In this document: positions 1 through 64,000 of the stretch, piece by piece
Layout of the letters: each line of letters opens with the position of its first letter
Position numbering within the stretch: the stretch's first letter is position 1
From: Siphonodentalium dalli
Taxonomy: Eukaryota; Mollusca; Scaphopoda; Gadilida; Siphonodentaliidae
Reading direction: 5' to 3'
NCBI GenBank assembly: GCA_032622095.1
Contig: CP136064.1
Location: 177,274,247 to 177,338,246 of the forward strand
Length of the DNA: 64,000 nucleotides
The notes under the pieces: generated by a model
The model's input: the letters and a program-made list of their open reading frames with translations, nothing else
What the model was told of the DNA's origin: nothing
Databases searched by the model: none
Position numbers and translations under genes: made by a program

Positions 1-243
1 TAGATTATACCTTTAGTAAGAAGTTAAATTTGTCCGTCAAGATGCTAAATCAAATCATTATTAGCCAACGTGGAGACTAATTCCAATACCTGTCTTCCTG
101 CTATTAATATCCGAAATCTGGAATAATTTGGAAATTAGAATGGAGTGTAATAATGTATTATGGGAAATACTATAGTGTAATAAATATTTAATTCCAAGTG
201 TGTTTGGCGGAGTTACTCTTCCACATGCTTTATAGATAGCACC
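1..243. other. Left flank of the tandem duplication, no gene seen
   Basis: AT-rich sequence without a credible coding region. It does not match the sequence that follows the duplication at 16841, so the duplication sits between two different single-copy flanks. Confidence 0.5.
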
Positions 244-1204
244 GAGACACCACGTGTGACATCCAAATGGTCATTTGTCTCTTTTGGTACTATCATGATT
301 TAGTCGAGAAGAGTCAAGCAGTCGGCACACATGACAAAGCATTTCATTGCCAAATTTTACTTGTTCACCATGTTGCTAATTAGCTTGAAAAGAAAATCAT
401 ATATACGGTACCATTTGTTCTTCAGCATCAGGTATACGCACGTTAACTAAGTGTTTTATTGACTGGATACGCGTAGTCATGACATTCGGCGGTTTCTATT
501 TCACGAATATCAACTTTCAGAGTATATAGCTGTTTCCAGTCTGAATTTTTTGTGGACAATTGTATTTGCCTATGAAAATCAGTCATTGTCTTTTAACTTT
601 CTGAGTTTTATAGATTTTTTGTTAAATTATCATGCCAGGCTAATTAAGTTTCCTGTGGACCATTCTGTTTTGGTATTTGAAACAATGCCATCACATCTAT
701 GACATCTATACATGCGTTGCAAACGGGTTTATTTCAAAATCAGATATGAACTTATGTGAATATTATAGGTCGATTATGAACCTATTTTTGCGACGATATA
801 TGTTGTACCACAAGTTGTACGTAGTGTTTTCTACTTAAATGCACGTACGTGTTGATCATTTGTGTAAGGTCATCTTCTTCCGCTCATCGATCAAACAACC
901 ATGCAGTTTCTTTCGGTCCCTGCTTAATACTAAGACCATGCACATTGTGAAAATGATCAATTTTATCGCAGTTTCGTCCTTGTGCTAAACGAAATTTATG
1001 CATAGTTTCGAATTGAAGCGGACAGCAACTATTTACGCCAACATTTTAATCTCGTGCTTACTGAGACTCGTGGGCATCTATATATACCTAATATAAATTC
1101 ACACTGTGTGCATGGTATAGAACGTTATGTACAACGACCCCATCAGCGCCACTTTGTGGTTAAATTTGCGCTCCACAAAATACACCTAATAATATCCGCT
1201 TCCG

Positions 1205-1865
1205 AAACAAAAAATACAGCCATTTGCACAGTATGGAACAGAAAAGAGCGTTCCGTGTTGATCTATTCCCAATATGGCAACAATAAAGAGCGTTTATTCC
1301 ACTTATGTGCGAAAGATTGTAAACGGTACGAAAATGGCTATAACCATATCGAAAGTATTTTTCAGAGCATATGATGCCGGTATATCAATAGTTCTTGTAT
1401 TTGTAGCGTACACCATTATCAAATACTAAAACATAAACACTCTGTGAATGTCCTATTAAAGGCACGGGCGGTGTTCGTTGCAGAAATATTCATATTTGTT
1501 CAAATCACCATCAACAGAAGGAATATTAAAAAATATATAGTTTTGTTCATATGCCAAACATAATCAGCGCGTAAATATTATATTGTCGTCAAGGCGTACG
1601 ATGGTGTACGTAAAGAAGAGATAGCCTGCTCGTGTTATCTACAGAAGTTGTGCTTCTGGTTACATAACTCAGCGCAATTATATTGGTTAATCACACAAAA
1701 ATGATATAAACGCTCTTTATTATTTCCATATAAGGAAAACAGTAACAAATAATACTCTTTATGTTTACCATATCCGGATCTAAACAAAAGCCAGGAAACA
1801 ACGTTTTTTTTGCTTTTGTTTACATAACAAAGGGAAAATACTGACAATAACATACTGTTTATGCC
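1205..1865. repeat. Diverged short repeats around AATAAAGAGCGTT, in inverted arms
   Basis: The plus strand at 1215-1320 and the minus strand at 1690-1860 both carry diverged repeats containing AATAAAGAGCGTT (for example 1282-1295, and the reverse complement at 1708-1721). Spacings read in frame are 42, 48 and 54 nt. Both strands translate to similar peptides of the type YGNNKERLxHxC. A third array lies on the minus strand near 8850-8935. Equivalent positions in unit 2 are about 10090-10720 and 16590-16680. No known family recognised; the unit 2 frame on the plus strand is interrupted by a 10-bp insertion. Confidence 0.5.
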
Positions 1866-1883
1866 ATATATTTCTGATTGGTA

Positions 1884-3500
1884 CAGGGGGGGGTCGCACA
1901 CAAAAATTCCATATATGAGGCGGGGGTGGGTGGGTCATTTCACCCGGAAAAAATGCGTAAATGACCAAAAATGCAAATTTTTTCCTCCACTTAAAATCAC
2001 TGTTTTTGTGCTCATGTAATCTGTTAATATCAACCATATGACACACTATGCTATTTAAAACATACTAACCAGAACTAACTACCATTTAGGGGTGTATGTA
2101 TGCTGATGTATGTCAAAATTAATGTACCAGATTTCGACGGATGAAAGATATATTATATAAGCATAATTATGAAATGATTACCATCTTCTGTTCTTAATCC
2201 ACATAATGGATATTATTTGTTATCAAGATAAACTTGATGATACAAACAAAAATAACAGTTCCACTATATTCCACTGGTTTAAAACTATAAAACAAAATAA
2301 CTCATACAAAAAGTTCATACTATTTGGATAACAATATGAAAACTTAGCCTTTTGTGATATTAAATCAACCACAGTTATTATTCACAAGTCTAAGCAGTTA
2401 GGTACTGTACATATACATGTAATAAGGTAATATATCTTGGAGTTCCAGTTATTTGACTGCCAATACATATGGTATTGTAATTATTAGTTGTTTGTTCATT
2501 ATTGGTTGCTTTGATATTCAATTTAGGATATAGCAGGATAGAGCAATGTAACTATAAAAGTAGCTTTTGGTATTAAAGTCTCAACTTATTCCATATGCAA
2601 CATAAAGCTAGAATATAAACATGACTAATATGAACTTTGTTCTTGAAACTAATTATAAATCATACTAACCTGGATCAAACTGCACAGGTAATCTATGCAA
2701 CTCTCTTCATGCGAACTTACTCAGAGTCACATATCTCAACTGAACAGTCTGATCCAGGATGCTTGTTCTTATAATGGGTTTCCATGTGATACGTCCAGTA
2801 AACCACATTGCACAGGGGGAACCTACATGTATACAGACGGTTTGTACAAGGTGACCGTGGCTTGGATATCTCTGCTGGCTTTAAACTAAACTTTATACTC
2901 TGATAATAAGTTAATAATACTACCAATTTTTCGCTAATATTGGTATATGTCAATCTGCGAACCAACATGACATACATACATGTATTTATACTGAGCTGCT
3001 GTGAGTGTGACTTTCCTTGGCTTGGGTCCCAGATGAAATTTGTTCTACCCCTATTACTACAGTATTACTATTGGGCCTTGACTCTAAAACATCTTATACT
3101 ATTGTTATATAAAAGAATATGGAGTTATTGAGGATATCAGGAAATGTATTACCTCGTAATTATTATGTTTTATGGCATTATGCCCAATGTTTTTAAGTGC
3201 ATGCGTTCAGCATTTCCACATTTTATACTAATAGAATTATCTCCCTTTAGAGCAGTTTAGAGGTTTACTAAAATGCTGGGAATAGTATTAAATAATAAGA
3301 AATGGAACAATTCTTTGCTAGGCTTTGATTTGGTTTATATTTTATGTTTTTTGTAAGATTTTGGGGGGGTGGGTCCCAAAAATTGGGCGGAAAAAAAAGT
3401 AAAAAATTGCAGGTAGAGGGGTGGTGGGTCCCCGAAAGGGGCAAAAACATTTTTTTCGCCCTATATATGTAAAAAATTTCCGCGACCCCCCCCCCCCCTG
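1884..3500. mobile_element. Non-autonomous DNA transposon, CAGGGGG/CCCCCTG termini
   Basis: The element begins CAGGGGGGGGTCGC and ends GCGACCCCCC...CCTG. The imperfect inverted ends continue for about 35 bp (shared GGTCGC, AAATT, CATATAT and GGCG blocks). It is flanked by attggta at 1877-1883 and 3501-3507. The matching site in unit 2, near 10730, holds a single attggta and no insert, so the boundaries are defined by an empty site. The 7-bp (or 8-bp, if one terminal G is shared) target duplication and CAG...CTG ends suggest a hAT-like element. No transposase is visible in its 1617 bp. Confidence 0.85.
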
Positions 3501-3995
3501 ATTGGTATAAGAATAAGGTCTGTCTATATATTTTACTATTCTTTCTATTTATGGCGGTTTTTGACGGAGGTGCATGAATATTTTAACAGCATATAGGCCT
3601 ACCCACCGCCAACATCTTTAATACTGACATTCAAAGCAAGGCAATCTAAACATATTAGTTTTTCGTTTCTAAGGATAAAATAAAAACAACATAAGGTGGA
3701 AATAAAGCAGACATATACAAAAACCAGGTGGTCAAATTTTCAAATCGAGTTTCCCCACAAAAAAACTAAAAATGGATATAGAACCGATGCGACGCTATCA
3801 GTTCAGGTTATATGTACATGTACACGCTAGGCAGTATCCCACAAGGGGTATGCACCGGACGACATTCCATCTCTTGTATTTATTTGGGTTTGATTATGAA
3901 ATCATATATATTGTCAATATTGTTTTTCAAATAATTTTATTCTGCTTTAACAACCGATAAAATATGTGGAATCAACATAATTTTGAAGATCGAAT

Positions 3996-4725
3996 GAGCC
4001 ATGTCCCCGTTTAAAGATCATACGGGATAACCCCCAGATGGAGATGTGGACCAATGTTCAACCAAATTGCAGAACTGCACAAAGAACAGCGCAGTGCGCT
4101 ATTGAAGCACATACACATAAAAGGAAATTGCCAGTTTATTCATATGGATATTTTAGTTGTAAATGCTACACAAGCTCGGGATAAACCTGTTTACTTAAGT
4201 ACCGTACTATGACAGAAGCTACCGTACCATACAAATAACATGTAGTAATTCCTATTTAGTGACATATGTTTAACGAGAACAATACGTTTTGGTCACATTA
4301 TCTGTTTTAACTATTGAAAGCCAAGACAAAAAACCCCGGTGAGATCGAGCCGCTATACACGAGCCATGTCCCCGTTTAAAGATCATACGGGATAACCCCC
4401 AGATGGAGATGTGGACCAATGTTCAACCAAATTGCAGAACTGCACAAAGAACAGCGCAGTGCGCTATTGAAGCACATACACACAAAAGGAAATTGCCAGT
4501 TTATTCATATGGATATTTTAGTTGTAAATGCTACACAAGCTCGGGATAAACCTGTTTACTTAAGTACCGTACTATGACAGAAGCTACCGTACCATACAAA
4601 TAACATGTAGTAATTCCTATTTAGTGACATATGTTTAACGAGAACAATACGTTTTGGTCACATTATCTGTTTTAACTATTGAAAGCCAAGACAAAAAACC
4701 CCGGTGAGATCGAGCCGCTATACTA
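3996..4725. repeat. 365-bp tandem duplication, present only in unit 1
   Basis: Two adjacent copies start at gagccatgtccccgttt (3996 and 4361) and each run to gatcgagccgctatac. They are nearly identical. Unit 2 has one copy only, starting at 11243, so this duplication arose after the larger one, or collapsed in unit 2. Non-coding. Confidence 0.9.
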
Positions 4726-5646
4726 AATCGTGACATCTATAAGTTTGTAGAGTGTTATATCTTAGCACAAAAATAAAACAGTGAATTTTGAAGAATTTTG
4801 GGGTGAGGGTGTGAAATAATCTCACATAATACAGCACATGTTACGGATAGTGACATATTCAGCTTACTATATATTTCCGCAGTTTTCTAGATTACGTACG
4901 AGATCCCAAGTCAATTAAAACAATATTTATCTGGATCGCCCATTAAGAGGGACAAAACAAAATGAAAAATTGCGCTTTTTTGTCTATTTTCACCATAAAT
5001 ATATCTTGCTATATCTATCAACGAAATTGTGACACTATCATATTGAATATCTAGAAGTATGTAGATTACAATATGTTATCGCAAACAGATCGCGTTTCTC
5101 TCCTTGCATGTCCCATTTTGCCGCATTTTACAAAACCAGGATTTTTTGCTTTGGCACTTAAACCACTCAATATCAACTTTTGCATTTTTGTATATTTCAC
5201 ACCGGCGTCACACCAGTGCGCAATGTCATAACCATCAAAATGATGTTTCACAAGCCTGTGTGTGGTGCCGATGGACTAAACTTTCTGAAATCGGTTCCGC
5301 CCGCTCCACTATAATATATATTACCTACGCTTGCTTGCTTGTTGTGGATTTCCCTCCTTTAAGTCAGGAGCACCCCATTATATTGGGTATATAAAATAAT
5401 GGAAGTAAAAATAAGTCAAATAAAACCAGGTAAAACTGCAATAATGATAAAATAGTTGGTAGAATTGTGGTACTAGTGAGTTAAAAGATTTGTGTGTGTG
5501 TAAGTTACACTTAAGAACTTTTAAGTTGAGCTTTCATATGTACATATATGTACATGTATATTTTGATTGGATAGTTAAAATTGTCGTATTGACAAGAATA
5601 TTTACAGGTAGTTGTTTTGCCTGTACAGCTCGGCTAGTTTGTCATT

Positions 5647-8225
5647 TTATATGTGCGTGTCTGCTTCTGTTTTTAAAGTGTTTACTCTATGCACATGAAT
5701 TGAGTATAAGAAATTTCTTGCCAGTTTTTCAATTTGTTCTTTTTCTATATCGGTAAGGTTCCAGGTTTCTAGTTTTGTGCAGTCTAAGGTTAACTGAGTT
5801 AAGAGTTCTGGTTGATCAATAATGTATTTGTCAGTGGTAGTTTTGAGAGACATAGTTTGAGTTTTTGTATGTAACGATGTCGTTGGTTGCTAGTGTTCGT
5901 ACATTGTGAAATGAAGTGTATTCTGTCCTCATCAGCTAGTTTGCATAGTGGACATATGGCAGAGGTCAGGTTTTGTCTAAATCTTTTTATATTTATTTGT
6001 AGTAAATAAGTGTCTGTCATCAACCATGTTTTTATAATAGCCTTTTTTGTGGCAGCGGGCGAGTATTTTGATGAATCCCATACAAGATGACATTTGCTGC
6101 TGGAATTTTCTTGCAGTTTGATCATTGCTAATGTTGTTTTACTGGAGAACTCTTTGTCATTAATATCATGCCAATATTGGTATATAGCTTTTTTACATAT
6201 TGTTTTCCATTTGTTGGCATCTTCCTTACTGTGGATGGTGTTTATGATATGCAGTGGGTCAGGAAGGGTATATTTGGAAAGTATGTCTCTGACATGTATA
6301 AACCAGCTATGGCTGTTGTCATTATTCATGATAAGTTGTCTTATTGCAAGATCTCGCTCTGCAGAGTTGTGTGTTTTGGCTATATTAATATAGAATGTTG
6401 TAATTTTGAGATCTATAGTGCCTTGGATGGGAATAGCACCAATAAGTGCATTTGTAGCAGCATTTGCTGTGCGTGTTGATAATCTGCAATTGTCTCATGG
6501 TTTTTCGTTGGAAACGTTCGAGTTCATCTATGTCTTTTTTTCATATGTAGGATTTCTATACCATGCAGCATTCTAGGAATGACAAAAGTGTTCCACATTT
6601 GGTATGCTATTACTGGTGATATACCGTTTGTTCCATGTAGCCCTGTACCCATCAAGGAGTATAGGGTTCGTCTGCCCATTGTTATTCGTTTTGGGATATC
6701 TGGGGTATTCGTTGGATTACGATCTACACCTAGGTGTTTGGTGGAGCCTACGATATTAACAGGAGTTCCACCTAGGACAGTTTTTATTTCACCATTCATT
6801 TTTTGTGTAGATGTTTTCATTTGGACAATTTCGCATTTAGTTGCGTTCATTGCGAATCGATCTTTACATGAGTTGTTGTATACAATACTTGTGAGAGTTT
6901 GTAAATCAGATGTTGTTTTTGCTAAGATAGCTACATCATCTGCACAGGTGGGGCTGTTATATCAATTGTGCCAATTTTAAACACAGCTGCATTGTTACTT
7001 AGCTGATTTAGCATGTCGTTGTTAAATCTTTTATAGAGCATTGCTGATAATTTAGCCCCTTGTCTTATTCCTTGGTGAAGTAGTATACCTGAGGAGTATG
7101 ATCCACCCCATTTTACCTTTGTATTCGCCTCATGATGTAATGAATTTACAAGTAGCCATAGGTCGCTGTGGATCCCATCAATGAAAAGTTTTCTCAGTAG
7201 GCTTTTATGCCATACAACGTCAAATGCTTTTTCAGCATCCAGGGTTTCTAATATTAATTTCTCATTTATGTCTTTGCTTTCATTGAATGCTTCAGTTATC
7301 ATAAGCCCAGCAACTAGGGGTGATGTGCCTTGAGTGAAGCCACGTTGCATTTTATTTTGCGATGGTAATAGTATGTTGTCTAGTTTGTCTTGCAGGGTTG
7401 CTTCTAGGATTTTACATATTATGGAGCTGATAGTTATGCCCCTGTAATTCCCTGGTTTTGTTGGGTCTTTGTCCTTTTTTGGTACAGGTGTTAATATGCC
7501 GATTTTTATTTCTTTTGGCACTTCTCGTTTTTCATATATAGTGTTTATGATGTTCATGATTATTGGGGCAGTTTCTTCTATGCTATATTTGAGGTGTTCA
7601 GCCGTAATTCCAGCATAGTCAGCTGCTTTATTTAGTTTGAGCTTATTGACAATTGTTTTAATTTCATGCAGTGTGACTGGTTCTAAAGATGGTGTATTAG
7701 CACGACATATTTGTTCAATAGCTTCAATATCAGCCGAGACTTGTTTGTGGAATGTATCATCAAATCTATCGGCAGTTTTTGGTTCTGACAGTTTTTTGAA
7801 GTGTTTAAACCACCCATCCATCATCTGTTCGGCACCATATTGGTGTCCATCTATTTCAATATACTCAGTGACTACACTCTTGGTGAGCCTTTGTTTGTTT
7901 ATAAGTTTATAGAATAGCACTTGATCATTAGATGCATTGGCTTGAGAGATTTCATCATATAGCTGGGTTCTCTCTGCAGCTATTTGTTGCCTTTGTGTAC
8001 ATCTTAACTTCTTTTTAGTGGCCATTTTTGCCATTTTAAGTGGATTATTTGTGTCAACTGGCCTACCTGCCGTTTTCCATTGATAATGGGCCTTTTTACT
8101 TTCTTGTATCGCACTGGCTATGCTTGGATTCCATTGTTTTTGACCATTGGAGCTTTTTTTTATGCCTTTTGGCAGGTGTGGCTTTCTCTGCTGCGCTTAT
8201 TATCATTTGGCCAAACTTCACGTAA
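5647..8225 (-). pseudogene. Non-LTR reverse transcriptase, frameshifted copy
   Basis: Reading right to left, this is the same protein as 12544-15081, split into pieces (6931-8034, 6524-6850, 5799-6329, 5647-5853) by single-base and small indels. The RT core is recognisable: a KAADYAGITAE block, PGNYRGI, RGFTQGTSP, LDAEKAFD (motif A), and QGIRQG. A one-base loss in a G run near 6950 breaks the frame immediately before the catalytic CADD motif. Further slips occur in the T run near 6540 and near 5845. Unlike the unit 2 copy it keeps the 15 residues after motif A (VVWHKSLL...). The endonuclease half of the element is absent upstream. Confidence 0.9.
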
Positions 8226-8240
8226 ACTTGTACGGCGAAT

Positions 8241-8264
8241 ATAGATAGATAGATAGATAGATAG
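8241..8264. repeat. (ATAG)n microsatellite at the 5' junction of the RT relic
   Basis: Six ATAG units abut the point where similarity to the RT reading frame stops. On the minus strand, the sequence entering the repeat reads AATAAAAGC followed by TATC repeats, which looks like the 3' tail of another transcript or retroelement. The unit 2 equivalent is at 15105-15129. Confidence 0.8.
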
Positions 8265-11200
8265 CTTTTATTGAAACCAAATGCATGCACTGTACATACA
8301 ATGGACCCCGAGAGGTAGGCCTATGACTAGAAAATAAACATTGGTATATTTTACCGAAACAAACAAAGCATATTATATTAATCCATGCAGTCAAGTAGTT
8401 TCCGGATCCTGATTAGTCAAGATTTGTTAACTGTAAATATCTAACTGTTTGAAATTGAATGGTGCACTGCCAAATGTATGGTACGTATCAACTATACTAT
8501 ATAATATATTGTAAGTCTGCAGTCCGATCACTTCTTCCCACGGTGCATGCAACAAGATGGGAGTTGACAGGTCCCAACTTTTATTGCAAAATTAATAATA
8601 GAAGTCATTAGGCAGGGTAACTACTTGACATTTGAATATGGATAATATAAAAAGGTTCTTATACAAGTATGCACTGTATAATCTGCAAGTATATGTCACT
8701 TTGAGAAATATACGCCGTATACAATAATTGTAACCTGTGGTGGCCCCATGTTTCCGTATATTAATTACCGTTATAAATCCCCTCATTTTGTAAAAACATA
8801 AACATTGGACTACGGGGGTGGGGGGTAGCCTAGACCACTTTTCAACTGTTCACACAAACGCTCTTTATTAATACCATCAGATAAATGAAAACATAAGCGC
8901 CCTTTGTATTGTTGTAACACACTGCACAAGGTATAAACCGCAATTACTCGACTGGTATTTACGGTAAATAATACAACGCGCTCATTGGCTGCACAACTTA
9001 TTTATTATTCAGTGACCCGAGGTCACGCGTGTGCTCTGTTCTCACTCATGTGAATGACTGAGTCACCGATACAGGAAGTGAAAATGACAACAAATGGGTG
9101 ATGAGACACCACGTGTGACATCCAAATGGTCATTTGTCTCTTTTGGTACTATCATGATTTAGTCGAGAAGAGTCAAGCAGTCGGCACACATGACAAAGCA
9201 TTTCATTGCCAAATTTTACTTGTTCACCATGTTGCTAATTAGCTTGAAAAGAAAATCATATATACCATTTGTTCTTCAGCATCAGGTATACGCACGTTAA
9301 CTAAGTGTTTTATTGACTGGATACGCGTAGTCATGACATTCGGCGGTTTCTATTTCACGAATATCAACTTTCAGAGTATATATAGCTGTTTCCAGTCTGA
9401 ATTTTTTGTGGACAATTGTATTTGCCTATGAAAATCAGTCATTGTCTTTTAACTTTCTGAGTTTTATAGATTTTTTGTTAAATTATCATGCCAGGCTAAT
9501 TAAGTTTCCTGTGGACCATTCTGTTTTGGTATTTGAAACAATGCCATCACATCTATGACATCTATACATGCGTTGCAAACGGGTTTATTTCAAAATCAGA
9601 TATGAACTTATGTGAATATTATAGGTCGATTATGAACCTATTTTTTTTTTGCGACGATATATGTTGTACCACAAGTTGTACGTAGTGTTTTCTACTTAAA
9701 TGCACGTACGTGTTGATCATTTGTGTAAGGTCATCTTCTTCCGCTCATCGATCAAACAACCATGCAGTTCCTTTCGGTCCCTGCTTAATACTAAGACCAT
9801 GCAATATGTGAAAATGATCAATTTTATCGCAGTTTCGTCCTTGTGCTAAACGAAATTTATGCATAGTTTCGAATTGAAGCGGACAGCAACTATTTACGCC
9901 AACATTTTAATCTCGTGCTTACTGAGACTCGTGGGCATCTATATATACCTAATATAAATTCACACTGTGTGCATGGTATAGAACGTTATGTACAACGACC
10001 CCATCAGCGCCACTTTGTGGTTAAATTTGCGCTCCACAAAATACACCTAATAATATCCGCTTCCGACAGCTTCCGGAACAAAAAATACAGCCATTTGCAC
10101 AGTATGGAACAGAAAAGAGCGTTCCGTGTTGATCTATTCCCAATATGGTAACAATAAAGAGCGTTTATTCCACTTATGTGCGAAAGATTGTAAACGGTAC
10201 GAAAATGGCTATAACCATATCGAAAGTATTTTTCAGAGCATATGATGCCGGTATATCAATAGTTCTTGTATTTGTAGCGTACACCATTATCAAATACTAA
10301 AACATAAACACTCTGTGAATGTCCTATTAAAGGCACGGGCGGTGTTCGTTGCAGAAATATTCATATTTGTTCAAATCACCATTAAAAAATATATAGTTTT
10401 GTTCATATGCCAAACATAATCAGCGCGTAAATATTATATTGTCGTCAAGGCGTACGATGGTGTACGTAAAGAAGAGATAGCCTGCTCGTGTTATCTACAG
10501 AAGTTGTGCTTCTGGTTACATAACTCAGCGCAATTATATTGGTTAATCACACAAAAATGATATAAACGCTCTTTATTATTTCCATATAAAGAAAACAGTA
10601 ACAAATAACACTCTTTATGTTTACCATATCCGGATCTAAACAAAAGCCAGGAAACAACGTTTTTTTTGCTTTTGTTTTCATAACAAAGGGAAAATACTGA
10701 CAATAACATACTGTTTATGCCATATATTTCTGATTGGTATAAGAATAAGGTCTGTCTATATATTTTACTATTCTTTCTATTTATGGCGGTTTTTGACGGA
10801 GGTGCATGAATATTTTAACAGCATATAGGCCTACCCACCGCCAACACCGCCCGTATCTTTAATACTGACATTCAAAGCAAGGCAATCTAAACATATTAGT
10901 TTTTCGTTTCCAAGGATAAAATAAAAACAACATAAGGTGGAAATAAAGCAGACATATACAAAAACCAGGTGGTCAAATTTTCAAATCGAGTTTCCCCACA
11001 AAAAAACAAAAAATGGATATAGAACCGATGCGACGCTATCAGTTCAAGTTCAGGTTATATGTACATGTACACGCTAGGCAGTATCCCACAAGGGGTATGC
11101 ACCGGACGACATTCCATCTCTTGTATTTATTTGGGTTTGATTATGAAATCATATATATTGTCAATATTGTTTTTCAAATAATTTTATTCTGCTTTAACAA

Positions 11201-12543
11201 CCGATAAAATATGTGGAATCAACATAATTTTGAAGATCGAATGAGCCATGTCCCCGTTTAAAGATCATACGGGATAACCCCCAGATGGAGATGTGGACCA
11301 ATGTTCAACCAAATTGCAGAACTGCACAAAGAACAGCGCAGTGCGCTATTGAAGCACATACACATAAAAGGAAATTGCCAGTTTATTCATATGGATATTT
11401 TAGTTGTAAATGCTACACAAGCTCGGGATAAACCTGTTTACTTAAGTACCGTACTATGACAGAAGCTACCGTACCATACAAATAACATGTAGTAATTCCT
11501 ATTTAGTGACATATGTTTAACGAGAACAATACGTTTTGGTCACATTATCTGTTTTAACTATTGAAAGCCAAGACAAAAAACCCCGGTGAGATCGAGCCGC
11601 TATACTAAATCGTGACATCTATAAGTTTGTAGAGTGTTATATCTTAGCACAAAAATAAAACAGTGAATTTTGAAGAATTTTGGGGTGAGGGTGTGAAATA
11701 ATCTCACATAATACAGCACATGTTACGGATAGTGACATATTCAGCTTACTATATATTTCCGCAGTTTTCTAGATTACGTACGAGATCCCAAGTCAATTAA
11801 AACAATATTTATCTGGATCGCCCATTAAGAGGGACAAAACAAAATGAAAAATTGCGCTTTTTTGTCTATTTTCACCATAAATATATCTTGCTATATCTAT
11901 CAACGAAATTGTGACACTATCATATTGAATATCTAGAAGTATGTAGATTACAATATGTTATCGCAAACAGATCGCGTTTCTCTCCTTGCATGTCCCATTT
12001 TGCCGCATTTTACAAAACCAGGATTTTTTGCTTTGGCACTTAAACCACTCAATATCAACTTTTGCATTTTTGTATATTTCACACCGGCGTCACCGGGTCA
12101 TACCAGTGCGCAATGTCATAACCATCAAAATGATGTTTCACAAGCCTGTGTGTGGTGCCGATGGACTAAACTTTCTGAAATCGGTTCCGCCCGCTCCACT
12201 ATAATATATATATTACCTAGGCTTGCTTGCTTGTTGTCGATTTCCCTCCTTTAAGTGAGGAGCACCCCATTATATTGGGTATATAAAATAATGGAAGTAA
12301 AAATAAGTCAAATAAAACCAGGTAAAAATGCAATAATGATAAAATAGTTGGTAGAATTGTGGTACTAGTGAGTTAAAAGATTTGTGTGTGTGTAAGTTAC
12401 ACTTAAGAACTTTTAAGTTGAGCTTTCATATGTACATGTATATTTTTGTTTTGTTTTTAAGATTGGTATAGTTAAAATTGTCGTATTGACAAGAATATTT
12501 ACAGGTAGTTGTTTTGCCTGTACAGCTCGGCTAGTTTGTCATT

Positions 12544-15081
12544 TTATATGTGCTTGTCTGCTTCTGTTTTTAAAGTGTTTACTCTATGCACATGAATTGA
12601 GTATAAGAAATTTCTTGCCAGTTTTTCAATTTGTTCTTTTTCTATATCGGTAAGGTTCCAGGTTTCTAGTTTTGTGCAGTCTAAGGTTAACTGAGTTAAG
12701 AGTTCTGGTTGATCAATAATGTATTTGTCAGTGGTAGTTTTTGAGAGACATAGTTTGAGTTTTTGTATGTAACGATGTCGTTGGTTGCTAGTGTTCGTAC
12801 ATTGTGAAATGAAGTGTATTCTGTCCTCATCAGCTAGTTTGCATAGTGGACATATGGCAGAGGTCAGGTTTTGTCTAAATCTTTTTCTATTTATTTGTAG
12901 TAAATAAGTGTCTGTCATCAACCATGTTTTTATAATAGCCTTTTTTGTGGCAGCGGGCGAGTATTTTGATGAATCCCATACAAGATGACATTTGCTGCTG
13001 GAATTTTCTTGCAGTTTGATCATTGCTAATGTTGTTTTACTGGAGAACTCTTTGTCATTAATATCATGCCAATATTGGTATATAGCTTTTTTACATATTG
13101 TTTTCCATTTGTTGGCATCTTCCTTACTGTGGATGGTGTTTATGATATGCAGTGGGTCAGGAAGGGTATATTTGGAAAGTATGTCTCTGACATGTATAAA
13201 CCAGCTATGGCTGTTATCATTTTTCATGATAAGTTGTCTTATTGCAAGATCTCGCTCTGCAGAGTTGTGTGTTTTGGCTATATTAATATAGAATGTTGTA
13301 ATTTTGAGATCTATAGTGCCTTGGATGGGAATAGCACCAATAAGTGCATTTGTAGCAGCATTTGCTGTGCGTGTTGATAAACTCTGCAATTGTCTCATGG
13401 TATTTCGTTGGAAACGTTCGAGTTCATCTATGTCTTTTTTTTTCATATGTAGGATTTCTATACCATGCAGCATTCTAGGAATGACAAAAGTGTTCCACAT
13501 TTGGTATGCTATTACTGGTGATATACCGTTTGTTCCATGTAGCCCTGTACCCATCAAGGAGTATAGGGTTCGTCTGCCCATTGTTATTCGTTTTGGGATA
13601 TCTGGGGTATTCGTTGGATTACGATCTACACCTAGGTGTTTGGTGGAGCCTACGATATTAACAGGAGTTCCACCTAGGACAGTTTTTATTTCACCATTCA
13701 TTTTTTGTGTAGATGTTTTCATTTGGACAATTTCGCATTTAGTTGCGTTCATTGCGAATCGATCTTTACATGAGTTGTTGTATACAATACTTGTGAGAGT
13801 TTGTAAATCAGATGTTGTTTTTGCTAAGATGGCTACATCATCTGCACAGGTGGGGGCTGTTATATCAATTGTGCCAATTTTAAACCCAGCTGCATTGTTA
13901 CTTAGCTGATTTAGCATGTCGTTGTTAAATCTTTTATAGAGCATTGCTGATAATTTAGCCCCTTGTCTTATTCCTTGGTGAAGTAGTATACCTGAGGAGT
14001 ATGATCCACCCCATTTTACCTTTGTATTCGCCTCATGATGTAATGAATTTACAAGTAGCCATAGGTCGCTGTGGATCCCGTCAAATGCTTTTTCAGCATC
14101 CAGGGTTTCTAATATTAATTTCTCATTTATGTCTTTGCTTTCATTGAATGCTTCAGTTATCATAAGCCCAGCAACTAGGGGTGATGTGCCTTGAGTGAAG
14201 CCACGTTGCATTTTATTTTGCGATGGTAATAGTATGTTGTCTAGTTTGTTTTGCAGGGTTGCTTCTAGGATTTTACATATTATGGAGCTGATAGTTATGC
14301 CCCTGTAATTCCCTGGTTTTGTTGGGTCTTTGTCCTTTTTTGGTACAGGTGTTAATATGCCGATTTTTATTTCTTTTGGCACTTCTCGTTTTTCATATAT
14401 AGTGTTTATGATGTTCATGATTATTGGGGCAGTTTCTTCTATGCTATATTTGAGTAGTTCAGCCGTAATTCCAGCATAGTCAGCTGCTTTATTTAGTTTG
14501 AGCTTATTGACAATTGTTTTAATTTCATGCAGTGTGACTGGTTCTAAAGATGGTGTATTAGCACGACATATTTGTTCAATAGCTTCAATATCAGCCGAGA
14601 CTTGTTTGTGGAATGTATCATCAAATCTATCGGCAGTTTTTGGTTCTGACAGTTTTTTGAAGTGTTTAAACCACCCATCCATCATCTGTTCGGCACCATA
14701 TTGGTGTCCATCTATTTCAATATACTCAGTGACTACACTCTTGGTGAGCCTTTGTTTGTTTATAAGTTTATAGAATAGCACTTGATCATTAGATGCATTG
14801 GCTTGAGAGATTTCATCATATAGCTGGGTTCTCTCTGCAGCTATTTGTTGCCTTTGTGTACATCTTAACTTCTTTTTAGTGGCCATTTTTGCCATTTTAA
14901 ATGGATTATTTGTGTCAACTGGCCTACCTGCCGTTTTCCATTGATAATGGGCCTTTTTACTTTCTTGTATCGCACTGGCTATGCTTGGATTCCATTGTTT
15001 TTGACCATTGGAGCTTTTTTCATGCCTTTTGGCAGGTGTGGCTTTCTCTGCTGCGCTTATTATCATTTGGCCAAACTTCAC
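12544..15081 (-). CDS. Non-LTR retrotransposon reverse transcriptase, 5'-truncated, 845 codons
   Basis: Reverse transcriptase of a LINE-type element, which copies element RNA into DNA at the target site. In order: linker between endonuclease and RT (residues about 1-190), RT fingers and palm with PGNYRGI (about 257-263), RGFTQGTSP (about 293-301), motif A LDAEKAFD (327-334), QGIRQG (about 369-374), and motif C CADD (412-415, cysteine where F or Y is usual). The C-terminal region has a CX2CX8HX4C knuckle (about 744-761). The apurinic endonuclease domain is absent. The first codon is GTG and the frame is open upstream, so the start is not meaningful. Compared with the unit 1 copy, 15 residues after motif A are missing through a 45-bp in-frame deletion, so activity is doubtful. 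The clade was not determined. Confidence 0.88.
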   Translation of the reverse strand: MKFGQMIISAAEKATPAKRHEKSSNGQKQWNPSIASAIQESKKAHYQWKTAGRPVDTNNPFKMAKMATKKKLRCTQRQQIAAERTQLYDEISQANASNDQVLFYKLINKQRLTKSVVTEYIEIDGHQYGAEQMMDGWFKHFKKLSEPKTADRFDDTFHKQVSADIEAIEQICRANTPSLEPVTLHEIKTIVNKLKLNKAADYAGITAELLKYSIEETAPIIMNIINTIYEKREVPKEIKIGILTPVPKKDKDPTKPGNYRGITISSIICKILEATLQNKLDNILLPSQNKMQRGFTQGTSPLVAGLMITEAFNESKDINEKLILETLDAEKAFDGIHSDLWLLVNSLHHEANTKVKWGGSYSSGILLHQGIRQGAKLSAMLYKRFNNDMLNQLSNNAAGFKIGTIDITAPTCADDVAILAKTTSDLQTLTSIVYNNSCKDRFAMNATKCEIVQMKTSTQKMNGEIKTVLGGTPVNIVGSTKHLGVDRNPTNTPDIPKRITMGRRTLYSLMGTGLHGTNGISPVIAYQMWNTFVIPRMLHGIEILHMKKKDIDELERFQRNTMRQLQSLSTRTANAATNALIGAIPIQGTIDLKITTFYINIAKTHNSAERDLAIRQLIMKNDNSHSWFIHVRDILSKYTLPDPLHIINTIHSKEDANKWKTICKKAIYQYWHDINDKEFSSKTTLAMIKLQENSSSKCHLVWDSSKYSPAATKKAIIKTWLMTDTYLLQINRKRFRQNLTSAICPLCKLADEDRIHFISQCTNTSNQRHRYIQKLKLCLSKTTTDKYIIDQPELLTQLTLDCTKLETWNLTDIEKEQIEKLARNFLYSIHVHRVNTLKTEADKHI

Positions 15082-15104
15082 GTAAACTTGCAGTGTACGG
15101 CGAA

Positions 15105-15129
15105 TATAGATAGATAGATAGATAGATAG
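15105..15129. repeat. (ATAG)n microsatellite, unit 2 copy
   Basis: Six ATAG units between the RT reading frame and a minus-strand AATAAAAGC motif, as at 8241-8264. The adjoining spacer differs by a 4-bp insertion (cagt) from unit 1. Confidence 0.8.
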
Positions 15130-15184
15130 CTTTTATTGAAACCAAATGCATGCACTGTACATACAATGGACCCCGAGAGGTAGG

Positions 15185-16059
15185 GGATACCCGGGCAAAG
15201 CGGATCGCCCGGGCAAAGCCGATCACCTTTATTATTTCAATACTATCAAATTATCCCTTATCTATCTGTATTTTAGAATAAGGTCGTTTCGTGTTGGGTT
15301 AGTTTTTATACATGTCCACAGAGAACAAGGTATACTAAAATTTTGTAGCCCAGTAGAACATTTTCGTCGACATTTTACGATTTTACCAAATTTATAATTA
15401 TTGTGCGTTTGCGCATATCTGTTGCGCAGGTCGATGATCGCATACCCATCTACCCGAATAAATGTTGTCGGTGTCTTAGGCAATACATGTTTGGAATAAG
15501 ACAATATGTCAATTTGCTAAATTCGATATGACACCCGCGTAATGACCCGGACTGTAAAAAGATGTGCTGTGGGCAAAAGCGGATCGGGCAAAGCGGATCA
15601 TTCATAATATGACTAACTTCCGGTACACATGCGTAGATTAAGTGAATTTGGACAATTTGAATAAGATGGGTCGACAAAACTCGTGCCTTGTCGGAGCATG
15701 TCCATAATTGAAATATTTGAACGTTTGAAAAAACGCGATTTTAATTATTTGCAATAAATATGTATATTTGTCATAAATAAAACTGAAAAGTATAGGATTA
15801 GTTTATTAGTATTGCATTTTCAGAAGGATTCGTTTGCTGATCCGCTTTGCCCGATGTGGTGATCCGATTTGCCCGACGGCCGGGCAAAGCGGATCAAAAT
15901 TAAAAATCACCATAGCAACCAAACCAATAGATGCATCTGAATGCATCCTACGCCAAATGTTATACCATCATGATTAGAAACTGACAGTGCTAATATTTAT
16001 GATTGCCGGTTGCATTTTGTACATGAAAACCTTACGTGATTCGCTTTGCCCGGGTCTCC
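15185..16059. mobile_element. 875-bp TIR element with eight GGGCAAAGCGGATC-type motifs
   Basis: The termini are inverted: GGATACCCGGGCAAAGCG on the left, and GGAGACCCGGGCAAAGCG read from the right. Unit 1 has the uninterrupted site (gaggtaggcctatgac), so the insert splits an AGG/CCT palindrome without an obvious target duplication. Motif copies on the plus strand: 15193-15206, 15211-15224, 15571-15585 (one extra A), 15586-15599 and 15882-15895. On the minus strand: 15839-15852, 15861-15874 and 16038-16051. There is no coding region of note. The family is unknown to me; the repeated motif is likely a protein-binding site, for example for a transposase supplied in trans (inference). Confidence 0.85.
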
Positions 16060-16840
16060 CCTATGACTAGAAAATAAACATTGGTATATTTTACCGAAAC
16101 AAACAAAGCATATTATATTAATCCATGCAGTCAAGTAGTTTCCGGATCCTGATTAGTCAAGATTTGTTAACTGTAAATATCTAACTGTTTGAAATTGAAT
16201 GCTGCACTGCCAAATGTATGGTACGTATCAACTATACTATATAATATATTGTAAGTCTGCAGTCCGATCACTTCTTCCCACAGTGCATGCAACAAGATGG
16301 GAGTTGACAGGTCCCAACTTTTATTGCAAATTAATAATAGAAGTCATTAGGCAGGGTAACTACTTGACATTTGAATATGGATAATATAAAAAGGTTCTTA
16401 TACAAGTATGCACTGTATAATCTGCAAGTATATGTCACTTTGAGAAATATACGCCGTAGACAATAATTGTAACCTGTGGTGGCCCCATGTTTCCGTATAT
16501 TAATTACCGTTATAAATCCCCTCATTTTGTAAAAACATAAACATTGGACTACGGGGGTGGGGGGTAGCCTAGACCACTTTCAACTGTTCACACAAACGCT
16601 CTTTATTAATACCATCAGATAAATGAAAACATAAGCGCCCTTTGTATTGTTGTAACCCACTGCACAAAGTATAAACCGCAATTACTCGACTGGTATTTAC
16701 GGTAAATAATACAACGCGCTCATTGGCTGCACAACTTATTTATTATTCAGTGACCCGAGGTCACGCGTGTGCTCTGTTCTCACTCATGTGAATGACTGAG
16801 TCACCGATACAGGAAGTGAAAATGACAACAAATGGGTGAT

Positions 16841-17290
16841 GGTTTTGAAATGGTTTCCGCATACATTTCCGATTATTGCACAGAAACATTGTTTAAATGA
16901 ACGATAATAGATAATCCAGTAAGCTACCGGTAAGACTTAGTTATGCCATAGATTGAGATTTCTGACATTTAAATAGCAGGTTGGCTTTGAGAACGGAACT
17001 GGTGAGTGATGAGAATTGACAGTTCAGTGGTGTTTTGTGACACTGGACCTGCTATCAGTGCTGAAGATTAGATAACCTGATAAGTGTGCGCCAAAGGCAG
17101 ATTATCATTGTCTATCGATACTGACACATGGGGTGCAGTCGTATTCGAATTATTGTTTTAATCATTCATAAATGGTGGAGATCAAAGACATACAATCAAC
17201 TGATCAAGAACACCCAGATGTCTTCTTCACCAGTGTTCACTGTCATAAATTGCTAATCCTGCATGTGTCACTCATGCTAATGCCGAAGTA
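16841..17290. other. Single-copy sequence after the duplication
   Basis: Nothing recognisable as a gene. It separates unit 2 from a foldback element. Confidence 0.4.
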
Positions 17291-17694
17291 ATGGGGTCGT
17301 TGTCGTAACTTTTTATACATAAATGCACACCAGTCTCAGTCTGCACGAGATTGAATTGTTACCGTAAATAATTGCCGTCTGCTTCAATTCATAACTATTT
17401 TTCTTCTGAAGTTCTGATAAAGGCAATTCCTTTATCACAATGATGAAACTGCAATAAGTCATAAGATTGCGCATCATCGGTCGCATATTGTCCTTAGTAT
17501 TAAACAGGGACCGAAAGAACTCCATGGTTGTTTGATCGATGAACGGAAGAAAATTAACTTACAAAATGTATCAAAAAATACTACAATGACCACTGTCACG
17601 TGACACTACACGAGACTGGTGTGCCTTTATATATACAGAAATGCACACTGTGTGCATAGATCTATGTATAAAACATTACGACAACGACCCCATT
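17291..17694. repeat. Foldback element related to the unit sequence near 880-1150
   Basis: The left arm (17291-17337, atggggtcgttgtcgtaac...caccagtctc) is the inverse of the right arm (17612-17694). The left-hand interior (about 17495-17560) is an inverted match to 885-935 of unit 1, and the right arm is a direct match to about 1060-1140. It is therefore an older, rearranged relative of part of the duplicated unit. Non-coding. Confidence 0.7.
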
Positions 17695-18023
17695 AGCATC
17701 ACTGATTTTTTATGCCATGGCCACCAAAGTAGACTTATCGGGAAGAACTTCTTTTATATTTGGACATTTACGACTGTTGTTTCCCTCAAAATTAAGAGGA
17801 TAACTTAAGGGAACTTGTACGATGTACATGTAAATGTCTAAATATATTAAAATATCCCTTATGCGATAAATTTGTAATCTACTTTGGTTAACAACTCATG
17901 ACCATGCAGGCCATTTAGTTTCACTCCTTTGTTTTTATTTTATTTTTTTATTGAAAATTTCAACCTGTGATACACCCCGGCCGTCACTATAAACTCATGG
18001 CCATATTGGATCCACCAGGCCTG

Positions 18024-18390
18024 GTTCCGTGGTTTTAGTCAATTAGTGCTACAGGTCAAAGTTCTGGAGTACAGTAATGCCCTAAATAATCAACTCCTTA
18101 AGTTAACCACAGCAGAATTATGGCTAATTTTTCAGGATTTAGTCAGAAATATGGCTTGTTGCCATTTATCAGAAAGCTCTTACTGAATGGCAACAAGCCA
18201 TATTTCTGACTAAATTCTGAAAAATTAGCCATAATTCTGCTGTGGTTAAGGAGTCGATTATTAGGGCACTACTGTAGCATTTCCAATTCCATATATGGAA
18301 GTCATGAATGTTCAATTTTAAGCTCCATACTAGTATGTGGAAATGCTACTCCAGAACTTACTTTCAACCTGTAGCACTAAAACCATGGAA
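18024..18390. repeat. Foldback element interrupted by a MITE
   Basis: The left arm, ttccgtggttttag...ttctggagta (18024-18071) continuing as gcatttcc at 18277, is inverted at 18336-18390. The MITE at 18072-18274 has inserted at a TA inside the left arm; removing it restores the hairpin. Confidence 0.75.
18072..18274. mobile_element. TA-flanked foldback MITE, family A, copy 1
   Basis: Inverted ends beginning CAGTAATGCCCTAAATAATC, flanked by TA on both sides. Both halves are complementary over nearly the whole length, with a short loop around the aagctctta stretch. TA target and CAGT ends are typical of Tc1/mariner-mobilised MITEs. Confidence 0.85.
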
Positions 18391-18941
18391 TGGGCTGGAT
18401 GAATCTCTGAAACCACGGAATTGAGCTGGATAAATCTGATAGAGCCGCAACTCAGTGATCTCGCTTATTATCATGATCTGTTCTTTGTGTTTGGTCCCTC
18501 TAGTTTCGCAAATGCCCAATTTTTTAAACGTGTAATAGTAATACTAATAGAATATCCCCAGTTCTCAATTGGAGAAAAATTTATAAAAGTTGGAAGAACA
18601 TCCGAATGCCATTTCCTTTTTCGTTTTAGTTCCGTCCACCTGCACTGCACCATTGGTATCGATCTCTTTTCCGGAAGTCTATCTTAATTTGTCACTGTTG
18701 GTTTGCAATGCACACTGTGAATTGTTTTGAGTTCAGTAGGGAGAAGCTTAAAAAATAATTCTCAGAAAAAGTAAATTTTTCGCTGTGGAGTATTCGCACC
18801 AGAATATATGATGAAATCATGGGATTATTAGACTGCATATATCTGTTTTCAGTAAAACTGAAGTTTGATAAATTCTGAAATATTGACATTATTATAATAC
18901 ACTTAAACACAGTCATTGGAATCACTGACAATATAAATATT
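18391..18941. other. No gene recognised
   Basis: An 88-codon open frame here has no recognisable domain and overlaps a frame on the opposite strand; it is probably chance. Confidence 0.4.
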
Positions 18942-19060
18942 AAAACTTTACAATAAATATTGAATTTCTAATATATATCACCCTTTATTTATAGCAATGG
19001 TACAAAACCTTTAAAATAAATATTGAATTTCTCTAATATATATTACCCTTTATATATAGA
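18942..19060. repeat. Two-copy tandem repeat of about 63 bp
   Basis: aataaatattgaatttct followed by atatatatcacccttta occurs twice, with a few differences. Confidence 0.7.
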
Positions 19061-19133
19061 AACTAGTGGCCGGCATTGCACAGGCATGTTAAAGAGCGTT
19101 TAATGTTAGATAAGGTAGAAAATAAAGGTTATG

Positions 19134-19372
19134 TCGGCAGAGTCGAGACCCAGCCCATGTTATCTAGAGGGCCGAATACATGACCACACAAAATTTCACT
19201 GCGATCTGCCAAGTAGTTCCCCAAAACCAATTTGCACATTGGGATATGCCTTCAAAACGTGAGGTTGGGTGAGCCCAGAGACTCCAGACTAAGCTCATGT
19301 TACCCGGAGAGCCAAAATACTCACCCATACCAAATTTCAGTGCGATCTGACCAGTAGTTCAAAAGAAACAGT
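19134..19372. repeat. Two-copy diverged repeat, about 137 bp
   Basis: The block gagac...cccatgttatc...caaatttcactgcgatctg recurs at about 19279 as gagact...ctcatgttacc...caaatttcagtgcgatctg. Confidence 0.6.
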
Positions 19373-20200
19373 TTTGCCTGTGCGGATATAACGTCAATAC
19401 GAGACGTCGACCAGAATCCAAAATTGACTATACATTGAATATTTTCGACTAAGACAGACCCAGACCAAGTTACGGCTATAAGGAACATACAGAACTGTTC
19501 CATGACTGATTGATAATAGCCTTTCAACTGAGTCAGTGTTATAGTTTTTGTGATATTATATTATATTTTTCCACTGAAAAATGGCAATAACATGAAAAGC
19601 TCAGCACACGACATCATAACGTCATTTAGCAGCGAAGAGGTTAATGGCTGCCCACCTGCGCCCACCAGCTTATAATTTTCATGCCTGATAGGGATAGCAA
19701 CTTTCTCATCTCCCCAAGTGACGGCACACACGATCACGATTGTCCCCGATTAATCCGGCTGCAGGATAAATCGAGGACAATCGGGAATGTGTGTGCCTAA
19801 CTTTGGAGTGGTTTTTGTCGGATCCGATTTAATCGGACGGATCAAACTGAGTTTGATTTCATCAGGAGAATCCGGCGCTCGTGATGATGGCAACGCGCGT
19901 GTTTTGCTTGTCACATGACCCATCGTCACATGACCAAAACCTCAGTCAAAATGTCGGAATAGTTAGCGGCGACCGCTATTCGAAATTAAATCATGAATTC
20001 TGATCGATCGACAAGGTACAACAGCTGGTACACCTGTGGGCAGAAAATGAGTGCCATGTAGATTTCACTCAAACATATTAAAACTGCTCGCACATGTAAC
20101 ATGCTTTGGAATTTCAGTATACCGGTATTCATTTGGTATATATACCAAAATCATCCACGATAATCCCGAATCAGATTTTGCCCGAGATTTTCAAATTAAG
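19373..20200. other. Non-coding stretch with one hairpin
   Basis: At 19723-19797, ggcacacac...attgtcc..gatt is inverted as aatc..ggacaat...gtgtgtgcc around a 20-bp loop. Nothing else stands out. Confidence 0.5.
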
Positions 20201-20623
20201 AACAAGTCTGAAATTAGTTTGTATGACATTTGCAGAATGAGGTCCCCAGAGAGTGAATTTAGCATGACCAAATTCGCCATCTGGGAAACTCATTCTGCTT
20301 AGGCCTCAACTACTATGGAATATCTACTTATCAGATTGAATTCCCGAGTTGCAGTTGGTGATGTTCACCCATTAATCACCTCGATTATTCAATTTTATCT
20401 TCTGCAAATTATGGGATATAGAAACTTCACAGAAGGGAAAAAGTAACTAAAATCAATGTTAATTTGAGACTTTAGATTCTTCCAAGAAGATGAGACCTTA
20501 GCAGAATGAGGTCCCCAGAGGGTTAATTTGGTGATGCTAGCTAGCTATGTGGGGTAGCTTCACTAAATTCACCCTCTGGAGACCTCATTCTGCAAATGTC
20601 AGACACATTAAATTCAGGCTTGA
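20201..20623. mobile_element. Doubly palindromic MITE, family B, copy 1
   Basis: Two convergent hairpins (about 20235-20302 and 20500-20592) share the arm GCAGAATGAGGTCCCCAGAG. The outer flanks (aacaagtctgaaattag... and the inverse ...attcaggcttg) are also inverted. The whole element is an inverted repeat whose arms are themselves palindromes. Confidence 0.75.
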
Positions 20624-21181
20624 TTAAGAGGCTACTGAAATGTGCTCCAGACTGGTAGAAAACAATCCGAATGAGGCTCTTGGGTTGGGAGAAAAATTAT
20701 CAAGTCATGACCTGGGATGTGGGGAAGAAAAAATCTGAGATATTTCCATGCCCACATCCTACATGTTGTTAATGATGGATAATATTATTCTCATGTACAT
20801 TTGTATATGAACATACACTCAATAGTCATACACAAACAATCTATTGTATTCTCGTCGAAATGTCATTTCCTTGAAGCATGCAGGCTTCCCCCAGATTAAG
20901 TCACACTGCATTACGTTAATCGCTTTGATTCAATGCTTTTATCTTCCGGCTACTAATAGTGAGTTCTGATTGGTGGTCCTGATGTGGAATCCAATGCATG
21001 GTTCGGGAAATAGATAGCCTATGATAAGTAATCAGACCCATGTGGGTCTGTAGACCCATGTGGGTCTGTAGCTAACTCAAGACTGATGATCATGATACAT
21101 GTATCAGAACTTGATATTCATATTAATTCCCAGACAGCTTTCAATTAATCCTCTCATATTTGGATAGATACTAGCTGCATG
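20624..21181. other. Intergenic, small palindromic repeat
   Basis: agacccatgtgggtct occurs twice in tandem near 21036-21070. No gene seen. Confidence 0.5.
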
Positions 21182-21189
21182 ATGGTGAG

Positions 21190-22474
21190 TAGAGATGAGC
21201 GAAATACCAAAACAGTATCGATATCAACACGATACCAAAATACCGAGCTGATTCAGCATGACAATACCGAGGTGTTCGGTATCTCAAATATCCTGATGTC
21301 CGCTATTTATGCAGCACTATAATGGTCCCAGTATACTTCCATAATTAACCCTTCCATGACTGGAGCTTCTTGAAATTTTGCAAAAACACTGCACTCCATG
21401 CAATGACTTCTCTTAGATATATGCAAGTCTCCCTCGCATATATAAGAGAATACATTGGCCTGACCTGACCTTTCAATTTTAGCCAGTGCATTATCTTATA
21501 TATGCGAGGCTCTCTATGGGAGACTCACATATATACGGTACCGTAAGAGAATGTGCTGGTACAAGATTATGAATGCTGCACCAGCGCAGCTCCCATCATG
21601 AAAGGGCTAAGTTTTAATTAAATAATAGTTGCAGTCTTTGCAAAGTACTAGTATAAATGTAAGAACACATACGCAACAATGTGAACACCACTTATAGTAG
21701 CCCACAAGTTGGCCACAATCTATGCGGCAACTGAGCTCAAAAGAATTGGTCCGAGATGTGACAAAAAACTTGCACAAATGAAAATTAGGCCTAGGTTCAT
21801 TCATCTTTAATCTCTCCCCAATGGTGCCCTGTTTCAGTTGCTTTGCAGTCTGTATACTCGGATGCACTTGTATAAGTGCACTTTTCAAAGACTTATTGAC
21901 AGAGAGTGCTAACCCTGATGGCATCAAACACCACACATGTACAAAGGCCTTGGATGCTGACAACATGTTCTCATTATTAACATCCGTGTACTGTGACTGC
22001 TCTACTTTTTCCATGAATTTAGCTATTTAGAGATTGACATTTATCCTTAGTGACCTGACCTACCTACCTAAAAAGTTGAAGCTATCAATTCCGAGAAGCA
22101 GGTTTCTGGAACAAACATTAGTTTGATAAGTTTATATTTTATGGAATAAATGAATGCTGCATTAATTGATATTAATTTATAGTGTCAATATGCTCTATTA
22201 GGAAAAACAAAATTGAGAAATAGGGATTATTTAGAACACTAGCAATCATTTGTATTGCAATTCTAAGGGGCTCAAATACATGTATATACAATCTGACTAT
22301 CGTTGATCAAATCCCAGTGCCTGAAACGGCTGACAAAGAAACCAGTTCGTATTACCATGTTAACTCCAGTGTTATAATCCCATCTTGTGCTATGAATACC
22401 CGATATCATTACCGAGGTATGGGCCTCATAAAATACTGATACCAAATCATAAATTTCAATACCGTCCATTTCTA
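21190..22474. mobile_element. Non-autonomous hAT element, 8-bp target duplication
   Basis: The left end TAGAGATGAGCGAAATACC and right end TAGAAATGGACGGTAT (read inward) form an inverted pair. An exact 8-bp duplication, atggtgag, flanks it at 21182-21189 and 22475-22482. GGTAT-like words are repeated near both ends. A 135-codon minus-strand frame (21607-22014) contains a LKSALIQVHPSIQTAKQLKQ stretch that faintly resembles the sequence after a BED zinc finger; this is a weak observation. A family C MITE is nested at 21345-21610. Confidence 0.85.
21345..21610. mobile_element. Family C MITE, copy 1 (nested in hAT element)
   Basis: Ends ttaacccttccatga and its inverse tcatgaaagggctaa. The interior has hairpins of CTTATATATGCGAG type separated by a ggcctgacctgacctt spacer. 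Confidence 0.75.
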
Positions 22475-22482
22475 ATGGTGAG

Positions 22483-23131
22483 TTCCCATGCATTAGTCTG
22501 TAGGGTCTTATTTTAATTAAATGTCAAGTCGTCAACTTCATCATAGTCACTATCTTTTTGAACTGGCCCTTTCTTAAATTTTTTACAATTAGCATATACC
22601 AGCTGAAACAGGGGAGCCTTTAGTTTATTCATCTGTGTTGGGGTTGATCTTTTAAATATTTTGATTTAAAAAATAAAAAAAACAATAATTTTATTTTGAT
22701 GCTATTTTGAACTTCTCGCTCAAATTAACAAATGTAATAAAAATATAAAAAGTTAGAAAAACTAACATCGTTATTAACATCCGCCAGGGTCCCGAGTCAC
22801 CACAATAAATTTGGTTGAAATTGGTCGAGCGATGGGGAAAATATAACTATTATTTATAATATCTTCTAGATCAGTATCTGCTGGTTGAGAATTATGACTT
22901 TCTTGTGTGTTTTTCATATTAACAGGAAATGTGCCATTCATTGGGTCCCAGCACCTTTCGATCCCTTACATAATTTTTACAGAACGTGGTATGAAATTTC
23001 ACCTAAAATCACTAAAGGGATTTTAGTCATACTTCAATAAGAAAGGAGCAGAACTTTGCAATGTAAGTGAAGGATAACCATTACTTATAAATATTCCAAC
23101 TCATTGGAACCAAAATTGTCAACATGGCGGA
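22483..23131. other. AT-rich, no gene seen
   Basis: Contains A-runs and short inverted stretches only. Confidence 0.4.
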
Positions 23132-23171
23132 CACCCCCCCCCCCCCCCCCCCCCCCCCACACACACACACC
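23132..23171. repeat. Poly-C run followed by (CA)n
   Basis: About 25 consecutive C, then CA repeats. The reading frame through it (PPPPPPPPHTHTP) is a low-complexity artefact. The exact length is unreliable in most sequencing. Confidence 0.9.
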
Positions 23172-24184
23172 CATGATAAAATTGTGTCCCACAAAATATT
23201 TGATATTATTATGTCATGAAATGATGAGAAAACTTAAAAAAAAAATTCAGTCTTACTTGTCAACCCCTAACACACACCAGCAGCCTACATATATCAAACT
23301 CTCACCTTATGATTTTATCGCTGATTTTGCTTTATAATTATATAGTCATGAAAGAGAAATGTTGTTTGTTCGAGTCAGCATTTGAGGGGGGGGGGGTATT
23401 TATACCTCTTTAAATAAATTCTGAAAGCGCTGCTCACTCAGGCTCACTGGGCAAATCCTTTGCTTTCAAAAATGTTACTGCCCACATTTTATACTGGGCC
23501 ACCTTTCATCTGCACATAGTTTTTCACTGGGTTAGTGTTAAAGGCGATGACAGACTTGATAGAACAAAATCTTGATCAATACACTAAACACACTGCAGTG
23601 TTATCTTGTTTACTTTGGCAAATCCCTTTGTTAAAACTAATGTTCAAAGAATGTTTTGTGGATCCATATATTTACCTTGTACATTTTACTGCTGTGAGAG
23701 ATGTTTTAACTGTCCAAATTCTTCATTCTCTTGAGACATTGTTGTCATAAATAGCATCTAGCTACAAATTACCCTCAACCCACAAACCAACATTCATGTG
23801 TGATTACAATGCACATCATAGCATGAAACATTGTCATGCATTTATGTCATGTGAGTCAGTCAAGTTGGTCAGTCAAGGATGGTAGTTTTGGGCTTGCTGC
23901 CAGTCCACTGATAATATATTCATCAAGAGATTTTGGACTCACATATTTTTGGACTTTCTTTTCTTTCTCTTGAATGGCTTTAATTGATCAATATCACTGT
24001 TAATATGACTAAAGGATTATTTAATAGCTATTAGTACAAGCACCAGGAGTTACTATCTCAACAGTTTTATGACCAACTTAATGGGATTCTTTAGCTAATG
24101 GCTTAAAATGTGGCTCTGCAAGCATGACCTTGTCAAGATAGAGTAGGTCCGGTACAGCTACAGGTATGGAATAACTTTTTTATA
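23172..24184. other. No gene recognised
   Basis: A G-run occurs near 23385. Open frames here are short and featureless. Confidence 0.4.
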
Positions 24185-24379
24185 CAGTAATGCAATAAAT
24201 AATCGACTCCTTAACCACAGCAGAATTATGGGTAATTTTTCAGGATTTAGTTGTAAATATGGCTTGTTGCCATTCATCGGAAAGCTCTCAGTGATGAATG
24301 GCAACAAGCCATATTTCTGACTAAATCCTGAAAAATTACTCTGCTGTGGTTAAGGAGTCGATTAGTTAGGGCAATACTG
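24185..24379. mobile_element. Family A MITE, copy 2
   Basis: CAGTAATGCAATAAATAATC at the left, its inverse at the right, TA on both flanks, near-complete palindrome. Confidence 0.85.
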
Positions 24380-24381
24380 TA

Positions 24382-25446
24382 CCAGATAAGTTTGGTGTAT
24401 ACTGGATTGACTTTGTCCATCTAGCTGTCTGGCCACTCGTCAACCATGGGTTATTGGATCAGATTGAAATTTGGTATCGAGATTCACCACCAAGAATGCT
24501 GGGTCAGCTAATTGATTAGGTGATACAGCTTAATGGGCCACAAAATACAAAAAGGGGATTGCACTATTAAACAATGGGCCACCATGCAATAAAAGAGTAA
24601 TCAGGAGTAACACTAATGAATCCATTGTATGTCGCAAGGCTGAATGGTAGATGGTGGGTAGTGGTATATTGTCAAATAACAATGGTGGGATTATCATAAA
24701 TAAGTCTATACACAGCATTTGACATGGTGTCTACATAAATTTGTTTAACTTGGTTGAGCGGATTTATGTTATTATAATTATATAGAACTAGATAAAACTG
24801 GCTCCCTTCGGGAGCATTTATTCAGCATCGGAAGGGGCCTGCGGTCTGAACAATTATAACATTAAATTAGTAATTTAATTTATATGCTTGCCTAAAGAAT
24901 AAAACCACAGTGAAATACGTTTTCGTTAAACATTGAAACTTGCTCTTGATTAAGTAAAATTAAATAAATTTTTAGCCAAATGATGAAAACAATTGCATGT
25001 CACCAGATGTCACCTTTAAAAATTTAATAAAAATAAATACCAACATTTTTTTATTTTTTGAATGCCTGAAACATCTCATTGGTGTGTCTGGAAAGAAATA
25101 TCAAATTTTCACTCAGTGCTTGCAGCCTGTGAAAATTTTATATTTCTTTCCAGAAACATAAGATATTTCTGTATTCAAACAAAAACTGTAGGTATTCTCT
25201 ATGTATTTTATGGACCTATTTTGGTCCTCCGAAACATAACAAATGCTATTAATTATTTGTCTCTTTTCAGCCTTCAATATTTCAGCTACGGCAAACAGCA
25301 ATGTTGTAGAAAAAGTTGTAGAAGCCAATAGGGTTTTCATGCAATTCTAAAGCAATGCCGTAGAAAAAAATGCTAATTTCAAGGGTCGCACTTTTAGTGC
25401 TATAGCAATCAAGTTAATTGAATATATGACTTTATTTCTTGAAGGT
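24382..25446. other. No gene recognised
   Basis: Intergenic AT-rich sequence without clear repeats except a small inverted pair around aaatttctttcc near 25095-25150. Confidence 0.4.
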
Positions 25447-25860
25447 GTTTAGCTCTCCTGAGACAAAGTCTCCGGTGGAGCTATAGTCATCACTCCTCAT
25501 CCGTCGTCCGTCCGTCGTGCCATCCATCCATCCATCCATCTGTCCGTCCCTCAACAATTCTTTAAACATCTTCTTCTCTGAACCCATAAGACCGAATGGG
25601 ATCATATTTGGTGGGGATTTTCCCTTGGTGACTGGTATTCAGATTTGTTCAAATGAGGTCACTGGGTCAATTAGTTCCAATGTCAGGGCCATAACTTTTT
25701 CCCTCCATAGTAATTCTTAAAACAACTTCTCAAGCAGCATCAGTCCGGAGGGGTTCATAATTTGTATGAAGGGTCCTTGGGTGACTGGGGTTCAGATTTG
25801 TTCAAATGAGGTCACTGGTTCAAATGTGGGCGGAGCCAGGAACATAACTCAAAATTATTA
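25447..25860. repeat. Dispersed repeat F (GTCCGTCC type), copy 1
   Basis: Begins ctcctgagacaaagtctccg, followed by ccgtccgtcc and ccatccatcc tracts, then two diverged tandem blocks around agatttgttcaaatgaggtc. A second copy lies at 29373-29910. Similar repeats are common in bivalve and gastropod genomes (general knowledge). Confidence 0.7.
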
Positions 25861-26221
25861 TTTTTTTTAGATTGAACCCCTTGCTCAATTGAAAAAAAAA
25901 ACAAAAAGAAATAATATATATTTTAATAATATATATTTTTTTAAGTTAATTATTAAAGACACAAATATTAAAGAAGCCCCATCACCCTTGCCCATTGGTG
26001 CTTCTATCATTCCTGTTATCAAACACTTGTTTTAAATTTATTTCAGTCACAATACAATACACCCTGTGCATATGCTAGAATGTTATCTCTTACTGTAAAA
26101 TAATACAGGTCAGCATACCAGTATGCTCTGTTGATAATTATCCACATGTCAAATCTGACAGTGCAGTATCAACAAGCACACAGCTATCTTTAGCCAAACC
26201 ACAGAGGTTTTGTTTTGGTAA

Positions 26222-29030
26222 TTATACTTCCATGTTTTAACATGGAAGTATATTGTAATTCTTCTGGCTTTTCTTATTATTATTTTTTTTCTTATTAATT
26301 ATTCCAATAACATGCTTATATCTCAAGAACGGCTGGGCCGATTTACCTGCTGTTTTCTGCTTCAGTATATAACTTTGGAAGTTCTCTGAAAATAGCCTAT
26401 TGAGAATTTCGTCCGACCTTGACCTTCGGAGTTATCGCCATTTTCCTAAAATGACTTGCAAAATCGATGTTTGATTTCTTATATCTTCGGATTTGAAATT
26501 TCGTACCTGCATAGTCATTGAGTATACGCAGTCGATGCACAAATAGGGAATTTCGTCTGACCTTGACCTTTGGAAAGAACACTCTTTATCTGTTTTATTA
26601 TTGTTCCAGTATCTCCTCCGAAACGGCTTGAGTTATCTTGTTCGGACTTTTTTAGTTATTTGCGCATTTATGTGTGTTATGTACCACCGAAAAATTATAG
26701 GGTTCGCACTTCCGGTTTAAAAGTTCGCTACTGGTCGAAGCATAAAACAACTCTCTTTATAGGAAATCCAGAAGGGCTTGAGATATCGAGTTGGGACTTT
26801 TTGCGTGATGTGCAGCAAACTCTGCGCTCTCTAATGATATATATAGTTAACGGATTTCACTTCCGGTTTGGCAGAACAGGTGTGTGGGTATGTATCTCAA
26901 AACTATTTTGGCGGAGATTTTGATGAAATTTGGTGGACATAATAGTTGTCGCTTACCACTACTCCGCTCAGATTTTTAAAATCGGACTTAAACTTCTCGA
27001 GTTATGGCTGCTTAAAAACCTGATTTTTATGGGGTTTTCAAACCCCTAGAATGACTTGCAAAATTGCAAAATCGATGTTTGATTTTTTTATACCGTCGAA
27101 ACGGCTTGGCCAATTGATTTGAAATTTTGTACCTGTATAGCCATTGAGCATTCGCAGTCGATGCACAAATAAGGAATTTCGTCTGACCTTGACCTTTGGA
27201 AACATCGCTCTTTATCTGTATCTGTTTTATTGTTGTTAACCTATCTCCTCCTAAATGGCTTGAGATATCTGGTTCGGACTTTTTTCGTTATTTGCGCATT
27301 CACATGTGTTACAAACCACCAAAAAATAATAGGGGTCGCTTTTCCGGTTTAAAAGTTTACCCTGGGTCGAATAATAAAAGAACGCTCTTTATACGAAATC
27401 CAGAACGGCTTGAGATATTGAGTTGGGACTTTTTGCGTTATGTGCATCCAACTGTGCGATGTATAAAGATATATAGAGTTAACTGGATTTCACTTCCGGT
27501 TCTGGAGAACGGGCGTGTGGGTATGTATCTGAAAACTATTTTGGCGCAGATTGTGGTGAAATTTGGTTTTTATAATCTTTGGTTGCCGTTGATCAATATT
27601 CCACTCGAATTTTTCAAATCGGACATTAACTTATCGAGATATGGCTGCATAAATACCTGGTTTTTCAGGGTTTTGGGGGGGTTTTCGCGCCACCAGAATT
27701 ACTTGGAACTGGAGGTTTGATTTCTTATATCGTCAAAACGGCTTTGCCAATTGATTTGAATTTTCGTACCTGCATATACATTGAGTACACGCAGTCCAGT
27801 CGCTAACATGAAAGATTGTATGATCTTGACCTTAGGAAACAACGCTCTTTAGCTGTGTTATTGTTGTTTGTGTATCTTATACGAAACGGCTTGACATATC
27901 GGGTTCCGACTTTTTTCATTATTTGCGCCTGTATGTGTGTTCTAAAATACTGAAAAAATGATAGGGGTCGCACTTCCGGTTAAACAGTTTGCTGCTGGTC
28001 GAAGGATAAAATAACGCTCTTTATACGGAATCCAGAAGGGCTTGAGATATTGAGTTGGGACTTTTTGCATTATGTGCATCAGCATCTGCTCTCTATAATG
28101 ATATACTACCTATATACGAGCGCCTGCGGCGCATAAGATACTATGGGTGGCGGGATGGGACGGTGGGTACTTACTACCTATATATGAGCGCCTGCGACGC
28201 ATAAGATAATTTGGGTGGCCGGATGGGATTGTGGGTGGGTACTACCTATATACGAACGCCTGCGGCGAATAAGATACTATGGGTGGCAAGATGGGGTGGT
28301 GGGTGGGTACTACATATATACGAGCACCTGCGGCGCATAAGATACTATGGATGGTGGGATGAGGTGGTGGGTGGGTACTACATATATACGAGTGCTTGCG
28401 GCGCATAAGATACTATAGGTGGCGGGATGGGATGGTGGGTGGATACTACCTATATACGCGGGCCTGCGGCGCATAAGATACTATGGGTGGCGGGATGGGG
28501 TAGTGGGTGGTGGGTACTACCTATATACGAGCGACTAAATCACATACGATACTATGGGTGGCGGGATGGGATGGTGGATGGTTACTACCTATAAACGAGT
28601 GCCTGCGGCGCATAAGATACTATGGGTGGCGGGATGGGATGATGGGTGGGTACTACATATATACGAGCGCCTGCGGCGCATAAGATATTATGGGTGGCGG
28701 GATGGGGTGGTGGGTTGTTTACTACCTATATACGAGCGCCTGCGACGCATAATATACTATGGGTGGCGGGATGGGATGGTGGGTGGGTACTACCTACATA
28801 TATATGATAAATTTTACTGATTTCACTTCCGTTTTGGGAGCACGGGCGTGTTTGTATGTATCTCAAATTGTTTTTGGTGCAGATTTTTATGGAATTTGGT
28901 GCATAGAATCTGTGGTTGCCGAGTATTACTATGAGCTACAGTATCACCATACCGATATGTGTCTCCTGAAAACTGATGCTTTATCAGGTGACACAATTTC
29001 CGTCATTGGCGAACATGGAAGTATCGAAAT
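26222..29030. repeat. Composite repeat: three diverged units of about 610-640 bp
   Basis: Starts with a 12-bp-arm palindrome (tatacttccatg, 26223-26252) and ends near gaacatggaagtatcg (29011). Units begin near 26454, 27064 and 27707 with cgatgtttgattt or similar, and contain cttgaccttnggaaa, gaaacggcttgagatat and cacttccggtt. The third unit is interrupted at 28104-28803 by a minisatellite and resumes with tttcacttccgttttgg. Open frames inside it, such as 27196-27720, are not recognisable proteins. Confidence 0.75.
28104..28803. repeat. Minisatellite, about 10 units of about 70 bp
   Basis: Repeat core: ctacctatatacgagcgcc, then tgcggcgcataagatactat, then gggtggcgggatggg. The unit is GT/GC-rich and strand-asymmetric. 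It interrupts the third unit of the surrounding composite repeat. Frames through it (MGGGMGWW...) are artefacts. Confidence 0.9.
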
Positions 29031-29372
29031 TGCTGTGCAATTTCAGTTTCATTCTAGTTAATTTTGAATTGTATGTCAAATGTATTCCCAGGAGCCTTCA
29101 CTCTACTCATATAAACTATTACTTTGTTCAAATGGTGGGTCTGCCGAAATAGGTCATTTATACAGTTCTAACACTTCCTTTCGGTGAATTCATTTCTACC
29201 CTATGAATGGTTCTGTAGTTTGTGTGGACCACCTTTTGTTGATTGAAACTGTTTTAATAGAGACAGCTTTAAAAGTTTAAGAATCAGCCACTAACTCCAA
29301 AAACTTTAACCCCCTCCATCAGACAAACTATTTGAGTTGCTGAGTTCAAGTTTGGTACTCATTACAGTTTTA
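29031..29372. other. No gene recognised
   Basis: Short intergenic segment between two repeat blocks. Confidence 0.4.
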
Positions 29373-29910
29373 AGGTCACCTGAGGCAAAGACTCCAGTGG
29401 AGCTACCGGGTATAATCATCACTCCTCTTCCATCATCCATCCGTTCATCCAAATTTTTTTAAACATCTTCTCCAGACCCATAAGACCGAATGGGTTCATA
29501 TTTGGTGTGGATGTTCCCTAGGTGACTCATATTCAGATTTGTTAAAATGAGGTCACCAAGTCAAATAGTCCGTCCATCCATCCGTCTAGCCATCCATCCG
29601 TACATCAGCAATTCTATAAACATCTTCTTCTCCGGAACCATAAGACCGAATGAGTTCACATTTGGTGCGATGTTCCCTAGGTGACTCACATTCAGATTTG
29701 TTCAAATGAGGTCACTGGGTAAAATAGATGCGAAGCCAGGTCCATAACTCTTTCCCTCCATAGTAATTCTTAAAACAACTTCTTCTCAAGAACGATCAGG
29801 CCTATTTATCTTATATATGGTATGAAGGGTCCTTGGATGACTGGGATTCAGATTTGTTCAAATGGGGTCACTGGGTTATATAGGGGTGGAGCCAGGGACA
29901 TAACTTAAAA
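29373..29910. repeat. Dispersed repeat F, copy 2
   Basis: Begins aggtcacctgaggcaaagac and repeats the ccatccatccg tracts and the agatttgttnaaatgaggtc blocks seen at 25447-25860. Confidence 0.7.
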
Positions 29911-30573
29911 AAAAACAACAATGAAAATATATATATATTTTTTTAAATAGTAAAAATTTAATCTCTCGATCGATCGAGAGATCATGGGTTGAATTATGGG
30001 CTGAGTTTAGAACCACTTAATTGGGGGAGGGATTCTGGATTTGACCCCCAACTTTGGTATTCAGTGAAAAATCTGTTGTAATTAGACCAACAATTGCCCA
30101 CAATTAGAATATTTTATCTTTGAGGGAGAGCTTGAAGTACCAGTTGTAAAATATAGTTTGGTTCAGTTGGGAGTCTCATGGCTATAAGTCAGGGGTTTGC
30201 AATTGGAAATTTCAAGTTTAATTCCCTCTGCATGTCAAAGAAGACCCTCTAGCTATGTCCATGTTTATAACTACTTGTTTTAAAGTGATTTGACAAGTAT
30301 TGACTATTGTAGTTTTCAGAGTCCAGGCCTCTCTGTCTTGAAAGTCAGGTGAGCACTCCAGTCATTGACTGTCTTGTTTATTGTTGTGACTGAATCAATT
30401 TATTGGATAATATATGTACAGTACATCGTTGCCTGTATATGGCACAGGTGATAACAAATCAAAATAAACAATATAATGAACATAAAAAACTTGGCGGGGA
30501 TGTGACCTACTGGCCGTATTCCATGCCCAGGTGAAAAATAAAGGCATATATATGCTGCACAACATCTTGTTAT
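29911..30573. other. Non-coding; 22-bp perfect palindrome
   Basis: Positions 29961-29982 form a perfect 22-bp palindrome with arms ATCTCTCGATC. Nothing else was recognised. Confidence 0.5.
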
Positions 30574-31160
30574 TATACCCCCGACAACGAAGTTGTGGGG
30601 GGGGTATACTGGAATCAGTTCGTCCGTCTGTCTGTCATCCATCCGTTGTCCGTCCATGGACACAAATTTGTCCGGAGTTTTTCTCAGTCGTTTTATGATC
30701 ATTTTCCATGAAACTTGGCACAGATATCATCCACCATGGGAACCTGTGCACCTGCGATTATGTTGTCTGTTGGACTTTTTTTGGTAGAGTTATCCCCCTT
30801 TTTCGACTTAGAAATGTTTTGTAACATGCATAATTTTGTCTGAGCTTTTATTCCTACATTTTTAGGTCAATTTTTTAAAAACTTGGCACAGATATTTAGT
30901 ACCATGGGAACCTGTGCACCTGCGATTATAACATCTGTCCGACATTTTTTTCGACTTAGAAATTGTTTTGCAACATTTATAATTTTGTCAGAGCTTTTAT
31001 TCCTACATTTTTAGGTCAATGTTTTTTAATCTTGGCACTGATATTTAGTACCATGAGAACCTGTGCACCTGCGATTATGACGTCTGTCTGACTTTTTGTT
31101 GTGGAGTTAGTCCCCTTTTTCAACTATTTTTGCACCCATTGGGACAGTCACACCTCTAGT
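30574..31160. repeat. Dispersed repeat E (ACCCCC...GGGGGTATAC), copy 1
   Basis: Starts at tacccccgacaacgaagttg with GTCCGTC tracts, contains several tandem blocks of about 170-190 bp around catgggaacctgtgcacctg, and ends cattgggacagtcacacctc. Four further copies or fragments lie at 41926, 42691, 54636 and 55500. Confidence 0.8.
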
Positions 31161-31166
31161 TGTGCA

Positions 31167-31860
31167 AAGTATGCTACTGGCCCAGAACCATGAGACATTT
31201 CAGAGAACAATTGTTTGTCGATATATAAAGCCATCCTGTGGTAATCAATACACGTGTATGTATCAGCATCTAACTGACTTCTACCTTAAATAGTTATAGA
31301 TAGTGTATCTCTTCCTAGTAAGTTTTATATAGATTCCGGGGTATAAATAATAGATAGGAATCAAGGACACATGTCCGGAAAAGCTCCTATCAATTAATAA
31401 CAACTTTATTTAGATTTTATCTCATATGGTACAGTGACAGTAAATGGGGGTTATTTTTATAACGGAACTCCCGTGAAAACCTTTGGAGCATACCAAGAGG
31501 GAGAACTCAATCTTGTTAGCACCCTAAATCAAGGCAAATAAGATATTTCACCACGGATTACACTCACCTGCATAAAAAATAAACCACTCTATTTTTGCCT
31601 TGATAGACAAATAATATACCCAATCTTCAGTTTTATTCTGAAAGCACAAAAATGTTTTTATAAATGCACAAAAAAGTTTTTATAAAAATTATGTTGTAAT
31701 TGTGGCCCGGAAGAGATACACTATCTTTAATAATTACCAGTCAGCCGCTGATAGGAATAAAATCATATCAGCAATCAATGAATGATAGTTCTGTCTTCTA
31801 ATGGTCTCATGGCAGAATTCTACAACTATGTCTACCATCTGAGCTATATGAATTTGTTAT
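31167..31860. repeat. Dispersed repeat H, copy 1, interrupted
   Basis: Matches 32708-32980 from agtatgctactggc to the catctgagct end, but carries a nested TIR element at 31298-31726. Read on the minus strand the right end is tRNA-like (ATATAGCTCAGATGGTAGA resembles a pol III A box); no good B box follows at the normal distance. Confidence 0.65.
31298..31726. mobile_element. Nested TIR element, 429 bp
   Basis: Exact 18-bp inverted ends AGATAGTGTATCTCTTCC, present only in copy 1 of repeat H, so copy 2 serves as an approximate empty site. Flanking TTA-like bases could be a short target duplication. Confidence 0.75.
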
Positions 31861-31869
31861 TGAAAAAAC

Positions 31870-32707
31870 ATTGAAACAATCAGGGCCCAAGTTAGGGTGA
31901 AAACAGAAGTGGCTTCTCCCTCTGGAGATTTTAGGGAGACTTAATTCAGCCCAAAATAAGGATAAGTGGGGAGACTTAAGAAAAACATAAGAAACTTTTT
32001 TAAATTTTTAAATATCGCTTTATTTATAACATCAATAAAAAGATAAAATAACAAGATAAAACAGTTTTAGAAAGAATAAAGTACAGCAAAAGTATAGTTT
32101 AGATCGATAACCTGACATTGTATTTCTTCAATTTATAACTTTTATTTAAAAATAAAATAATGTTTACTTTATTTGAAGAAATCAATTATTATAAATTTTT
32201 GGAATTGTTTTGTGTAAATATCATTTAAGCAAGACAATTAGCAAGTTACAGTAATAGTTAAATTTTTAACTTAAATGGAAGTATAGTATTGTAATACATT
32301 ATTTTAAGATTCTATCATTCCATCATTATTTCCAAGACTGGAAATATTCAAATATGTACAGTCAGTACAAGCTAGATGTAAGTTTAATTTGTCACTGCTG
32401 TAAATGTGGATGCCCCACTAAAATAAACAATAAGGACTAACCAAAGAGTTGTAAAAGCTTTTACAAATTCAAAAGATGTGAAATATATGAACAAAAAATT
32501 AATTATCAAACAAAAATAGTGATGTTCTCATTCCAAACATGTTATTTCATAGAGTAGAATCTAAATAAACAGTAAAATAGGTTTGTAAAAATTGGCAAGG
32601 AACAGTGACTACATCTGTAAACGTCAGTTAGGCCTGGGCCTGGCTGGCACATGCCTAAATTTCTTTGCCAGTTATTTAATATGACTTTAATTCTCTATTG
32701 TTGTTTC
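31870..32707. other. Very AT-rich, no gene seen
   Basis: Long A/T-rich stretch without an open frame of note. Confidence 0.4.
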
Positions 32708-32980
32708 ACCAAGTATGCTACTGGCTCATAGCCATGAGAAAGTTCACAGAATAATTGTTTGCCAATAAGCCATCTTGGGCTGATCAATATGTATCAGCAT
32801 CTAACCGACTTCTACCTTAAACAGTTAACAATTGTCAGCAGCCATTTAATTAGAAATGAAATCCCATGAACAATCAATGAATGATTGTGAGTGGCTGATA
32901 ACACTGTCTTATATTGATCTCATGACAGAAATTCTACAACTCTGTGTGTATCATCTGAGCTGCCAATCAATCAGATATGG
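32708..32980. repeat. Dispersed repeat H, copy 2
   Basis: Uninterrupted copy, ending with catctgagctgcc; the minus strand again shows a GCTCAGATG A-box-like word. Confidence 0.65.
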
Positions 32981-33414
32981 GCCGGATTTATCCCCTTGTT
33001 TGACATCCTGTTGTTGAGTTCACTTGTGAACTATGCCTGCAGACATAGCTGACTTAATGAGGGATAATTTCTGCACATGCATGAATACTTGAGTTTTAAC
33101 GCTGATGTGCCGTAGGTCATAAGGTCATAAAATTTCATAAATATAAGTGGCATACTGTTGCTAGTATTGGATAAATCAGGCTAAATTATTAAGTATCTAT
33201 GCAGTTTGGTTTGTCACAATCATTAATCTCATCAGTGGACTTATATTGACGATCAGTTTATGGTGGAACTTTGGTATGTATGCATATATCTACACCAGTG
33301 TCTTTTTTTTATTTTTGAAAGTCATTTTGTATCCTGTCTGAGAAGATGTCACTTAAGGATTCAGGATGCCAACATTTATTTACCATGAAATCGGATAACA
33401 AGTTTGAACCACAT
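32981..33414. other. No gene recognised
   Basis: Intergenic sequence upstream of the duplicated 83-bp segment. Confidence 0.4.
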
Positions 33415-33813
33415 ACATGGCAATTGTTTCATGTTTTTGTAGTCATTTGGTGTTGTGAGCGATTAATTTTGCCAATAGCTCCTATCAGCAGTACATACAG
33501 TAATGCCCTTAATAATCGACTCCTTAACCACAGCAGATTATGAGTAATTTTTCAGGATTTAGTCGGAAATATGGCTTGTTGCCATTCATCGGAAAGCTCT
33601 CAGTGAGAGTGATGTTATCTCAGTGAGAGCTTTCCGATGAATGGCAACAAGCCATATTTCCGACTAAATCCTGAAAAGTTACCCATAATTCTGCTGTGGT
33701 TGAGGAGTCGATTATTTAGGGCATTATTGTACATGGCAATTGTTTCATGTTTTTGTGGTCATTTAGTGTTGTGAGCGATTAATTTTGCCAATAGCTCCTA
33801 TCAGCAGTGCATA
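33415..33813. repeat. 83-bp direct repeat flanking a MITE
   Basis: acatggcaattgtttcatg through to cagcagtacata (33415-33497) recurs at 33731-33813 with few changes. A family A MITE fills exactly the space between. Confidence 0.85.
33498..33729. mobile_element. Family A MITE, copy 3
   Basis: CAGTAATGCCCTTAATAATC at left, inverse with GCATTATTG at right, flanked by TA; longest family member here (232 bp). Confidence 0.85.
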
Positions 33814-33934
33814 CATGTATCTACAAAACTTGTAGTTGGTGGACCCAACTATTCAAACAGAGCTACAATTATATAAATGCTCTCGAATTTGCTCTGATAA
33901 TAAACGTCGGGTTTACGGACTACAAGACTTGATG

Positions 33935-34083
33935 AACAAGTCTGGATATAATGTGTTTGACATGTGCAGAATGAGGTCCCCAGAGGGTGAATTTAGTGAT
34001 GTTATCGCACACAGTGGGCTAGCATCACCAGATTCAACCTCCGGGGACCTCATTCTGCTTAGGCCTCTTCTTCTGGGAAGTAT
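33935..34083. mobile_element. Family B MITE, single hairpin arm
   Basis: One GCAGAATGAGGTCCCCAGAG hairpin with the outer aacaagtctgga flank; the partner arm found in copies 1-3 is absent. Confidence 0.7.
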
Positions 34084-34463
34084 CTCAACATATAGTCTGA
34101 TCATTGTTTGTAGTCGCTTTTCTGATAAATGTTGTGATTGGATGACTTGGTCACATAATGAATTCTGGTGGTACTCAAAAACACTCTCGATTGCGTAGTG
34201 CTATTCGAGTCGGGTTTACCTAGAACTGTATCAAAGCCAACAACTGATCGCTGCCTGTGTTCACTTTATCATCTGCTGAATAGAGAAATATAGTTTTTCC
34301 CCCATAATTTTCTATTTTATTTTTATTATAACTACATTAATAACAGTAAAGGATATCTCTACGGATTCACGATGATTTTGAAATTTTCCAGTATTTCTTT
34401 CGTACGCACAATTTAATCGCTCGCACCTAGTGTGAAGAAAACTATATACACTTCTGTATATAG
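34084..34463. other. No gene recognised
   Basis: AT-rich spacer. Confidence 0.4.
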
Positions 34464-34466
34464 TCA

Positions 34467-34598
34467 ATAGTTAACTTTTCTGAGTAGCGTATGGTTTTTC
34501 TCCTTGAATGAGATGCGGAGGATTATTTTTACGAGTGAAAATAATCCTCGTATCTCATGAGAGAAGAAAACCCATACACTACTCAGAAAAGTTGACTG
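34467..34598. repeat. Foldback, arms of about 60 bp
   Basis: atagttaacttttctgagta...gaggattattttta is inverted as ...aaaataatcctcgtatctcatg...tactcagaaaagttgac. Confidence 0.75.
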
Positions 34599-34935
34599 TT
34601 GTGTTTATTATATTTTCTATTGTGTTTTTTATATTTGTTACGACCCAGACCACAATGAAACACACGGCTAGACCTAATATGTTCTTAAAGCTACAACACA
34701 TCACCATCCATTTCTGTTGAAATAACGCAAAGGGATACCGAATGGCGCAAAAATGTATATCATGACGCAGTGCTGAGAGTAGGATAACATCTACTGAGTA
34801 GGATAACACATTCGGTCTTCTGGGAGTGGGGATAATGATTTTTATCACATAATTAACCCACAAAACCAGCTTCATAATTTTTGGTAAGACACATGTGTAG
34901 TATTAGCGATGTCACATCATTATTTATATGACTTG

Positions 34936-34972
34936 CGATGTGGTTAAGGAGTCGATTATATAGGGCATTACT
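34936..34972. mobile_element. Family A MITE, right-end remnant (copy 4)
   Basis: tggttaaggagtcgattata followed by tagggcattactgta; the left part is missing. Confidence 0.65.
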
Positions 34973-34977
34973 GTAAT

Positions 34978-35074
34978 AGGTTCAACAAATAGTTGTTATC
35001 TTAATATTATCTTAACATTCCCTAGGGAATTACTAGTCAATGAGTATTTAGTATAGAAAGGGTTGAACCTATAT
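34978..35074. repeat. Family D dispersed repeat
   Basis: ggttcaacaaa...gtatagaaagggttgaacc has inverted ends. Related pieces lie at about 35637-35705 (inverted), 41738-41872, 43741-43885, 44608-44690 and 45400-45425. Confidence 0.55.
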
Positions 35075-35099
35075 ATCAACTATCCAGTATGCTTTACCG

Positions 35100-35824
35100 C
35101 TTACATGTAAGTCATAGAACATAGCGGATATTTGTGCAGTTTTCATGTAATTTGATGTATTGTGTATATTGAGTGACTTATAGGTCCTATGGGCCGGGCG
35201 TGATTGAATTGCTCTTTATTATTGTAATTATGTATAAGCTCATGCATGTCACTATAATAAATAAATCATCCATTCATTAATTCGTACACTATTAATTGGA
35301 CACATTTTAATGATATTATTACAATTATTACATGTATTAGAACATAGGACCACTGGTGTTCAAGTGTTGCATGAATTAATTGACAGCTAAGTGTTATTAA
35401 ATTATACAGCATTTAGGTGTAAATAACAACAAATTTTTCCCATTATTGATATCTGGAATTCACTTATACATGTAGTTACATATAACTTTCAACATATTTA
35501 TGTTTCAAAATGTTGTGTGGCTTTTCATCTTCATTGTTCATTCGAAATCTGAAATAACTCAAATGAATAATATAGCCTTGGTTTAAACAAAATTCAGAAT
35601 ATGTAGTGCAGCTTGAATTACATGTAATGTCAACATGTTTAACCCTTTCTATTCCATAGGTCATTTGTTGAACTAATTATCTGAACATTTTTTACCAATG
35701 AAAAGGATTCCTTTTGCTTGTTCTACCGTCTGTTGTCTGCTCATATTTTATGAACATCTCTCTCAATATATTCAATACATCTACATGTATGTGTCCTAAT
35801 TCTAGTGTTATCTTTATCTTTCAG
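35100..35824. other. Sequence upstream of the gene's first seen exon
   Basis: AT-rich. It ends in a pyrimidine-rich tract ttatctttatctttcag that looks like a 3' splice site, so it is probably the end of a 5' intron. No promoter element was identified. Confidence 0.45.
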
Positions 35825-36046
35825 AAACTAAAACTGATGATTTTATGATTGTGATATTCTCAAGTCAGGAGCGTTAAAGAAAAATGGATGGAGGAACAGA
35901 ATGAAGGAAGAGATATGAGGAGCTTCTCGACGGTTATAATACTGGTGACGTCTAATTTGCAAGTCTGTGATGTGATTTGAAATAATATGTAGGCCCTCAG
36001 CCTTACAAATTCTGTAAATAGTTCCGTAGTGCATTTAGTGGAAAAA
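35825..36046 (+). other. Likely 5' untranslated part of the FYB-like gene's exon
   Basis: Lies between an acceptor-like ctttcag (ending 35824) and the chosen ATG. It contains short upstream reading frames, for example ATG at 35884 (six codons) and ATG at 35901 (five codons), and an in-frame TAG at 35990. These fit a leader rather than coding sequence. The true 5' end is not visible. Confidence 0.55.
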
Positions 36047-37625
36047 ATGGAGGCTCGATCAAAATTTGAGAGTGGTGGGTTGACATCTACAACAAAGATC
36101 AGCAGCAGTAGCCGAACTACTACAGGTGTGTCACAGTCACGTAATATATCAAATCTCAAAGCGAAATTTGGTACGGAAAATGATGCACATGATTTTAAGA
36201 ATTTGAAATTCAGCATTGATTCTAAGGATGGAGGTGTTTCATGTTCACAAGAAGTGGTGACAAAGCGAATCCTCACAAAAACCTTGGATGATAATGGCCG
36301 AGTTGTTCATACATTCCGCACAGAAACTGTGAAAAAGGATGAAAAGTTTCTCTCTCGGGAAACAAGTCCATCGTCAACTGCTAGTCAGAGTAAACTGAAT
36401 AGGTCACTTAATTCAAGCCCGGTGACTGTTCGGTCAAGTTTATCCTTCGAAAGTGAATCTTCGGATTTGAGCGCAGCATCAAGTCCTAGAAATAGCAAAG
36501 AGCGTGAACTTTCAGATGATAATTCATCTGTGAATAATCAAGGGAAAACATCTTCTGGTGATCGGAAATTTTTTAATGTTCGGAATAATCGTCTGGCAGG
36601 AGAAACTAAGACTGATCAAGGTGCTAAAGTTATAGGGCAGAAGAAAACTGATGATCCGCCATGGAAGGTCAATTTGAAAAAAACAGAAAAGACATCTTTA
36701 CCCAATCAGAATGATGAAAAACGATATCGTGATATAGAAAACAAATTAAAACAAGATCGTGATAAACTGAAGGCAATGAAACAGACAGGAACTGTACATG
36801 AGGAGGATAAACCAGTGACAAGTTATTCCGCATTCCAACGAAAACAGAGTCATGACAGAATAGAGTTAGCAAAGGCAATGTGGAAACAACGAACAGACTC
36901 GACTGATGGTTCTTTGCTTGAAGAAAAAAACAAAGGTGCTGCTCGGAGAACGCTAGATAATGTTCTTACAAAGAAAACGACATTAGATATCGGTGTTTCT
37001 CCTAGAAATGCAAGAAGTTTAGATAATTTATCTCAATCAAGCATAAAAAATGGTGATTGGCGAAATAAAGAAAAACTTACTAGCAATGCAAGAAACATTC
37101 AAAAACCTAACTCAAATATAACTACTGGTGCTAAAACTAATTTTAAACAGTCTAAAAGTTCTTCACATATCGTTTTACGGAAGACTGATGGGGACAAATC
37201 TACTAGTGAATGCAAAGATAAGCATTTATCTCGTAAAATTAGTGCTGACCAATTTCAAAAACTGAGGACGGACTTTGAAATGGGTGATTCAGAGAGGAGT
37301 GATGACAAGGATAATGCCGAAGGTGAAACAAAATTACAAGGCAAAATTTCTGCAGCTTTAAAAGCATTCGAAAACAAGGGAATTAAACCGGATATAAACC
37401 TAAACAAACCACGGGTTGGCAAAGCTTTGTCAAAAGACAATAAGAGTGATAGATCTAGTGAGGATTTTGAACGAGAAGGTTCAGATTCGAGCTCCCTACT
37501 TCAGGTCGTTGAGGGTAGCAGTATATCTTCGGAGCCAGTTCTGTATGACGACCTTGAAGGACATGAATATGAAGCCGATGCTTACAGTGATGAAGGGATT
37601 TACGAGGATGTTACTCATGCTCCAG
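36047..37625 (+). CDS. FYB1/ADAP-like adaptor protein, large first coding exon (527 codons, last one split)
   Basis: The start is the ATG at 36047 (aaaaaATGg context); the frame opens only at a GTG six codons earlier, after a stop at 35990. The exon ends at 37625 with donor CAG|GTGAGA, one base into a codon. The protein is hydrophilic, Ser/Lys/Asp-rich and probably disordered, with no signal peptide or membrane segment. A charged helical stretch occurs about residues 224-246. Near the exon end are tyrosines in acidic settings: YDDL (Y500), Y508, Y513 and YEDV (Y519). In vertebrate FYB1/ADAP, acidic YDDV or YEDI tyrosine motifs just before a Lys/Glu-rich helix bind SH2 domains in lymphocyte signalling. 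The family call rests on this motif order, not overall similarity; coding status is secure, identity moderate. Confidence 0.85.
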
Positions 37626-37734
37626 GTGAGAGTAAATTCTCACTCATTTTTAGTTCAACTTTACTTTGTAAAGTTTAAGCTATTGCCGTCCGTCATCCTA
37701 GCGTTCGTCCACCTGGCTGTGCATCTATCAACAA

Positions 37735-38965
37735 TTTCCTTTGGCTCACCCTACAGGCCGCATCCCTCATCCGATCATCACCAAACTTCATATGGATATA
37801 TGGTATGACCTCTAGATGGGAGCCATCAATGTTTTCCGAAATTAAAAAAAAAATATAGCCGCCAGCAGCCATTTTTGATTTCAAATTTGAATCCATTGGC
37901 ACACCCTGTAGCCCGCATTTATTGCAGAAATGTTTTGAAAATTTATAGGCATGTTTAGGATCACCTCTAAATGGGAGCTATAAAATTTTAGTGATTTTCG
38001 ATGAAAACATGGCCTCCGGCAGCCATCTTGAATTTTACTCTTTGCATGGCGGAATCCTTTGGCACACCCTACAGACCATCATCTAATCGCCACCAAACTT
38101 CATAAGGATCTTCGGGTTGACCTCTGGATCAGAGCCATCGATTATTTCCGAAATTAATTTTAAAAAACATGGCTGCCTGGGGCATCTTGGATTTTACTCA
38201 TTGCATGACTAAATCCTTCGGCACAACCTACAAGTCACATCCCTCATACGATCATAACCCAAACTTCATAAGGAACTTTGGGGTGACCTCTAGATGGGAG
38301 CCAACCATGTTTTCCAAAATGTTTTTAAAAACATGGCTGCCAGTGGCCATCTTGGATTTTACTCGTTGCATGACTAAATCCTTCGGCACAACATACAGGC
38401 CACATCCCTCATCTGATCGTCACCAAACTTCATAAGGATCTTCAGGGTGACCTCGAGATGGGAGCCAATGATATTTTCTGAATTTCCCGTTAATAAACAT
38501 GGTACAGTATCCCAGTGCACGTGGCCATCTAATTCTTGGATTTTACTCTTTTCATGACTAAATCCTTTGGCACACACTACAGACATCTGACCATACCAAA
38601 CTTTATATGCATCTTCAGGGTGACCTCTAGATGGGAGCCATCGACCATCGACCTACAGGTCACATCCCTCATCTGATCATCATCAAACTTCATAAGGATC
38701 TTTGGGGTGACCTCTAGATGGGAGCCAACGTTTTCCGAAATTTGTTGAAAAACATGGCTGCCAGTGGCCATCTTGGATTTTACTCTTTACATGACGCATT
38801 CCTTTGGCACACCCTACATGCCACATCCCTCATCTAAACTTCATACATGGTTTTTTGGTGTGACCTCGAAATTTAAGCTGTCCTGTTCCGAAATTTGTTA
38901 AAAACATGGGTGCCTGGAGCCATCTTGGATTTCACATTTGAATCCATCACCCTGCAGCCCATTTA
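37735..38965. repeat. Intronic tandem array, about 7-8 units of 155-185 bp
   Basis: Repeated words: ggcacaccctacagg, cacatccctcatctgatc, ccaaacttcataaggatctt, ggtgacctctagatgggagc and catcttggattttactc. It begins about 110 bp after the exon donor. Units are diverged, with internal deletions. Confidence 0.85.
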
Positions 38966-40104
38966 GTGGAGAAATGAAATTATTTTCATTTACACAATAC
39001 AATCCATTTACTGAAACTTTTTTACTTTCCTTCTTTATCATTCTATTGACTCATTCTATTGACTGCTCAGCATAAAATTATTACTCCTCCCCAAGTTGAG
39101 CTACAGATTGACACTTTCATTGTTTTTTTTAAACTGAAACTGGGATGAGTAACCAATGTGCTGTCAGGTCCACTGCATTGTGCTACCAATGTATTCATAT
39201 GAGTTATACCAGATGTGCTCCTTCATTAGCCTAATTTGAGAGGCTGGTTTCAGGGCCATAAGTCCATAAAACAACCACGGACAAAGTTCTCAATTCAGGG
39301 TTCTACATTTACCGGTTCCTGAGATTAAAATATGGAAGTATAATGACTGCACAATACATTTATGCATTGGGTAATTGTCATTTGTAATTTGATGCCAGTG
39401 ACCCCATCAGACTGTAAATCTCATTTTATCATTTGTCTGCACATACAATGATAACAACCAGTCTGTTATAAATTGCTAAAAGGTCAATGGCTAGAAATTT
39501 AAATTACTGTCTGTATATTAAAGTATACCCAACAGGCAGATTATCTTTAAACAATTTTGATTTTGGTTACATTGGATTATATAATGAATTAGCTAAAACA
39601 ATTGGAGGAGCACCTGTTTCATACGGTAGCGATGAAAATGGCTAGCTAACAATATAGTTGGTATTTCCCTCCGAGCTCTATTTTAAAGCCCTGCCATCAA
39701 TATTTTATCATGGTATACATACATGTACATAACATCTTTCAAAATTTCTTATCACACCTTACCGGTACATAAATTCAACAAAAAACACATTTCATTGTCC
39801 AAGAATAAGTCAATTTTTTTTTGCGGTTGGGATTATACAAAAAACAATTAGAAATTATCCCAGGCCAATGACACAATTGAAAAAATAACAATAGAATAAC
39901 TACAATAAGTACCTAAAGACCATACCATGTCTCACCCTCCTATACATGAACATGTACATGTATGTTAAACAAATTTCAACAGTTGGAAATTTAATCCAAA
40001 CACAACATCAGTTGGTATACTTTCACACCAAAAATAGGCTGAAATTATTCTCATAGTCATAGTTTGATTTTCCAACCAGTAGTTAGTGGGAAATTTATTG
40101 CTTT
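38966..40104. other. Intron sequence, nothing recognised
   Basis: AT-rich with acatgtacatgta stretches; no exon-like open segment was found. Confidence 0.4.
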
Positions 40105-40591
40105 TAGACCAACACAAGTCTGAGTTTAGTGTGCCTGTCATTTGCAGAATGAGGTCCCCAGAGGGTGAATTTAGTGACGCTATCCCGCATATCGGGCTAG
40201 CATCACTAAATTCACCTTCTGGGACCTCATTCTGCTTATGCCTCATCTTCTCTGGAAAGTTTCTTTTTTATTATCAAATGTCTATAGATACTTCTTCACA
40301 TACCGTAGATTCTATTTCTTTTTTAGTCTAGTTTCTCTGTATCCCCAAATCGGCAGATGACACATTGCAAAAAAGAGGTTCCCAATGGGTGTGCATCACA
40401 ATATTCACCATTTGGGAACTTCAATCTGAGTCTATGTCTCCCATAGCAGATGAGGCCTTAGCAGAATGAAGTTCCCACAGGGTGAATTTGGTGATGCTAG
40501 CCCACTATGCAGAATAGCATCACTAAATTCACCCTCTTGGGACCTCATTCTGCAAATGACAGGCACCTTAAACTTAGGCTTGGACCAACAG
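40105..40591. mobile_element. Doubly palindromic MITE, family B, copy 2
   Basis: Best copy. The outer inverted ends (agaccaacacaagtctgag and its inverse cttaggcttggaccaac) enclose two hairpins (about 40145-40235 and 40460-40555), each with arms GCAGAATGAGGTCCCCAGAG and its complement. The middle holds a third inverted pair around ttcccaaatgg. Confidence 0.8.
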
Positions 40592-40821
40592 TCGCATATT
40601 TTCCTACTGTCGGTCAAAAGTTTGAACTGAACTGGCTCTCAGTTTGAAAATTTCCAACCGTCGGTAGTGTGGTGTCAAGTTAGAGATGTCAAGGTGGAGG
40701 ATTCTATCCTTGTCTGAGATACTGTAATTTGTTGTGGATTAATCAATTATAAAACATGATTATTGTGACAACTGAATAAATTATAGCAATGTAAGTCTAT
40801 ACATGTATTATCTTCTTTTAG

Positions 40822-40876
40822 CTTCTGCAGACAAGAAAAAGTCAGGGATCTGGAATCGGAGGCGCTTTGCTCTCAG
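40822..40876 (+). CDS. FYB-like gene, exon 2 (55 nt)
   Basis: Acceptor tcttcttttag precedes 40822 and donor CTCAG|GTAAATTT follows 40876. Joined to the previous exon (phase 1) it reads on without a stop as a short Lys/Arg-rich peptide, ASADKKKSGIWNRRRFAL, and leaves two bases of the next codon. In FYB1-type proteins a basic, charged segment follows the YEDI-type motif, so the position fits. Small size lowers certainty; the matching phase with the next exon raises it. Confidence 0.7.
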
Positions 40877-41925
40877 GTAAATTTGATCTTGAGATACATG
40901 TATATAAATTCCATGTAACTTGGGGGTGGCAGTTACTTATATAACAAATGATGTGCAAATGTGCAGACTGCATCAAAAATGGAATAAAATGGCTGAAATC
41001 AGTACTAAATACTGTAATCGTCTTAACTCTTAACTCCTAATGACATGATTTGACCTGTCTGTTGTTAATACTTTCTATAATCTATATGACTAAAATGTTC
41101 ATCTGACTTGACTTACTACATGTACATGTATAGAAACATGACTTGGTAAAATAACGAGGCATCAAATTGATCTATAAGTTGTCATAACTGGAGTAATATC
41201 ATGTTTCTTATCAACAAAATAGTAAATTTATCGCATCAGGTACAATGTAGGTATCTATACGCATGAAAATCCAGGTACTAGTACATGTATAAAATTATCA
41301 AAACATGCACATGTTCAGCTGAAAACTGAACCGTAAATACCCATAATTTGAAATTGTCCCACTACGCACTTCTCAATTTCCTCCCAAATGAGTTTGTTTG
41401 CATAAAATGTGGTTGTACATGTAGGCCACTTTGCAAGAATTTTATATGATTGTTTCTTATTATAAACATGTGTGGTTTTATATACCAGTACACTTCAAAA
41501 CATGTCACCCACCCATGATAGGTTGTCCACATCAACTCATGTCACCAGGTGTTCAGAGGCATTAAGTATAAAGTGATAAAAGAGCTAATGTCGGGCATGT
41601 AAAATTAGAGGTGTCCATACTTTACCCCTTTATATACTAAATGGATTATTCTTTTTGAGGGATGTTAAAGATATATATGAGCAGAAGACAGCCTGATGAA
41701 GTGATGATTCAGAAGAATTCATATTCATTGGTGGGAAATGTTCAGATATTTACATGTAATAAGTTCAGTTAACAACCTACAGTGTATATGGTCTTTTATT
41801 GAACATATTATCTGAATAAGGGAACTACTCATCAATGAGGCTATTTAGTAAGGGTTAGTTCTACTGTCAGTCCTATAGACTTGGAATTTGTTAATTTAAA
41901 AAAAATTAAACATCACCATGCTGCT
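40877..41925. other. Intron sequence with a family D fragment
   Basis: Family D repeat at about 41738-41872; otherwise AT-rich. Confidence 0.45.
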
Positions 41926-42690
41926 ATTATTATACCCCCCGCAACGAAGTTAGGGGGGGGTATACTGGAGTCAGCTTGTCCGTCGTCCGTGGACACAAAT
42001 TTGTCCGGAGTTTTTCTCAGTTGTTTTTTGATCAATTTCCGTGAAACTTGGCACAGACATCAACCACCATGGGAACCTGTGCACCTGCGATCATGACGTC
42101 TGTCAGACTTTTTTAGTTATCCACCCTTTTTCGACTTAGAAAATTTTCGCAACATGTATACTTTTGTCCGAGCTTTTATTCCTACATTTTTCAGTCAATT
42201 TTTTTAAAATGTGGCACAGATATTTAGTACCAAGGGAACTTGTGCACCTGCGATTATGACGTCTGTCCGACATTTTTTGGTGGAGTTATCCCCCTTTCTC
42301 GACTTAGAAACTTTTTTTGCAACATGCATAATTTTGTCCGAGCTTTTATTCCTACATTTTTCGGTCAATGTTTTTTTTATCTTGGCACTGATATTTAGTA
42401 CCATGGGAACCTGTGCACCTGCGATTATGACGTCTGTCCGATATTTTTTGTGTGGAGTTATTCCCCTTTTTCGACTTAGAATTTTTTTCGCAACATACAT
42501 AATTTTGTCCAAGCTTTTATTCCTACATTTTTCGGTCAATAGGTTTAAGATTAGGGTTATGGTTGTACACCTGCAATGGGAACTGTTATTTTATTATTTT
42601 AACTAAATGTTTACTGACATGTGAAACATCTTAGTATTTTAAAAACAGGGGGGTATCCGTAGTCCCATTGGGACAGTCACACCTCTAGTT
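41926..42690. repeat. Repeat E, copy 2
   Basis: Begins tattattataccccccgcaa with GTCCGTCGTCCG, contains three tandem blocks around cctgtgcacctgcgattatg, and ends tgggacagtcacacctctag. Confidence 0.85.
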
Positions 42691-43479
42691 ATTATTATTA
42701 TACCCCCCGCAACGAAGTTAAGGGGGTATACTGGAGTCAGCTTGTCCGTCCGTCGTCCGTCCGTCATCCGTCCGTGGACTCAAATTTGTCCGGAGTTTTT
42801 CTCAGTCGTTTTTTGATCAATTTCCGTGAAACTTGGCACAGACATCAACCACCATGGGAACCTGTGCACCTGCGATTATGAAGTCTGTCGGACTTTTTTT
42901 GGTGGAGTTATCCCCCCTTTTTCGACTTAGAAATTTTTCGCAACATGTATACTTTTGTCCGAGCTTTTATTCCTACATTTTACGGTCAATTTTTTTAAAA
43001 CGTGGCACATATATTTAGTACCATGGGAACTTGTGCACCTGCGATTATGACGTCTGTCCGACATTTTTTGGTGGAGTTATCCCCCTTTTTCGACTTAGAA
43101 ACTTTTTTTGCAACATGCATAATTTTGTCCGAGCTTTTATTCCTACATTTTTCGGTCATTGTTTTTTAATCTTGGCACTGATATTTAGTACCATGGGAAC
43201 CTGTGCACCTGCGATTATGACGTCTGTTCGACATATTTTGTGTGGAGTTATTCCTCTTTTTCGACTTAGAATTTTTTCGCAACATATATAATTTTGTCCA
43301 AGCTTTTATTCCTACATTTTTTGGTCAATAGGTTTAAGATTAGGGTTATGGTTGTACACCTGCAATGGGAACTGTTATTTTATTATTTTAACTAAATGTT
43401 TACTGACATGTGAAACATCTTAGTATTTTAAAAACAGGGGGGTATCCGTAGTCCCATTGGGACAGTCACACCTCTAGTT
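42691..43479. repeat. Repeat E, copy 3, in direct tandem with copy 2
   Basis: Nearly identical to 41926-42690 over its full length and joined directly to it through an ATT run. It is followed by an (ATT)n microsatellite. Confidence 0.85.
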
Positions 43480-43740
43480 ATTATTATTATCATTATTATT
43501 ATTATTAATATGAAAAACTAAGGCACAATAACTTTGTTCCAGAGAAAACTTAAACATGGTTGTTTTGAATATCAACCAACTGATAGCAGGTGCAAACACC
43601 TCAACAACTTCTTTACTAGATGGATTAAATTCTCCCATCAGTTATAAACGTACACATCATAATGATCTATTATTCATATCTAAAGGGATGATCAGGAAAT
43701 ATAAGCAGCCGACAGATAACACAAGTACAGAAGGATCCTA

Positions 43741-43885
43741 TTTGTTACCATTGGTGGGAAATGTTTAGATAATAAGTTCAACAAAGGGCCTACCAGTATG
43801 CTGTTTGTTGAACTTATCATCTGAACATTTTCTAAGTGAACTACTCGTCAATTAGTTTTTTATTATAAAGAAAGGGTTAAAAAAG
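43741..43885. repeat. Family D dispersed repeat, another copy
   Basis: taagttcaacaaaggg...gttgaacttatcatctgaac...aaagggttaa. Confidence 0.5.
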
Positions 43886-44454
43886 GCTCTGTGTTATTTA
43901 TTTCTGGTAATTTCAGAGGAGAAAACTGATCACATTTTTAAATAAAATCCCCACCAAGTAATAAAGAACTCTCATATTTTAATATAATGCACTAATTAAA
44001 ACTGCACTACAGGAACAGAATTTTTTTTTTTTTTACACAAACAGATCACAAAAACAGCAAGGACAGAGAGCTCCCAAAGTGGTAACAGGAATAACTATTA
44101 AATACAATAAAAATAAAGCAATAAATTTTTGTACACAATGCACATATGAATGTGTTGAATGTGTTGTGCTGTTATGTCATATTGCAGCTAAAGATGCCAC
44201 TCCTCACATATGGAAATGGTTACAATGTGTCATCACTGTGTAACACAGGCATATGGCATGAATTTTCTGATCTGTTCAATGTACAACACATATCTTTTAT
44301 CAGATATTAAGTTATACACTGGAACATACCGAACATGTATTCCATTACGTTATTAATCTCCCACTCAGTCATAAAAGTATATAGGTTGGTATAGTCTGAA
44401 TTATTCATCTGGATATACAAGCAGGTGACAACAGACAAACAGATATTAAAGACA
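43886..44454. other. Intron sequence, nothing recognised
   Basis: AT-rich with a T run near 44025. Confidence 0.4.
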
Positions 44455-44592
44455 TATTATGGAATTTAATTGATATATAAGAATGACGGTGTGTCTTGTA
44501 AATTTGGATTTATATTCGTAAAAATAACTACTTTGAACAAGATTATTCTACATTTCTATTTGATACCCTACCGGAGTGTTTCACATCACTTT
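44455..44592 (-). repeat. Dispersed repeat I, inverted partial copy
   Basis: Inverse of the start of the copy at 54097: gtgaaacactccggtagggt and aataatcttgttcaaagtag blocks. Confidence 0.65.
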
Positions 44593-44764
44593 AATACAAG
44601 TGCAGAGAGATGGGAAATATTTAGATAATAAGTTCAACAATGAACATATCATAGGGGAACTACTCATCAATAATTATTCAGTAAATAAAAGTGAGTTCAT
44701 GCAAAATAACATAACTTTTACAAAAGTCTGTAAACAACTGTCATCAACAATCCCATATAAAATA

Positions 44765-44887
44765 TAGAAATATGGCTTGTGAGAGCTTTCCGATGAATGA
44801 CAACAAGCCATATTTCCGACTAAATCCTGAAAAATTACCCATAATTCTGCTGTCATTAAGGAGTCGTTTATTTAGGGCATTACTGTA
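44765..44887. mobile_element. Family A MITE, right-half copy (copy 5)
   Basis: Retains the hairpin centre and the right arm ending ttagggcattactgta; the left arm is lost. Confidence 0.75.
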
Positions 44888-45579
44888 AATCAATTTCTGT
44901 ATATAGTGAAACAAACCTTGAAATGCACATTTTATTGCACAAATATTGATTTGAGGAAAAGTGACTACTGTTGCATGTTTACATGACTTCAGGCACGCAT
45001 GTAGATCTATGTGTGAATCACAATTATAAACATTGCCTTATTTGGATACATGAATATTATGAGTTTTCACAAATAGGGGATTCCCCCTTTTATCCCTGAG
45101 AGTTAGAATACTGGTGTTGCCAGATTTAGAAGAAAGAAATGAGGAGGCGGGGTCTGGATATTTATCAGACTGTGTACTATGTTATCCCTTTGAAATGTTT
45201 TTGTTATTATCTGAACATTTCTCAGCAAAGAATATGAAATTTTCTGCACTTGTATTAGCTTTTTGTCTGTCTGTATTAGCTTTTCATCTGTCTATTGGCT
45301 GCTTATATTGCCTAGAATTGATATTGCCTGAACATCCCTACAAATAAAATAATAGACCATTCCAGTGTATTCTTTTTAATAAAACTGAACAGGAGAATCC
45401 ATTTAGTATAGAAAGGGTTTAACTTGGATCACAATGTTTGCTTCATCAGCACCATTCAATCGTCACCCTCGTCGAATCGGCTCACCTATTACATTCCGAG
45501 GAATCGACGGAAAGTACCGAGGTTTCCGATTGCAGCACCATTGTCTGGATTGATCAGTTACATGCTTTAGTTTGTCCCA
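44888..45579. other. Intron sequence, nothing recognised
   Basis: Contains small fragments of family D. Confidence 0.4.
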
Positions 45580-45957
45580 GCATTCAAGACTGCAAATAGT
45601 GTGTCTTTCATTTGCAGAATGAGGTCCCCATAGGATGAATTTATTGATGCTATCCCGCATGGCGTGCTAGCAGTATCACCCTTTGGGGACCTCATTCTGG
45701 TTAGGCCTCATCTTCTGGGAAGTATCTATAGTCTCAAATTGACATTGTTTTTAGTTACATTTGCCCTTCTCTTCAGTTTCTATATCTCCTATAATTTGAA
45801 AAAGATAAAATGCATAATCAAAGTGATTATAATGACATATAATAACATACCCAACTTCAACCGGGGAACATCAATCTGATCATAGGTCTCCCATAGCAGT
45901 TGAGGCCTATAAACAGACTGACGTCCCCAGAGGGTTAATTTTGTGATGCTGACACAC
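45580..45957. mobile_element. Doubly palindromic MITE, family B, copy 3
   Basis: First hairpin at about 45615-45708; the second arm, at about 45900-45955, is truncated after the gacgtccccagagggttaat block. Confidence 0.65.
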
Positions 45958-46183
45958 TATTTGCAGCCCAGCCAGCATTCCAATAAACCATTTATGTGGT
46001 CTGTTTATATGGGACATCTGGGCACATATGGATTGCATTGTTGCAAGTCCTAGTATGTACAATATGACAGTGTCTATGTGGACATTAAATAAACTGGCAT
46101 GGAATATACTTGTTTATCACACATGTAACTCAAGTAGACCCTGTTTTCTGTAATTGGCTAATACATGTGTATACCAACCTTGG

Positions 46184-46442
46184 TTAACCCTTCCAAGACT
46201 AGCTTCCTGAAAATTTGTGAAATCCATGTTCCTAGTGCATTCTCTTATATATGTGAGTCTCCTATGGGAGACTCACATAAAAAGAGAATACATTGGCCTA
46301 ACAATATTTACCTTGACCTTGTAAACCAGTGCATTCTCGTATATATGCGAGGCTCCCTATGGGAGACTCACATATATAAGAGAATGCACTGACATTGGAT
46401 CTTTAATGCTGCACAGCGCAGCTCTCATCATGAAAGGGTTAA
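46184..46442. mobile_element. Family C MITE, copy 2
   Basis: ttaacccttccaagactagc at left, tcatgaaagggttaa at right. Two internal hairpins of cttatatatgcgag and gggagactcacatatataag type. Confidence 0.8.
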
Positions 46443-46972
46443 GTGCATAGTTCTGCTGAATTGCTATGATACTGGTAGGGCAAAGTGATGCTGTTAAAAA
46501 AGTACCCATTATTTTATTTGAAGTTCTCATTTTCACGGTGTTTGGCTGATCTGCAAAAATTGAGCGAACGCCACTATGTGCAGAAAACATTCAAAAACAT
46601 GTATATTGTGAAATATTTTAATAATGGGTGTGTTGGTTGTTTCAAACCCTGCATAATTGAGATGGCTGTCCCTGTAATTTTGCAAACACCATGCAGTGCC
46701 ATCATTATTAAAATATTAAAAATAAATATATGTTCTTGAATGTTTCGTACAGACACTGGCTTTTGCTCACAATAAACCGCAATAAACGAAACCGAGATTA
46801 CCCATTAATATATCGTCACCTTAAGGACGTAAGTTGATTTTGGTCATTTTTCATGACAGACAAAAATCTTATTTATTTTAATTTCACTGTTGTTTATAAA
46901 GTTTAACTATTATTTCTGAATAGAGGCAAAAACAGACCTTTTACGAATATATAACTTGATCCCTAGCCGACC
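46443..46972. other. Intron sequence, nothing recognised
   Basis: No exon-like segment with good splice sites was found. Confidence 0.4.
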
Positions 46973-47224
46973 TAACCCTTTCATGATTGGAGCTTCTTGA
47001 AAAATATTTTGAAAACCCTGTACCAATGCATTCTCTTATATATGCCAGTCTCCCATATGGAGCCTCACATATATAAGAGAACGCATAGGCCTAACAATAT
47101 TTACCTTCACTTTGTAAGCTAGTGCATTCTCTTATATATGCAAGGCCCCGTTATGGGAGACTCGCATACATATATATAATATAACAGGGTCTTTAATATT
47201 GCAACTCCCATCATGAAGGGGTTA
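46973..47224. mobile_element. Family C MITE, copy 3
   Basis: taaccctttcatgattggag at left, catcatgaaggggttaa at right, the same internal hairpins. Confidence 0.8.
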
Positions 47225-48533
47225 ATATGCTGTGGGTAATCACGCAAAAAGTTTTCCCAGAGCTGTTTCATTGATTTCTTGTCAAGATAAGACATTTTAG
47301 TATCAAAAGGACCTGTCTATAGCTCTTGATCATTCATAGATCAACAAGAAAGTCAAGGCAAAATGTCTTTATCACCGATAAAAACAAGGTTCTGATTGAA
47401 CTACATGTATATAGGGGTGTGATGTTTTGACGCAAACTGAAGCACAGTCATGCATGGCGGGAAAGTGTTCGCACAATTGTAAATCTGTTTTGCCCACAAA
47501 CCGACTTATACTCCTTTTGACTTTAAGCCAAGGTGACCATATGTGATCTATTTTTGTGTCCACTTCCCAAAAGTTGATATAAAATAATCATAAATCAGTG
47601 TCCTTTACTTCCCTCATCAGACTGTGTACACTGGATCTATAAATCAGAATGGTTTAACATTAACCTATATCTGTCTGCTAACAGCTAGGTCTTGTTGACA
47701 CGATAAAGAGTTTTATATGATAAGGGCATATGGACACACCACATACTGTTGATATATGATAATATTATCTGTCTATCAATAGAACACTTGTAATGAAGAG
47801 TCTGGGGCCCTTTCTATTCATGGACAGTTAAATCAGTTTTGAGAATAGGCCTAATTTTCTCATTAGTCGAAAAGGAAATTAATATTCACAGTTTAATACG
47901 ATTGAACTGTTCAAGAAAAGTGCATGATGCACAGCTAGTGGTGCACAACATTTTGTGTTGGTAGGGGGGTATGTGATCTGGTTTCAGATGTTTATGAAAT
48001 AACAATGTCTTACTAGTATATTGTCAGTCCTGCAGTCCAAAATGTTTTAAAGCATTTTAATATAAATGATTGAAATGTTAGTTGAATCTGAAATATTCCC
48101 AGCAAACTAATGAAATGGAATCCTGTTTTTGTTGTATTATTGGAATGTCCCCAGGGGCTCCGTGGGGTGGGGACAGAGAGGGACACTTTACCTGGGGGGG
48201 GGGGGCTCAGGAGGTATAAAGTGCCCTCTTATTTTCCATAAAGTGACAATAAATACCATAGATTAAATAAGTATATATTGAGGCAATCGAGACTTCACTA
48301 ATAGAGTTACTGTACTTCTGGAAACAATGACTGGACATTCTTTACCTAAATTAATGGGCTCGGCCTGCGGCCTTGACCATCTAGTTAACAAATTTTCAGT
48401 AGCTCATCCATTAGCCCTGACATATTACCTGCTATCTTTTTTTTCAAGGTCAAAAAAGTTCCCCATCAGCATACTAGTAGGTCTGAACATCAACAAGTTC
48501 TCAGGTTTGAATGGGTACTTGGAATATATGATA
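47225..48533. other. Intron sequence, nothing recognised
   Basis: Only a G-rich patch near 48150-48215 stands out. Confidence 0.4.
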
Positions 48534-48700
48534 CAGTAATGCTCTAAGTAATCGACTTCTTAACCACAGCAGAATTATGGGTAACTTTTCAGGCTTTAGT
48601 CGGAAATATGGCTTGTTGCCATTCATCGGAAAGTTCTCAGGGGAGAAAGTTACCCATAATTCTGCTGTGGTTAAGAAGTCGATTACTTAGAGCATTACTG
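48534..48700. mobile_element. Family A MITE, copy 6
   Basis: CAGTAATGCTCTAAGTAATC at left with its inverse at right, TA flanks. Confidence 0.85.
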
Positions 48701-49157
48701 TATCTACTGGCATAGCTAGACTGGATATTCGTAATATGATCTATGCATGGGGACACCCGTTCTGGCTCAGAATGCTCAAATTTATTATCATGATAATTAT
48801 AAAACCTTTAGCGGAGGAGAAATTAAGATATCTACGAAGTACAGTCCATCCTACAAGGAAAACACAGCAAGAGCATTTATTTGCTCATGCAATTCAGAAG
48901 ATTTATTTGCTCATGCAATTCAGAAGACAGGTGTAATATTGCACCCATAATATAATTGTAATTTGGGTTTTTCTCAAACAAAATGTCATTGTGAGTAGAC
49001 TTATGTCACAGTTACACTTTCATATGCCCAGGGAAAGGATCTAAATAAACCTCAAATTAGTTCAATGCTGATCAGTGATTACAGTCACCAATTTTTTCAA
49101 GAGGGACGAGTGCGAATTTTAACACTTGTTAATTGAAAATTACGAGTGTGTATGGTG

Positions 49158-49936
49158 CAGGCTTGTCAACCGGTACCAGTACCGGTACCGGCGGTACTTG
49201 GCCGTTTCAACGGTACCGGTTCTGATACTCAGTACCGAAGGTTCTCGGTACTCGCCAAAAACAGTAAATAGATCAGTATAGATCGATTAAAATTGAAGGA
49301 ACTTTGCTCTTTTAAGTGTGTCGCAACCGCCGCTTGCATTATGGTATGCTACTATGTGTCAACGGATCAAGCACGCGGCAGCGGATGCCGAGTCTTGAAG
49401 CTGTTATCATTTTATTCAACAATGTATATATGTGTCATTGACACAATGTGTGTTACATTGTTCTTACATCTGAGGATTGCAGCCTTGCAGGTACATAAAA
49501 TTTATTTCAGTTTAAATTGTCATTCACCATATATATATACCCATCTTTCCGATTTATGTATTTGAGCGCCTGAAGCCCTAAACATAAATGTTCTAACACC
49601 TATCAGGCTGCCTAAATTATGGCACATTTTAGTTGATTGTTGATAAATCCAACTATTGCAGACTATACTAATGCATGTATGTCACACATTTATGTGTGGC
49701 TGCTGAGGCATACGTGCATTATGATAGTCTGACATGGTTGTATTTGTCATCCACAACAATCACCAAAATCTGGCACAAAGTGCCATACATTACCAGTAAT
49801 TACCACATTAGAATATACTCTTTTAAATGTGTGATATGTAGTGGAATAAACAATACAACACCAGTACCGGTACCCGCGGTACCAACGCGGTACCGGTACC
49901 GACTACCTTGGTACCGGCGGTACTTTGACAAGCCTG
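49158..49936. mobile_element. Non-autonomous hAT element with GGTACC subterminal arrays
   Basis: Inverted ends CAGGCTTGTCAA, with an exact 8-bp target duplication gtatggtg at 49150-49157 and 49937-49944. Both subterminal regions are packed with ggtaccggtaccg-like words (49171-49250 and 49862-49925). The 90-codon frame inside (49293-49565) has no recognised domain. Confidence 0.92.
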
Positions 49937-49944
49937 GTATGGTG

Positions 49945-51378
49945 AAGGAATAATCAGTCCCGTCTCCTGTGAAGGACTGAAAGTAGACTTGAAAACAGCA
50001 GTATCACATATTGGAAAAGAATAGAAAGATGTCACACAGTTCATATCAATATGTAAATAGAGTTATTCACCATGGCATGCACATATAGTCAAAATGTCAA
50101 TTACAGTAAGCCAGTCCTTTGATGGGAAACGTTATTACACCATTGTATAGACAATTGCATGTGCAATTACATCAAAATGTAGGCCAGAGTAATTTTCAGT
50201 ATAGAGCTAATAAATAATGAAAGGCATAGATATTGTTTAGGTACATATAAATTATATGGCTGCACACAATAACACCACAGTCCTCAAAGTAGGTCAACCG
50301 TGCCACAGTGTGTAGGGAAATATACACATTTCACCTGGCCTTACCTAGCAGTAATTAGCTGAAGGGTTTTGATGACCTCCAAGTTGGCAGGAATTTAGGC
50401 ATGTGCATGTGAAACAAATATGTATCTATTTTCATAGGAGGTATGTAAACATTTAGTTGTATGGAGAGAGTGTGCTTGCACTCGGTTGCCTAAACTGAGT
50501 ATTTTAATGATTTTTGCCATATTTGTTTATCGATAGACCACATATTTGAAAGCTCTTTGATTTTAAGATCATTTTATTGATTACTATAATGTTATTTGTT
50601 ATGAATTTTGATTGTTGAATTCTCTTGCCTTCTATCATCAATACATGCTGTTTCAATGCATGGTATATTAAAAGTTTCAGGATATATAGGCTGGTTTGTT
50701 ATTGTATGCTGTAAAGGTACTACCCAGTAGCAGAAATCTTTTCTATGGTGAATAGAAACATTTAATATGACAAATTATGTCTCCGATCATAGAGAGCTAT
50801 AGTATACATTGTACCATGTCAAATCAGACACAGCTTTTGTGTTTATGTCCATTAGCTGAGAATATCCGGGTATGTACATGTATGCATACACATGTGACAG
50901 ATTGACTACTTGTACATGTAAATGTTTTGAATATACCAGTACATTGTTTATGTAACTGTACGAGTAATTGATTGACTGAGTTGCAAGGTATTCTGTATGG
51001 AAACTGTGTGTAAGGACTCCATATTCACGATTATTTATATCAGTTTTGAGCAATACTAGTAATAAGGAAACTGGATGACCGACCTGCCCCAGCGACAACC
51101 CACCCCAGTGATTGTATAGCCAACAGAAATGAGTTTTCTTTCTGTATTTCATTTGTATCGCAGGGATAAAAAATTTATTATTGGATAAATTATGTTATGT
51201 ACAATTCATAGATAGTAGAAATATATTGTTAAATCAAGGGATAATTAAAATATTTTTAAGTTACTTTTGATACCACCGCGCCTTACAAACTCGATCATGT
51301 CCATGAAAATTCACATTTAGTCTGATCTAGTTTGAAATAAAAAAAGGTTCTATTCTATCTGATATGGAATTTTAATTA
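49945..51378. other. Intron sequence, nothing recognised
   Basis: No supported exon or repeat was found. Confidence 0.4.
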
Positions 51379-51612
51379 TTAATCCTTCCTGAATTTTCCA
51401 AAAAACGTGTGTCAATGCATATTCTTATATATGCGATTCTCCCAGGGAGTCTAGCATATATAAGAGAATACACATTGACCTAACATTATTTACCTTGACT
51501 GACCTTGTAAGCCAGTAGATTCTCTTATAGGGAGCCTCGCATATATAAGAGAATGCACTGGCACAGGATCTTTAATACTGCACCAGTTCAGCTCCCATCA
51601 TGAAAGGGTTAG
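51379..51612. mobile_element. Family C MITE, copy 4
   Basis: attaatccttcctgaatt at left, tcatgaaagggttag at right, internal ctcttatatatgcga hairpins. Confidence 0.75.
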
Positions 51613-51970
51613 TAATGAAACCTCAGGTGGTTGTTGCTTGGGCGGGTCATCTCGGAGCCACTGCTGTGTACCATATGTGAGACTATTCAAGTAAAAAAAC
51701 AATCTGTACATATTAAACCATTGCTGATTTAAGTAAAAAATTGTGTTATTTTTTTCACAATGTATTGATGATCAAGTGAGTGAGGCCATCAGAATCGGCC
51801 CATGAAACAATATATATATATATTTTTTTTTATATATATATTTTTTGTATTAGATTGCATAACATATCATTATTTCAGATTAAACACATGCATCTATTAG
51901 CTAGTGTACTATATCATTGTCTAATATGTCCAAAACTGACAAAGATAAAACAAATTATTTTTGTTATCAG

Positions 51971-51997
51971 GTCTTTCAATAAGAAATTACGAGGATC
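51971..51997 (+). other. Candidate 27-nt cassette micro-exon of the FYB-like gene
   Basis: tttttgttatcag precedes it and a consensus donor GTAAGT follows. Its length is a multiple of three and, inserted between exons 2 and 3 in their phase, it adds a stop-free basic peptide (SFNKKLRGS). All three properties could arise by chance. Confidence 0.3.
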
Positions 51998-52103
51998 GTA
52001 AGTAGCTTGTGCACATTAGAAAATGTTTGGTTGCTTTTCTCTTTATTGTTTCTCTACCATTATGAATGACTGAAACACTGTGCATGAGGTTTCTGATGAA
52101 GTG

Positions 52104-52197
52104 CAGTAATGCCCTAAATAATCGACTCCTTAACCACAGCAGAATTACCCATAATTCTACTGTGGTTAAGGAGTCGATTATATTTAGGGAATTACTG
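52104..52197. mobile_element. Family A MITE, minimal copy (copy 7, 94 bp)
   Basis: CAGTAATGCCCTAAATAATC joined almost directly to its inverse; the loop and inner arms are lost. The left flank is tg instead of TA. Confidence 0.85.
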
Positions 52198-52293
52198 TAG
52201 ATACTGCTTCCAGTTCGATTACTGTTCGTTTATAATAGCCAGGTTTAGATCATGCAACATCACACATTGAACTTCAAGCATCAAATGGCTATA

Positions 52294-52396
52294 CAGTAAT
52301 GCCCTAATTAATCGACTCCTTAACCACCGACTAAATCCTGAAAAGTTACCCATAATTCTGCTGTGGTTAAGGAGTCGATTATTTAGGGCATTACTG
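52294..52396. mobile_element. Family A MITE, minimal copy (copy 8, 103 bp)
   Basis: TA-flanked; left arm short, right arm retains ctaaatcctgaaaagttac, so the deletion is asymmetric. Confidence 0.85.
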
Positions 52397-52769
52397 TAAT
52401 TAATATTCTATACAAGCAGAGGTAAAAAATTACCCAATGGGTGCTGAACTACATGTATAATCTGTTGATGATACCTATGCAGCATTAAAAAATGAGTTGT
52501 TTTTTTATGGATATCATATACACATGTATACTATAGTATGGTGTGTTCAGATTTTAGAAACTTGTTTACAGAATTAGAATACAGCCATGTTTCTACTGGG
52601 TATTTTCTGCACCATGCTTGAAATATTATATAGTATGTTGATGCATGAACTATAAAGTGTGATATACAGGTAGTATGATCTGAACATGGCTATAATACTG
52701 CATGTTGTACAGCATGGTTTTCAGTGATTATGATGGATGTGTTATAGATCAAGGTCGCATCTTATTTTT

Positions 52770-53105
52770 ACCCAACTGACAGACATCAGTAATTATCCCC
52801 CGTCCGTCTGTCTGTCCGTCCCGAATTTTAACGGACTTATTGGACTTTGTTTATTTTTTTGTGTGCAAATGGACGACGTCACAGAGCTCATTTCCACAAA
52901 TGTCAACGGATTTAAAAGATTTTTGGTATGTGAGATCACATGACCAGTATCTAGAACGAGTTCGCAAACCAGGTCCGGCCAGATATTTTCAGCAGTGTTA
53001 TTGGACTTTGTTTATTATTTTTGGTGCAAATGGACGATGTCACATGGCTAATTTCCACAAATGTCATACCTAAAATGAGTTCGCAAGCCAGGCTTTTTGA
53101 CAAAA
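52770..53105. repeat. Two diverged tandem units of about 160 bp
   Basis: ttattggactttgtttatt, aaatggacgacgtcaca, atttccacaaatgtca and gagttcgcaanccagg all occur twice (first near 52838, second near 53000), preceded by a ccgtccgtctgtctgtccg tract. Confidence 0.7.
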
Positions 53106-53360
53106 TCCCACCTCTTGTTTAGCACATACTGAGAACGCAAACATTATTGAGAATGCACTTCCCTAACTGCACAATTCGGCAGGGGAGACCGTCGTCTGCG
53201 ACTGCTTGTTAGTGTATCTGAGACAGGGTTCCAAAAGCCTCTAAATAAACACCTAAAAATAGTAAGTTCCCCCCTCATATTTTTGAGGATATTTTCAGAT
53301 GTGTAATCAGAATACAATGAAACTTTGGGAAGATAATCTCATTTATGTGACCAACCCATA

Positions 53361-53541
53361 CAGTAATTCCCTAAATAATCGACTCCTTAACCACAGCAGA
53401 ATTATGGGTAACTTTTCAGGATTTAGTCGGAAATATGGCTTGTTGCCATTCATCAGAAAGCTCTCACTGAGAGCTTTCCAATGAATGACAACAAGCCATA
53501 TTTCTGCTGTGGTTAAGGAGTCGATTATTTAGGGCCTTACA
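53361..53541. mobile_element. Family A MITE, copy 9
   Basis: TA then CAGTAATTCCCTAAATAATC; the right end has decayed to agggccttacatgta. Confidence 0.8.
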
Positions 53542-53544
53542 TGT

Positions 53545-54096
53545 ATCTTACAACTAATGATATGGTAAGTGGCTATGACACCCTTTACACACAATAGGCT
53601 ACATGTATGCTCCGGCTAGCGACCATATTTTAGTCATATCGGCATTTTGTTTTGATTGTCACACAACAAGCGAGACGATTCACTCCCACCATTGGTCTTA
53701 ATACTGTAGTTTAAAATATAATTTTCGAGTGTAGCTCAGCTCAATTGTGAACTGGTGTGAAAGCCTGTGTTAAACCTATAGGATTAGGACAAATCTTGGG
53801 CGAAAATTGCCCCGTTCGCTGTATGACAATAAAACCAATCACGACCCTAATACGGTCGCTAGCATCAGAATTCTTGGGTTATGACAGGTGGACCTTTCCT
53901 TGGTGACATTGAATTATAGCACCAAAGGGTTAGAGCAGCCTACAAAAGAGCGGATATATAGTGATTCCTCACCAACTGCAAGAGGAATTGGCAGCCTCTT
54001 GGCTGTCTTGAATCCATTAAAATGAGGGCGTGGTGTCACCAAATTGTGTGGTGATACATGCAGAACTCAATTGTTCTTCACATCAGTATTTAAATT
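53545..54096. other. Intron sequence, nothing recognised
   Basis: No supported feature. Confidence 0.4.
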
Positions 54097-54465
54097 TATG
54101 TGAAACACTCCGGTAGGGTGATGAAATAGAGATGGAGAATAATCCTGCTCAAAGTAGTTATTTTTACGAATATATTAATCCAAATTTACAAAACACACCA
54201 TCATTCTTATATATTGATTAAATGCGATGACTTTCGATGGTGAAATCATTTGCGTTGGTTTATCGCCGATAGTTGCATACCGAATCGAGATGTAAATATT
54301 TACAATTGCACATAGTTCAGATGATGTTTTCTTTGGAGTGGTATGGTCGATTTCTTTGAGACTTTCGAAGATGTCAGTAGAATGCTGCATCCCTCCAGTT
54401 GGCATAGCACCTGAATACTAACTTGTCGGTTTCACACACCAAAACAAGTCCATAATATGTCTTTA
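54097..54465 (+). repeat. Dispersed repeat I, copy 2
   Basis: gtgaaacactccggtagggtg...ccataatatgtc matches 58466-58830 in the same orientation, with moderate divergence. Unknown family. Confidence 0.7.
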
Positions 54466-54635
54466 AATGGGTAATTTTTTTACCCTCATAACTGTGTTCT
54501 GACTTTTATATTGAGCTTTACCTCGTTGCTCACTCAGTCATGCAAGCTCTGTGCCCGTCGACATTAGGTCACTTCTTTATCAGTCCTCATATTCTGTATT
54601 ATGTCAGGGTGGAACTTACATTTGAGGTGCTTATT

Positions 54636-54730
54636 ATTATACCCCTCCCCCGCAATGGGGTATACTGGAATCAGCTCGTCCATCTCTGACTGCTGTCCAT
54701 CCATCCGTGGACACAATTTTGTCAAAGTGC
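54636..54730. repeat. Repeat E, 5' fragment
   Basis: tattatacccctcccccgca and ggggtatactggaatcagct with ccatccgtggacacaa. Confidence 0.65.
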
Positions 54731-55380
54731 CTCTACCTACATTTGAGACATAAGTGGTATTTTTTCTTGAGTGGTTAGGATTAACCTATTCACTTCTTCT
54801 AATGACATTATGACGTCGAGTGGTGGGCCAATGAAGTTATGGCCAATTTCCAGTGGAAAAATATACACAAACTGCCAACTGCTAGTGTGCTGAAGTAGGT
54901 TCGTACTCAGTATGGACGTATAGCACACAGCGTGACATTTTACGTCCATACTCAGTACTGAGTAGCAGCCAAGAGGTTAATTGGTTGCTTATGTGGTTAA
55001 ATCTTAAGAAAGCCAAAGTACTCCAATATAACTTTTTTTGTTGTGTGTAAATGTCATTGAGTCGAATGTCACTGTATTTGTCCAAGTATTGAGTGGTTTA
55101 CATGTAAAACAAATGAATCGGAGATAAGCAGTTGGTTATTTAGCTGGTGTTTTATGTCATGTTTCTGATTAGCGTCCTTGTGGTTATTTTGAATAATGAA
55201 TCTTGTACACAATCTTGATTCAACTCTTCATTTCACTCTGGAAGGAAGCGGATGGAAGCACTGGCAAAAAAAATGACATTTCATGTTGCCTAATTTAATA
55301 GAAAGTGATGCTAAGAAAATTCACACAAAAAAGTTTAAATATAAAAAATGTATTAAGTACTAGATGGTTTTAAACACAGG

Positions 55381-55472
55381 CCCCTGGGGAAAATTACTAA
55401 AATACCAATATAGACTATACCAGTGTACACTGGTATAGTCTATATTTGTATTTTAGTAATTTTCCCCAGGGG
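55381..55472. repeat. 92-bp near-perfect palindrome
   Basis: cccctggggaaaattactaa through the centre cagtgtacactg and back to ttagtaattttccccagggg, with about one unpaired position. Flanking tggttttaaa words on both sides, near 55364 and 55477, may be a target duplication. Confidence 0.9.
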
Positions 55473-55499
55473 CTTTTGGTTTTAAATTACACTTAATAT

Positions 55500-55690
55500 A
55501 TTTCTGAACACACAGTGTGTTCAAATTAAATGTGCATCTGCGATTTTGAGATCCGTCAGACCTTTTTTGTGGAGTTATCCCACTTTTTCGACTTAGAATT
55601 TTTTTTTGTAAAATGCAGAAATTTGTCTGAGCTTGTATTCCTACATTTTCCAGTAAATTTTTTAAAACATAACACAGAGGCTGATTGGGC
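55500..55690. repeat. Repeat E, internal fragment
   Basis: gtgcatctgcgattttgag, ttttcgacttagaa, gtctgagcttgtattcctac. Confidence 0.65.
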
Positions 55691-55694
55691 AATT

Positions 55695-57390
55695 TTGTTT
55701 GTAGTTTTTCTCGACTGCCATGGGGAGCATCCTTTGTATCATTGGGACAGCCAAGTTTCAGGAATGCATTGCTTGCTTCAACAATTTTATTTCTTCATTA
55801 TGTGGAAGGATATATTGGTGTTTGACTGGTGTATACTTCTATATACTGTATTTGTTTGTGTGGTAAATTGATATTTCAGTATTTGAAACTTCTGTTTGAG
55901 AGTTAATTTTGTGCTCTTTAAATTAACTTAAACTATAATGTTTGCACAGACAATTTTTAAGCTCTTAATGTTGTTGTTACTATTTTTTTTTTTTGAGTTT
56001 GTTTGTGTTTATTTACTTGTTACGATTCAAAACTTTGTTCAAAACCATGCATGTGATGAAAGTAATGATATGGTTTACATAAAAAGTGAGTGAGTTGCTG
56101 TAAATTTTGTCATTATTTGTTTTAAAAAATACACATACATGTATGGTACCTATTGCGCTTGAAACATACAGTATTATGACTGGTATCTTTAACATGAGGG
56201 GTGAGTGTATTGGTTAAAAGTTATCAGTTATCAGCTTTCTATACTTGTGACTATATAGATTGATGTATGGATATGTTTCGACTGATTTTGATAAGAATTT
56301 CCATCAAATGTGATTAATATTCAATGCTTTTCTTTAAATTTAACGATTTGTTTTGAAGTTCAAATTTGTGCTTGATAGCTAATTCAGAGCATTTTGTATC
56401 AATGGAAAGAGCTTGTTGAAGGGATCATGTACAATATTTTTCAGTATTGTGACAACGTATTTAAAATATAAATACAGTGCCATTTGAATATATTTGAAAC
56501 CTGTCCTGTTTGATTACACTGCCCATGCCTTCACAAAGCAACATTTACTCCCATGTGGAAATAAGTACTTGTCATAAACAAAACACCATATAATTATTTT
56601 CTACATTTCCTGTGAACTTCACTTGTCAGTTACTGCACATAGTTATATCTGCACTCTAGTTTTCACAATATCCAATTGGATTTTTTTTTACAATTTATAT
56701 AAACAAAATCCAAGAGATCTTGATGAAATTTTACATTTCATCATCAACAAAGTCTGTTTTAATGGAAATTAACTAATCATGCTGTTCTGGGATTGGGAGG
56801 AAATTGCATTGCAGCGAATGTGGAACATTTATATGATTATGCAAGTATTAAATTTAACTATTCTCTGCCTTGCTGAATATTACATGTTTTAACTGATAAA
56901 CTACATACAATAATATGACATGCCCATTTGTTTCTGTTCTATATTGATCTAATAACTTCTATGGGAGGTTCTTATGGCCATGTAATTAAATGCTTTATCT
57001 TGCCAGTTTATCCAGGAGAAGTGGGACACAGAGGGGCATGAATTACCCTTCATAAAATGGAGCAAGAAGTACATGTACCTTTAAATAGAACAACATTATT
57101 ATAATGTCTTAAAATAATAGTATATATCCATTCTGAGTAGCTTAATATGGCAGGTGCTCTATAATGCTTACCAAAAAATTCACCTTTTCAGAATTTATAA
57201 ATTCAATTTATGTATATGACTTTAAAAAGTGCCCTTTTCTGAAGTTGTGTCCCTCTTGCCCTCATTTGCTTCCAGTGCCCCTGATTTTATCACTCATAAA
57301 ACTTGACATCTCCCTTCAATATGTATATATTGGGACACCTTTATTCTACATGTATGTTTTATTCGAAAAATGTTCCACTTTATTTTTTAG
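55695..57390. other. Intron sequence before exon 3
   Basis: AT-rich, no repeats recognised; ends in the acceptor tttattttttag. Confidence 0.45.
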
Positions 57391-57445
57391 AAGGAAAGAA
57401 AAAGAAGATGAACAGAAAGCCAAGAAGTCAAAGAATACTGAAAAG
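57391..57445 (+). CDS. FYB-like gene, exon 3 (55 nt)
   Basis: Acceptor tttattttttag ends at 57390. In the phase left by exon 2 it continues with no stop as RKEKEDEQKAKKSKNTEK, a Lys/Glu-rich helix-like peptide, bringing the total to 563 codons. Vertebrate FYB1 has a comparable Lys/Glu-rich run between its YEDI motif and the helically extended SH3 domain. The proposed donor GAAAAG|GTTTGG is weak, so the 3' boundary is the least certain part. The expected SH3-coding exons were not found in the remaining 6.5 kb and presumably lie beyond the window. Confidence 0.62.
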
Positions 57446-57584
57446 GTTTGGGTCGATCTTTGGTATTATTCATCATATTGCATTTTAGTTTTTCAGTGTC
57501 TTTTACCAGTAAAATAAATACAATAATGCATAGTATCATGCTGCAACTACTCCTCTGGTTCCTCCATACACTCCTGATATAATA

Positions 57585-57945
57585 TTATTTTACCCAAAAT
57601 ATGTATCTCCTAATAAGTATCTTGGACACTGAATGAACTAATGGTTATATATTTCTTGCTTGCAAGATTCTAGAAGAAGTTTTAAAAAAAAATTGGTACA
57701 AAGTACCTACAGTATGCACACAGTCAAACCCGATTAGGTTTTATACTTTCGACCAATCATGTGAGTTCTTTCGCTATAAACGAGATGACAAGTAAGTTTA
57801 TGGTCTTTTTAATTTCTCTCTTCTGTGTATTTGATGCGTTTGACCGAGTGCACAGGGCGGGAATGTTGATTCCAACTGGGAGGCCCCTATGTGTTCAGTG
57901 TCCACGATACTTATTAGGAGATACATATTTTGGGTAAAAAAATAT
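57585..57945. mobile_element. Small TIR element next to the large inverted structure
   Basis: About 52-bp inverted ends (acccaaaatatgtatctcc, taataagtatcttggacact and their inverse). Its left interior matches the right arm of the larger structure. Confidence 0.75.
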
Positions 57946-58320
57946 TATATCTCTGTCAAAGATATCTTGGACACTGAATGAACTAATGGTTATAATTAGA
58001 ATTCTTGAATAGGAGGAGGCCACGAGGCACATAATCAGACTATGCCCATGAAACCCACCTGCTGAAGCAGAAAAGATTTGCATCCTGTACCAAAAAGAGT
58101 TCTTTGTAGACGAGTGTTAATAAGAGACCATTGTGTCCCATATGCAGTAGCTCAGATAAACCCAAAAGCGATTGAGCCTCCTAAAAGGAAACAATAACAC
58201 ATACTTCATGTGCCCTAATGATCAGAGAGTGAAGGTGTCCAGGATAAACATTGGTCATAGGCAAGGGAGATAACTCATTCATTCATTCATGTTCCCAATA
58301 GGATAAAGAGACCTACTAAC

Positions 58321-58341
58321 CCCCCCCCCCCCCCCCCCCCC
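58321..58341. repeat. Poly-C run, about 21 bp
   Basis: Uninterrupted C run followed by gcccttcag; exact length uncertain. Confidence 0.9.
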
Positions 58342-58465
58342 GCCCTTCAGAGGATGAAGCAGCACTAGAACAACATCCAGAAGATGTTGACAGGCCCACA
58401 AGACACGGAAGAGGGGACCATAGCAGCAAACCGATGAGAAAACACGGTTATGACTCGACTTGAAA

Positions 58466-58830
58466 GTGATGTGAAACACTCTGGCAGGGTGATCAAATAG
58501 AATTGGAGAATAATCTTGTTCAAAGTAGGTATTGTGACAAATACTATATCCAAATTGACTACACCCAAGCACGCGGATACACCAACTAAATGCAGAGACT
58601 CTCAATGAAATCCTATTTTGTTAGTCTGTCGCTGCTAGATGCGTCCCGAATCGAGAAGTAAAATTGGAAATGAGCGTGGTTCAGACGATATTGTCTACGG
58701 TCGATATGCGTGATATTTTCGGCCATGTGAGTAGAATACTAAAGTCCTCTGTGAGGCATAGCACCCGCATACTAACTGATCAGTTCCACGCAAACTATCA
58801 AGTCCATAATATGTCGAGGTTACTCTCATA
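58466..58830 (+). repeat. Dispersed repeat I, copy 3
   Basis: gtgaaacactctggcagggt...gtccataatatgtcg; aligns with 54097-54465. Confidence 0.7.
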
Positions 58831-59123
58831 AAAGCGGCCTAATCGCTGAGTAAGCGCACCATGGCGATCACCACAAAATCGAACAGATTTGAAGGCCCGA
58901 CATTCTAAAGACTGGTCTCAACAACACCTTGAATACCCGGGCGGGATATGAAGGGAGGTGAGAATGGAGGCGAAGTAAATATTAGTCATGTGCAGTTCCT
59001 GATTGTGGCACATGGCCAGAGCAATAGGATATGGCGGACAATCAGACTGACAGAGGAAACCTCAAAGTCGGAGAAAAGGCCGGTGGACAAAGCAGGTCCC
59101 AATACCCGAGAGGGATATGATAG

Positions 59124-59975
59124 CAGTGTTCGCGCTGGACCGAAAAAAACTTTAGCCAAAAGTTTAGCCAAATGATAATTTTTATTAGCCAAATGAAATT
59201 TTTTTTAGCCAAATGTTTTTTTACCAAATTAAAACAACACAAAAAAACACTTTAAAAACAGTATTATACGAACATATCATCACATATCACACAGGTATTC
59301 GCAATCATGAAACTAACATTCTATATAATTATAATCCGCTAAACTATAATTGTAATAACTCTATACCGTTGACACTATTGATACCACGGCATGACGGCTG
59401 CTAACTATGGCTTCTTATACTGTAGTAAGGTGTTAACTGATGAATAGCTATTGTATTCAAATCGTTTATGGTGTGAAGCCCGGTCAAAGCATTTAGCTAT
59501 TTTATCTTCCAGACGGCTTAACCAATTACATAACCAGTATACAGCTTATATACGTTTTGACGATTAGGCTGCATGGTTATATAGACTCTCAACGAAGAGC
59601 CCAATGTCTGAACATCAGAAGTCTTTTTAGGCGTCAGTAAACTAATGTCATTCGGTCTCATCGTATTCAGTAGTGCTTCGTCAGGTTCGCTCGCCTGTTC
59701 ACTAACTTCCTAAGTTCCTCACATCTACTATCGCCACCATTACGGAACGATATTTCACAAGTACGAAAATAACGAAATACTTTCGTCACCTAACTTCGTC
59801 TTGAATGTCGATCTATTGAACGCTTTTATTAATTAGCTTTCTGACTCCATGCTTTCCGTCTCCATGTGTTTGGCCAAAAAGTTTAGCCAAAAGTTTAGCC
59901 AAATGAAATTTTTATTAGCCAAATTCTAAAAAAATAAGCCATTGGCTAATTTGGCTACCGACAGCGCGAACACTG
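59124..59975. mobile_element. Non-autonomous hAT element with TTTAGCCAAA subterminal repeats
   Basis: Inverted ends CAGTGTTCGCGCTG and an exact 8-bp target duplication tatgatag (59116-59123 and 59976-59983). Next to each end are repeated (t)tagccaaa words (59151-59215 and 59870-59958). No transposase. Inserted in the larger inverted structure, so younger than it. Confidence 0.93.
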
Positions 59976-59989
59976 TATGATAGGTAGGC

Positions 59990-61620
59990 AGGCGGACCCA
60001 TCGGTATCTGGTAAGAAGGCAAAGCTTGACTGGACTCCAGGTCATGTCAGGGAAAAGACAGAAATGGGGTGACATGACATAATCGTGACCTCCGTGGTTA
60101 GCTTGTATTAATGGTCATTATGGACAACACAGTGAGGCGAGTTCGCACCCCTCCAGCGGTGTGCTGAAGCTGCGCAATTGCGTGTGGTACACTATGGAAA
60201 TCGCACGCCAGGGTCCAACCGCTGAGCAAGGTCGCATGCACTTAAGCGTCCCCCATAAGTCACCACAAGTCAGCCTTGTCATATCGGGGAGAAGCACAGG
60301 ATCGGATCCAACGAGGGCAGCGCCTGTAATGGCTGCAGCCGGTGCAGTGGTAGGCTAGTACAAATAACGGAGGTAATATTGTACAATATTGTACAAAACA
60401 ATCAGTCGAATGATTGCGACTTGTCTGCGACAAGTAACAATGAGGTAGCCATGGCAAGAAAGGGTTTTGAAAAACCGGTATGTGCCGCGATAGAATGAAC
60501 CTGGATTGGCTGAGGTAGGACCAGCGGTAGCTGCCGCATAACATCCATTGCTGCTCTACTCTGCGAAGGTTGTGGAAGCCGCGACTACAAATAGAGGAGG
60601 CATGACCACTAACAGACTCTGAGCCTGCAGCGCAGGCTGTACCGAGTCGGCAGAAAAAAAGTCGCCACACGTTGGTGTATTTTCTTGATATGGGGGCTCC
60701 ATCCAGTCCTTCGATTGTGGCAAACAGGCGTACTTCTCTGCGGAGGCTGAGGAGGCCACGACCAATAAGGAGGAGGCATGTCCAGTAAACAACTCAATTC
60801 CATGTTGATGGAGGAAGCAGGAGAAGGTGCCACGTTGTCTCATCCTTCTTTTTCTGTGCTGTTAGTATTGTGCTGGTAATGCATGCAAAATGGTGCGCAA
60901 TGGTTATCCTAAGATCGAAGGACTGACCCATCCGAAATTACCCTCGTGGAAGGCACTCTCGGATGGGCATGTCGAACTCGGACACGCATCAAATGCTGCT
61001 GAATCCAGGGGATGTAGTGACAGCACGTCCTCGTCTCTGTACAGCACCGTCCGTCCAAGAGATGGAGAAAAGGGGCAAGTATCCCGCCCAGGTCACCTGG
61101 TTTGACGAGGCACAAATTCCGGAGCCTCGGAAAGGAAACTAAGTCTGTAAGTTCTGGCCTAGGAGCCGAAAAAAGGCCAGGAACTGTACAAAGCAAGGCC
61201 ACACTGGTGGATGAAAGAACACAGGTGAATAAGAGGGATACATGCCTGCCCCTAACCGGGAGGGACGGATGCCGGAAAAGACATGATGAATGGAGGACAG
61301 GTTGGAACCTGTGCGGTAAAATCCCCTGGAATGGAAGCAGTGGCAGGTGACACTTTGAACTGCGAGGCAGGCAATATGTTGATAGCACCGGGCCTTGCGA
61401 GCTTTACGGACCACCGATGTTGTGGTAGCTATGGCAAGTGGCCGGCTGGTGCAGCGATGGAAGGAACCCGGACTCACCGGAGGCAGGACCAGCGGTAGCT
61501 GCGATTGGATGACCATCGCTGCCCTTCTCTGCGGAGGCTAAGGAGGCCGCGACCCAGAGGGAGGAGGCATGTCCAGTAACCGACTCAAACTCCATGTTGA
61601 TGGAGGAAGCAGGAGAAGGT
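59990..61620. repeat. G+C-richer stretch with internal duplications
   Basis: Composition is visibly richer in G and C than the surroundings. Blocks near 60730-60833 (ggaggctgaggaggccacga, catgttgatggaggaagc, aggagaaggtgccacgt) recur near 61535-61630, about 800 bp apart, with a weaker third version near 60560. Several open frames on both strands exist, none recognised. Confidence 0.6.
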
Positions 61621-61631
61621 GCCACGTCAGG

Positions 61632-62035
61632 AGAGGTGCCACGATTATTGATCTTGATAATCGATAATCAGTCGTCAATAAGAGAATATAATCGATTAAT
61701 CGTACCGAATAGCAATAACAGTGGAAGTTTCCATAATATGGCCTATTTGCGGGTTAAAAAACCAGGCCGAGATAAATTTGTTATGTGAATAATGTGTACC
61801 AGAACCACCGGTAATGACTAATGAGCACAATGTTTTACAAATATCGTTGCACGATCAAAGGTCGTTAACCCGTCGGTTGTAGATTAAACTGTAAAACAAA
61901 CAGCTGGGTATCCAAATATACCCGCCACTTTCCGACATCCGAAATAAAGGACTCAGATTAATCAACGCCGAAAATGGTAATCGATTATCGGCTGTATCAA
62001 CGGTTCATCGATTATATGATCAATCGTGGCACCCC
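61632..62035. mobile_element. TIR element with ATCGATTA-type subterminal repeats
   Basis: Left AGAGGTGCCACGATTATTGA and right end AGGGGTGCCACGATTG (read inward). Near both ends are aatcgataatc, taatcgattaatcg and atcgattat words. hAT-like termini, but no target duplication could be matched. Confidence 0.65.
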
Positions 62036-62842
62036 TACCTGTCAGAGGGAAAAAACATTACGAAGTTTTCATCGTAAAATCATTGAGTCTTATGTTCAAT
62101 GTAGAGAGAAGAGGCAAGCCACACTGTGGCTAGTTTATATGGCATCCGGGAGTAAAAATATTGTAAACTATTATATCCAATTCGTTTTGATAGGAATTTT
62201 CAGTGACCAAACTCCAAACTTGAGCTGAGTGTATAGGCCAACACCAAAGTGCCCCCGGTGCAGGGTTAAAAAATCCCAACGAGAACCTGAAGTAATCAAA
62301 TGAGCATGAAGCTCCAACAAGAAAAGGCATCGTTTTTTTATGCAAAAAACAACATTTGTTCTGAGTGATTCTCGTAAACAAAACAAAATTGGTTGATTTG
62401 TTATTGAAATTATCCATCCACGGAGCACTGTCATTGAGAAGACAGTATTGTAGAATAAATGATTGTTGAACAATTGGGAAACGTAATTCCGAAAATTGGA
62501 AACAAGTGCTATTGCACGAAATTAGGAAACGGCGCGTTGTCAGATGAAAAATGCGACTTATCTTGCAAAGTAGAAGAAATTAAAGAGACCATAAACTTAC
62601 TTGTCATCTCATTTATAGCAAAAGAACTCACATGATTGGTCGAAAGTATAAAACCATATCGGGTTTGACCGTGCGCGTACTGTAGGTACTTTGTACCGAT
62701 TTTTTTTTTAAAACTTCTTCTAGAATCTTGCAAGCAAGAAATATATAACCATTAGTTCATTCAGTGTCCAAGATATCTTTGACGGAGATACATACATTTA
62801 TTACAAAACGTTAAATATTGAAAATGAAAAATTGTTGAAATC

Positions 62843-63049
62843 TTAAACCTTTCATGATGGGAGCTGCGCCTGTGCAGCATTAAAGATTCTTTGCCATTGC
62901 ATTGCAATGCATTCTCTTATATATGCAAGTCTCCCAGAGAGCCTCACATATATAAGAGAATGCACTGGCTTACAAGGTCAAGGTAAATATTGTTAGGCCA
63001 ATGTATTCTCTTATATATGCGAGGCTCCCTATCACCATGAAAGGGTTTA
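62843..63049. mobile_element. Family C MITE, copy 5
   Basis: ttaaacctttcatgatggga at left, ccatgaaagggttta at right; internal ctcttatatatgc hairpins. Confidence 0.75.
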
Positions 63050-63218
63050 GGCACAAACTATTCATTGTGATGTCTGTAAATGTAGAACTCTGATATATAA
63101 TTACAGGGACTAAGAGTCAGATTGACTCCTTCCTTCAATAAATAATGGTGAATGATGATGTAATTATATGTAAGCAATTTTTCCAGCTAGCTAGGTCACA
63201 TATTAGACCGTTTCCCCA

Positions 63219-63605
63219 CAGGGGCGCCGGAAGAGGGGGGGGGGCAGAGGGGGCAGCTGACCCCCCTGCCCTTGACCAAGGGGGGCGAGCGGGGGCAGGA
63301 CTTGCCATTTTTCTGGAGACAGAAAATGCTTTTTGTGTGTTTAATCTCGTGTTTTTATAGCAAAATGTGTTTTTGGTCCAAATACGACCAATTTCACAAG
63401 GAATATTAATTTTTTGTCAATTTTATCACAAAACGGCCATAAAAACCGACAAATACCATTAAAATAGGGATTTTTGCCACAATGAATTTATGGTTATTTT
63501 CCCGAGTTTGCGGAGAAAATGCCCTTTTTTGCGGAAAAGCTGGGAAAAGTGCCCTTTTTGTAGGCTCTGTCCCCCCCCTGCCCTTGGATGCTTCCGGCGC
63601 CCCTG
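63219..63605. mobile_element. hAT-type MITE, 8-bp target duplication
   Basis: Inverted ends CAGGGGCGCCGGAAG with exact 8-bp duplication tttcccca (63211-63218 and 63606-63613). 387 bp, G-rich left and C-rich right shoulders. Confidence 0.93.
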
Positions 63606-63746
63606 TTTCCCCATATCATAGAAATAACCTGTTGTAATAGGAATTTGGGTCTTGGAAGAACAGTGTGCAGTGTTAATGGTCCTGAGTTCTATCATGTCAC
63701 CCACCTTCCCCCCAACAGATGTGTTATACATTGAATTGTTTTGCTA

Positions 63747-63905
63747 CAGTAATGCCCTAAGTAATCTACCTCTTAACCACAGCAGAATTATGCTCTCGCC
63801 AAGAGCTTTCCGATGAATGGCAACAAGCCGTATTTCCGACTAAATCCTGAAAAGTTACCCATAATTCTGCTGTGGTTAAGAGGTCGATTACTTAGGGCAT
63901 TACTG
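63747..63905. mobile_element. Family A MITE, copy 10
   Basis: CAGTAATGCCCTAAGTAATC with TA flanks; left arm shortened, right arm complete to ttagggcattactg. Confidence 0.87.
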
Positions 63906-64000
63906 TAGTTGTGAGGAATAAGGAAAATTAGTCAGATTTAAGATTAATCCAGTTTTCAAAGCCCAACACGGCCAACAGGAACCCAGTCTGACTATTCTTA

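Follow-up and report, generated by a model that had tools for sequence, protein, structure and literature searches.

An 879-bp transposon-like element carrying an eight-copy motif array, and a probable excision footprint at its counterpart site

Excision of Tc1/mariner-type transposons leaves a footprint made of two copies of the target-site duplication (TSD) around a few transposon bases (PMC3408717, PMC2874221). Published footprint lengths are 2-4 bp in Tc1/mariner (PMC7913693) and 0-4 bp in the pogo element Passer (PMC9976928); Sleeping Beauty leaves CAG, which derives from a single end (PMC8151067). Sleeping Beauty also has inner and outer direct repeats, and a terminal inverted repeat (TIR) of about 230 bp (PMC8151067). 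Other cut-and-paste systems are organized differently. In Spm, the TNPA protein binds subterminal repeats (PMC2613891), and TSDs reported for the CACTA/Spm-like (CMC) group measure 2-4 bp (PMC4482050). Spy elements, described among the PHIS transposons, prefer AAATTT and make no TSD (PMC11304231). In several PHIS groups the TIR starts with G, GG or GGG (PMC4482050), and the PHIS targets named in two accounts are ANT, CWG, CTNAG and AAATTT (PMC4482050, PMC11304231).

The window analysed here, a stretch of 64,000 bp, contains two adjoining units: unit 1 (about 244-9102) and unit 2 (about 9103-16841). Their alignment shows 39 mismatches in 6,806 aligned columns, with 23 gaps. The pair may represent either a true tandem duplication or two haplotypes set side by side by the assembler. 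One alignment gap, of 875 bp, falls at 15185-16059; the insert is in unit 2, and unit 1 has none.

The units differ at other places too. Unit 1 contains a 1,624-bp insertion (1874-3497) that is missing from unit 2, with ends of the CAGGGG...CCCCTG type. It has a direct repeat, CTGATTGGTA, and 7-8 bp of this repeat may be its TSD; it is a second transposon-like insertion between the units, perhaps of hAT type. A 365-bp segment that is duplicated in direct tandem in unit 1 (3996-4723, 99% matches) is single in unit 2. A reverse transcriptase frame of 845 amino acids is open in unit 2 (12544-15081, minus strand; RVT_1, E 1.6e-20; zf-RVT only below cut-off), and its unit 1 counterpart (5799-8034, minus strand) is broken into pieces in different frames. 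This frame, together with the palindromic MITE-like repeats described below, gives the DNA a eukaryotic character, and its source is probably an animal.

The ends of the 875-bp insert lie slightly beyond the alignment gap. The inverted repeat continues outward through GG (15183-15184) and CC (16060-16061) and then reaches TA on either side; for this reason the ends are placed at 15183 and 16061. So defined, the element is real and well delimited: 879 bp, 39% G+C, with GGGGA termini and a 24-bp TIR, GGGGANACCCGGGCAAAGCGRATC, in which 22 of 24 positions match between the two ends. The predicted fold of both ends is ordinary (z -0.59 and 0.39). The longest stop-free stretch is 96 codons, on the minus strand, and the element contains no plausible gene. 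The features that define the element and its counterpart site are:

15181-15182, no strand: left TA, probable target-site duplication, read from the sequence
15183-15206, plus strand: left terminal inverted repeat, GGGGATACCCGGGCAAAGCGGATC, 22/24 against the right end
16038-16061, minus strand: right terminal inverted repeat, GGGGAGACCCGGGCAAAGCGAATC, 22/24 against the left end
16062-16063, no strand: right TA, probable target-site duplication, read from the sequence
8316-8323, no strand: TAGGCCTA, probable excision footprint in unit 1 (TA, left-end GG, right-end CC, TA)

TA lies immediately outside both ends, and the flanks of 15183-16061 contain no direct repeat longer than TA. TSDs are about 8 bp long in hAT and about 9 bp in Mutator elements. 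Neither group fits an element with nothing beyond TA flanking it, nor does piggyBac, whose TSD is TTAA (PMC3408717). The sole alternative site, in unit 1, holds 4 further bp and reads GAGG-TA-GGCC-TA-TGAC: two TAs enclosing two bases of each element end. Non-autonomous elements of the Tc1/mariner (IS630-Tc1-mariner) group share several of these features: TIRs between flanking TAs, the lack of a plausible gene, and a site that, once vacated, holds two TAs enclosing a few bases of the element. We regard it as rather probable that this is a non-autonomous, TA-targeting, cut-and-paste DNA transposon of Tc1/mariner-like kind, bound at its motifs (below) by a transposase or accessory protein, and excised from unit 1. 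The outward run of the TIR match to TA on both sides supports this reading, as does presence in one unit and absence from another that differs from it at only 39 of 6,806 aligned bases.

Excision from unit 1 is preferred over insertion into unit 2 because TA-GGCC-TA fits published footprints and because TANN|NNTA palindromes are rare, with one centred on just 0.16% of the window's cut points (a pattern picked after it had been seen). This preference is drawn from one copy and one alternative site at one locus, with no outgroup, which counts against the reading. So does the footprint itself, in that it keeps two bases of each end, unlike the CAG of Sleeping Beauty. The ordinary fold of both ends and the lack of a transposase among the 16 frames put to Pfam (below) also weigh against the reading, as does a layout of motif copies unlike the inner and outer direct repeats of Sleeping Beauty.

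The opposite polarity would make unit 1 a true empty site, with the element having entered unit 2 at the centre of the palindrome TAGG|CCTA without any target duplication, in the manner of Spy. That course of events seems unlikely, although a literal reading of the alignment suits it: unit 2 is unit 1 plus exactly 875 bp here, an insertion of Spy type would account for the missing duplication in a palindrome, and the initial G, GG or GGG of several PHIS TIRs recalls the ends seen here. It requires either a chance extension of the TIR match over four further positions with TA outermost (seen at 0.16% of the window's cut points, against 0.63% for a palindrome of any kind with an arm of at least 4 bp) or an undescribed palindrome preference, and the site differs from each of the PHIS targets named above. 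Membership of Spy itself was rejected: the site is TAGGCCTA where Spy prefers AAATTT, and lack of a TSD is possible only in the 875-bp frame.

The longer ends and the proposed excision also alter how an earlier note on this DNA should be read. Its presence/absence claim stands (the element occurs in unit 2 only), and in the 875-bp frame the insert is, as it said, cleanly absent from unit 1 and devoid of a target duplication. With the longer ends, neither description applies: unit 1 retains 4 extra bp, GGCC, and TA flanks the element on both sides. The inverted ends that the note reported are present but sit 2 bp further out on each side. Likewise, the split AGG/CCT palindrome exists, and is better read as an excision footprint, TA-GGCC-TA, in unit 1 than as a target that was not duplicated.

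The second distinguishing feature is internal. Searching the window for GGGCAAAGCGGATC at up to 2 mismatches returned eight matches, all within the insert; the nearest approach elsewhere in the window was four matches with 3 mismatches each. Chance alone predicts far fewer (mean 0.007, maximum 1, in 300 first-order Markov simulations of the element). Five copies lie on the plus strand (15193, 15211, 15571, 15586, 15882) and three on the minus strand (15839, 15861, 16038), exactly the tally of the 14-bp motif in the earlier note:

15193-15206, plus strand: motif copy 1, exact; begins at base 11, counted from the left end
15211-15224, plus strand: motif copy 2, 1 mismatch; forms a direct pair with copy 1
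15571-15585, plus strand: motif copy 3, one extra A; matched at 15572, true start 15571
15586-15599, plus strand: motif copy 4, exact; forms a direct pair with copy 3
15839-15852, minus strand: motif copy 5, exact
15861-15874, minus strand: motif copy 6, 1 mismatch
15882-15895, plus strand: motif copy 7, exact; opposite in orientation to copies 5 and 6
16038-16051, minus strand: motif copy 8, 1 mismatch; begins at base 11, counted from the right end

From left to right, the order is thus two plus copies at the left end, two plus copies in the middle, minus, minus and plus to the right of the middle, and one minus copy at the right end. Mean pairwise identity among the eight copies is 88% across 16 columns (-1 to 14), and drops to 25% and 26% in the 17 columns on either side (some of these flanks include a neighbouring copy). 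Since identity falls to chance outside the motif, the copies are discrete sites and not relics of longer duplicated segments, as expected of binding sites. A perfect inverted repeat with 18-bp arms (15583-15600 and 15838-15855) takes in copies 4 and 5. In the fold predicted for 15836-15900 as single-strand DNA, copy 7 pairs with copy 5, and none of 200 shuffled sequences was as stable (z -6.0).

Several known systems use repeated protein-binding sites, and the array can be compared with each. Like the Sleeping Beauty IR/DR arrangement, this element has more than one copy of a presumed binding site. It departs from that arrangement in having the second left copy right next to the outer one, in the pairing and inversion of its internal copies, and in a TIR of 24 bp instead of the roughly 230 bp reported there (PMC8151067). 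Tc1/mariner elements in general differ from this one in its GGGGA ends and in its eight motif copies, scattered over the whole length. A GGGGA terminus is not known to be typical of Tc1/mariner, and this too counts against the kinship proposed here.

A short motif in both orientations, presumably a protein-binding array, recalls instead the subterminal repeats bound by TNPA, and the element could be a non-autonomous member of a CMC system in which a separate TnpA-type protein binds many such repeats. The 2-4 bp TSDs reported for CMC elements would accommodate a TA duplication. This origin is nonetheless quite improbable: the ends are GGGGA, not CACTA, so that membership fails on the termini, and the array is not restricted to subterminal regions, with 167 bp or more separating five of the eight copies from each end.

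An explanation that dispenses with transposition altogether, by local rearrangement or by filler DNA with a fortuitous motif array, would agree with the single copy seen in the 64-kb window, no second copy being known. It is extremely improbable. It leaves unexplained the TIRs with outermost motifs equidistant from both ends, and it must also face the presence/absence in a single step and the further transposon-like insertion, flanked by its own direct repeat, by which these two units differ.

In the favoured account of a TA-targeting cut-and-paste transposon, the 24-bp TIRs (22 matching) and the equal distance of the motif from both ends fall into place. The element would have been present in the ancestor of both units and later excised from unit 1, leaving TA-GGCC-TA. 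Its transposase must come from elsewhere, since the element has no plausible gene. That transposase, or an accessory protein of its system, would bind the 15-16-bp motif CGGGCAAAGCGGATC(A). Presence in both TIRs makes the motif the natural recognition site: the copy at base 11 of each end would be the site recognized, and the internal pairs would be extra sites. These internal copies might help the ends to pair, or might titrate the protein. The earlier note proposed a TIR element to which a transposase or host factor binds at multiple sites; this is the best-supported reading, with the binding itself putative.

If this account is right, the adjacent units preserve the element in place and, beside it, the natural scar of its excision: evidence of recent mobility that fixes the ends to the base. 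Moreover, the array of eight 15-16-bp sites offers a handle for finding the family's transposase, and lets one ask whether scattered internal sites aid end pairing.

The search for a transposase and for relatives had a defined reach. Pfam gave no transposase match among 16 queried frames (6 of 7 initial ORFs plus 10 more, two of them overlapping), a part of the 79 stop-to-stop frames of at least 85 amino acids in the window; reverse transcriptase domains did match. Within the window, the only matches to the insert are the insert itself, its own motif copies and a pair of short segments, 18 and 21 bp long (E 0.12 and E 0.42), that are probably chance. Rfam, at gathering thresholds, had no match in the window.

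Pattern searches of IMG/VR returned 4 stretches with a 17-mer and 35 with a 16-mer, one already in the 17-mer set; two motifs in tandem and the TIR each gave 0 matches. In GTDB genomes, the TIR gave 3 matches and two motifs in tandem 0. When motif clusters were sought at all 41 IMG/VR and GTDB loci so obtained, one (L037) had three motif-like matches within 1 kb, and the other 40 had at most two. That locus was rejected as a relative: it looks like a repeat-rich coding gene, judged by eye from untranslated sequence of part of the locus. The remaining IMG/VR and GTDB matches are probably chance. Comparison of 15150-16090 with phage and plasmid collections by blastn (E limit 0.01) gave no match, and no coding relative was found in the viral, bacterial, archaeal and plasmid collections searched. 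Misses in collections of this kind carry little information on a family from animals or other eukaryotes.

A literature search gave no match to four motif strings and none for non-autonomous elements with motif arrays; matches to four 12-mers were taken as chance. This comparison was made without Repbase or Dfam, and family novelty is hence not established. The element most likely belongs to a known kind of transposon. We consider it very improbable that it represents a new superfamily-level group of eukaryotic DNA transposons, one that recognizes itself through a dedicated 15-16-bp motif array along the whole element and that either inserts into the TAGGCCTA palindrome or leaves it on excision.

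The window also contains other repeats. Palindromic elements with TACAGTAATGC-like ends lie at 18070-18276, 24183-24381, 33496-33731, 48530-48704 (where the ends were read) and 63745-63907 (known only as a blastn match to 48532-48702); these are probably TA-flanked, mariner-like MITEs. Another palindrome, at 46234-46390, has different ends. Tandem arrays include one at 28104-28800, with about 10 copies of a 68-bp unit, and two of 3 copies each of a unit of about 170 bp (42044-42540 and 42829-43329), which also match 30567-31125. Finally, a frame of 549 amino acids at 36029-37678 (plus strand), rich in S, K and N and with no Pfam match at E 0.001, may be a host-gene exon.
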